39,244 bases of DNA from Rhodocyclaceae bacterium (GTDB lineage Bacteria > Pseudomonadota > Gammaproteobacteria > Burkholderiales > Rhodocyclaceae), in NCBI GenBank assembly GCA_020445785.1, contig JAGRFZ010000146.1, forward strand, positions 1 through 39,244. The letters run 5' to 3'. The notes below the pieces were generated by a model. The model worked only from the letters and a program-made list of their open reading frames with translations. It did not search any database and was not told where the DNA came from. Numbering within the stretch: the stretch's first letter is position 1; each line of letters begins with the position of its first letter. Shown piece after piece: positions 1-39,244 of the stretch. A program made the translations under genes and the position numbers.

Positions 1-18
1 ACTGGTGAAATGTCCGGG

Positions 19-2571
19 CTAGGGTTGCGGTCTGCTCGCGCCCAGGGGCGCAGGGATGCCGAGGTGGAAGCCCTGGCCGAGTTCGATGTCGAATCCGCGC
101 AGGGCCTCCAGCACGGCTTCGGATTCGATGTGCTCGGCAAGGCAGCAGATGCCCAGTTCGCGCGCCAGGGCGGCGATGCTGCGAACCATCGCGCGATCAC
201 GGTCGTTGTCGAGCATGTTGGTGACGAACTCCCCTTCGATCTTCAAGTAGTCCACCGGGAAGCGCTTGAGGTAGTGGAACGACGAGAAGCCGGAGCCGAA
301 ATCGTCGATGGCCAGCCGGAAGCCTTCGTCGGTGAGACGGGATATGTAATGGTCGAGGACTTCCGGGTGGCGGATGGTTTCCCGTTCGGTGATCTCGAAC
401 ACGATGCGTCGGGCGTCGATGTCGGCGTCCTTGACGATGCGGCGGATCTCGGGAATGAATTCCTCGAGTACCAGCGCGCGCGGTGACGAGTTCAGGAAGA
501 TGCTGCCGGTAAAGCCGGAGGCGGAAAGTTGCGCAAGGGCCTGACGGATGACGATCAGATCGATCCGGTGCATGACGCCCATGCGTTCGGCCAGTGGCAC
601 GAAATCTTCGGCGCCGAGCGTGCCGCTGCTGCGCGGCAGGCGACTCAGTATCTCGTAGGCGACGATTTCGCCATCGGCCAGTCGTACGATCGGCTGGAAA
701 TACGGAATGAAGCTCCGTGCCTCGATCGCGTCGAACAACTGCAGGGTGCGCTCGCCAGCCGTGCGGAAGGTGTCGGCGAGGTCGTCGGTGGTCGGCACCC
801 GGAGCTGGCCCTTGGACTCGCTCTTGGCCTTGTAGAGCATGTTGTCGGCGAGCAGGAACAGATCCTTGGCGTCGCGCGCATGTTCGGGAAATGCCGCGAG
901 GCCGATCGTGAAGCCCGATTTGACGATGCTGCTGTCGGGGGCCAGCAGATCGAGTCGGGCGCCCGCGGCGATCATTCGCTCCGCGACGCTGCTGCCTTCG
1001 GAAATGCTGGCGCCGGGCAGCAGTGCGATGAATTCGTCGCCACCGTAGCGGGCGACGATGTCGTCCGGACGCACCGACTGGCGCAGGGCGCGTGCCACGG
1101 CCTGCAGAAAGCTGTCGCCGAAGGCGTGGCCGTGGCTGTCGTTGATGGACTTGAAATTGTCCACGTCCACCAGCAGGACGACGAAGCGGGTCTCGCGCCG
1201 CGCGGCTCTGGCGATCTCGTTTTCGAGCAGTTCCCAGAAAATGCGTTGGTTGTAGAGCTTGGTCAGCGGATCTCGCGTTGCAAAGTATTCGAGTTCGCTC
1301 GTGTAGCGGTGGATCGCCTTGACCGAGCCGACCACGTTGAGCAGGGTGGACAACACCGAATCGATGACCAATAGCCGGGCGGGATCTTCGGCCGGATCCG
1401 GCTGCAATCCGATGCCGACGATGCCGCCGATCTTCGGCGCATTGATGACCAGCGTCTTGGTCTGCAACTCGGTCTGGGCCTCGTCCGGATCGAGATCGGC
1501 CGACGGATCGGCAATGTTATGGCGAATGCTGCATTCGGCGGTGCTGTGATCGAGGGTGGTCTGCAGCAAGTTGCGACGCAGCGCCTTTTCGAAATTGGCG
1601 GTGAGCTGGGCGCTGGGGCGCTTGAGCCAGAACACCTCGATCTCGTAATCCTGCTGTCCGGTCTTGAAGATCGAGAAAAGGGCGTAGGTCGGCAGGATGG
1701 TGTTGATCTCGACCAGCAAGCTGGTGACGTAGTCCCGCCAGTCGCGCACCACTTCGGAAGTGATGATGAATTTCTCGAGCAGCCGGATCTCGAATTCGAG
1801 CATGTCGCGATCGACCGCGACGCCGCGCAGGCGCTCGGTGAGCCGCGAGATCTGCTCGCCGATGGGGGCGAATTCGGCGAAGGCGAGCATCGGCGGGCGG
1901 GTCGCGAGGTGTTTGAGATCGGAAACCGAATTGACCGCTTCGATGTCGCGCGAAAGCGCCGCGATCGAATGTCCCAGGCGCCGCGAGATATACACCACCA
2001 TGAGTAGCACGGCGACCGCCGTGATGGGGATCGCCGGCAGACCGGCGACCGTGAAGCGTTCGCGGTGGGCCTCGATCAGCGGGCCGATCGACTGCGCCAC
2101 CGATACCGCCCCGAGCACCGCGCCCGGCGCCGTGTTGGCGTGGCATCGAAGGCAGGCCTCCTCGGCCACCAGGGGCATGACATAGCGCACTTCGCCTTCA
2201 TCGTGACGCTCCACCGTGTGGCCACTGCGCACGGCCTGCAGAATCGCCGCGTCGGGCGGCGGTTGGTCGATCTCACCATAGAGCGCGGTGACGAAGGGCG
2301 AACGGTAGATCTCGATGCGGGCCGGAGTGCCGTCGGCGGCCTGGCTCAGCGATGCCAGAAAGGTCTCGAGCTGTTGCCGGTTCCAGCCGGTGCGCATAAG
2401 CTGGTACATGCCGCTGAAGCTGACCCGAGCCAACAACTGTGCGTCAGCGACCGCGTCGTCGCGCAGGCTGCGCTCGTAGGCTTCGGAAAAAGTGAAGTAG
2501 CCGAGCGCGAACAGCCCGGCTGCCAGGGCGGTCGAACAAACGACGAGAAGTCCGCGGACGGTTCGGGTCAT
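19..2571 (-). CDS. Membrane GGDEF/EAL protein with a c-heme DUF3365 sensor domain
   Basis: This is a predicted c-di-GMP enzyme with an extracytoplasmic heme sensor (850 aa from ATG 2571; an upstream in-frame Met is less likely because the signal anchor begins here). A membrane segment lies near residues 6-26. A DUF3365/Tll0287-like domain follows, with one heme site CLRCH near 140-144, then a second membrane segment near 177-196. A GAF-like region spans about 270-415. The GGDEF domain has an intact GGDEF near 510-514 and an RxxD inhibitory site (RPDD) nine residues before it. The EAL domain has EIL in place of EAL but keeps N, FEITE, DDFGSG and LKIEG, so phosphodiesterase activity is possible. 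It may couple redox state or a small ligand at the heme to c-di-GMP. It is divergent from the triheme cytochrome at 2685. Which activity dominates cannot be told from sequence. Confidence 0.9.
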   Translation of the reverse strand: MTRTVRGLLVVCSTALAAGLFALGYFTFSEAYERSLRDDAVADAQLLARVSFSGMYQLMRTGWNRQQLETFLASLSQAADGTPARIEIYRSPFVTALYGEIDQPPPDAAILQAVRSGHTVERHDEGEVRYVMPLVAEEACLRCHANTAPGAVLGAVSVAQSIGPLIEAHRERFTVAGLPAIPITAVAVLLMVVYISRRLGHSIAALSRDIEAVNSVSDLKHLATRPPMLAFAEFAPIGEQISRLTERLRGVAVDRDMLEFEIRLLEKFIITSEVVRDWRDYVTSLLVEINTILPTYALFSIFKTGQQDYEIEVFWLKRPSAQLTANFEKALRRNLLQTTLDHSTAECSIRHNIADPSADLDPDEAQTELQTKTLVINAPKIGGIVGIGLQPDPAEDPARLLVIDSVLSTLLNVVGSVKAIHRYTSELEYFATRDPLTKLYNQRIFWELLENEIARAARRETRFVVLLVDVDNFKSINDSHGHAFGDSFLQAVARALRQSVRPDDIVARYGGDEFIALLPGASISEGSSVAERMIAAGARLDLLAPDSSIVKSGFTIGLAAFPEHARDAKDLFLLADNMLYKAKSESKGQLRVPTTDDLADTFRTAGERTLQLFDAIEARSFIPYFQPIVRLADGEIVAYEILSRLPRSSGTLGAEDFVPLAERMGVMHRIDLIVIRQALAQLSASGFTGSIFLNSSPRALVLEEFIPEIRRIVKDADIDARRIVFEITERETIRHPEVLDHYISRLTDEGFRLAIDDFGSGFSSFHYLKRFPVDYLKIEGEFVTNMLDNDRDRAMVRSIAALARELGICCLAEHIESEAVLEALRGFDIELGQGFHLGIPAPLGASRPQP

Positions 2572-2627
2572 CGGCGGGCGGCGTGTCCGGCGTGGGGGTG
2601 CGCCGGGCGAACGCAGGAGGGGCACAC

Positions 2628-2643
2628 TGGTCCGCTTCCTGCA
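2628..2643 (+). promoter_or_regulatory. Weak sigma-54-like -24/-12 motif
   Basis: The sequence TGGTCCG-N4-CTGCA keeps the GG-N10-GC spacing of sigma-54 promoters but deviates at two of six -24 positions and one of five -12 positions. It would place a start near 2654, about 30 nt before the ATG at 2685. It is a candidate only because better motifs and a sigma-54 activator occur in the same window. Confidence 0.25.
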
Positions 2644-2684
2644 TTCGCGTGCAGTCCCTGTGCGCGCATGATGGTCAAGGCAAG

Positions 2685-3290
2685 ATGATGAGAGCTGACA
2701 ACCGCCTGTCGATGGCGCTGGTGCTGGGTATCGTGCTGTTCACGGGCGACCCGGCGGTGGCTTTCCTGCGTCCGGCGAAGATTCCCGAGGCGACGGACGA
2801 AGGACAACCCGCCGCAGCGCCCGCACCCGCGCCGGGGCCGGCGGTCGATCCGCGCTTCGATTCCTACGATCGGGCCAATCCCGACCATACGAGCCTGCAG
2901 CAGCCGGAAGAGGCGTTGCGCGGCTTTCCGCTGGATCAGAACGGCATGGTCGACTGGGCGCGGGCCCTGCGCGACGGCATCATTTCGCCGCGGGAGGTGC
3001 TCCAGGGCGACGAGACCTACCTGCCGCTCGATCTCGACGTCATCATGCGCAATACCAAAGGCATGCCCTACGTGCGCTTTCCCCACAAGACCCACACGGA
3101 ATGGTTGGCGTGCAGCAACTGCCACCCGGCCATCTTTGCGCAGAAGGCAGGGACCGCGAAGATCCGGATGGAGAACATCTTTCGTGGGGAATTCTGCGGC
3201 AAGTGCCACGACCGGGTGGCGTTCATCACCCACCGGGCCTGCTTCCGCTGTCACAGCGTACCGCAGCCGGGCCAAGCGATGCCGAACTAA
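2685..3290 (+). CDS. Triheme c7-type cytochrome (B-type paralog 3)
   Basis: Exported triheme cytochrome, 201 aa from ATG 2685, chosen because a signal peptide follows directly (MMRADNRL, then a hydrophobic stretch ending near AVAF). The C-terminal third holds CSNCH, CGKCH and CFRCH, with PHKTH just before the first site as likely distal ligands. This is the c(7)-type triheme domain pattern of periplasmic electron shuttles. The region before it (WARALRDGIISPRE) is shared with the proteins at 26734-27378 and 28711-29634, so all three are paralogs with the same N-terminal module. It stands alone, divergent from the GGDEF/EAL gene and convergent with the Crp/Fnr gene, whose stop is 9 bp away. Likely role: periplasmic electron carrier. 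Its partner is unknown. Confidence 0.9.
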   Translation: MMRADNRLSMALVLGIVLFTGDPAVAFLRPAKIPEATDEGQPAAAPAPAPGPAVDPRFDSYDRANPDHTSLQQPEEALRGFPLDQNGMVDWARALRDGIISPREVLQGDETYLPLDLDVIMRNTKGMPYVRFPHKTHTEWLACSNCHPAIFAQKAGTAKIRMENIFRGEFCGKCHDRVAFITHRACFRCHSVPQPGQAMPN

Positions 3291-3298
3291 GCGCACGC

Positions 3299-4024
3299 TC
3301 ACTCGGAGTTGATGACCAGCGACTTGAGCTTGTCCCGATCAAGTATGGTCACATTGCGCCCGCTCATTTCGATGACACGCTCGTCGATGAGGCGGCGCAG
3401 GATTCGCGAGAAGGACTCGTGCGTGAGCGAGAGCAGGGAGGCGACCGTCCGCTTCGGCGCCGGCAACTGGACCTGGGCCGCTTCGTGGGCACGATCGGAC
3501 AATTCGCTGAGGTAGGACGCGACGCGGGTGATGCCGAGTCGCGACGAGGTCGTGCAGATGGCGTCGATCAGCTTCTGGACTCGGCTCGACACCTCCCGCA
3601 GCATGCGCGCGGAAAGTTCCTGATCGGTTTCGATCGCCTGCATGACATGGTGGCGTTCGACGTGCACCAGGGTACATCGATCGACGGCCTGAGCCCACGA
3701 GCGGTACGAAGAATGCATGAAAATGCCGATCTCGCCGAACATCTGCCCGGAAGTGAACAGCTCGATCACCTTCTCGCGGCCGTCCGCGTCCTGGGCAAGC
3801 AGCTTGACCGAGCCGCCGATGACGAAATACAGCCCGGTCGGCGCGGTGCCGCGTCGGAAGATCGTCTGCCCGCGGGAGAAACCGGTCAGGCGCGCCTCGC
3901 TGGCCAGCATGCCGATGCTCTCGCCGGGCAGGCCGGCCAGAATCGGCATGCGTTCCAGCATCTTGTACAGATCGGGGCCGTTCACCTCGCTGGCGAACCG
4001 ATCACCGGTCGGCGTTGGCTGCAT
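3299..4024 (-). CDS. Crp/Fnr-family transcriptional regulator
   Basis: 241-aa regulator with a cyclic-nucleotide-type beta-roll (about residues 25-145, containing GEIGIF), a dimerisation helix and a C-terminal winged helix (about 160-235). The recognition helix THESFSR keeps the E-x-x-S-R pattern of FNR, predicting TTGAT-type half sites. The N-terminus has no cysteines, so it is not an Fe-S FNR; a Dnr/NnrR-like or uncharacterised ligand sensor is more likely. A clear AGGGG ribosome site precedes ATG 4024. It sits 46 bp after the propeller gene and is probably the last gene of the 10376-3299 run. I found no convincing TTGAT-N4-ATCAA box in the intergenic regions here, so its targets are unknown. 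Confidence 0.9.
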   Translation of the reverse strand: MQPTPTGDRFASEVNGPDLYKMLERMPILAGLPGESIGMLASEARLTGFSRGQTIFRRGTAPTGLYFVIGGSVKLLAQDADGREKVIELFTSGQMFGEIGIFMHSSYRSWAQAVDRCTLVHVERHHVMQAIETDQELSARMLREVSSRVQKLIDAICTTSSRLGITRVASYLSELSDRAHEAAQVQLPAPKRTVASLLSLTHESFSRILRRLIDERVIEMSGRNVTILDRDKLKSLVINSE

Positions 4025-4070
4025 GTGCGTCCCCTCCCGAACGCGCCGCGCGGCGGCTCGCCCAGACGCG

Positions 4071-5342
4071 TCAATTGATGGCGTGGCCGCGAATGTGCGC
4101 GACCCCGCCGTAGCTTCCCACCCACAGGCTTCCGTCCTCGGTGGTGGCCATCGAAAACACCGCGTTGCTGAACAGCCCGTCGTCGGTCTTGAGGATCTTG
4201 TAGCCGTTCCCCTGCATCAACGCGAGGCCGTTGTTGGTGCCGATCCAGATGCGATCGTGGCGATCCCGATGGAGCATGAAGACGTGATTGCCGGGCAGCC
4301 CCTCCTTGGTCGTCACGTTCACCCACCGACCGTCCACATAGTGGGCCAGCCCGCCGCCCCAGGTGCCGGCCCAGACGCTGCCGTCCTTGTCCACCTCGAG
4401 AGCGACGATGTAGTTCGGGTTGTACGCCTGATTGACGTCCTGCAGGCCCATTTCGCGCTTCTGTTGGGCATGGTGCTGGGAGGCCTTTCCGGGATCGTCC
4501 TTGAAGGCGATGTCGTCGCGAACCTTTTCGTACGGCGCACCGACGCCGCGAGAGTGGTTCCAGTTCTCCCATTTGCCGTCGACGAAGCGTGCCATGCCAC
4601 CTTCCGTGGCGAGCCAGATCTCGCCGTCCTTGCCTTCGGCCAGACCATACACCCAGTCGTTGGGGAGGCCGCCGCCGGTACTTTCGACGGTATGCAGTTC
4701 CCACTGCGAACGATCTTTCAGCTTGCCGCCCTTGACCCGATTCACACCCGACCAGGTGGCGATCCAGACATCGCCGTCGCGGGTCTCGATGACGTCATAG
4801 ACGAAGGCGTCGCCGAGGCCCTCGGGAATGTTGAAGTTCTCCCAGGTGCCGCTGTCCTCGTCGAGCATCGACATGCCACCGCCGTAGGTGCCGACGGTGA
4901 GCTTGCCCTGGATGCGGCCGACATAGAACATGCCGTTGGAGAGCAAGCCGGTCTTGACGTCGAACAGCTTGAAGCGGTCGGTGGCAAGATCGTAGCGGAC
5001 GACGCCCCCCGAGGTGCCGACCCACATCGTGTCGCCGTCCGCAAATATCGATTTGACGTTCTTGTTGCCGACGCGGAAATGGGTGAAGCGCTCGGACGGA
5101 TCGAAACCGACCTTGCCTTCCCGGCGGTTTTGCCCCTGATGTGCGGCTGCCACGGCCTCGGCCGACGGTTGAGGCGTCGGTGTCGCGGCGGGTGCGGCGG
5201 GCTTCGGTGCGGAAGCGGCCGGACTCGGTGCTGCGGCAGGTGCCGGCGTGCTGCTTGCGCCCTGCTGTTTGCCGACAGTGTAGGCGCCGGCAATTGCGGC
5301 GCCTGCCACGATCACCGCGACCGCGAGTGTCTTGTGATTCAT
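4071..5342 (-). CDS. Exported Reg_prop-type beta-propeller protein 1
   Basis: 423-aa protein with an N-terminal hydrophobic anchor or signal (about residues 5-22), a Pro/Ala-rich linker to about residue 65, then beta-propeller blades to the end. Blades carry the two-component-propeller signature W-(V/I)-G-T/S followed by a turn and a GL-x-x-x-x-V strand (IWIGTNNGL, LWVGSYGG). In many hybrid kinases such repeats are the periplasmic sensor fused to a histidine kinase. Here there is no kinase domain, so the propeller is free-standing. It is a paralog of the next upstream gene, sharing WAGTWGGG/WIGTWGGG, YNPNY and GLGAP/GVGAP segments. It may act as a separate sensor or protein-docking scaffold in the periplasm; the ligand is unknown. 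Confidence 0.85.
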   Translation of the reverse strand: MNHKTLAVAVIVAGAAIAGAYTVGKQQGASSTPAPAAAPSPAASAPKPAAPAATPTPQPSAEAVAAAHQGQNRREGKVGFDPSERFTHFRVGNKNVKSIFADGDTMWVGTSGGVVRYDLATDRFKLFDVKTGLLSNGMFYVGRIQGKLTVGTYGGGMSMLDEDSGTWENFNIPEGLGDAFVYDVIETRDGDVWIATWSGVNRVKGGKLKDRSQWELHTVESTGGGLPNDWVYGLAEGKDGEIWLATEGGMARFVDGKWENWNHSRGVGAPYEKVRDDIAFKDDPGKASQHHAQQKREMGLQDVNQAYNPNYIVALEVDKDGSVWAGTWGGGLAHYVDGRWVNVTTKEGLPGNHVFMLHRDRHDRIWIGTNNGLALMQGNGYKILKTDDGLFSNAVFSMATTEDGSLWVGSYGGVAHIRGHAIN

Positions 5343-5376
5343 TGCGTTGAAACTCCTGAATTTCCGTCAATCGAGT

Positions 5377-6435
5377 TCATTTCGTGCCGACGCGGGCGAC
5401 GCCGTGCCGGGTGCCGGCCCAGATCGAACCATCCGGGGCGACGGCCAATGCATAGACGTTGGCGTCGAGCAACCCATCCGCGACGGTGATGTTCTGGAAC
5501 TGCTTGCCGTCGTAGCGGCTGACGCCCCCATTGGTGCCGAACCAGAGGACGCCGTCGTGGTCGCGGGCGATCGAATAGACGATGGTGCCGGCGAGCCCGT
5601 CCTTGACCGTGTAGCTTTCGAAATTGCTGCCGTCGAAGCGGCTGACGCCGCCCCCCCAGGTGCCGATCCAGACCTTCTGATCCTGATCGACGTGCACTGC
5701 AAAACAGTAGTTGGGATTGTAGGTCTGCATGCCGGCGGCCAGCGTCGACAGGTCGTGGCGGCTGCGGGTGCCGAGACCGGTGTTGGTGCTGGATGGCCGG
5801 TCGTCGGCGTTGGGTGCGCCAAGGCCGTTTTCATGGGTCCATGCGTGCCAGTTCTGGCCGTCGTACATCGACAGGCCACCTTCGGTGCCGAACCACACCT
5901 TGCCGGAGGCATCCACGTCGAGGCCATAGACCCACTCGTTGATCAATTCTTTGACATAGGTCGTGAACTCGCCCGTCTCCACATCGAAACGGTTCGCGCC
6001 TGCCCAGGTTCCGATCCAGAGATCGCCATCGGTGCCGTTGGCGAACGAGTAGATCCAGTAGTCGGCGAGCCCGTGCATCGGGAAATAGGTCTTCCACTCA
6101 CCGTCCTTGTAGGTCGAGGCGCCGCCGGCATTGGTGCCGAACCACTTGTAGCCCCGGGTGTCGGTGCTGATCGCGAAGACGTACTCGTTGGCCAGACCGT
6201 CGTCTCGGGTGAACGTGTGCTTGGGCGTGTTCGAGGTCAGGTCGATGGCGTGCACGCCGCTCGAGGTGCCGACCCACATGGTGTTCTCGGCCTGATCGAG
6301 ATGCAGTGAGCGGACATAGACGTTCTGCCCGACGTTGAAGGTTTCGAGAACCACGGGCTTGCCGTCCTGGGCGGTGGCGCCGAGGCTGGTGGCGAGCAGA
6401 GCGGAGAAGGCGAGACGTCGCAAAAGGCTGGGCAT
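5377..6435 (-). CDS. Exported Reg_prop-type beta-propeller protein 2
   Basis: 352 aa with a cleavable signal peptide (MPSLLRRLAFSALLATSLGATAQ), then Reg_prop blades to the end with repeated W-x-G-T motifs (MWVGTSSGV, LWIGTWAG, VWFGTEGG, VWIGTWGGG, LWFGTNGG, IWAGTRHG). Like its neighbour at 4071-5342 it has no kinase or output domain. The two are 34 bp apart and co-linear, pointing to tandem duplication. The monoheme cytochrome lies 12 bp upstream, so cytochrome and propellers are probably co-transcribed. Function not known; a periplasmic binding or docking role is inferred from the fold. Confidence 0.85.
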   Translation of the reverse strand: MPSLLRRLAFSALLATSLGATAQDGKPVVLETFNVGQNVYVRSLHLDQAENTMWVGTSSGVHAIDLTSNTPKHTFTRDDGLANEYVFAISTDTRGYKWFGTNAGGASTYKDGEWKTYFPMHGLADYWIYSFANGTDGDLWIGTWAGANRFDVETGEFTTYVKELINEWVYGLDVDASGKVWFGTEGGLSMYDGQNWHAWTHENGLGAPNADDRPSSTNTGLGTRSRHDLSTLAAGMQTYNPNYCFAVHVDQDQKVWIGTWGGGVSRFDGSNFESYTVKDGLAGTIVYSIARDHDGVLWFGTNGGVSRYDGKQFQNITVADGLLDANVYALAVAPDGSIWAGTRHGVARVGTK

Positions 6436-6447
6436 GGGTATGGGTCG

Positions 6448-6750
6448 TCAGCGGTGTAGGGTTCTGAGGTAGGCGATGACGTCGCGAATCTCCTGCGTAC
6501 GCAGGAGGCCGAGGAAGCCCGGCATCACGTTCTTGCCGTTCTCGATCGATTCGATCAGCATCGTGTCGGGCTGCATCATACGTTCGCCCTTGGCGAAGCT
6601 CGGGGCGGAAGGCAGCACCGGGTGACCACCGACGCCGTGGCATACCGCGCAGTGCATTTCGTAGATCTGTTTGCCGTTGATCGGGTCCGCGGCCAGTGCC
6701 GTGGCAGAGGCGAACAGGGTCACGATGACCGCCAGCATGGTTCGTTTCAT
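6448..6750 (-). CDS. Small monoheme class I cytochrome c
   Basis: 100-aa periplasmic cytochrome. A signal peptide runs to about residue 21 (ending ALAADP), one CAVCH heme site lies near residues 36-40, and a C-terminal Met ligand sits in NVMPGF before the final helix DVIAYLRTLH. This is the minimal cytochrome c6/c5-like fold and normally shuttles one electron between membrane complexes. It lies between the Sel1 gene (9 bp upstream) and the two propellers, inside the operon that begins with the kinase. It may pass electrons to or from the triheme cytochromes, or be part of the sensing circuit; the sequence does not decide. Confidence 0.9.
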   Translation of the reverse strand: MKRTMLAVIVTLFASATALAADPINGKQIYEMHCAVCHGVGGHPVLPSAPSFAKGERMMQPDTMLIESIENGKNVMPGFLGLLRTQEIRDVIAYLRTLHR

Positions 6751-6759
6751 GGCGCGCTC

Positions 6760-7395
6760 CTACTGGTTGGCCGCGGCTGCCTTGGCATCGCCGGCCTTCT
6801 TGGTCCAAAGTTCCGCCCGCTCGGGATCCGGGGCAATGCCCAGCATTCCCTTAGAATATGCCATCGACAGCGCGTCGATCGAACGGATGTAGCCGCTTTC
6901 TGCACTCTTGGTCAGGATCTCTTCCGCGTACGGCTGTTCGGTCGGCGGTGCCAGCATGCCGTTGAGCAGGGCGTCGGCCAGCGCATTCCAGGAGTAGGCG
7001 TGGCCGAGGGCGGCCGCACGCTTGAGCAATTCGAGACCTTTTTCGATGTCCTGCTCGACACCGTCTCCGCTGATCGTCATCGAGGCCAGTCCATAGATGC
7101 CGTCCGGGAAATCCTGCTCGGCCGACAGCTTGTAGTAGCGGTACGCCTCTTCGTTGTACTCGCCGAGGTCCAGGATGTAGGCCAGAACGGCCTGGGCGTG
7201 GGGGTGGCCGGCGTCGGCCGCGCGGCGCAGCGGTTCCATCGCCGAGAAGAGATCGCCGCCGCGAAAGGCGGACATGCCGGCTTGGTAATCGCTGTCGACG
7301 TCGGCGTGGGCCGCGAACGGCGCCGCAGCGAGCAGCGCGGCGAGGGTCAGCGACCTGAAAGCGAGAAAGCATTTCTTTGCGACGGGAAAGCTCAT
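6760..7395 (-). CDS. Exported Sel1-repeat (SLR) protein
   Basis: 211 aa with an N-terminal signal peptide (hydrophobic stretch ending near AAPFAAHAD) and several Sel1-like helical repeats across about residues 30-200, recognisable as A-x-x-G-x-x-x-A-x-x-x-L with G-x-G or A-x-L-G turns (ADAGHPHAQAVLAYI, AAALGHAYSWNALADAL). Such solenoids mediate protein-protein contacts, often in signalling or envelope assembly. It follows the response regulator by 43 bp and precedes the monoheme cytochrome by 9 bp. A second Sel1 protein lies at 10649-11182, so the two flank the kinase-regulator pair. Partners are unknown. Confidence 0.85.
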   Translation of the reverse strand: MSFPVAKKCFLAFRSLTLAALLAAAPFAAHADVDSDYQAGMSAFRGGDLFSAMEPLRRAADAGHPHAQAVLAYILDLGEYNEEAYRYYKLSAEQDFPDGIYGLASMTISGDGVEQDIEKGLELLKRAAALGHAYSWNALADALLNGMLAPPTEQPYAEEILTKSAESGYIRSIDALSMAYSKGMLGIAPDPERAELWTKKAGDAKAAAANQ

Positions 7396-7438
7396 GGTGA
7401 TTTGCGTCCGGAGGGTTGGGGCGAATTGCGTGGTTGGC

Positions 7439-8809
<1,371 letters not shown>

Positions 8810-8849
8810 CGCGTAGTCTCTCCTCCCGGTTGCCCGGTGTTGCGTGCGA

Positions 8850-10376
8850 TCAGGCCCGCACGGCCTCAGTAACGTTGAGCGGCAGCGCGATCCGCGCCAC
8901 CGTACCGGCGCCGACCTCGGATTCCAGGGTCAGCGTGCCGCCGCCGTCGCGGATGAGTTCGCGGCTCAGTGCCAGGCCCAGGCCGGAGCCCTTGCCGGCA
9001 GGTTTGGTCGTGAAGTATTCGTCGAAGGCGCGCGCCAGGGTTTCGGCGTCCATCCCCTTGCCATTGTCGCGTACCTCGATTACCGCGTCTTCTTCCTCGG
9101 TCCGGCTGACGACGTTGATCTCGGGGCTGGCGGGATTCTCTTCCATCGCGTCCGCGGCATTGATCAGCAGGTTCATCAGGGTTTGCGTGACGTGGTCGGC
9201 GACTGCGCGCACCGCCGGCAGTTCGCCGTCGAGATCGGTCGACAACTCGATGCCGCGGAAGCGGCGGTCGAAGGCGACGAAGTTTACCGTCGAGCGGATC
9301 AATTGGTTGATGTCGAGCAATTCCGGGGAAAGCGGCTGTGGGCGGGTAAAGTCCGCGATCTGCCGGGTGATCTGCGAGATGCGCCGGGTCTGCTCGAGGA
9401 TCAGTTCGGGTTGGCAACTGATACCCTGATGCTCGCAGCCCGGCGCGCATGTGGCGCGAATCGAACTGGCGATGCCGCTGATCGCGGCGATCGGGTTGTT
9501 GATCTCGTGGGCCAGTTGCGAGGCCAGCGAACCGACGGCAACCATCTTTTCGCGGTGGAACTGCTCCTGGCGGGCCCGTTCGATGTGGCGCTCGCGCTCG
9601 CGTAGGTCGCTCTGCATCTGGTTGACCGCCCGCATCAGGCTGCCGACCTCGTCGCGCCGGGTCACGTCGAGTTCCTCCCCACGATAGCCATTGACGATGT
9701 CGAGGGCGCGAGATTCGAGTTTGCGGATGTCCCAGGTCAGTCGACTGAAGAAGATCGCCGTCGCCGCCCCCAGCACGATGATCCCGAGCACGGCGAACGC
9801 CAGGCCCTGCAAGGTGACGCGGTCATAGGTGACGCGGTATTCGGAAAGCAGGCGGGCCTTGCGGTCGCGGGTGGCCTGCGTCACCTGTTCGAGCTCGGTG
9901 ATCAACTCGTGCAGTGTGGTGCGGGTGATCGCAAGGACGCCACGCCCCGGGCTGCTGACGAGATCGTTGGTCAAGGCCTGGAGTTCGTGGGAAAGAATCA
10001 GAATGCGCGGGTGTTTGTCTTCCAGGGCCCTCAGCAGTGAGCGTGTGGCTTCGATCTCGATCACCGCCCCCGGCGCGGCCGCCAGCGGATCGGTGGCGGA
10101 GAAGGCGACGTTGACCGAAAGCAGGGTGCGGGCCATGGACATGTTGATCTGGACCAGCAACTCTTCCGAGCGGTGCACCCGCTCGAGGTCCTCGACCATC
10201 ACCAGCAACTTTTGACGCTCGGCGTCGGTGAAGATGCCGACCAGCAGGGCGTAGAGGACGAAGGCGATGAAGGCGAGCACGCCCTTGACCTTCAGTGAGA
10301 GGCCTTCGTGACGGGCGCTGGGGGCGAGTGGGTCGCCTTCCGGGCCCGGCGCGTCGATGGATTCGTGCGTGCTCAT
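8850..10376 (-). CDS. Membrane sensor histidine kinase with Cys-rich insert in the dimerisation domain
   Basis: 508 aa from ATG 10376 (MSTHE; nine residues shorter than the longest frame). A membrane segment near 30-49, a helical periplasmic domain of about 140 residues and a second membrane segment near 191-212 are followed by HAMP (to about 263). The H box is LAHEINNP with phospho-His near 280. The ATPase has N-box NLLINAADAM, G1 DNGKGM, F-box FTTK and G2 GSGLGLA. The odd feature is CAPGCEHQGISC (cysteines near 300, 304 and 311) between the two dimerisation helices, where most kinases have a short loop. It could bind a metal or form a redox switch. It is directly upstream of the sigma-54 regulator and is its probable partner. 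Confidence 0.92.
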   Translation of the reverse strand: MSTHESIDAPGPEGDPLAPSARHEGLSLKVKGVLAFIAFVLYALLVGIFTDAERQKLLVMVEDLERVHRSEELLVQINMSMARTLLSVNVAFSATDPLAAAPGAVIEIEATRSLLRALEDKHPRILILSHELQALTNDLVSSPGRGVLAITRTTLHELITELEQVTQATRDRKARLLSEYRVTYDRVTLQGLAFAVLGIIVLGAATAIFFSRLTWDIRKLESRALDIVNGYRGEELDVTRRDEVGSLMRAVNQMQSDLRERERHIERARQEQFHREKMVAVGSLASQLAHEINNPIAAISGIASSIRATCAPGCEHQGISCQPELILEQTRRISQITRQIADFTRPQPLSPELLDINQLIRSTVNFVAFDRRFRGIELSTDLDGELPAVRAVADHVTQTLMNLLINAADAMEENPASPEINVVSRTEEEDAVIEVRDNGKGMDAETLARAFDEYFTTKPAGKGSGLGLALSRELIRDGGGTLTLESEVGAGTVARIALPLNVTEAVRA

Positions 10377-10545
10377 GCCGTATGTGCCGGCCGCCGTCGG
10401 CATCGGGACGGCGGCAAACCTGGGGAATGGTGCTGCAATCGGGTCCTGGCCGCAAACGGTCGCTGCAGCGTGCGCGACACGAGAGACTGCAAGATGCGAG
10501 CCTGGGCTGAGCGTGGTTCCGCCTGTCGGCCAGCGATGGTCGTGG

Positions 10546-10561
10546 CGGTACGAATCTTGCG
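10546..10561 (+). promoter_or_regulatory. Possible sigma-54 -24/-12 promoter for the Sel1 gene
   Basis: CGGTAC-N5-TTGCG has the GG-N10-GC spacing and a perfect TTGC at -12, but the -24 element matches only four of six positions. The predicted start is near 10572, giving a leader of about 77 nt before ATG 10649. It lies in the 272-bp divergent region between the kinase and Sel1 genes. Confidence 0.3.
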
Positions 10562-10648
10562 CAGTCGCAGCCCATCATTTTCGTTCCGGCGGCCGCCGTT
10601 TCGACCGCCGCCCTTTTGTCCGTCCCGTCTCAAGGAGCCCGCTGTCCC

Positions 10649-11182
10649 ATGCTCAAACGTCTGTGTCTGTCCCTGCTTTTGGTGCTCGCCATCGCCCCGG
10701 TCTCGGCTGCGCCGATCGACGAAGCGATATCGCTGCTCGACGCGGGGCAATACGAGGAAGCCGCTCGGCAGCTCGAGCCGTTGGCGGAGCAGGGAGATGC
10801 CAACGCCCAGCACCGACTCGCCATCCTGTATTTCTACGGCCACGGCGTTCCCGAAGACGAGAATCGGGCGCTTGAGTTGGCGCGTCGCAGCGCCGAGGCC
10901 GGCAACGTCGACGCGATGTTCCTGGTGGGAAACATCTACGTGTTCGGACATACGGCGCCGAATGAGGCCGACGATCCCGACTTGGAGGCGGCGAAGTGGT
11001 TCTACGAGGCGGCGAGTCGCGAGCACGCCGAGGCGGAATACAACCTGGGTCTGCTGTTTCTGGCCGGCAAGGGAGTGATCCGCAGCCAGGAGGAAGCGAT
11101 GAAGTGGATCGGCCGGGCGGCCGAACATGGCCACGCTGGCGCCCGCAACTTCCTCGGAGACGGGGGCGGTCACGCCCAATGA
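10649..11182 (+). CDS. Exported Sel1-repeat protein, second copy
   Basis: 177 aa from ATG 10649, preceded by AAGGAG about 11 nt upstream; this start gives a clean signal peptide (MLKRLCLSLLLVLAIAPVSA). The rest is a chain of Sel1/TPR-like repeats (LAEQGDANAQHRLAILY, SAEAGNVDAMFLVG, ASREHAEAEYNLGLLFLAG, AAEHGHAGARNFLG). It is divergent from the kinase and convergent with the TlpA-like gene. A role as periplasmic scaffold or adaptor is likely from the fold; the partner is unknown. It is related in architecture to the Sel1 gene at 6760-7395, but I see no close identity. Confidence 0.85.
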   Translation: MLKRLCLSLLLVLAIAPVSAAPIDEAISLLDAGQYEEAARQLEPLAEQGDANAQHRLAILYFYGHGVPEDENRALELARRSAEAGNVDAMFLVGNIYVFGHTAPNEADDPDLEAAKWFYEAASREHAEAEYNLGLLFLAGKGVIRSQEEAMKWIGRAAEHGHAGARNFLGDGGGHAQ

Positions 11183-11206
11183 GCGGCGCCCGGGCCGGGC
11201 GGGCTC
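11181..11206. terminator. GC-rich hairpin between convergent genes
   Basis: GAGC...GCTC flanks CGCCC-GGGCC-GGGCG, an inverted repeat that covers both stop codons of the convergent Sel1 and TlpA-like genes. There is no T-run, so it may act as a Rho-assisted or mRNA-protecting hairpin and not a classic intrinsic terminator. Confidence 0.45.
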
Positions 11207-11726
11207 AATTGCTGCGTCCGGTTCCACCGAGGGCATCGAGAATGTCACGCAGTGCCTCGTCCTGGTCCCACGCCCTCGCCCCCAGATATTTGCCGACGAT
11301 GCGGCCGTCCGCAGCCACGTAATAGGTCACCGGCAGGGCGATGGCTTCGAGCAGTCGGAAGGTCTCCGAGGGGCTCGCCGCCACCGGCGTCGGCAGCGTG
11401 ATCTGGTACTTCAGCAGGAATTCCTCCATCATGTTCAAGTCGTCGTCCACCGACAGCGCGACGACCTCGATGTCGTGTTCCGCCAGCCGGGCTGCTAACG
11501 CCTGCAGGGCCGGCATTTCCTTGCGGCACGGGCCGCACCAGGTGGCCCAGACGTTCAGGACGGTCGGTCCATTCGGTAATTCGGACAACAGCGCCGGCCC
11601 GCCGGCATCGGCGCGCAGTGGCAGGGCGGGCAGCTTGGCCGGTGTGGCTTCGGTCGGTCCGGCGAGCACTGGGCACGCGACGATTGCCAGGACGGACAGC
11701 CAGCGGCGGACAAGCGCTGAATTCAT
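11205..11726 (-). CDS. TlpA/ResA-like periplasmic thiol oxidoreductase
   Basis: 173 aa from ATG 11726, which overlaps the stop of the upstream gene as ATGA. A signal peptide (ending near CPVLAG) precedes a thioredoxin-fold domain with active site WCGPC near residues 62-66 (WATWCGPCRKEM) and the cis-Pro loop LPVTYYV. The family reduces disulfides in the periplasm, commonly those of apocytochrome CxxCH motifs or oxidase copper-site assembly factors. Being last in the ccmD/ccmFGHI-DUF3365 group and near the oxidase-like gene, it is probably a second thioredoxin for heme attachment next to CcmG. Substrate specificity is inferred, not shown. Confidence 0.9.
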   Translation of the reverse strand: MNSALVRRWLSVLAIVACPVLAGPTEATPAKLPALPLRADAGGPALLSELPNGPTVLNVWATWCGPCRKEMPALQALAARLAEHDIEVVALSVDDDLNMMEEFLLKYQITLPTPVAASPSETFRLLEAIALPVTYYVAADGRIVGKYLGARAWDQDEALRDILDALGGTGRSN

Positions 11727-12334
11727 GGTGATGTCTCCGGCAGGGCCTTCTTGTAGGAAATTGCTCCGAGCATGTCGCCGGCCCGATATCCGATGGCGCG
11801 GTCGTGGGGGTATTCGTCCGCCAGCCGTTTTCGGGTGGCGGCACTCAGGGACAGTTCGGGGCCGTGGCAATTCACACACAGGCGGTCGGCCTCGATGGCC
11901 TTGATGTAGCGGAAGTAGCGTGCGGCCGGTTCGTCGACGACGGCCGCGGCTTCGAGCGTGGCGATCTCCTCGCCGGCCGCTCGGCGCCGTTCGAAGGCGA
12001 GCAGGTGGCCCTGTTCCCATGAATCCGCCGTCCCTAACGCCGGATTGCGCGCGCGCAGCGTGACGCGGCGTACCTGCGCGCCGTGCTGGCGAGAGACGGC
12101 CGAGGTCAGTTCCGGCGCGGTGTATTTGCACACGACGATCGAGCGCAGGTTTCCACTGATGGCGTACTCGCGGGTCAGTTCACCGGCAATCTGCTGGTGG
12201 AGTTCCGCTGCGACCACCCGCGCCTCTGCGGTCAGTTCCGCCACGTTTTCGGCGTCGGTCGCGAGCGGCGCGGCGACGACCGTCGCGTGCAGCGACACGG
12301 CGACGAAAATCAGAGGTCTGAGGCGGCTTCGCAC
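11723..12334 (-). CDS. DUF3365 (Tll0287-like) monoheme protein
   Basis: 203 aa from GTG 12334. A signal peptide (ending near VVAAP) is followed by a single DUF3365 domain with CVNCH near 154-158. This domain is shared with the sensor part of the GGDEF/EAL protein at 19-2571, but here it is free-standing and soluble. Tll0287-type proteins bind one c-type heme in a PAS-like fold and are thought to sense redox state or small ligands. It lies 27 bp after ccmI and is translationally coupled to the TlpA-like gene, so it travels with heme-attachment machinery. It may be a substrate, a heme sensor or a redox partner; its role is unknown. Confidence 0.85.
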   Translation of the reverse strand: MRSRLRPLIFVAVSLHATVVAAPLATDAENVAELTAEARVVAAELHQQIAGELTREYAISGNLRSIVVCKYTAPELTSAVSRQHGAQVRRVTLRARNPALGTADSWEQGHLLAFERRRAAGEEIATLEAAAVVDEPAARYFRYIKAIEADRLCVNCHGPELSLSAATRKRLADEYPHDRAIGYRAGDMLGAISYKKALPETSP

Positions 12335-12361
12335 GGTGGAATCATGGCCTCTTCGGCGGGT

Positions 12362-13999
12362 TCAGCGGACCTCCTGGCGGATCACCAGTTCGAGCCCGCT
12401 GGTGTTGGACCGCACCGGATCCGAAAGGATCTCGAAATCGCCGGGTTGCGGTGCGGCATTGCCCGTGCGCGAGACGCGGGCTCCGACGACGACTTGAGGA
12501 AAGGCGGACAGGCGCATGTTCGGCGTCATCGCCATCGAGTCGTCCAGCGAGAATTGCAGCGGCAGGTCGCGGACCTGCTTGCGCAGGATTGCCAGGGGCA
12601 TCCTCGGACCGTCGGCGGCGCGGGCGAAGATGAACACGGTGTCGGTCGGCGCAACCCGGGCGCCGACTTCGGGCGCGAGCGTCACTTCGCCGCTGACGCC
12701 TGCCGCGACCGTCGCAGCCTCGGGTTCCGGGGCCGTCGCCGTCCGCGCAGCCGCGGACAGGGTGGCGCCGGCGCCGAGGACCAGATCGACCGAGGTGGAC
12801 GAGTGGGGATCGAAGGTTTGGGAGAAGACGTCGATGTCGCCCGGCTGGGGCGAGGCGTTGCCGGATCGCGAGATACGCGCGCCGACCTCGACCTGGCGGA
12901 ACGCCGACAGCCGCGCGGCCGGCATCATCGCCATCGAGTCGTCGAGGGTGAATTCGAAGGGCAGGTCGCGCACCTGCTTGCGCACGATCGCCAGTGGCAT
13001 TCGTGGTCCGCCGACCGCCCGTGCGAAAACGAACACGGTGTCGCCGGGCTGCAAGCGGTCGGTGATGGCGCCATCGACGCTGACCCGACCGCTGACCGAA
13101 ACCGGGCTGCCACCGCCGGCGGAGGCGGTGGTCATGCTGCCGCCGCTCGCGCCGAGGCGGTTCCTCGCCTCGGCGATCGATCCTGCGACCGAGCGAGCCG
13201 TGGGCGAATCGGGCGCGACCTGGGCCTGGATGCGTTCCCAGAAACCAATTGCGGCGGCGTAGTCGGCCCGCTCGAAGGCCGCGGTGCCGGCCAGCGCCAA
13301 TGCCTTGACGTTTCGGGAATCCAGTTCCAGCGCCTGGGCGATGATGCTCTCGGGCTCGCCGCTCAGTTGGCGGCCCCGCGCCATCGCCAGGGTGTCGGCA
13401 TAATCGGCCAGCAACTGGGCGTCGGCGGGCATCAGCCGGGTCAGGGTGCGGAAGGCCTCGGCGGCCTCCTGGTAGCGGCCGAGCGCATTGTAGGTACGGG
13501 CGAGCATGACCCAGCCTTCGGCATCGTCCGGTGTTTCGCGAAGACGTGCGGCGAGCTTTTCGACCATCGCCTCGACCTGCTCGGGGGTCAGCGAATGGCC
13601 TTCCGACGAACTGGCGCGGGCGGCGACCGCGGCCGGGTTCAGGGCCTCCGGACTGCCCAGGTAGAGATAGAGCGGGATCGCCAGTGCCGGCAGCAGCAGC
13701 ACGATGGTGGCCACCAGTCCGATCGGCGGACGTCCAGCCACGGCCGACTCGACCGTGGCGGATTCCTCCAGCACCCGGCGTTCGAGTTCGCCCCGCGCCT
13801 TTTCGTACTGCGCAGCGCCGATCTCACCGGCCTGGCGCTCGCCCTCCAGTTCCCGCAGCTGATCCCGCAGCACCGTGAGGTTGGCAACCTGGTGATCGGC
13901 ACTGCCTTCGAGGCGGACCCGGCCGCCCAGCAGCGGCGGCACGATGAACAGCAGTGCGCCCGCCATCAACATGGCGGAGACGACCCAGAAGGTGATCAT
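12362..13999 (-). CDS. ccmI: Cytochrome c biogenesis protein CcmI with duplicated C-terminal domain
   Basis: CcmI holds apocytochrome c for the CcmF/H heme ligase. From ATG 13999 (overlapping the ccmH stop as ATGA) the product is 545 aa. It starts with a membrane helix (MITFWVVSAMLM), a cytoplasmic coiled segment (NLTVLRDQLRELEGER), a second membrane helix (about 103-122) and a TPR domain (about 150-300). The C-terminal periplasmic beta domain, present once in relatives such as CycH, occurs twice: residues about 318-425 and about 440-545. The copies share DTVF(V/I)FARA, GPRMPLAI, RKQVRDLP and LDDSMAM. The duplicated peptide-binding domain may suit clients with many CxxCH motifs (inference). 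Confidence 0.93.
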   Translation of the reverse strand: MITFWVVSAMLMAGALLFIVPPLLGGRVRLEGSADHQVANLTVLRDQLRELEGERQAGEIGAAQYEKARGELERRVLEESATVESAVAGRPPIGLVATIVLLLPALAIPLYLYLGSPEALNPAAVAARASSSEGHSLTPEQVEAMVEKLAARLRETPDDAEGWVMLARTYNALGRYQEAAEAFRTLTRLMPADAQLLADYADTLAMARGRQLSGEPESIIAQALELDSRNVKALALAGTAAFERADYAAAIGFWERIQAQVAPDSPTARSVAGSIAEARNRLGASGGSMTTASAGGGSPVSVSGRVSVDGAITDRLQPGDTVFVFARAVGGPRMPLAIVRKQVRDLPFEFTLDDSMAMMPAARLSAFRQVEVGARISRSGNASPQPGDIDVFSQTFDPHSSTSVDLVLGAGATLSAAARTATAPEPEAATVAAGVSGEVTLAPEVGARVAPTDTVFIFARAADGPRMPLAILRKQVRDLPLQFSLDDSMAMTPNMRLSAFPQVVVGARVSRTGNAAPQPGDFEILSDPVRSNTSGLELVIRQEVR

Positions 14000-14472
14000 T
14001 TGCCGTCTCCACCATCCGCCTGTTCGAGCAGGCTGTAGGCCTGTCGCTTTTGCTCGGGACTGAGTTCGGGCGATGGCGCCTGGGTGACGCGGCGGCGCAG
14101 CTTGACGAACAAGGTGCCGAGTCCGAGAACCAGCAATATGCCGGGGCCGAACCATAGCACCCAGGTGGTGGACTTGACCTGCGGCTTGTACAGCACGAAG
14201 TCGCCGTAGCGGGCCACCATGAAATCGATGATCTCCTGATCGCTCTTGCCGGCGCGCATCATGTCACGAATCTCGTTCTTCAGATCCACCGCCAGCTCGG
14301 CATGGGAGTCGGCGATCGTCTGGTTCTGGCAGACCAAGCAGCGCAGCAGGTGGCCGAGTCGCATGACGCGTTCCTCGAGCACCGGGTCCTCACTGGCCGG
14401 CACGGCTTCCGCCGCCACCGCCGGCAGATGGATCAGCACCGCGAACACCGCGGGCAACAACTTACGAAGCAT
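13996..14472 (-). CDS. ccmH: Cytochrome c maturation protein CcmH (CycL-type)
   Basis: 158-aa CcmH N-terminal-domain protein. A signal peptide (MLRKLLPAVFAVLIHLPAVA) precedes the redox site LRCLVCQNQ (LRCxxC, near 48-53), a three-helix bundle and a C-terminal membrane helix near 105-125 (VLWFGPGILLVLGLG). It reduces or holds the CxxCH thiols of apocytochrome c in the periplasm as part of the System I heme ligation complex. It overlaps ccmG by 11 bp and ccmI by 4 bp, so all are translationally coupled. Length and motif match the short CcmH paired with a separate CcmI. Confidence 0.95.
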   Translation of the reverse strand: MLRKLLPAVFAVLIHLPAVAAEAVPASEDPVLEERVMRLGHLLRCLVCQNQTIADSHAELAVDLKNEIRDMMRAGKSDQEIIDFMVARYGDFVLYKPQVKSTTWVLWFGPGILLVLGLGTLFVKLRRRVTQAPSPELSPEQKRQAYSLLEQADGGDGK

Positions 14473-14989
14473 TGAGTTCCCTCACCATGGGCAGCAACTT
14501 CTCCTGCAGGGCCTGCGGCGTGATCGGGCCGATGTGCTTGTGGCGAATGACGCCCTGTTTGTCGATGACGAACGTTTCCGGCACCCCATAGACGCCGTAG
14601 TCGATGCCGGTGCGGCCGTCGGCGTCGATGATCGAGGCGGTATAGGGGTCGCCGTGCTCGCTCAGCCATTGCAGCCCGGCATTGCGTTCGTCCTTGTAGT
14701 TCAGGCCGTAGATCGGCACGATGCCGGCCTTGGCCAGTTCGACCAGCAGCGGGTGTTCCTGCCGACAGGACACGCACCAGGACGCCCACACGTTGAGCAG
14801 CCAAACCTGCCCCTTGAGGTCGTCGCGGGACAGGGTCGTGTCGGGCCGGTGCAGTACCGGCAGCGAGAAGCCTGGCGCCGGTTTGTCGATCAGCGGCGAG
14901 GGTACCTCGCGCGGGTTGAGATTGAGCCCGACCGCGAGGAAGCCCACGAGGGCGAGAAAGATGGCCAGCGGCCACAGGAATCGCGTCAT
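14462..14989 (-). CDS. ccmG: Thiol:disulfide interchange protein CcmG/DsbE
   Basis: 175 aa from ATG 14989; the alternative TTG at 14998 overlaps the ccmF stop, but GAGGGGGG is better spaced for the ATG. An N-terminal membrane anchor (about 4-24) is followed by a thioredoxin fold with WASWCVSCRQEH (active site WCVSC) and the acidic CcmG signature around GIDYGVYGVPETFVID. The usual CcmG active site is WCxxC with Pro or Ser inside, so this one is intact. It reduces CcmH and apocytochrome disulfides. It is in the order ccmF-ccmG-ccmH-ccmI. Confidence 0.95.
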   Translation of the reverse strand: MTRFLWPLAIFLALVGFLAVGLNLNPREVPSPLIDKPAPGFSLPVLHRPDTTLSRDDLKGQVWLLNVWASWCVSCRQEHPLLVELAKAGIVPIYGLNYKDERNAGLQWLSEHGDPYTASIIDADGRTGIDYGVYGVPETFVIDKQGVIRHKHIGPITPQALQEKLLPMVRELNAS

Positions 14990-14994
14990 TTCGG

Positions 14995-17013
14995 TCAACC
15001 CCCCTCAGTGCTGCCGGCGACCGCCGATCGCGCGGTCACGGTGGCGACCGGCGACGGGCCGGCTTGCGACGCATGACGGACCGCGTCGCGTGCCGCCAGC
15101 TTGCGGTAGCGGCGGTCGGTGGCGGCGAGCAAGCCGCCGAGCGCCATCAGGACGCATCCACCCCAGATCCAGACCACGAACGGTTTGTGGAAGATGCGCA
15201 CGATCCAGGTGTCGCCCTCGATTGCCTCGCCCAGCGAAACGTAGAGATCGCGGGTGATCGAAGTGTCGATCGCCGCCTCGGTCATCGGCATGCGCTGGAC
15301 TTGGTACACGCGCTTCTCCGGATGGAGCGTGGTGATCGGCTTGCCGTCGCGGGTCACGCTCAGGGTGCCGCGCGCGGCGATGTAATTCGGCCCTTCGAGT
15401 TCCTGGATGCCTTCGAAACGGTAGCTGTAGCCGGCCACCGTGGTGGTGTCGCCCGGTGCCATCTTGAGGTCGGCCGTGGTCTGGGAACCATTGACCATGG
15501 CAACCCCGATGACGAACACGGCGACGCCGGCGTGGGCGAGGTTCATGCCCCAGAAGGCCAGCGGAATACGGCTGTCGGGCTTTGCGCGAGCGGCGATCAG
15601 GCGTTCGACCACGCCACTGGCGGTGGCCAGCACGATCCAGAACGCCAGGCTCATCGCCATCACCATCATCGGGCTGAACTTGTCGATCGCCAGGGGGGCG
15701 GCAAAGCCGAGCACTACCGCCAGCACCATGGCGATGCGCAGGCGGCGCAGCAGCGGGCCGACCTCCTGCTGCTTCCAGCGGGTAATCGGCGCCACCGCCA
15801 TCAGCAGCAGGATCGGAACCATCACCGGCACGAAGACCGAGTCGAAGTAGGGCGGGCCGACCGAGATCTTGCCGAGGCCGAGGGCGTCGAGGAACAGCGG
15901 ATAGAGCGTGCCCAGCAACACCGAGCCGGCCGCAACGCTGAGCAGCACGTTGTTGGTCAGCAGCAGCGATTCGCGCGACAGCAGGGCGAAGCTGCCGCCG
16001 AGACCGACCTTGGGGGCACGCCATGCGAAAAGGGCCAGCGAAGTGCCGATCACCAGCACCAGCAGCGCGAGGATGAACACGCCGCGGCGCGGATCGGTGG
16101 CAAAGGCATGCACCGAGGTCAGCACGCCGGAGCGCACCAGGAAGGTACCCAGCAGCGACAGCGAGAAGGCGGCGATCGCCAACAGCACGGTCCAGCTCTT
16201 GAAGCTGCCACGCTTCTCGGTGACCGCGAGGGAATGGATCAGCGCCGTGCCGACCAGCCAGGGCATGAACGACGCATTCTCAACGGGATCCCAGAACCAC
16301 CAGCCGCCCCAGCCGAGTTCGTAGTAGGCCCACCAGCTGCCGATGGCGATGCCGAGCGTGAGGAAGATCCAGGCCACCGTGGTCCAAGGGCGAGACCAGC
16401 GCGCCCAGGCGGCATCCATGCGACCGCCGAGCAGGGCCGCGATCGAGAACGCGAAGGCCACCGAAAAGCCGACGTATCCCATGTACAGCATCGGGGGATG
16501 GATGACCATGCCCGGATCCTGCAGCAGCGGGTTCAGATCGCGCCCGTCGGCAGCGGCAGGCAGCACTCGGTCGAACGGATTCGAGGTCAGCAGCATGAAC
16601 AGGATGAAGCCGACGCCGACCAGACCCATCACGCCGAGCACCCGGGCCACCATGTCTTCCGGCAGGTGACGGCTGAAGACCGTGACCGCCATCGTCCAGC
16701 CCGACAGCATCAGGGTCCACAGCAGAAGGGAGCCCTCATGGCTGCCCCAACTGGCCGCGAACTTGTAGGCCACCGGCAGGGAGCTGTTGGAGTTCGACGC
16801 GACGTTGAGCACCGAGAAATCGTCGCCGAGGAAGGACCAGACCAGACAGCCGTATGCCATCGCGACGAAGACGAAGAATCCCTGACCCGCCGGGCGTGCC
16901 ACGGACATCAGAATGGCGTTGCCGCGGGCGGCGCCGATGATCGGCACGGTACCGAGCACCAGGGAAATGATCAGGGCGATGATCAGGGCGAATTGTCCAA
17001 GCTCTGGAACCAT
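14995..17013 (-). CDS. ccmF: Heme lyase subunit CcmF
   Basis: 672 aa from ATG 17013 (MVPELGQF, the usual CcmF beginning; the extra 18 upstream residues are not conserved in type). About 15 membrane helices and the WWD heme-handling motif WGGWWFWDPVEN near residue 230 are present, with a long periplasmic C-terminal loop. It ligates heme from holo-CcmE to apocytochrome with CcmH and CcmI. No ccmE is next to it, although CcmF needs CcmE. A 303-bp non-coding gap separates it from ccmD, so it may have its own promoter. Confidence 0.96.
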   Translation of the reverse strand: MVPELGQFALIIALIISLVLGTVPIIGAARGNAILMSVARPAGQGFFVFVAMAYGCLVWSFLGDDFSVLNVASNSNSSLPVAYKFAASWGSHEGSLLLWTLMLSGWTMAVTVFSRHLPEDMVARVLGVMGLVGVGFILFMLLTSNPFDRVLPAAADGRDLNPLLQDPGMVIHPPMLYMGYVGFSVAFAFSIAALLGGRMDAAWARWSRPWTTVAWIFLTLGIAIGSWWAYYELGWGGWWFWDPVENASFMPWLVGTALIHSLAVTEKRGSFKSWTVLLAIAAFSLSLLGTFLVRSGVLTSVHAFATDPRRGVFILALLVLVIGTSLALFAWRAPKVGLGGSFALLSRESLLLTNNVLLSVAAGSVLLGTLYPLFLDALGLGKISVGPPYFDSVFVPVMVPILLLMAVAPITRWKQQEVGPLLRRLRIAMVLAVVLGFAAPLAIDKFSPMMVMAMSLAFWIVLATASGVVERLIAARAKPDSRIPLAFWGMNLAHAGVAVFVIGVAMVNGSQTTADLKMAPGDTTTVAGYSYRFEGIQELEGPNYIAARGTLSVTRDGKPITTLHPEKRVYQVQRMPMTEAAIDTSITRDLYVSLGEAIEGDTWIVRIFHKPFVVWIWGGCVLMALGGLLAATDRRYRKLAARDAVRHASQAGPSPVATVTARSAVAGSTEGG

Positions 17014-17316
17014 GGCATGGTCTCCGAATGCGTCGCGGGCTGGGCCCGCTACGTGGTGGTGGCGCAAGCACCGGCGACCGGGATCTCTCCCGTGCGCGGT
17101 GGCATCCGCTCAACCTAATAGTCTAGCGCGGAAGCGCGATGGGCGCCCTCGAGCGCGCGTCCCTGCGCACCTCCGTATGGTCCTTGAAACCGCCCTCCGC
17201 ACACCGAGACGCGGTCGCTGTCGTGGGACCGGGGCCGTTGGTGTGAGGTTCCGGGGCGGCCGCGGGAGGTCGAAGCGGCCGGCGTAGGCATCGGCCGGGG
17301 GCTCGGCGACTGGTGG
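17014..17316. other. 303-bp non-coding gap between ccmD and ccmF
   Basis: No reading frame of CcmE type or other convincing coding pattern is present on either strand. On the minus strand TAGACTAT (17118-17125) resembles a -10 box about 105 bp before ccmF, but no good -35 is visible. Nothing else is evident apart from short GC-rich palindromes. Confidence 0.5.
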
Positions 17317-17511
17317 TCACTGGGGCCGCGGTGCGGGCTTGCGCCGGGACAGCCTGCTGAGTCGTCCGAGGTGTTCGAGGATCGACTTGCGTTTGACCAG
17401 CAGGACGCAGATCTCGGTGACGATCACGGCCAGCGTCACGGCGTAGGAACCCCACACGTAGAGGCCTTGCCCGCCCATGCTCCAGAAGTCGTGCCAAGTG
17501 CCCCAGCTCAC
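17317..17511 (-). CDS. ccmD: Heme exporter protein CcmD (GTG start)
   Basis: 64-aa single-helix protein read from GTG 17511. The beginning SWGTWHDFWSMGGQGLYVWG matches the F(L/F)xMGGYGLYVWGSY signature of CcmD, followed by a membrane helix (YAVTLAVIVTEICVLLV) and a basic tail (KRK...RRK). CcmD releases holo-CcmE from the CcmABC complex. It normally sits between ccmC and ccmE, but neither is here. The reading frame stays open upstream, but the composition there is unlike CcmD, so the GTG is the best start. It precedes ccmF by 303 bp. A sigma-54-like motif lies 183 nt upstream. Confidence 0.85.
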   Translation of the reverse strand: MSWGTWHDFWSMGGQGLYVWGSYAVTLAVIVTEICVLLVKRKSILEHLGRLSRLSRRKPAPRPQ

Positions 17512-17851
17512 CGGAATGTCCACGCGATCGCGTTGAAGAGCCGCGCGACGCAACGAGCTCCGCAGCGCGGGCCGCCGCTTGCGTGTCCGTCGCATGCGGT
17601 ACCGAGCTGCCGGAAAGGATTCCCCGCGGTGTGCGCGGGTGTCGAAAGAAGTATTGGTTTCATGGGATGCCGTCCAACCGGTCGGCCGAACTTCGGTCAT
17701 GGCAAGCAAGCCGTGTGCCGACCTGGATCGGCACGCCGGTACAGTGAATCGATGAAGGTTTCCCCGCTGTCCGGAACGGATACGCTCCGGATTCTTGGTT
17801 TCGGGAAGGGTTTCGCGCCGGATTCGAGCGTGGGAATCGACGCGATGCCGG
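17512..17851. other. 340-bp intergenic region upstream of ccmD
   Basis: No coding pattern of its own is evident. It contains a sigma-54-like promoter motif on the minus strand (17705-17720), an 8-base GAATCGAT (17746-17753) also present in a palindrome near the 34391 promoter, and paired TCCGGA palindromes around 17770-17792 that could fold as a hairpin after the TPR gene. Confidence 0.45.
17705..17720 (-). promoter_or_regulatory. Sigma-54-type promoter upstream of ccmD/ccmFGHI
   Basis: Read on the minus strand: CGGCAC-N5-TTGCT. The -12 element is perfect, the -24 element matches five of six positions, and the GG-N10-GC spacing is exact. The predicted start is near 17694, about 183 nt before the ccmD GTG. 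It would link cytochrome maturation to the same sigma-54 control as the cytochromes. Confidence 0.5.
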
Positions 17852-18454
17852 TCAGCCTGGCGCTTCTTCGCGCTCGGGCCGTGTCGGGCCCGAGTCGGGT
17901 CGCTCGAGCTCTTGGCGGGTCTGGTCCAGCCGCGCGCGCCATTCCCAGATGGCGGATTCGGCCTTTCGGCGATACGGGTCCTCGGCTGCGCTGCGGTGGA
18001 TATAGGTTCGCATGGCGCCGATCGCGCCGGGCAGGTCCTCGAGCCCTTCGAGCGCCACGGCCAGCCCGTAATAGGCATTGGCCTGCTCTGGATTCAGTTC
18101 GATCGCGGTCGCGAAGAAGTCGTGGGCGGCAGGCCACTGGGCCAGCCCGACCAGGGAGAATCCCATGTTGACGTGGGCCTCCGGCAGCCGCGGGGCCAAC
18201 TGCAGCACCCGGTGGAAGGCCTGTGCGGCTTCGTCGAAGCGTCGTGCATGGAGCATCACCACGCCTTGGCGGAAACGCTGTTCGAGTTCGGAGCGGCGTT
18301 GCATTTCGGCATGACCCCGCATACGCAGCGACTTTGCTGCACCGACGAGGTCGTCGTAGCGCGCCAGCAGCAGGCCGCCGAGAAGGATGCCGGCGACGGT
18401 GAGGGCCAGCGCCAGGGGACGCCGGTCGCGACGCTGGTCAGCGGGCCGCTTCAT
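17852..18454 (-). CDS. Membrane-anchored TPR protein
   Basis: 200 aa. A basic N-terminus and one membrane helix (about 14-32, LALALTVAGILLGGLLLARY) are followed by TPR repeats (about 58-160): FRQGVVMLHARRFDEAAQAF, AHVNMGFSLVGLAQWPAAHDFF and AYYGLAVALEGLEDLPGAI. The C-terminus is charged. It overlaps the oxidase-like gene by 17 bp, so the two are coupled. TPR proteins of this type resemble the CcmI/CcmH TPR half or assembly chaperones. It may help assemble the oxidase-like protein or present apocytochromes, but no specific family is recognised. Confidence 0.8.
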   Translation of the reverse strand: MKRPADQRRDRRPLALALTVAGILLGGLLLARYDDLVGAAKSLRMRGHAEMQRRSELEQRFRQGVVMLHARRFDEAAQAFHRVLQLAPRLPEAHVNMGFSLVGLAQWPAAHDFFATAIELNPEQANAYYGLAVALEGLEDLPGAIGAMRTYIHRSAAEDPYRRKAESAIWEWRARLDQTRQELERPDSGPTRPEREEAPG

Positions 18455-19781
18455 TATTGTGGATTCCTCGGCCGGCGGCGAGCGGCCACAGTCGGGTGAG
18501 TACCAGGTAGGCGAACATCAGAATGCCGATCGTGGCGAGCAGGCCGCCAATGCCGAGCAACATCCTCGATATGGTTTCGATGCTCCAACTGAGGCCGAGG
18601 TCTCCGGGTGTCTTGCGGGGTGCGCCCATCAGCCCGGCGCCGGCCAGCCCGCACATCATCAGCAGTATGCCCCAGCCATAGCAGGACAATTGGATGCCAG
18701 CCACGCGGGTGTCGACACTCGTGGTGCCGAGCCGAGGGAGGAGTTGGAATGCAGTCGCCATGAAGGCCAGGGTGACTGCGCCGATCGTGCCGTGGTAGTG
18801 CGCGGTGACGAGGGTCGTCTGGCCGTCGATGGCGGCGCCGAACACCAGCCCCAGGGCGAACAATGCGCCGGACAGACGAAAGCCCGGGCGGGGGCGCGGG
18901 CTGGCGCTCAGCAACAGCGCGAAGAGGATGGCCGGCGCCGGCCACGAAGTCCACTGCATCAGCCGCGTAAACCCGACGACATGATCGGCGGCGAATGGGT
19001 CGTGGGTGCTTGCCAGCAGGATTCCGGCGGCGATCGGCGCGGCCGCCAACAGCAGCAGGCCGGTATAGGTCGCCGGTGCCGTCACACGCTGCACGGGAGG
19101 TGCGAGGGCCATCCAACAGACCATCATCAGCAGCACCAGGACGAATTGCCATAGGTGCCCTGGACCCCAGAACAGCGCTTCGAAGTACGCGAGTCCACGG
19201 ACCGCATCGGCGATCGCCAGATGGGTCGCGAGGGCCAAGCCCAGGCAGGCGACGAAGCCCATCGCGGCCAGCCGCAGGCCGAGCACCCGGGTCGCCGCGA
19301 GGTCTGCCGGCAGACGCAGCGTCAGCGGCAGGCTGCTGCGCCCGGCGCGGACCGCCAGCGCCAGCCCGAACAGCAGGAAGGCGCCGATGAAGAACTCGGA
19401 GTCGAGCACGGGCAGGTAATTGCTCATCAAGGGCTGCGGTGTTCCGACGCCGACCGACAGGGCGATGCCGGCCGCACCGGCGGCGGCGGTGATCAGGCAG
19501 GCCTGGTCGATCATGCTTGGTCGGCGGGGTGCGGCGAGTGCCCACAGGCAGGCGGCGAAGGCCATGAACCAGACGCCCTGTGAGAGGGTGACGTGGAGCG
19601 TCAGGGCGACCCGGTAGAACTCGGCGCCGGGAAAGAGCTGGCCGACGGCCGGAACCCGTGCCAGTGCAATCAGGATCGCGAACAACCCGGCCACCGCCAC
19701 GGCGCCCGCGGCGAGGGCCAGCCAGTGCAGGGCGTGGCTGCGCTGATCGGCGTCGAAGGCACGCTCGGCCTGCCTGGTCAC
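18438..19781 (-). CDS. Orphan heme-copper oxidase subunit I-like protein
   Basis: 447 aa from GTG 19781, chosen for the AGGAGGG ribosome site eight bases upstream. It has about 12 membrane helices. Histidines line up with subunit I of the cbb3/NorB side of the heme-copper family: TLHVTLSQG (low-spin heme, helix II), GPGHLWQF (Cu-B, helix VI) and TAHYHGTIG (both hemes, helix X). In helix VII, where Cu-B normally takes a His-His pair, the sequence is ADHVVGF, so one histidine appears replaced by Asp. No subunit II, CcoO or CcoP is nearby. It could be a terminal oxidase or NO reductase module using cytochromes encoded here, or a heme-binding protein without oxidase activity. Confidence 0.75.
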   Translation of the reverse strand: MTRQAERAFDADQRSHALHWLALAAGAVAVAGLFAILIALARVPAVGQLFPGAEFYRVALTLHVTLSQGVWFMAFAACLWALAAPRRPSMIDQACLITAAAGAAGIALSVGVGTPQPLMSNYLPVLDSEFFIGAFLLFGLALAVRAGRSSLPLTLRLPADLAATRVLGLRLAAMGFVACLGLALATHLAIADAVRGLAYFEALFWGPGHLWQFVLVLLMMVCWMALAPPVQRVTAPATYTGLLLLAAAPIAAGILLASTHDPFAADHVVGFTRLMQWTSWPAPAILFALLLSASPRPRPGFRLSGALFALGLVFGAAIDGQTTLVTAHYHGTIGAVTLAFMATAFQLLPRLGTTSVDTRVAGIQLSCYGWGILLMMCGLAGAGLMGAPRKTPGDLGLSWSIETISRMLLGIGGLLATIGILMFAYLVLTRLWPLAAGRGIHNNEAAR

Positions 19782-19788
19782 TGAACGA

Positions 19789-19795
19789 CCCTCCT
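19789..19795 (-). promoter_or_regulatory. Strong ribosome binding site deciding the GTG start at 19781
   Basis: On the minus strand AGGAGGG lies eight bases before GTG 19781. It favours this start over the in-frame upstream start at 19847, whose extra 22 residues are polar and unconserved in type. Confidence 0.7.
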
Positions 19796-19929
19796 GTCGC
19801 GATGCCGCATCCTCCCGGTGGGGCGGGAACGGGGCGTCGCGAAGCATGCCTTCGTGCCGTTCGAACAGCCTGGCTGGGCAAGGCCGGCCCTGCCGTGGGC
19901 GCGCACTTCGGGCGGCCGCGTATGCGGGG

Positions 19930-20742
19930 TCATACCGCCCCCTTGTGGGGTGATTCGGAGACGAAGGGCACGCCGAAGAAGGTGAGGAATGCGAGCACGA
20001 AAACGGCCACGATCATCCACGCATTGCGCACCGGCAGGGGTCGATAGGTGACACGCAGGTGGATCGCGAAGGCGAGTAGCAGCCAAGTCACGAAGGACCA
20101 GGTTTCGAGCGGATCCCAGGCCCAATAGCGGCCCCATGCGTCTTGCGCCCAGATGGCACCGGTGATCAGCATCAGGGTGTCGAAGATCAAGGCCAGCGCC
20201 ATGAAGCGATAAGCGAGTTCGTCCAGTCTGCGATCGTCCGGTAGCGCGGCGAAGCGCCCTTCGGCAATGCCGTAGCGGCGTAGCAGCACGACGCCGGCAA
20301 TGCCCAGGGCCACCAGGGTCGCGCCGAGGAAGACCTTGGCCATGCCGATGTGGATGAACAGCCAGGGCGTGCGGTATGTCGGTGGAAAGTGTCCCTCTCC
20401 GGGATGGGCGAGCATCAGCCAGCCCATCAGCACGAACATGACCGGCATCACCACCGCGGCGCTCGGGCGGATCTTAGGAATCCGCCAGTAGGCGATCAGG
20501 AACACCAGCATCAGGCTCCAGACGTTCGACGACAGGATCTCGAACAGGGTGATGAAGGGTCCGTGGTCGAGTCGCTGCCAGCGCAGGGCGAGGGAGGCCG
20601 TGTGCAGCAACAGGCCGGCGAGCAGCAGGCCCAGCACGACGCGGCCCTGCCGCCGCCCCAGGGCCACGCCGAAGATCGCCAGCACGCCGCCCAGCACGTA
20701 GGCGACGATGGCTGCCCAGAGCACTTGAAGTTCGCGTTCCAC
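19930..20742 (-). CDS. ccsA: Cytochrome c synthetase subunit CcsA/ResC
   Basis: 270 aa from GTG 20742, five bases after the ccs1 stop; the longer frame upstream is out-of-frame ccs1 sequence. About eight membrane helices are present, with the tryptophan-rich heme motif WGRYWAWDPLETW near residue 205 and histidines around LLLHTASL, GMAKVFLG and AFAIHLR regions as possible axial ligands. With Ccs1/ResB it forms the System II synthetase that exports heme and attaches it to CxxCH. It is the last gene of the cluster running from 36481, directly after the 11-heme cytochrome and ccs1. It may be dedicated to multiheme clients of this locus, since System I genes lie next door. Confidence 0.93.
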   Translation of the reverse strand: MERELQVLWAAIVAYVLGGVLAIFGVALGRRQGRVVLGLLLAGLLLHTASLALRWQRLDHGPFITLFEILSSNVWSLMLVFLIAYWRIPKIRPSAAVVMPVMFVLMGWLMLAHPGEGHFPPTYRTPWLFIHIGMAKVFLGATLVALGIAGVVLLRRYGIAEGRFAALPDDRRLDELAYRFMALALIFDTLMLITGAIWAQDAWGRYWAWDPLETWSFVTWLLLAFAIHLRVTYRPLPVRNAWMIVAVFVLAFLTFFGVPFVSESPHKGAV

Positions 20743-20746
20743 GGTC

Positions 20747-21787
20747 TCAGGCGTCCCAGGCCTTGCGGCGGAACTTGCCGGCGAAGTGCCAGCCGAGGCT
20801 GAGCACCGCGAGCGCCGCGGTCGCGGCGAGCCACGGCAGGGTCCAGTCGTAGAACACGTTGTATCCCATCCAGCTGCGAAGGCCGACCAGTTCGAGGCGG
20901 CCTTCCGGCAAGTCGATGGCCGCGCCCGGCCGAAGTTCCCAGCGCTCGGCGCCGTCGCGCACAATCACCCGGTAGTCCGAAGGCATGCGGAAGGCCGACG
21001 GCTGTGCCGGATCGAGAATGGTCTCGTCGAAATCGAGCAGGATCCACAGCATCCGGCGGGTGCCGGGAAGCGACCACTCGCGGGTCTGCTCGTACTCGTG
21101 GATCGGATACGACGGCAGGTGCACGGCGCCGAGGACCGCCTTGCCGCCAGTCGGCGTGAAGGTGAAGGTCGGGGCAAAGCCCTTGTTGAAACTGGTGTAG
21201 AAGCGGTAGCCCTCGACCACCAGCGGGTGCTGGTCGCCGATCGTCGACTCGCGCATGCGCCCACGCTCGTCGATCCAGCCGACGCGATTGCGGGTCGCGT
21301 CGCGTCGAATGCCCGGGGCGTAGTCGATGGTGAATCCGAGATTGGTGAAGCGGACCTGGTCGAGGTCGCCGGCGTGCCAGCGTGCGGTGTCGGTCGAGGT
21401 CAGCGCGCCGCCCTCGAACCAGGCGCCTTCGGTGAGTTCGAGCGTGCCCTTCAGGTAGCTCATGCGTCCCGCCGCGATCAGCAGCAGCAGTGCCACCAGT
21501 GCCAGATGGAAGACGATCAGCGCGGTCTGGCGGCGGAATGCCGGATTGCTCGTCAGCGCAGCCAGCAGATTGAACGCGAGCCCGGTCAGCGGCACGGCCA
21601 GCGGCCAGCTCCGCCAGGCTTCCGAGTTGTAGGCGAGCACGATCGCCGGCACCAGCAGCACCAGCAGGGCGAGGGTGAGCTTGAGCGATCCCAGCCACGC
21701 TGCGCCGCGCAGAAAAACGGGCGGCGTGGAGCCGCCCGAGGCGAGGGTCTGTTGCAGACCGGGATCGATCACGGGGGGCTGCTGCAC
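20747..21787 (-). CDS. resB: Cytochrome c synthetase subunit Ccs1/ResB
   Basis: 346 aa from GTG 21787, overlapping the end of the 11-heme gene by 19 bp. Membrane helices lie near 33-52, 64-80 and 90-108, a periplasmic domain spans about 110-310, and a final helix lies near 315-335 (LPWLAATAALAVLSLGWHFAGK). The LGSLKLTLALL start and the YxFYTSFNKGF and WMGYNVFYD segments fit the ResB family. It is shorter than many Ccs1 proteins (often 400-650 aa), with the periplasmic domain reduced. It works with CcsA in covalent heme attachment. Its overlap with the 11-heme gene suggests coupled translation. Confidence 0.92.
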   Translation of the reverse strand: MQQPPVIDPGLQQTLASGGSTPPVFLRGAAWLGSLKLTLALLVLLVPAIVLAYNSEAWRSWPLAVPLTGLAFNLLAALTSNPAFRRQTALIVFHLALVALLLLIAAGRMSYLKGTLELTEGAWFEGGALTSTDTARWHAGDLDQVRFTNLGFTIDYAPGIRRDATRNRVGWIDERGRMRESTIGDQHPLVVEGYRFYTSFNKGFAPTFTFTPTGGKAVLGAVHLPSYPIHEYEQTREWSLPGTRRMLWILLDFDETILDPAQPSAFRMPSDYRVIVRDGAERWELRPGAAIDLPEGRLELVGLRSWMGYNVFYDWTLPWLAATAALAVLSLGWHFAGKFRRKAWDA

Positions 21788-24363
21788 ACGCTCTTCATCC
21801 AGTCGATGCCCGCCTGGGTGTCGTTGCCGGTGTTGCCGTTGCTGCTCGGAATGCGATCACCCGCTGCCTTGCCGTCGGAGCCGCAGTTGTCCCAGTCCCA
21901 GTCCCCGCTCGGCGAGAAATTGATGATCTTCATCTTTGCCCGCGTGTAGTAGGGCCCGTTGCTGTAGTTGTCGCCGTTGCCGTTGATCGAGACTTCCTTG
22001 CTGCCGGTCTGGCCGGCCTCGGGGCCGACGTCGTTGAGGTTCACCAGCAGCATCTTGTTCTTCCAGCCGTGGGGAACGGCGACGTGGCACCAGGTGCAGA
22101 AGATGCGCTCGATCTTGTCGGTGTGGTAGTTGTGCAGGTTGCCCTTGCCGCGGACGCCATCGTAGAAGCCGGTGCGGCGGCCGGTATCGCTGCGACCGGC
22201 GTAGACCGGTCGGTCGTGGCACTTGAAACACAGGAAATCGGGCGTCGGCGTACCGTCACGGTCGGTGCCGCCGAGACCCGGGCCCCAGACCCCTTTCAGG
22301 ATGAACTTGTTCTGCGAGCCGTGCGGCCCCCACGGATTCGAGCCCGGATCGACGGTGGTGTTGCCGGTGTCGCTGCCGTGACAGTCGGAGCAATACATGG
22401 TCTGGGTGCCGACGTCGTTGGTCCAGGGGCTGAGCCAGGGCGAGGCATTGGTGATTCCGCGTGCGCCCAGGCTGCGACCGGTCGGGCCGACCACCGGGTG
22501 CCAGCCGCGGAAATTGTTGGACGAATAGGCCCCGTCGGCGCCGGTCGCGCCGCTTGCATTGTTGGGCTGGAACTCGCGGGCCTGGTTGGTGTAGCGGTCG
22601 AAGTTGGTACGGCCGTCGGGGTTGGTGCCGGTCAGGCTGGTGGAACTGTCGAGCCGGGGCCGGGTGTTGCCGCTCGGCAGCACGTTGTCGTCGGAGTAGC
22701 CGAAGTCCGAATGGCACTTGAGGCAGATCTGATATTCGCGCGTCAGGTAGGGTTGGGCGGCCGCGGTACTGGTGTTGGTGCCGGGGTCGCCGCGCTTGAC
22801 GATGTAACTGATCGGCAGCGCAAAGAAGGAACCGGACCCATAGACCGGCTCGACCCCCCACTGGCCTCGCAGGGCGCCGGAAATCGCATTCGAGTGGGGT
22901 GCCGAGTGGGCATGGGTTGCGCGGCTGTCGGACGAGGTGTTGAGCTGGGTCAGCGCCCCGGGCAGCCCGCTCGCGCTGCGAATGATGCGGTGGGGGTTGT
23001 GGCAATCGGTGCATTCGGCGTGGCGGTTGTCGAGAGTCGCGACGCCGAGGGTGGCCCGGGGCTCCATCAGGTCCTTCGCGCAGGCCGAACTCGGTCCGGT
23101 GCAGTCGCTCAGGCCGTCGGTGAAATTGGCATTGATGTCGTGCCGTTCCTCGCCGGCCGGTTGCTCCACCGAGCGGATCGGCATGTGCCGGCTCAGGTTG
23201 AAATCGCTTTCGATGTTCGGCACCGTGCCGCTGGCGGTGTTGACCACGCTCGAGGCGGCCGTGGTATGGCATTGGTAGCAGGTTTCCTCGAGCGCCGGAT
23301 TGCCGCCCGTCTTCGGCGTCGAGATGCTGTCGGTGCCTTCCCGGAGGAGACGACGAGAGCCCTGCACGGTATGCGTGTCGTGGCAGTTCAGACAAGCGGC
23401 CCGCCATACCGGTTGGGCATCCGGGAACTCCCGCAGTTGCGCCGGCAGGGTCTTGTAGGTCTCGTCCGCGGTGATTTCGTTGGCATGGACGGAAAAGGCC
23501 CAGCTCGCGTTGCCCTGGTTCTTGTCGTGGCAGGACAGGCAGATGATGTCCGAATCCGGATTGTGGGTGTCGGTGGGCTGCACCTCCTGGAAGCGGTTCT
23601 GGCGCAGGAACTTCTGCGGGCCCTTGGTGGACTCTTCGGTGTCGTACAGGTGCGGATCGTGGCAACTGGCGCACTGGATCTGGCCCTCGCCGACGTCGCC
23701 GGTCGGCTCGAGCGGGACGGCCGGTTTGAAGCCCGGCGCGCGGACGCCGATGATGGAACCGTCGGCCGGCCAGCGCTGCTGCGCGTCGACCGGGCGCAAT
23801 TCGCCGTCGCGGGTCGCCAGCGTGGCGTCGAAGGTGACCGAGATCGGGTGGTCGTTGGTCAGGTCAACCCCCAGGTCGCGGGTGAATCCGGTGGTTTCTC
23901 CCTCGCCGGCGGGCATCGAGCCGTCGGCGGCGGTGCCGGTCATGGAGATCGATACGTCGGTCTGGCCCGCCTTGACATTGACGTTTCCGATCGCCAGCGT
24001 GCCGTCGTGGCAGGACAGGCACAGTTTGGAGCTGCCGCCGGGCTGGTCCAGGGCCTGACCGCGGATGACCTCGGCGTCGAGACTCGACGACGTGTACGGC
24101 GTGTACGCGGTGGTGCCGAGTTCGCGATTCCACAATGGCGGGGGCGCCGCGGTGTTGGCCGCATGCGGCGTGTGGCAGAAGACACAGACCTCGGTTTCCG
24201 TACTGGCGAGAACGTTGCGCGACGGTGCGGTGCCGGTGGTGCGGCCGACCGCCGTCGCCGAAAAGTTGTGCTTGGTGGCGCGAATGTCCGACACCTTCTC
24301 GGCCGAGGCAATGCAGGAGAACAGGGCGAGCGCTAGGGCGACGAAGGGCTGGGCAGATCTCAT
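21769..24363 (-). CDS. Undecaheme cytochrome c with an OmcE-like N-terminal tetraheme head
   Basis: 864 aa from ATG 24363, one base after the upstream lipoprotein stop. A signal peptide (ending CIASAEK) is followed by 11 CxxCH sites: CVFCH, CLSCH, CASCH, CLSCH, CLNCH, CYQCH, CTDCH, CLKCH, CSDCH, CFKCH, CTWCH. The first 300 residues mirror the tetraheme protein at 33460-34305 in order: ATKHN, CVFCHTPH, APPPLWN, CLSCHDGT, LTNDHPI, CASCHDPH, CLSCH. Seven more hemes follow over about 500 residues, spaced widely with Ser/Thr/Asn/Gly-rich segments typical of secreted cytochromes. Extra cysteines (CTGPSSAC; two near the C-terminus) could form disulfides. It may be a surface cytochrome or an adaptor joining a tetraheme filament to the envelope (inference). 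Confidence 0.93.
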   Translation of the reverse strand: MRSAQPFVALALALFSCIASAEKVSDIRATKHNFSATAVGRTTGTAPSRNVLASTETEVCVFCHTPHAANTAAPPPLWNRELGTTAYTPYTSSSLDAEVIRGQALDQPGGSSKLCLSCHDGTLAIGNVNVKAGQTDVSISMTGTAADGSMPAGEGETTGFTRDLGVDLTNDHPISVTFDATLATRDGELRPVDAQQRWPADGSIIGVRAPGFKPAVPLEPTGDVGEGQIQCASCHDPHLYDTEESTKGPQKFLRQNRFQEVQPTDTHNPDSDIICLSCHDKNQGNASWAFSVHANEITADETYKTLPAQLREFPDAQPVWRAACLNCHDTHTVQGSRRLLREGTDSISTPKTGGNPALEETCYQCHTTAASSVVNTASGTVPNIESDFNLSRHMPIRSVEQPAGEERHDINANFTDGLSDCTGPSSACAKDLMEPRATLGVATLDNRHAECTDCHNPHRIIRSASGLPGALTQLNTSSDSRATHAHSAPHSNAISGALRGQWGVEPVYGSGSFFALPISYIVKRGDPGTNTSTAAAQPYLTREYQICLKCHSDFGYSDDNVLPSGNTRPRLDSSTSLTGTNPDGRTNFDRYTNQAREFQPNNASGATGADGAYSSNNFRGWHPVVGPTGRSLGARGITNASPWLSPWTNDVGTQTMYCSDCHGSDTGNTTVDPGSNPWGPHGSQNKFILKGVWGPGLGGTDRDGTPTPDFLCFKCHDRPVYAGRSDTGRRTGFYDGVRGKGNLHNYHTDKIERIFCTWCHVAVPHGWKNKMLLVNLNDVGPEAGQTGSKEVSINGNGDNYSNGPYYTRAKMKIINFSPSGDWDWDNCGSDGKAAGDRIPSSNGNTGNDTQAGIDWMKSVCSSPP

Positions 24364-24364
24364 C

Positions 24365-25435
24365 TTATTGGTTGTTTCCCAGATACTGGAAAATCGCGAC
24401 GCGGCCGTTGAAGGTGTCGGCAACAAAGATCCTGCCGAGGTCGTCGACAGCGACGCCGGACGGAAGGTAAAAGTTTCCGACCGCGTGGCCGACGCCGCCG
24501 ATCGGCATCAAAAATTGCCCATTCTCATTGAATATCAACAAATTATCGTATAGCGACTCGACGATATAGACGTTCCCGTCGGCATCGGTTGCGACCCCTT
24601 TCGGTCGCACCAGATTACCCATGTAGAGGCCTCGCCGGCCGATGCTCCGTACCACTTCTCCAGTATCGATACGCAGGATCTGTACCCGGCTGTTCATGGT
24701 GTCCGTGACATACAGCTCACCGCCGCGGATCGCGAGGTGGGTCGGGTAGTTGAAGCTGCCCGTGTCGTGGCCTCGCTGGCCAAAGCTGCGCAAGGCGCTA
24801 CCGTCGCGGGAGTACTCCCGAATCACATGGCCGTGGGTGTCGGAAACGTAGAGCAGGCCGCTAACGGGATCGCGCGCAATGCCGGTCGGGCGTGCGATCT
24901 CGCCGACTCCGATCGGCTGCAGCGTGGTGCCGTCCGGCAAGAGGTGGGCAATGAAACCGAGTTCGGCATCGGCGACCCAGAAACTGCCGTCGTCATCGGT
25001 GGCGATGCCGATCGGTGCGATGAAGCGGCGCTGGCCGGATGCATATTCGAGGATGCGCAGGTCCCCCTCGATGCTGTCGAAGACGAAGACGGCCGCACGA
25101 CTGACGTCGCTCACCAGAATACGGCCATCGGCGTCGACGGCGACGCCCTGGGGCCGCTGCAGGCTCTTTGGCCGGCTGTCGGCGAGCCCGACCAGCCAGC
25201 GGAAGAAGCGGGTCAGGGCGCCGTCTGCGGATTCGTCGCGGACGAAATTTTCTTCGCCGAATAGCTGCCCGGCGAACTGGTAGCGCGGAATCTCGGGACT
25301 GGGGGGCCACATCAGGCGTGAGAGCTGAGGATCGTCGCCGACGCCCAGGTGCAGCCGGGACGGTGCGGTCGAACAGGCCCCGAGGGCCACGAGCAGCAGC
25401 AGGGACGTCAGGCGGAACCAGTGGGTCACTGCCAT
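24365..25435 (-). CDS. NHL-repeat lipoprotein
   Basis: 356 aa from ATG 25435, overlapping the upstream stop as TGATG. Signal with lipobox LGAC (Cys near 21), then a WPPSPEIPRYQF segment and six NHL blades from about residue 90 to the end, each with the pattern (R/Y)P-x-G-(V/I)-A-x-D-x-x-G-x-(V/I)-(Y/F)-V-(A/S)-D. It should be an outer-membrane-anchored periplasmic or surface beta-propeller. It is paralogous to the lipoprotein at 34567-35700. NHL proteins are frequent neighbours of multiheme cytochromes in metal-respiring bacteria, with a scaffold or assembly role suspected but not shown. It lies between the soluble propeller gene and the 11-heme cytochrome. Confidence 0.88.
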   Translation of the reverse strand: MAVTHWFRLTSLLLLVALGACSTAPSRLHLGVGDDPQLSRLMWPPSPEIPRYQFAGQLFGEENFVRDESADGALTRFFRWLVGLADSRPKSLQRPQGVAVDADGRILVSDVSRAAVFVFDSIEGDLRILEYASGQRRFIAPIGIATDDDGSFWVADAELGFIAHLLPDGTTLQPIGVGEIARPTGIARDPVSGLLYVSDTHGHVIREYSRDGSALRSFGQRGHDTGSFNYPTHLAIRGGELYVTDTMNSRVQILRIDTGEVVRSIGRRGLYMGNLVRPKGVATDADGNVYIVESLYDNLLIFNENGQFLMPIGGVGHAVGNFYLPSGVAVDDLGRIFVADTFNGRVAIFQYLGNNQ

Positions 25436-26364
25436 CACCGGCGTTCGGTGGCCGGCGGCAGCAGCCTGAAGACAACCACCGAGGCCGAGGTCGGATCGGC
25501 GGCGAAAAGGCGATCATCGGCGATTGCAACGGCGGAAACCTGGTGAAGTCCCAGGGCGCGAAGATCCACCGGGCGAACTGATTCGTCGGTGTCGATCAGG
25601 ACGAGTCGGCTACGGTCGCGATGGCTTACCCAGATGCGTCCGTAAGCATCGACGGCGAGGTCGCTCGCGAACGCCAGCTCGCCATCGGCGATGGTTCGCA
25701 TCGGCAGTCCGTGCTGGTCGAGTTCGATGATGCAGGCACAGCTACGATCGAGGACGTAGACGTAATGCCGCCCGGCGGTCGCGGCCTCGATGGTGGTGCC
25801 CTGGTCGGCCAGAACCCTGCGCGAACGAAGCAGTGAGCCGCCAGCCGAGAATTCGTGCATCGTACCGGTGAAGTCGAACACCCAGATTCGCCCACCGACG
25901 GGCTCGCGCAGGGCGTCGACCGCCTGAGTGAACTCGACGCTGCGGTATTCCCCCCGCAACTCGCCGTCCGGTCCGAACTCGCGCACCAGATTCCCGGAAT
26001 TCGGCAACAGGAACCAACTCCGTGCGAGGCCGATGCGCACACGGGGTGCCGCGCCGCTCAGGGGTTGCACCGGCGCGATTTCTTGCCGGTCCAGATCGAC
26101 GCGGAAGGCGCGTCGCAGTCCCTGATCGGCGACGAACAGGGTATTGCCCTCGGCCGCCAGGGCGGTCGGATTCATGAAGCCGGCGAAGCCGCTGGCGGCT
26201 GTCGATGAAACACCGAACTGGCCGGCACCGATCACCTGCTCGCGCAGCAACAGATCCTGTGCCGGCGCAGCCGCCGACGACTCGCCGGCTGCCGGCGCGT
26301 GGGAGGGCCACGACAGCGTCAGGAGCAGGGAGAGAATGAGACTGCTACCAGATACCCGGGCCAT
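25435..26364 (-). CDS. Exported degenerate NHL-type beta-propeller
   Basis: 309 aa from ATG 26364, overlapping the triheme gene by 20 bp. A signal peptide (ending SHAPAAGES) is followed by about six weak beta-propeller blades (NPTALAAEGNTLFVADQG, GGRIWVFDFTGT, RHYVYVLDRSC, YGRIWVSHRDRS, VAIADDRLFAADP). The blades resemble NHL repeats but have lost much of the consensus. It has no lipobox, unlike the following gene, so it is probably a soluble periplasmic partner. The CAC pair in SCACIIELD could form a disulfide or bind metal. Function unknown; co-translation with the triheme and NHL lipoprotein genes suggests a role in the same complex. Confidence 0.8.
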   Translation of the reverse strand: MARVSGSSLILSLLLTLSWPSHAPAAGESSAAAPAQDLLLREQVIGAGQFGVSSTAASGFAGFMNPTALAAEGNTLFVADQGLRRAFRVDLDRQEIAPVQPLSGAAPRVRIGLARSWFLLPNSGNLVREFGPDGELRGEYRSVEFTQAVDALREPVGGRIWVFDFTGTMHEFSAGGSLLRSRRVLADQGTTIEAATAGRHYVYVLDRSCACIIELDQHGLPMRTIADGELAFASDLAVDAYGRIWVSHRDRSRLVLIDTDESVRPVDLRALGLHQVSAVAIADDRLFAADPTSASVVVFRLLPPATERR

Positions 26365-26737
26365 TGGTTTCGTGTCCTCCGAAGATTCCCGGCGGCAGTC
26401 CCGGTTTGCCGGAATGGCAAAGGTCGCAGTTCTCGGGTGCCCAGGCAATTTCGCCGTTGTGGCAGGCACCGCAGAAGCGGCCGTCGATGATGTCGCCCAT
26501 GGTGACCAGGTTGGAACCGGCGCGCATCTTGAAGCCGAGTTCGGCGTGGCACACCTTGCAGCGAAAACGGATGCGATGGAACCAGTGGGGAAAGACCACG
26601 GGTCGCATGCCTTCCTTTTCCGAATTTCGGTTGAGGACGACATCGGCGTACTCGGCGCGCGATTCCAGGCTGTGTCCGATCGCCAGAACGCCAACCAGGA
26701 GTGGGGCGCCGAGAAGGGCGTGCAGGCGGCGAATCAC
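26345..26737 (-). CDS. Triheme c7-type cytochrome (A-type, copy 2)
   Basis: 130 aa from GTG 26737, which overlaps the upstream stop as GTGA and has AGGAAAG upstream. A signal peptide ends near SRAEYAD. Three heme sites follow: CKVCH, CGACH, CDLCH, with FPHWFHRIRFR before the first one supplying distal histidines. It is closely similar to the cytochrome at 29631-30062 (EYADVV, GMRPV(V/I)FPHWFHRIRFRCKVCHA, ENC(D/N)LCHSGKPG). Small enough to diffuse in the periplasm, it probably relays electrons between the inner membrane and the barrel complex. Confidence 0.92.
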   Translation of the reverse strand: MIRRLHALLGAPLLVGVLAIGHSLESRAEYADVVLNRNSEKEGMRPVVFPHWFHRIRFRCKVCHAELGFKMRAGSNLVTMGDIIDGRFCGACHNGEIAWAPENCDLCHSGKPGLPPGIFGGHETNGPGIW

Positions 26738-27378
26738 TGTTGCTTTCCTGCGTTGGGGGAATCCTTGCGGGGTCCGGCCGTGCCCGCGTCGCGACGCTTC
26801 ACCGCGCCGTCGCTTGCGCCCGCCTGCTTCTCCTTTTCCGCCGCCTCGATCGCGGCGACGATACGCTGCGCTTCGTGATTGGGCACCGAGTGGCATCGAC
26901 TGCACTCGGTCAAGGGAAAGGCGACGGCGCCGTGACAGACGCCGCACTGCTGACCCTGGAGGATCAGGAACATGCTGATGTTGTTGGCGCCACGCTTGGG
27001 CAGGAACAGGTGGTCATGACAATTCGAACAGTCCAGCCATTCGGTGTGCGCCAGATGGGGAAATCGTACCGACGGCATGCTGCCGTAGAGATCGAGGTAG
27101 ATGTCCTTGTCCAGCCTTCGGTCTTCGCGATCGGGGTCGATGCTCGGCCTCGGCTGGATCACGCCGGCACGCAGTGCCCGAATCCAGTCCACCTCGTTGC
27201 CTGCGGTATCGCTGGGCAGGTTGGACAGGGCATCTCCGGGATACTGGAGTAACTCGATTGCCGGACCGCGCGGATCATGGACGCCGTCTTCCGACAGCTT
27301 GGTCCAGTTGCCGGAATGAGCTGTCGCGATCGAAGCGCACAGGATCGCGAATGCAGACAGGAATTTGCGGTGCGGCAC
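26734..27378 (-). CDS. Triheme c7-type cytochrome (B-type, copy 2)
   Basis: 214 aa from GTG 27378. A signal peptide (ending SIATAHSG) precedes a B-type N-terminal module (NEVDWIRALRAGVIQPR) and a triheme domain with CSNCH, CGVCH and CSRCH and FPHLAHTEW before the first heme. The C-terminal 45 residues are Lys/Glu/Arg/Ala-rich and probably disordered. Paralogous to 2685-3290 and to the C-terminal part of 28711-29634. It is coupled by GTGA to the A-type triheme gene, so the A and B trihemes are made together, as they are at 28711-30062. Confidence 0.92.
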   Translation of the reverse strand: MPHRKFLSAFAILCASIATAHSGNWTKLSEDGVHDPRGPAIELLQYPGDALSNLPSDTAGNEVDWIRALRAGVIQPRPSIDPDREDRRLDKDIYLDLYGSMPSVRFPHLAHTEWLDCSNCHDHLFLPKRGANNISMFLILQGQQCGVCHGAVAFPLTECSRCHSVPNHEAQRIVAAIEAAEKEKQAGASDGAVKRRDAGTAGPRKDSPNAGKQQ

Positions 27379-27396
27379 GGGCGTCGGTCTCGCGGA

Positions 27397-28299
27397 TCAG
27401 CCCGGAATGTAGATGCCGGCATTCCTGATCGCCTTGACCAGCTCCGAGGTGGACGTTTCCAGGAGCTGGACTGCGCCTGAGTAGTCGCCGCGGGACGCGC
27501 TCGATTCCGCCTGTCCCCGAAGCTGGCCGGCCCGTTCGAGGAAGGCCTTCATGCGTTCATCCATCGATGGATTGGCCTTGCGCCGATCCTCCACCAGCAC
27601 CTTGATCAACATCTGGTGGGTATCGTTGCGATCGAGTTCGTAGTGGTATTCCTCTTCCTTGCTGGCGAAATGCAGCGAGCGAACGAGGGTGTCGCCGGTG
27701 CGCATCGAACTGATGGATGCCTTCGCCATCAGGTAGGCCCGCTCCAGCGTCGCACGCGCCTCCGTCAGGCGGTTTCCGTCCGCCTGCTGCTGCGCTTCGG
27801 CAAGCAGTCCTTCGATCTGGCGCGCACTGTCTGCGGCATCCTTCACGCCCGCCTTCTCTTCGCTGATGCGCTTCTGCGCAGCGAGCAAGGCCTTGACGCT
27901 TTCGAGCTTGTTGTTGAAATCGGTCTGGGCCTTCTGCGAGCTGATGCGCTCGGGGGCGGCGGTCCTGACCGCGGAGAACATCGTGACACTCGCTTCGGAC
28001 AGCAGGCGCGAGGCGGTCGCGTGGTCGCCAGCGGCGAAGGCCTCCTGTGCCTGTTGGTAGAGCCGTTTGGCATCGGCGTGGCGGCGCATCGATTCGGGCT
28101 CGCCGCTCGCCTCGATCTGTTTGGCGGCGGACGAGGTGCTCAGCAAGGTGCCGACCGACGTGAAGCGCTTTTCCAATTGGGTGACATCGACCGCCCGGGC
28201 CTGCATCCGGCTCGCCGCGGTGCCCCCGTCGGCAGGCCAGGCGGCGCCGATCATCGCCAGCCAGGCGAGCCCGACGCCTGCAACATGTTTGATTGACAT
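27397..28299 (-). CDS. Exported alpha-helical protein of unknown family
   Basis: 300 aa from ATG 28299, with GGAGGAG seven bases upstream. A signal peptide (MSIKHVAGVGLAWLAMIGAAWPA) is followed by an almost wholly helical, Ala/Glu/Gln/Lys-rich chain. Three regions look like helical repeats with a GD turn: AQEAFAAGDHATASRLLSEA, AEAQQQADGNRLTEARATLE and AESSASRGDYSGAVQLLETS, close to TPR or Bdellovibrio-type helical hairpins. There is no heme motif. It sits between two duplicated triheme pairs and has the best ribosome site of the region, so it is probably abundant. A periplasmic scaffold for cytochromes is a guess from position. Confidence 0.75.
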   Translation of the reverse strand: MSIKHVAGVGLAWLAMIGAAWPADGGTAASRMQARAVDVTQLEKRFTSVGTLLSTSSAAKQIEASGEPESMRRHADAKRLYQQAQEAFAAGDHATASRLLSEASVTMFSAVRTAAPERISSQKAQTDFNNKLESVKALLAAQKRISEEKAGVKDAADSARQIEGLLAEAQQQADGNRLTEARATLERAYLMAKASISSMRTGDTLVRSLHFASKEEEYHYELDRNDTHQMLIKVLVEDRRKANPSMDERMKAFLERAGQLRGQAESSASRGDYSGAVQLLETSTSELVKAIRNAGIYIPG

Positions 28300-28710
28300 T
28301 GCAGCACTCCTCCGTGATCCCGCTCCGACCGGAATCCGTGTCGGCGCAGGCATGCACATTCTTCGATCCACGGTCCTGAGGTCCGACCGAGGCAGTTTCG
28401 TTTCCCGAATCCAATTTTACCGCGCGACGCCCTCATGGCACGGACCGCATGTAGCGGAATGTTGTGCGCCTGGCGAGTGGGCCGGATGACGCGATGCCAC
28501 CCGGGTGCTCGCCGGAACGTCTTGCCGCCATCCACGCCGGCGATCATGACGGTCGATGCCGGATCTACCCCGCACCGTGCCTGGGCATCTGCAGACGAAC
28601 GTTGGCGGCGCGCGAAGATGGCCGGCGCATGGCTGGCCGGGAGATTGCGAGGGAAGGTGGGTGGGCTGCGGACGCCGCCCCACGCGGGCGGGGCATCCGC
28701 AGCCCGGTTC
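28300..28710. other. 411-bp non-coding region between two cytochrome gene groups
   Basis: No coding pattern is convincing on either strand. It holds a large hairpin next to the upstream gene's stop (28663-28705) and, on the minus strand near 28418-28423, TAAAAT, which could be a -10 box for the helical-protein operon but lacks a good -35. No strong sigma-54 motif was found. Confidence 0.5.
28663..28705 (-). terminator. Large hairpin after the c5-c7 fusion gene
   Basis: A 14-bp inverted repeat (GGGCTGCGGACGCC at 28663-28676 with GGCATCCGCAGCCC at 28692-28705; one G-U type mismatch) starts six bases after the stop codon at 28711. No U-run follows, so it is either a Rho-aided terminator or a 3' mRNA stabiliser separating two transcription units. 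Confidence 0.5.
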
Positions 28711-29634
28711 TCACTGAGCCTGGGCGTTCTTGACCGGCATTACGTTCTTCTTCTTCGAGTGACAGATTCTGCACTCGGATACCGGGAAAGCGACCTTGCC
28801 GTGGCAGACACCGCATTTCTGGCCCAGCAGGATGGCCGCCATGCTGATCTGGTTGGCACCCTTCTGCGGAATGAAGATCTGCGGATGGCAGTTCGAGCAA
28901 TCGAGCCAGGCCGTGTGTTGCTTGTGCGGATAGACGACGTCCGGCATCGAGCCCTTGACCTCGCGGACGATGTTGAGGTCCATGACCACCGGTGCCGCTG
29001 CGGGGTCGGTCCGGTCCCAGCGCGGGGCGATCAGGTTGTTGTCGAGCGACTTGACCCAGTCGACGCGATTGCCGGCATTGCTGCGGGGGAGGGCCTCGAA
29101 GACCTGAAGAGGTGCCTGCAGTGCGTGGGTCCCGTCGTTGTCCGGGTCGTGGATGCCGTCTTCCGGCGGCGGCGGGTTGCGCTTGGAAGCCGGTTTCAAG
29201 AGGCGGTTGAAACTCAGCGCGGCAGGCCGCGGTTTGGTCGGTGCGGCGGGCGCTGCCTGGGCCGCCGGTGCGGCCGGGGCTGCGGCAGCGGGCTCTCCGG
29301 CGCCGCCTTCGGCAGCGGCAACCATGTAATCGACGGCGGCCTTGATGTCGGCATCGGATACGTCGGTGGCGCCACCCTTGGCGGGCATTGCCGGCGCCTT
29401 GCCCTTGATTGCCGACTCGTACAAGGTGTCGATGCCGGCCTTGATGCGCGGCGCCCAGGCTTTCGCGTCGCCGAGCTTGGGCGCTCCGGCGATACCAGCC
29501 GAATGGCAGGCGACACAAACCTTGTCGTAGACCGCCTTGCCCTTTTCATCCTGGGCGAAGGTCGGGCCCGTGGCGAGCAGCGTGCCGGCCGCGAGGCCGA
29601 GTACGGCCATCGGAACTCGCAGGATTCTGTTCAT
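28711..29634 (-). CDS. Fused cytochrome c5 - triheme c7 protein
   Basis: 307 aa from ATG 29634, overlapping the upstream stop as ATGA. After a signal peptide (ending GPTFAQ) comes a class I cytochrome c5-like domain with CVACH near 40-44 and a Met ligand in PAMPAKGG, then an Ala/Pro-rich linker (about 115-140). The rest is a B-type c7 module: DGIHDPDNDG, NRVDWVKSLD, PHKQHTAWL and CSNCH, CGVCH, CRICH. Four hemes in total. The other two B-type proteins lack the c5 domain. A c5 domain usually docks with a membrane quinol or oxidase complex, so the fusion may join that step to the c7 relay (inference). Confidence 0.92.
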   Translation of the reverse strand: MNRILRVPMAVLGLAAGTLLATGPTFAQDEKGKAVYDKVCVACHSAGIAGAPKLGDAKAWAPRIKAGIDTLYESAIKGKAPAMPAKGGATDVSDADIKAAVDYMVAAAEGGAGEPAAAAPAAPAAQAAPAAPTKPRPAALSFNRLLKPASKRNPPPPEDGIHDPDNDGTHALQAPLQVFEALPRSNAGNRVDWVKSLDNNLIAPRWDRTDPAAAPVVMDLNIVREVKGSMPDVVYPHKQHTAWLDCSNCHPQIFIPQKGANQISMAAILLGQKCGVCHGKVAFPVSECRICHSKKKNVMPVKNAQAQ

Positions 29635-30062
29635 TGCTGACCTCCTGCCTGGGGCTGAATCGCAAGTTTCTGGATCGTGCTCTCGTGAACCTGGGTCGGT
29701 GTGCCGGGCTTGCCGGAATGACAGAGGTTGCAGTTCTCCACGGACCAGGCGATGTCGCCGTTGTGGCAGGCACCGCAGAATTGGCCGTCGATGATCTTCA
29801 CCATGTTGATCTCGTTGCCTCCGGCCTTGAACTGGAAGCCGAGATCGGCATGGCAGACCTTGCAGCGAAATCGAATACGGTGGAACCAGTGGGGGAAAAT
29901 CACGGGGCGCATGCCTGCGGCGTCGGAGTAGTTGTTGATCACTACGTCCGCGTACTCGGCACGGGCTTCGCCAGAAGTGCCGAAGCCACCGATGCAGACG
30001 GCGGCGGCCAGCGCAGCGGCTTGCGCGCCGCGCCAAAGTGCCCCGGGGTGTCGTATTCTCAT
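29631..30062 (-). CDS. Triheme c7-type cytochrome (A-type, copy 1)
   Basis: 143 aa from ATG 30062; an in-frame ATG at 30077 is also possible and neither has a strong ribosome site. A signal peptide ends near EARAEYAD. Heme sites CKVCH, CGACH and CNLCH follow FPHWFHRIRFR. Closely similar to 26345-26737 but with a longer C-terminal tail (HESTIQKLAIQPQAGGQQ). It is the first cytochrome gene after the outer-membrane barrel (90 bp), making it the natural periplasmic partner of the conduit. Confidence 0.92.
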   Translation of the reverse strand: MRIRHPGALWRGAQAAALAAAVCIGGFGTSGEARAEYADVVINNYSDAAGMRPVIFPHWFHRIRFRCKVCHADLGFQFKAGGNEINMVKIIDGQFCGACHNGDIAWSVENCNLCHSGKPGTPTQVHESTIQKLAIQPQAGGQQ

Positions 30063-30151
30063 TGATTCTAGCCTCATTTCAGATGGTATTTCCGAGGTGC
30101 AACCGGCACGAATCCGCGGCCACGAGCGGTCGTGAACGGTCACTCCACTCC

Positions 30152-32320
30152 CTAGTAGCCTCCGAAGCTTCTACTTACACGGAAGAACAGTACAGCATTT
30201 TTCCTGCCATCCACCTCGGCCACACGAAGCTGGAGCCGTGACGTGAGGCGGCCGATGCGGTAGTCGAGGTTCTGCTCGAGATCCTGCGTCGTTTCTTCCC
30301 GGTCGGCATCGAGCACGCCGAACTCGCGCTCATTGCTGTTGGACTGTGACGCGGTGTAGCGCAGCGAATAGCGCAGGCCCTGGACCGAGAACGGGCGATC
30401 ATGGAAGTAGCTCAGCGAGCCATTGAGCGACGAGTCCTCCGAAGAACTGTCGTCGATGGCGAACGGATCGTCGACCTCTTCCGAATCGCTCGAACTGTCG
30501 TCACGCCAGGATTTCTGGTAGCTCAGGTTGGCATGCAGCTGCGCGCGCCGCGACAGCCGCCAGTTGCCGAACATCTGGGCGTTCAGCATCTGGAACTCGG
30601 ACCGGCGGTCTCCGCGGCTGCGGGTGTCGGACACGCTGAGACTGAAAGTGCCGCTGGTGGCATCGGACGGGTTGGTCGAAACCGACACCGATCCGGTATT
30701 CGACAGGGTCGAACTGTGATTGAAGTCGCTTACGCCGAAGCGTCGGTTGTAGGACAGGGATTGTCCGAGCGAGGCGGAGACCACGGTGGTCTGGCTCGGA
30801 ATCCATTGGCGATTGAGCGAATGGGATGCACTCGCAGACGCCGCCCGGCTGTCCCGTTCGTCCGAGATCGTGTTGCTGACGCCGGCGCCGGTTCCCCAAC
30901 TGTAGGAATACTTCCCAAACCTGAGAGGGTCCGCGCTGTAGCTCATGGACGCCGCCTGGGTGAACACGGTCTGGACCCGATCGTTGCTGCGGCTGGTCGT
31001 CGTGGACAGACTGCCGGCGGCCGACAGGTTGCGATTGAAGCGGTAGCGGCCGCTGGCCGTGAGATTCAGGGTGTCCCGTTCGTTCGAGCCGTCGGACTCC
31101 GATCGGGAATAGCGACCGGCAAGTGCGGCACTCCAGGGGGATTCCAGGGGCGTCCAGTTGGCGGAACTGTAGACCTGCAAGGTGCTGAGCGTGCTGTCGC
31201 CATCGTTTCTGCCTCGCTTGTCCCGCAGCAGGGTGGCAGTGGAGTTGATGTTCAGATCCTGTCGCGCCCGGTAGTGGTGGTTCCCGTTGACCACGAGGAT
31301 CTGAGAAGAAAAGTCGTCGTCGGTGCGACTGTTCTCGGTCAGCGATCCCTGGACGTCGAAGTCCTGCTTGTCGGCCGCCCAGCGATAGCCGCCTGCCAAG
31401 CGATGCACCGTGTCGGCGCCAAATGTGCCGCCCTCGATGCGGTCCCAGTCATAGGTGGCATGGGTGCTCCATCGGCCCTGGATCGGTCGGTAATCCTGTC
31501 GAAGGGAAAGTCGATACGAGCGCTGGGTGTTGGTGATCAGGGTGGAGTCCGAGCGGCTGTCGGAAACGCTGAACCGGACCGACATGGGGAAGCGGCTCAG
31601 CGGAAAGATGCTTGCGCCGGCCGAGCCGGAAACGGCGACGGATTCCGAGTCCCCCGTGACGCCATTGCTGCCGGTCTGCGTCTCGCTCGTGATGAAGGCG
31701 ACATTGACGCGGCCATCGATCTGCGCGATCCACGGCTGCAGAATGTAGCTGGCCGCCACCGCGGATATTTCGTACGTCTTGGCCGTCAGCTCCGGGCCCT
31801 GATCGGCCTTCTGGCGCCGCCAGGAATAGCTGAGGACCCCGCCCCAACGGATTGGGGCCAATCCGTAGCGCTTCGATGAATCCTCGTCGTCGCCCTGAAC
31901 GCTGGACGCGGCGGCAACGGCGGGCGCTGTCGCCGGTCCGGGAGCCGATTCGGAAACCTCGACGACGACCGATGGGGTCGAAGCGGCTGCCGTTGGTTCG
32001 TCGGTCGGGGCGGGCAGGGGCTCACCCGCCTGCGCAACCTCGTGCGCCTCCTCCCAGCGCAGTGCGAACGGGTGAAGTGCCGGCGCGAAATCCGAACCGA
32101 TCCGGTGGTGGGAGGGGGGTGGCTGCGGCGGCTGCATGCCGTCCAGTGACAAGGTGCGCGACAGCTTCAACGCCGGAACTGGCAGTGCCTCCGCCGTAGG
32201 ATGCGGGACTCCGAATGCCGGGCAGGCGACGCCGCCGCCCAGCATCACACCTCCCATAAGACCCAGCGGACGGAGGTATCGCCCCCCTCTGTTGCCGAAT
32301 GGTGTGGTCGCTTCGGTCAC
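30152..32320 (-). CDS. Large outer-membrane beta-barrel protein
   Basis: 722 aa from GTG 32320 (22 bp after the PPIase stop). A signal peptide (about 1-37) is followed by a Pro/Ala/Ser-rich linker to about 145, then about 570 residues of alternating amphipathic strands separated by Asp/Ser/Asn/Arg-rich turns (for example WGGVLSYSWRRQ, VVSASLGQSLSYNRRFG, LHANLSYQKSW), ending FFRVSRSFGGY with a terminal aromatic residue as in outer-membrane barrels. The strand content would allow 20 or more strands. There is no heme motif. Placed between PPIase and periplasmic cytochromes, it is the likely porin sheath or secretion channel of a cytochrome conduit, comparable in role to MtrB or Geobacter Omb proteins but with no clear sequence match. 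Confidence 0.85.
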   Translation of the reverse strand: MTEATTPFGNRGGRYLRPLGLMGGVMLGGGVACPAFGVPHPTAEALPVPALKLSRTLSLDGMQPPQPPPSHHRIGSDFAPALHPFALRWEEAHEVAQAGEPLPAPTDEPTAAASTPSVVVEVSESAPGPATAPAVAAASSVQGDDEDSSKRYGLAPIRWGGVLSYSWRRQKADQGPELTAKTYEISAVAASYILQPWIAQIDGRVNVAFITSETQTGSNGVTGDSESVAVSGSAGASIFPLSRFPMSVRFSVSDSRSDSTLITNTQRSYRLSLRQDYRPIQGRWSTHATYDWDRIEGGTFGADTVHRLAGGYRWAADKQDFDVQGSLTENSRTDDDFSSQILVVNGNHHYRARQDLNINSTATLLRDKRGRNDGDSTLSTLQVYSSANWTPLESPWSAALAGRYSRSESDGSNERDTLNLTASGRYRFNRNLSAAGSLSTTTSRSNDRVQTVFTQAASMSYSADPLRFGKYSYSWGTGAGVSNTISDERDSRAASASASHSLNRQWIPSQTTVVSASLGQSLSYNRRFGVSDFNHSSTLSNTGSVSVSTNPSDATSGTFSLSVSDTRSRGDRRSEFQMLNAQMFGNWRLSRRAQLHANLSYQKSWRDDSSSDSEEVDDPFAIDDSSSEDSSLNGSLSYFHDRPFSVQGLRYSLRYTASQSNSNEREFGVLDADREETTQDLEQNLDYRIGRLTSRLQLRVAEVDGRKNAVLFFRVSRSFGGY

Positions 32321-32342
32321 GTTGCGCGGGCCCGCCGTCGGT

Positions 32343-33371
32343 TCAGCCCTTCACGTCGTCGAAGAAAGGAAATGCGTCGGTATTGATCTCGACGTCGTAG
32401 CCCTGGCTCAGGTTCTCGAGATAGCTCTTCCAGGCCACTTCCGCACGCTCGCGCGCCAGTAGGCCCGTGGCCCGCTCGCGGACGCGCTCGAAGCTGTGGT
32501 GTATCGCCTCCTTGCGGCCCAGCAGCTGAAAGACGGCGATTCCCTCGAGGATGCGGATCGGCTTGGAGACGTCACCGATTTCCAAGGAATCGAGCTGTTG
32601 GTGCAGGGCTTCGGGCACCATGCCGCGGTGGATGTAGCCCAGGTCGCCGCCTTCGTCGGCGGAAGGGTCGGCAGAATGGAGCTCCGCGAGCGCTTCGAAG
32701 CGCTCGCCTTCGCCGATCCGGTCGACCAGCTTCTGGGCTTCCTCCTCGGCGAGCTTCCACACGCTTGTCGCCGAGGACGGATCGACCCGCAGCAGGATCA
32801 TGCCGAGACGGACCTGCTCCGGTTCGGTGAACTTGTCGGGATTGGCCTCGTAATAGGCACGTAGTTCCGCTTCGGTGGGATCGGGAAGCTGCTTGACACG
32901 GGCTTCCACGCGTTCCCGCAGGCTGTCGCGCTCGAGCTTGGCGCGCAGCGCCGGCAGCACGGACTCGCGCCGCTCCTGCCAGACCGGGCTGTCGCTGTAA
33001 CGTGCTTCGTACCTGGCGATGTCGGCATCGACCTTTTCGGTGTCCGGCGCGATGCCGAATTTCTTTGCCTCGTGCTCCATCAGGATGTCGTTGATGAGCT
33101 GCCGGCCGACTTCGCGCCGTACTTCGTCGACTTCCGCCTCCGGCGGCTTGCCGTGGTAGAACTTCTGCCGAATCTGTTCGTTCAGTGCGGCGGTGTACTG
33201 GGCCGCAGGGATGGTGACGCCCTCGACGACGGCGAAGGTCGTATCGGTGGTGCCCGCATGGGCTGCGCTCGGGGGCGCGACCTTGTCGACACGTACCTGG
33301 GCCGATGTCTGGGTCACGGCCAGGACGAGGAACGCGGACAGCGCGAGCCGTGCGAAGAGGTGGCTGGTCAT
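32343..33371 (-). CDS. Periplasmic SurA/PrsA-like peptidyl-prolyl isomerase
   Basis: 342 aa from ATG 33371. Signal peptide (ending TSAQVRVD), an N-terminal chaperone domain (about 45-165, including GVTIPAAQYTAALNEQIRQK and INDILMEHEAKKFGI) and a parvulin-type rotamase domain (about 175-275: VRLGMILLRVD, GERFEALAELHSADPSADEGGDLGYIHRGMVPEAL, VSKPIRILEGIAVFQLLGR). A C-terminal helix follows. It probably folds the beta-barrel or multiheme cytochromes. The gene lies directly after the terminator of the OmcE-like gene and directly before the barrel. PPIases occur beside other secreted cytochrome genes, fitting an assembly role. Confidence 0.9.
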   Translation of the reverse strand: MTSHLFARLALSAFLVLAVTQTSAQVRVDKVAPPSAAHAGTTDTTFAVVEGVTIPAAQYTAALNEQIRQKFYHGKPPEAEVDEVRREVGRQLINDILMEHEAKKFGIAPDTEKVDADIARYEARYSDSPVWQERRESVLPALRAKLERDSLRERVEARVKQLPDPTEAELRAYYEANPDKFTEPEQVRLGMILLRVDPSSATSVWKLAEEEAQKLVDRIGEGERFEALAELHSADPSADEGGDLGYIHRGMVPEALHQQLDSLEIGDVSKPIRILEGIAVFQLLGRKEAIHHSFERVRERATGLLARERAEVAWKSYLENLSQGYDVEINTDAFPFFDDVKG

Positions 33372-33395
33372 ATCAACTCGTCGGGGTGGTAGGCG

Positions 33396-33429
33396 AAAAA
33401 ACGGGCCGGGCGCGCTGTGCGCCCGACCC
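33396..33429 (-). terminator. Intrinsic terminator after the OmcE-like cytochrome
   Basis: On the minus strand an 11-bp stem (arms 33419-33429 and 33403-33413, one G-U pair) with a five-base loop is followed by G and six T. It lies 30 bases after the stop at 33460 and 25 bases before the PPIase start, so the OmcE-like gene can be transcribed as a short unit with limited read-through. Confidence 0.85.
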
Positions 33430-33459
33430 ACTTGCGATTTTACAACAGCTGGCTTGCGG

Positions 33460-34305
33460 TTACTTGTTGTGGCAGGCCAGGCAAACGCCGGAGTTGGCTT
33501 GGCTCACGCGCAGGAACGAAACCTCGGTGGCTGCCTTCGCTTCGACGTGCGGATCGTGGCACGAAGCGCACTCGACCGACGCGCCAACCGCTGGACCGGC
33601 CGGCGTGGCGCCGGTGAAGTCACGGGTGTAGAGAATGATGTCGTTCTTCTCACGATCGGTCGAAGCGCCAGCACTGGTATTGACCCAGAACACCTGCGTG
33701 CCGTTGATCACGCGGGTCGAAGCCGCGTTGAAGTCGCCGTCGGCGCAGGTGCCATTGACGACGTCGCCGGCACCGGTCAGGCCACCACCGCAATACTGGA
33801 TGCCGATCGGGTGGTCGTTGGTCAGATCCTGGCCGAGGTTGGCAATCGACGTGGCGGGCATGATGCCGTTGGCAGTGCCGCCGTTGGTGGTATCCCACAC
33901 GTAGATCGCGGTAGCCGGATCGGCCGAGGGGTTGGTGCCGGATCCCGGGGTGTTGATCATGTTGTCCATCGCCTGCGTACCGTCGTGGCACGACAGACAG
34001 GCTGCCGACACGGAACCGACCTGAATGGTCGCGGCGTCCATCGTCGTCGAGCTGTACATCTGATAGCCCGTCGGATCGGGGATGTTCTTGTTCCACAGCG
34101 GCGCGGATGCATCGGTGTTCGCACCGTGCGGCGTGTGGCAGAACACGCAGATCTCTTGCGTGTTGCCCGGATCAGAAGTCAGCTGATTCGGCCCCGGACC
34201 GGACGCGGTCAGGTTGTGCTTGGTTGCGGAAATGCCCGCCATGGCGACGCCCGACGCAAGTGCGAGCGCGGTCAGGACGAGTGCCTTGTTGGTACGTGTA
34301 GTCAT
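33460..34305 (-). CDS. OmcE-like tetraheme cytochrome, candidate nanowire subunit
   Basis: 281 aa from ATG 34305 (CAGGGGG ribosome site eight bases upstream). A signal peptide ends near ASGVAMA. Four heme sites: CVFCH (53-57), CLSCH (103-107), CASCH (246-250), CLACH (275-279). The whole protein has eight histidines: the four above and H30 (ATKHN), H60 (CHTPH), H165 (NDHPI) and H253 (HDPH), exactly enough for four bis-His hemes. C172 and C187 may form a disulfide. Order, spacing and the ATKHN, CVFCHTPH, PLWN, CLSCHDGT and CASCHDPH motifs match the Geobacter OmcE (GSU0618) family, whose members polymerise into filaments. Own sigma-54 promoter and terminator suggest high, regulated expression. 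Polymerisation is inferred. Confidence 0.9.
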   Translation of the reverse strand: MTTRTNKALVLTALALASGVAMAGISATKHNLTASGPGPNQLTSDPGNTQEICVFCHTPHGANTDASAPLWNKNIPDPTGYQMYSSTTMDAATIQVGSVSAACLSCHDGTQAMDNMINTPGSGTNPSADPATAIYVWDTTNGGTANGIMPATSIANLGQDLTNDHPIGIQYCGGGLTGAGDVVNGTCADGDFNAASTRVINGTQVFWVNTSAGASTDREKNDIILYTRDFTGATPAGPAVGASVECASCHDPHVEAKAATEVSFLRVSQANSGVCLACHNK

Positions 34306-34390
34306 ATTTGAGACCCCCTGGTAACCCACATGAAATTTCACTCCGACCCAGTCCGCCGTCTGAGACATGAAACTGCGTCACCAAGGTAAA

Positions 34391-34406
34391 AGCAACACGT
34401 GTGCCA
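34391..34406 (-). promoter_or_regulatory. Sigma-54 promoter of the OmcE-like gene
   Basis: Read on the minus strand: C-TGGCAC-N5-TTGCT-TTT. All six -24 and all five -12 positions match consensus with correct GG-N10-GC spacing. The predicted start is near 34380, giving a 75-nt leader to ATG 34305. The sigma-54 activator at 7439-8809 is a candidate regulator. Confidence 0.85.
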
Positions 34407-34469
34407 GCCGGGCTTGGGTCTGTGGCCTCGTGAAAACTTCAAGGATTACAGTGGCTTGTGGGTTTCGTT

Positions 34470-34483
34470 CGAAATCGATTCCG
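34470..34483. promoter_or_regulatory. Candidate activator-binding palindrome
   Basis: CGAAATCGATTCCG is a 14-bp near palindrome (one mismatched pair) centred about 95 bp upstream of the predicted start near 34380, where enhancer sites of NtrC-type activators usually lie. The core GAATCGAT also occurs at 17746-17753 near another sigma-54-like motif. Function is inferred. Confidence 0.35.
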
Positions 34484-34545
34484 TGAAATTCTTGGCTTGG
34501 GTATTCCCGAGTCTGAAAGAGATCATCGACTTTGAGAACCCGACG

Positions 34546-34561
34546 GCCGCCTCGGGGCGGC
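34546..34561 (-). terminator. Short hairpin at the end of the NHL lipoprotein gene
   Basis: GCCGCC-TCGG-GGCGGC forms a six-base stem with a four-base loop just after the stop at 34567. There is no U-run. It may weakly separate the lipoprotein transcript from the sigma-54 promoter region that follows. Confidence 0.3.
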
Positions 34562-34566
34562 TCCGG

Positions 34567-35700
34567 TCACTCGGGCTTCTTCTTGGCGGGCGCGCCGAAG
34601 CCGCCGTCGGCCGAGAGGGCGTAGGGGCGGTAGACGTCGACCTTGCGGAACCACTGGTCGACGAAGTAGATCCGTCCGTCGGCGTCGACCGAGATTCCCG
34701 AGGGCAGCATGTACCGGCCCGGGCCCGGCGACTCGGAGCGTTGGCCGATGAACATCAGGAGGTCGCCTTCCGGCGTGAAGATCTGGAAGTTGCCGAACGC
34801 GGCGTCGGCCACATAGACGTTGCCGTCAGGCCCGACCGCCAATTCCTTGGGACGGGAGAAATTACCGTACTGGCGGCCTGCCTTGCCGAAGGAGTCGAGG
34901 AAATTGCCTTCGGAATCGAAGATCTGGACGCGGAAGTTGCCGCCGTCAACCACGTAGAGCCGTCCGTCCTTGCCGACTGCCAGGTCGCGGGGCAGGTTGA
35001 ATTCGCCGGGCCCGCTGCCGCGCTTGCCGATGTCCCGGACGTGTTCGCCGGTATTGGCGTCGAAGACGCGAACGCGATGGTTGTCGGAAAGCACGCCACC
35101 GATGTCCACGACATAGATTCTGCTGCCGTCCGGGCTGGCGGTCACGCTGGTGAGTCGATCGAACAGGTCCTTGCCGCCGATCTTGCGCAGGTGGCGGCCG
35201 TCCCGGTCATAGATCTGGATTGCCCGTGCGGTGGCGTCCGCGACATATAGGTTGCCGGCCGCATCGGTGTCGAGCCCGATCGGCTTGAGCAGTTGGCCCG
35301 GATCTTCCGCACCGACGAGGAAAAAGGTCTGCTCGTGCAGGTCGAACGCCTTGACCATGCGATCGACGGTGTCGGAGACGAACAGGCGCCCTTGGTGGAC
35401 CGCTGCCGCGTAGGGCTTTCCGAAGCCGATGCCGCTACGGGTTTCGCCGGTCAGCAGGCGCCGGAACTGGTCGTCGTCGGAATCGGCGAGGACGTCCGCC
35501 GAGGAGGCGATGGTGCGTTCGAAGATGAAGCGTGGGTCGTCCGGCGGGCCGGGGTAGACCAGTTCCCGTTTCGCGGCCGAGCCGTCTCCCTGGGGTCGGA
35601 TTTCCGCACACCCGGCGAGGATGGTCAATGTCGTCAGCAGGGCGGGCGCAGCCAACGCGCGGAGTTTCTGGAGCGGGGTGGTGGCTTTCGATGTATGCAT
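34567..35700 (-). CDS. NHL-repeat lipoprotein, second copy
   Basis: 377 aa from ATG 35700. Lipobox LAGC with Cys31, then a YPGPPDDPRFIF segment and NHL blades to about residue 360 (GQLLKPIGLDTDAAGNLYVAD, FNLPRDLAVGKDGRLYVVD, FSRPKELAVGPDGNVYVAD, YMLPSGISVDADGRIYFVD). The C-terminus is GAPAKKKPE. Paralogous to 24365-25435, so the cluster carries two lipidated propellers plus a soluble one. It sits between the two tetraheme genes, 52 bp after the first. Probably anchored in the outer membrane and involved in assembly or surface attachment of the cytochromes; this is inference from context. Confidence 0.88.
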   Translation of the reverse strand: MHTSKATTPLQKLRALAAPALLTTLTILAGCAEIRPQGDGSAAKRELVYPGPPDDPRFIFERTIASSADVLADSDDDQFRRLLTGETRSGIGFGKPYAAAVHQGRLFVSDTVDRMVKAFDLHEQTFFLVGAEDPGQLLKPIGLDTDAAGNLYVADATARAIQIYDRDGRHLRKIGGKDLFDRLTSVTASPDGSRIYVVDIGGVLSDNHRVRVFDANTGEHVRDIGKRGSGPGEFNLPRDLAVGKDGRLYVVDGGNFRVQIFDSEGNFLDSFGKAGRQYGNFSRPKELAVGPDGNVYVADAAFGNFQIFTPEGDLLMFIGQRSESPGPGRYMLPSGISVDADGRIYFVDQWFRKVDVYRPYALSADGGFGAPAKKKPE

Positions 35701-35752
35701 GGATTACACGCCAGACAAGAATAGATGAGGTCTGCGCGGACGCGATCGGCGA

Positions 35753-36481
35753 CTACTTGATGTGGCAGGTCGAACACAGGATTCCGCCCTGGGGCGAAGC
35801 CCTGAGGAAGAGCGCCTCCGTCGAGTGCGGATTGTGGCAACTCGCGCATTCGACGAACGGTATCTCGCTTCCATCCTCCAGATCAAGGCGCACGTAGAGC
35901 GGCAGGTCGTGGCGGCCCCTGCGGTCCGTGCTTTCGGTCCGCGAAGCCCACCATACCGGGCGATTGTCGATGACGGCGCGCTGTGCCGGACGGAACTCGT
36001 CGGCAATGATCCGCCGTGCCTCGTGCATCGGCGCGCCGGACAGTCTCGCGGCCTGTCGCGCACGCTCGCGCACTTCGGCCATGCCGGCGCCGCGGTAAGG
36101 AACGCCATAGGGATGTTCGTTGGAGAGGCGCGAGATCGAAAAGGCCTGGGCCGAATCGTGGCAGGAAAGGCAGGCGATCGACTGCGAGCCGACGGCTGTG
36201 TTGCCCGCCGTGCCCATTCTCCCGATGTCGTCGAAGATCGGGTAGGAATAGTCGGGAGAAAGGCTCGATTGCCATTCCGGTGCCGTCGAAGACAGGTTGG
36301 CGCCGGTGAAGGTCGGTGTGTGGCAGAACACGCAGATCTGCCCGGTCTCCCGCTGCGTCAGATCGTGCCGGCCCGACAGGTTGTGCTTCGTGCCGCGCAG
36401 ATCCTGCGCCGAACTGCCGGCAGTCAGGGAAGCGAGCATCGAAAGTGCGACCAGTCTGATTATCGTTGGAGGCAGGTGCAT
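35753..36481 (-). CDS. OmcE-related tetraheme cytochrome, variant ligand set
   Basis: 242 aa from ATG 36481, chosen because a signal peptide follows (hydrophobic stretch ending TAGSSAQD). Four heme sites: CVFCH, CLSCH, CASCH and CSTCH, the last three residues from the C-terminus. The frame matches the OmcE-like protein at 33460: GTKHN, CVFCHTP, NEHPYG, CASCHNPH. It differs in having CHTPT where the other two have CHTPH, so one distal histidine is missing; extra histidines (GRHD, MHEAR, GRHDLP) could substitute. The central 100 residues are Arg-rich, unlike the acidic, Asn/Thr-rich filament candidate. It may be a periplasmic or capping relative and not a filament subunit. A sigma-54 promoter lies 280 nt upstream. 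Confidence 0.9.
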   Translation of the reverse strand: MHLPPTIIRLVALSMLASLTAGSSAQDLRGTKHNLSGRHDLTQRETGQICVFCHTPTFTGANLSSTAPEWQSSLSPDYSYPIFDDIGRMGTAGNTAVGSQSIACLSCHDSAQAFSISRLSNEHPYGVPYRGAGMAEVRERARQAARLSGAPMHEARRIIADEFRPAQRAVIDNRPVWWASRTESTDRRGRHDLPLYVRLDLEDGSEIPFVECASCHNPHSTEALFLRASPQGGILCSTCHIK

Positions 36482-36547
36482 TGATCTGGCGACTCGCTTC
36501 TTCTCGTTCTGATCCCTTGTCGGCACAGTTTCAAATGATGGAATCCT

Positions 36548-36626
36548 CTTCCCATCGGTGGGAAGCTCGATGCCATCGGCGTGCCCGGGTGGCGTCGTAT
36601 CACCGGCAATCCTCCGGCCCCGGGCA
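36548..36626 (-). promoter_or_regulatory. Structured leader of the first tetraheme gene
   Basis: Within the predicted 280-nt leader two perfect inverted repeats occur: CTTCCCA/TGGGAAG (36548-36554 and 36559-36565, four-base loop) and TGCCCGGG/CCCGGGCA (36582-36589 and 36619-36626). They could be regulatory or stabilising structures; no known riboswitch class is recognised. Confidence 0.35.
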
Positions 36627-36771
36627 GCGTCGTCCATCGGCGGCACAGTCCAGGCCAAGTGCGTCGTTCAGTGCTGCAAAGGCGCGAAATCGCTGGATTT
36701 GCCGCAGCAGACGACGCAGCGCTATGCTGCGTCCCCAGTGCGCTCATCGGATGACGCGCCAGAGTCTGTAA

Positions 36772-36787
36772 AGCAACCCACATGCCA
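36772..36787 (-). promoter_or_regulatory. Sigma-54 promoter upstream of the tetraheme/NHL operon
   Basis: Read on the minus strand: TGGCATG-N4-TTGCT-TTA. The -24 element matches five of six (T in place of the last C), the -12 element is perfect and the spacing is exact. The predicted start near 36761 leaves a 280-nt leader before ATG 36481. The bases after -12 (TTGCTTT) match those of the 34391 promoter. Confidence 0.75.
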
Positions 36788-36850
36788 CGTGCGCTTCGCC
36801 GGCTCGGATCGCTTCTTGCGTCTGCGCCTCGATTTCTTTGGAGAGTTGCC

Positions 36851-37669
36851 TTGAGTACTGCAAACCGAATCTTGCCGACGCGGCTGATCCTCGCTACGGC
36901 GATCGCTGTGGGCATGCCCCTGGGCGCCGTTGCGGCAGACGAGCCTGGCATCAATGCCGCGCTGCTCTATCACAATTACTGTTCCGTCTGTCACGGCGAC
37001 CGGGGAGACGGCAATTCGCGGGCGAAGAACAGCCTGATTCCGCCGCCGAAAGACTTCACGGCTGGGCCCTTGCCGCGCGACTACATGATCGCGGTCGTTG
37101 CCGACGGCAAGCCGGGGACCGCGATGGTGGGCTGGAAGACCCAACTCAACGGCAAGGAAGTCGCCGCCGTCGTCGACTATGTGATCGATACCTTCATGAC
37201 AGGAAAGTCCGCGTTCGAGGCGAAACCGCCCGGCGTGTCCGGCACGTCCGCCCACGGCGGGCGTGAAAAGGATCGCGATGACGGCGGTGGTGGCTCGCCG
37301 AGTCGGAAGCCGGTCGGGCCGACGAGCGTCGACATGAGCCTGCCGTTTCCCGACGGGCTGGTGGGCGATGCGGCTGCGGGGAAGGCCTTCTATATGGGCA
37401 ATTGCGCCACCTGTCACGGCGAGAATGGCGGTGGCGACGGGCCGCGGGCCTATTTCATCAATCCGGTGCCGAGGGATTTCCTGCTCGAGGGCTCGCGCCT
37501 GGTCTACAACCGCCCGGCGCTGTTCAAGGCCATTGCCAAGGGCAGTCTGGGCACCGAGATGCCTGCCTGGGAAAAGGTGCTGACCGCGCAGCAGATCGCC
37601 GACGTCGGCGAGTTCGTGTTCCGCCAGTTCATCCGACCCGAGGCGGCGACCGCCAGTAGCGCCAAGTGA
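36851..37669 (+). CDS. Diheme class I cytochrome c
   Basis: 272 aa from TTG 36851, chosen because GGAGAG lies five bases upstream and a compact signal peptide follows; an in-frame ATG at 36782 has no ribosome site and lies inside the opposite-strand sigma-54 motif. After the signal (ending GAVAADEP) there are two cytochrome c domains: CSVCH near 44-48 with Met in GTAMVGW, and CATCH near 188-192 with Met in GTEMPAW. A Gly/Asp/Lys-rich linker (about 135-165) separates them. Both domains have the PPPKDF or PVPRDF turn. A TGATG overlap couples it to the next gene. Likely a periplasmic electron carrier; the donor is unknown. Confidence 0.9.
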   Translation: MSTANRILPTRLILATAIAVGMPLGAVAADEPGINAALLYHNYCSVCHGDRGDGNSRAKNSLIPPPKDFTAGPLPRDYMIAVVADGKPGTAMVGWKTQLNGKEVAAVVDYVIDTFMTGKSAFEAKPPGVSGTSAHGGREKDRDDGGGGSPSRKPVGPTSVDMSLPFPDGLVGDAAAGKAFYMGNCATCHGENGGGDGPRAYFINPVPRDFLLEGSRLVYNRPALFKAIAKGSLGTEMPAWEKVLTAQQIADVGEFVFRQFIRPEAATASSAK

Positions 37670-38688
37670 TGCCGCGGGCGCCCGGCGGGAAGGCGGGGCT
37701 CGCGGTCGCGCTGGTCGCCGCGTCCCTGCTTGCCGCGCCTGCGCAGGCGAACGAAGATTCGGCTGCGCGCGAGCGGCTCGCACGCCATGAGGCGGGCAGG
37801 GCGATCTATAATTTTCGATGCTATTTCTGCCACGGCTATTCGGGCGATGCGCGCACCTTGGCCGCCACGTACCTCGTCCCACCGCCGCGCAATTTTGCGG
37901 CGCTGCCGGCCGACGGGATCGCCAGAGAAGGAATGCTCTCGGCGGTGCGGGACGGCCTGCCCGGCACGGCGATGAAGGGCTTCGCCAACATCCTCGACGA
38001 AGACGAGATCGCACGGGTCGTCGACTTCGTGCGGCTCGAGTTCATGCAGCGAAAGGCGGTCAATACGCGCTACCACACCGCGGAGAATGGCTGGCCGGAG
38101 CATGATCGCAATCGCGTGGCGTTTCCCTTCGCGAAGGGCGAGATCGCGTTGGACACTCCGTGGGAGGCATTGACCGAGGAACAACTGCGCGGCAAACGCC
38201 TCTTTCTTGCGTCCTGTATCACCTGTCACGACCACGGCCGCACCGAAGATCCCGGCGTGACCTGGGAAGGAAGGCCGGTCTCGTATCCGCGCAACAGCCA
38301 TGAGCCCGGCGTACCGGAGCGCCCGCCGACGAGCGAAGAAGCGATTTCGAGCGCCAGCCCGTACCTGGTGCACGACGTCATTCCTTCGATCGAAGGTCTT
38401 ACTCCCGAGGAAAAGCTCGGCGAGGACCTGTTCCAGCGCAACTGTGCTTTCTGCCACGCAGCCGACGGCACCGGCAAGAACTGGATCGGCAGCTTCATGG
38501 AGCCGCACCCCAGAAACCTCACCGATCCGTCCTTCATGGCCGACATGACTCGGCAGCGGCTGGCAGCAACCATTCGCGACGGCTTACCCAACACTTCCAT
38601 GCCGGCGTGGAAACATGTGTTGGACGGGGCGCAGATCGATGCTGTCGTCGCCTATGTGAACAAGGCCTTCCATCCCCTCGCCGATTAG
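37669..38688 (+). CDS. Triheme class I cytochrome c
   Basis: 339 aa from ATG 37669 (TGATG overlap with the diheme gene). A signal peptide (ending PAQANEDS) is followed by three heme sites: CYFCH near 51-55 with Met in GTAMKGF, CITCH near 184-188, and CAFCH near 262-266 with Met in NTSMPAW. The first and third domains are complete class I folds with the PPPRNF/PHPRNL turn. The middle domain has no obvious Met ligand and may use His (for example HDHGR or NSHEP). It shares its domain type with the upstream gene, so the pair arose by domain duplication. It probably forms a soluble diheme-triheme relay with it. Confidence 0.9.
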   Translation: MPRAPGGKAGLAVALVAASLLAAPAQANEDSAARERLARHEAGRAIYNFRCYFCHGYSGDARTLAATYLVPPPRNFAALPADGIAREGMLSAVRDGLPGTAMKGFANILDEDEIARVVDFVRLEFMQRKAVNTRYHTAENGWPEHDRNRVAFPFAKGEIALDTPWEALTEEQLRGKRLFLASCITCHDHGRTEDPGVTWEGRPVSYPRNSHEPGVPERPPTSEEAISSASPYLVHDVIPSIEGLTPEEKLGEDLFQRNCAFCHAADGTGKNWIGSFMEPHPRNLTDPSFMADMTRQRLAATIRDGLPNTSMPAWKHVLDGAQIDAVVAYVNKAFHPLAD

Positions 38689-38700
38689 GCACGGTGCGTT

Positions 38701-38725
38701 CGGTCCGCCGGATCTCGGCGGACCG
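38701..38725 (+). terminator. Hairpin after the class I cytochrome pair
   Basis: A perfect 10-bp inverted repeat CGGTCCGCCG-GATCT-CGGCGGACCG lies 13 bases after the stop at 38688. No T-run follows, so termination may need Rho. The remaining 246 bp to the next gene shows no coding pattern. Confidence 0.55.
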
Positions 38726-38971
38726 TGGAAATGGCGGATGGGCGCGTTTCGCGTCTTGCGGAGGGGTGGGCGGGATCACCGGCGGTCCAGCCGCGACCTT
38801 CGTTCCCTCGGGTGGACCGGGCCAGTCGAGGCCGCGGGGCCCGTCCGATTCTCGGATCGACCCGGCGCGAGCAAGGCACGCCTCCCCATACGGATTCGGC
38901 TTTGCACGACTGTCGGGCTGCGCACCTCGGTTCGGCCGTGATGCTTCCGGTTCGTCTTGCCGGGTTGCGTC

Positions 38972-39244
38972 TTAGCTGCCGGGGCCGGATTTGTCGATTC
39001 GCTCGAAATCGTCGTGGTCGTCATCGATGCGCTCGACGCGCTCGACGCGCTCGACTTCATCCGGCTCTTCGATCCGCTCGATGCGTTCGACCCGTTCGGG
39101 TTCCTCGACCGACTCGATGCGCTCGATCTTCTCCGGCTCCTCGATGCGCTCGACGCGCTCGACCTTTTCGGGTTCCTCGATGCGCTCGACGCGTTCGACC
39201 TTTTCGGGTTCCTCGATGCGCTCGACGCGCTCGACCTTCTCGGG
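38972..39244 (-). CDS. 3' end of a gene encoding 12-residue charged repeats (partial)
   Basis: The reading frame is open from the window edge to TAA at 38972, giving the last 90 residues. It is built from 12-residue units of the form PEKVERVERIEE, drifting toward the C-terminus (PEKIERIESVEE, PERVERIERIEE, PDEVERVERVER), then DDDHDDFERIDKSGPGS. The alternation of Glu, Arg and Val/Ile suggests an extended, strongly charged helix or coil. No family is recognised and the N-terminus is outside the window. The strict codon frame across the repeats and a stop just after them support a real gene. Confidence 0.7.
   Translation of the reverse strand, partial: PEKVERVERIEEPEKVERVERIEEPEKVERVERIEEPEKIERIESVEEPERVERIERIEEPDEVERVERVERIDDDHDDFERIDKSGPGS
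39029..39244 (-). repeat. 36-bp in-frame tandem repeat
   Basis: Six successive 36-bp units run from the window edge inward. The three nearest the edge are nearly identical and the inner ones diverge, a pattern of recent expansion at the 5' side. Each unit encodes 12 residues of the charged protein. Confidence 0.85.

Follow-up and report, generated by a model that had tools for sequence, protein, structure and literature searches.

An OmcE-family tetraheme cytochrome as a putative filament subunit in a conserved gene cluster of a Rhodocyclaceae bacterium

The gene cluster and its conservation

The DNA considered here, 39,244 nucleotides from a Rhodocyclaceae bacterium (the window), carries a cluster of minus-strand genes around OmcE_A (33460..34305), a tetraheme cytochrome assigned to the OmcE family from its open reading frame and homology, and the putative main subunit of a filament. 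Along the minus strand the order is OmcE_B, NHL_A, OmcE_A, PpiC, barrel, Tri_1, c5Tri_2, HP, Tri_3, Tri_4, NHL_B, NHL_C and BigMHC. OmcE_B (35753..36481) is a tetraheme paralogue without the second histidine of the CXXCHTPH motif, and NHL_A (34567..35700) is an NHL-repeat beta-propeller with a lipobox-like LAGC near its N terminus, as judged by eye. OmcE_A is followed by a PpiC/SurA-type peptidyl-prolyl isomerase (32343..33371) with PpiC domains and, by eye, an N-terminal signal-like stretch, and by a beta-barrel (30152..32320; start codon provisional) in which 28 long strands are predicted over residues 144-722. Then come a triheme c7-type cytochrome, Tri_1 (29631..30062; TIGR04257); c5Tri_2 (28711..29634), which by domain match joins a single-heme cytochrome c domain to a triheme c7 domain; and the conserved protein HP (27397..28302; start provisional), for which no domain family scored above its cut-off. 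Two further triheme c7-type cytochromes, Tri_3 (26734..27378) and Tri_4 (26345..26782; start provisional), precede the propeller-like NHL_B (25435..26307; start provisional), whose NHL match is below cut-off, and the NHL-repeat beta-propeller NHL_C (24365..25438), with a lipobox-like LGAC by eye. BigMHC (21769..24363) has 11 CXXCH motifs, made up of an N-terminal OmcE-like tetraheme module and seven further hemes. Beyond it lie genes that we named by eye as ResB-like (20747-21787) and CcsA-like (19930-20766).

Other features of the window are recorded here as observations in their own right. On the plus strand, 36782-38688 encodes two divergent cytochrome c proteins, one having two CXXCH motifs and the other three, which stand beside the cluster in 58/80 loci (best 80 of 106). 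CcmH/CycH-like and CcmF cytochrome c maturation genes lie near the cluster on the minus strand (12362-14155 and 14995-17067). A fifth triheme c7 domain (TIGR04257) is found at 3051-3257 on the plus strand, adjoined on the other strand by a Crp-type regulator (3299-4024). At the far end, a minus-strand frame at 38972-39244 consists of a low-complexity repeat with units like PEKVERVERIEE, and remains open as it leaves the window.

When genome contigs were scanned, 106 relatives were identified among 123 stretches that matched, and of these relatives the best 80 were kept; all counts of relatives and loci below are for these best 80 of 106, with the window added where stated. Their record titles are mostly Rhodocyclales, Burkholderiales and Gammaproteobacteria, the Burkholderiales including Rubrivivax, Ramlibacter, Piscinibacter, Leptothrix, Sphaerotilus, Polaromonas and Rhodoferax; among named records, the nearest are MAGs of the HKST-UBA series (Rhodocyclaceae). 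L061 is a contig titled Planctomycetota, but in the tree its OmcE_A sits with a Leptothrix sequence, so the contig is probably misbinned. At E <= 1e-5, OmcE_A has a match in 10/61 near genomes (its own included), and 1/6 genomes at genus level is without one; across the phylum, 23/398 genomes match at E <= 1e-15, again counting its own.

A neighbouring gene was counted as present where its best-matching reading frame lay somewhere in the locus, a measure that says nothing of exact order. Among those of the best 80 of 106 loci that had room, PpiC is present in 71/75, the barrel in 67/71, NHL_A in 66/76, Tri_1 in 56/64, c5Tri_2 in 60/64, HP in 55/64, Tri_3 and NHL_C in 57/61 each and Tri_4 in 51/61. 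OmcE_B is present in 20/73 loci with room and BigMHC in 41/61 loci with at least 9.9 kb downstream, which rules out these two as general components of the cluster. Within the same best 80, PpiC is missing despite room in L042, L043, L046 and L074 (4/75), the barrel in L038, L074, L075 and L096 (4/71), and NHL_A in 10/76; L074, a second Polaromonas locus, has its OmcE-type cytochrome alone. In six Aromatoleum-type loci (L023, L025-L028 and L031) cytochrome c maturation-like genes directly follow NHL_C, and no BigMHC is in place.

The barrel was modelled from 56 sequences (alignment A2, 55 of 67 usable barrels and that of the window), giving 28 long strands at a pLDDT of 90.8. The solved structures closest to it in fold are diverse large barrels, including MtrB (6r2q_B), LptD and TonB-dependent receptors, with no clear winner.

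OmcE_A as a member of the OmcE family

The OmcE_A reading frame starts with ATG and encodes 281 amino acids. CXXCH motifs begin at residues 53, 103, 246 and 275, and the only histidines are residues 30, 57, 60, 107, 165, 250, 253 and 279, four of them proximal. An earlier note on this DNA had described a series of motifs in OmcE order and a total of exactly eight histidines; all seven motifs (7/7) are in the translation, and our count agrees, with four histidines in CXXCH and four others. A chance origin of the CXXCH motifs can be ruled out, since four of them never occurred together in 20,000 shuffled versions of the protein and the maximum was one. The eight histidines and eight heme cysteines are invariant in 81/81 sequences (best 80 of 106 relatives and the window). 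The same 81 have a total of eight histidines in 49 cases, nine in 23 and at least ten in nine, some of these last carrying an untrimmed reading-frame lead. Seen by eye, a candidate Sec export signal at the N terminus has a basic start, a hydrophobic stretch and then AMA/GIS, and residues 4-26 are helical in an AlphaFold2 model of pLDDT 55.

Searched alone against all solved structures (phmmer), OmcE_A matches OmcE of Geobacter sulfurreducens (7tfs) at E 4e-27 and 9yuq at E 1.6e-24, values that reach 2.1e-38 and 1.1e-36 with a profile of 73 OmcE_A-family sequences (alignment A1 holds 72 of the best 80 relatives and P0001). These are the only significant matches: three others within E 10 have E values no better than 0.64, the profile finds nothing beyond the same two structures at E <= 0.1, and no OmcS chain is among the matches of OmcE_A at E <= 10. 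In a global alignment with residues 9-232 of OmcE there are 95 identities over 217 aligned residues, and 8/8 OmcE_A histidines fall on OmcE histidines. Kinship with OmcE had been proposed in the earlier note, which named the lack of a match to the family as evidence against it; a significant match, with all eight histidines aligned, is what the search returned.

The likeness to OmcE thus covers the four CXXCH motifs, the four aligned distal histidines, the CHTPH and NDHP motifs and homology over the whole length. OmcE_A differs in having 16 extra residues between the second CXXCH and NDHP and 29 more between NDHP and the third CXXCH. A pair of cysteines in the insert region (C172 and C187 of OmcE_A) is a further difference, each being cysteine in 47/81 sequences (best 80 of 106 relatives and the window), whereas OmcE has no cysteine outside CXXCH. 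These extra segments might change how a filament packs. The other structure, 9YUQ, is titled 'putative multiheme cytochrome c' and comprises 16 chains of one 218-residue sequence; its order of motifs equals that of OmcE_A, but it is shorter, and much of what OmcE_A has from NDHP to the third CXXCH is without an equivalent in it.

The AlphaFold2 monomer of OmcE_A, predicted without heme from 73 sequences, has a pLDDT of 55 and a pTM of 0.42, and Foldseek, searched with this model, found nothing at E <= 0.001. Residues ~171-230 form a well-predicted beta subdomain, besides which only N-terminal pieces are well predicted. This subdomain falls within the segment that is longer than in OmcE, near the cysteine pair of 47/81 sequences (best 80 of 106 and the window).

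OmcE homologues outside Geobacter are already in print. Rfer_0244 of Rhodoferax ferrireducens, also a betaproteobacterial protein, was named as one in 2009 (PMC2755013), and homologues of OmcE from across the bacteria and archaea are cited in a review of 2025 (PMC12307469). OmcE_A alone therefore adds a member to a known family; the host is indeed a Rhodocyclaceae bacterium, so the earlier placing of such a protein outside Geobacter-type bacteria stands, but not as a first. The account of Rfer_0244 differs from the present one in that its available text gives no cluster, ligand-loss paralogue or promoter (PMC2755013).

Transcription of OmcE_A and its neighbours

A consensus scan placed a sigma-54 promoter-like site, TGGCACACGTGTTGCT, upstream of OmcE_A on the minus strand (34391..34406). 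Read from 34406 to 34391, it matches TGGCAC-N5-TTGCT with zero mismatches and lies ~86-101 bp 5' of the ATG. On the other side of the gene a GC-rich hairpin (33433-33399, minus strand) is followed by GTTTTTTC, and this hairpin with its T-tract was assigned as an intrinsic terminator (33399..33433) from a conservation scan. Window-only scans would not have given support to either element: sigma-54 sites with at most two mismatches number 21 in the window against 16.4 expected, which is no excess, the folding energy of the terminator is mildly unusual (z -1.40), and the terminator is not among the results of a generic terminator scan of the window.

Support comes instead from conservation in relatives. 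In 300-bp upstream regions, compared with dinucleotide shuffles and with the start codons of relatives picked by script, a site with at most one mismatch precedes OmcE_A in 42/81 cases, five of them perfect, against 0.3 expected (best 80 of 106 loci and the window), which rules out a chance origin of the site. These sites lie mostly 55-110 bp before the script-chosen start. Likewise, a hairpin and T-tract occur within 130 bp 3' of OmcE_A in 37/80 regions against 0.15 expected (79 loci, from the best 80 of 106, and the window). That OmcE_A has a sigma-54 promoter and terminator of its own, as the earlier note had it, is thus backed by conservation in both parts.

The promoter is not exclusive to OmcE_A within the cluster. 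By the same limit of one mismatch (best 80 of 106 loci), sites are found before 19/74 NHL_A genes and 24/98 c5Tri_2-like genes, indicating more than one sigma-54 promoter in the cluster, and before 3/20 OmcE_B genes; for the window, a site with one mismatch lies ~290 bp before OmcE_B (36772..36787, minus strand; consensus scan). The corresponding counts are 2/71 for the barrel, 0/41 for BigMHC, 0/83 for HP and 4/74 for PpiC, and Tri_1 has 1/63, with 17 more at two mismatches (best 80 of 106 loci). Because OmcE_A has both its own conserved sigma-54 site and a terminator, the filament gene would often form a separate transcription unit within the cluster, which is what one would expect of a subunit required in excess.

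Some distance away lie genes for an NtrC-type sigma-54-dependent response regulator (7439..8809, minus strand) and, beside it, a histidine kinase (8850..10403, minus strand). Their link to the cluster is one of proximity only, which is weak evidence as the sigma-54 activator domain is matched 27 times in the genome, and the regulator is therefore not taken to be dedicated to the cluster. A zero-mismatch consensus sigma-54 site also lies inside the regulator gene (7610-7625).

A putative filament and its possible ends

The intersubunit ligand of OmcS, His16, is part of a CXXCHTMH motif; should OmcE be built likewise, its donor would be the CHTPH histidine. In both OmcS and OmcE one heme is ligated by a histidine of the neighbouring subunit (PMC9473688; PMC12307469), and in OmcS it is heme 505 that is ligated by one neighbour histidine (PMC6584659). 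OmcE_A probably serves as the main building block of an extracellular cytochrome filament of the OmcE type. In favour of this are its homology to OmcE with all eight histidines aligned, their invariance among relatives, the conserved promoter and terminator and the conserved neighbourhood. We infer that OmcE_A would be secreted and helped to fold by the PpiC-type isomerase, with the 28-strand barrel either passing it through the outer membrane or anchoring it there. It would then polymerise into a bis-histidine heme chain, in which the CHTPH histidine (H60) of one subunit ligates a heme of the next. The triheme c7 cytochromes may trade electrons with the filament from the periplasm, and a transcription unit of its own would let OmcE_A exceed the assembly proteins in amount. 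Points against this reading are the low confidence of the monomer model, the extra segments relative to OmcE, the place of OmcE beside the BigMHC modules in the tree and the loci with room that lack PpiC, the barrel or NHL_A.

The neighbours of OmcE_A recall a known system. The osc operon encodes a prolyl isomerase, OscH, and a propeller-like protein, OscD. Work by Shen et al. (2025), as described in PMC13194489, assigns OscH to the folding, OscE/F/G to the secretion and OscD to the morphology of OmcS nanowires in Geobacter. Likened by description, both this operon of G. sulfurreducens and the present cluster group such proteins with a filament gene (PMC13194489): a prolyl isomerase is present here (PpiC, 71/75 loci with room, best 80 of 106), as are beta-propellers (the NHL repeats of NHL_A and NHL_C), and the one 28-strand barrel may be a counterpart of the secretion proteins OscE/F/G. 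The systems differ in the filament gene itself, which is an OmcE-type tetraheme cytochrome here and an OmcS-type hexaheme cytochrome in osc.

Polymerisation cannot be read from sequence, and OmcE_A could instead be a monomeric or loosely associated tetraheme cytochrome of the surface or periplasm, acting as a terminal metal reductase or oxidase or as an electron store. The module of the same family that is fused into BigMHC need not polymerise, and there is dispute in print over what cytochrome filaments do physiologically (PMC11077965). Such a protein would leave unexplained why the CHTPH histidine is invariant in 81/81 OmcE_A sequences (best 80 of 106 and the window), yet its loss is tolerated in 23/23 OmcE_B sequences. 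The promoter and terminator of OmcE_A and its osc-like neighbours likewise speak against this alternative, which we consider unlikely.

A filament of OmcE_A could also carry current inward, serving electron uptake, by oxidation of Fe(II) or Mn(II) or from a cathode or partner cell, in place of the disposal of respiratory electrons. Leptothrix oxidises metals, and the relatives include Leptothrix discophora and Sphaerotilus mobilis as well as the MAG Biocath_Gamma_008; the two divergent cytochrome c proteins that adjoin the cluster in 58/80 loci (best 80 of 106) would also suit this direction. Aromatoleum and Azoarcus, with their facultative anaerobic life, are among the relatives too and argue the other way. 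Electron uptake is a serious possibility, if rather less than probable.

Whatever the direction of the current, OmcE_B departs from the pattern of the putative filament subunit. It matches OmcE at E 2.4e-12 over nearly its full length and keeps 7/8 ligand histidines, the CXXCHTPH histidine being lost in 23/23 sequences (the window and 22 loci; best 80 of 106). The residue at the site is T in ten, I in three, S in three, M in two, L in two and D, Q or R in one each (the same 23), and in the OmcE_B of L025 there is a histidine one residue after the lost-ligand site. OmcE_B sequences form one clade in the tree with full support and a long stem. They occur in 22/80 loci (best 80 of 106); of the 20/73 with room, most have Rhodocyclales-type titles and a few are titled only as beta- or gammaproteobacterium.

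Elsewhere the family keeps two histidines per heme, and so the loss of one distal ligand in OmcE_B stands out. The OmcE modules of BigMHC have the CHTPH histidine in 22/22 and the first histidine in 20/22 (best 80 of 106 loci), along with seven further CXXCH motifs. Paralogues with five CXXCH are found on two other contigs of the same genome (C140:8246-9067 and C143:8849-9673; loci L003 and L004), and such variants occur in 12 other loci, e.g. L056, L069 and L078 (best 80 of 106). Their ten histidines, two per heme, are invariant in 14/14 (best 80 of 106 loci), and the extra CXXCH and extra histidine sit in one insertion before NDHP; the added heme is possibly a branch heme. In the tree, which took in 17/81 OmcE_A rows, OmcE and 9yuq branch next to the BigMHC modules (97/96) and outside the OmcE_A rows, which are not one clade; this placement is unsure because of long branches, flagged by the program.

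Without the donor histidine, OmcE_B could take a ligand from the last OmcE_A subunit and could not pass one on, which fits a cap at one end of the wire, and BigMHC, where present, could serve as its base, wiring the filament to the cell. This joint reading is doubtful. Its odds are lowered by the Aromatoleum-type clusters, in which OmcE_B is present but no BigMHC is in place, and as OmcE_B is present in 20/73 loci with room (best 80 of 106) such a cap cannot be universal; the two genes occur together in 11 loci (best 80 of 106). The loss of the CHTPH histidine in 23/23 (best 80 of 106 loci and the window) would equally leave an open heme site, and the view that OmcE_B does not polymerise and acts instead as a partner, such as an electron carrier or a subunit whose heme site is open and reactive, comes close to an even call. 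It agrees with the separate deep clade, with the absence of OmcE_B from 53/73 loci with room (best 80 of 106) and with the methionine, a possible ligand, in 2/23 (best 80 of 106 loci and the window). A role within the filament is favoured by the other seven ligands, invariant in 23/23 (best 80 of 106 loci and the window), and by membership of the same cluster. Exactly seven histidines are present in 4/22 orthologues, all from Aromatoleum/Azoarcus (best 80 of 106 loci), the number needed if a neighbour gives the eighth.

Clusters that pair cytochromes with a barrel have been described before. In the OetABI and OmcX-OmcS-Apc2a clusters of syntrophic sulfate reducers, putative filament cytochromes stand beside a barrel and periplasmic cytochromes; their filament candidates are OmcS-like, OmcX and a six-heme protein (PMC10553843). 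The PCC3/PCC4 clusters of Leptothrix and other Proteobacteria also combine a barrel with multiheme cytochromes, and PCC3, compared by description, differs in having cytochromes with tens of hemes and an inner-membrane protein in the set (PMC5566968). As far as the available text of the open-licence PMC literature goes, we found nothing that describes the betaproteobacterial cluster, OmcE_B or nanowire caps. What we did not find in print, and regard as new, is the conserved cluster setting with its ligand-loss paralogue, module fusion and conserved sigma-54/terminator unit.

Cytochrome nanowire structures are known from few organisms. The secretion and anchoring of OmcS wires were called speculative in a 2025 review (PMC12307469), and the available text of the OmcZ structure paper left tip proteins out of account (PMC9473688). 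If true, the reading of OmcE_B as cap and BigMHC as base would be the first molecular proposal for how a nanowire is stopped and anchored. Named strains carry one or other of the two genes (OmcE_B in Aromatoleum; BigMHC in Ramlibacter, Rubrivivax sp. A210 and Piscinibacter defluvii; best 80 of 106 loci), so capping and anchoring could be tested by single gene deletions outside Geobacter.
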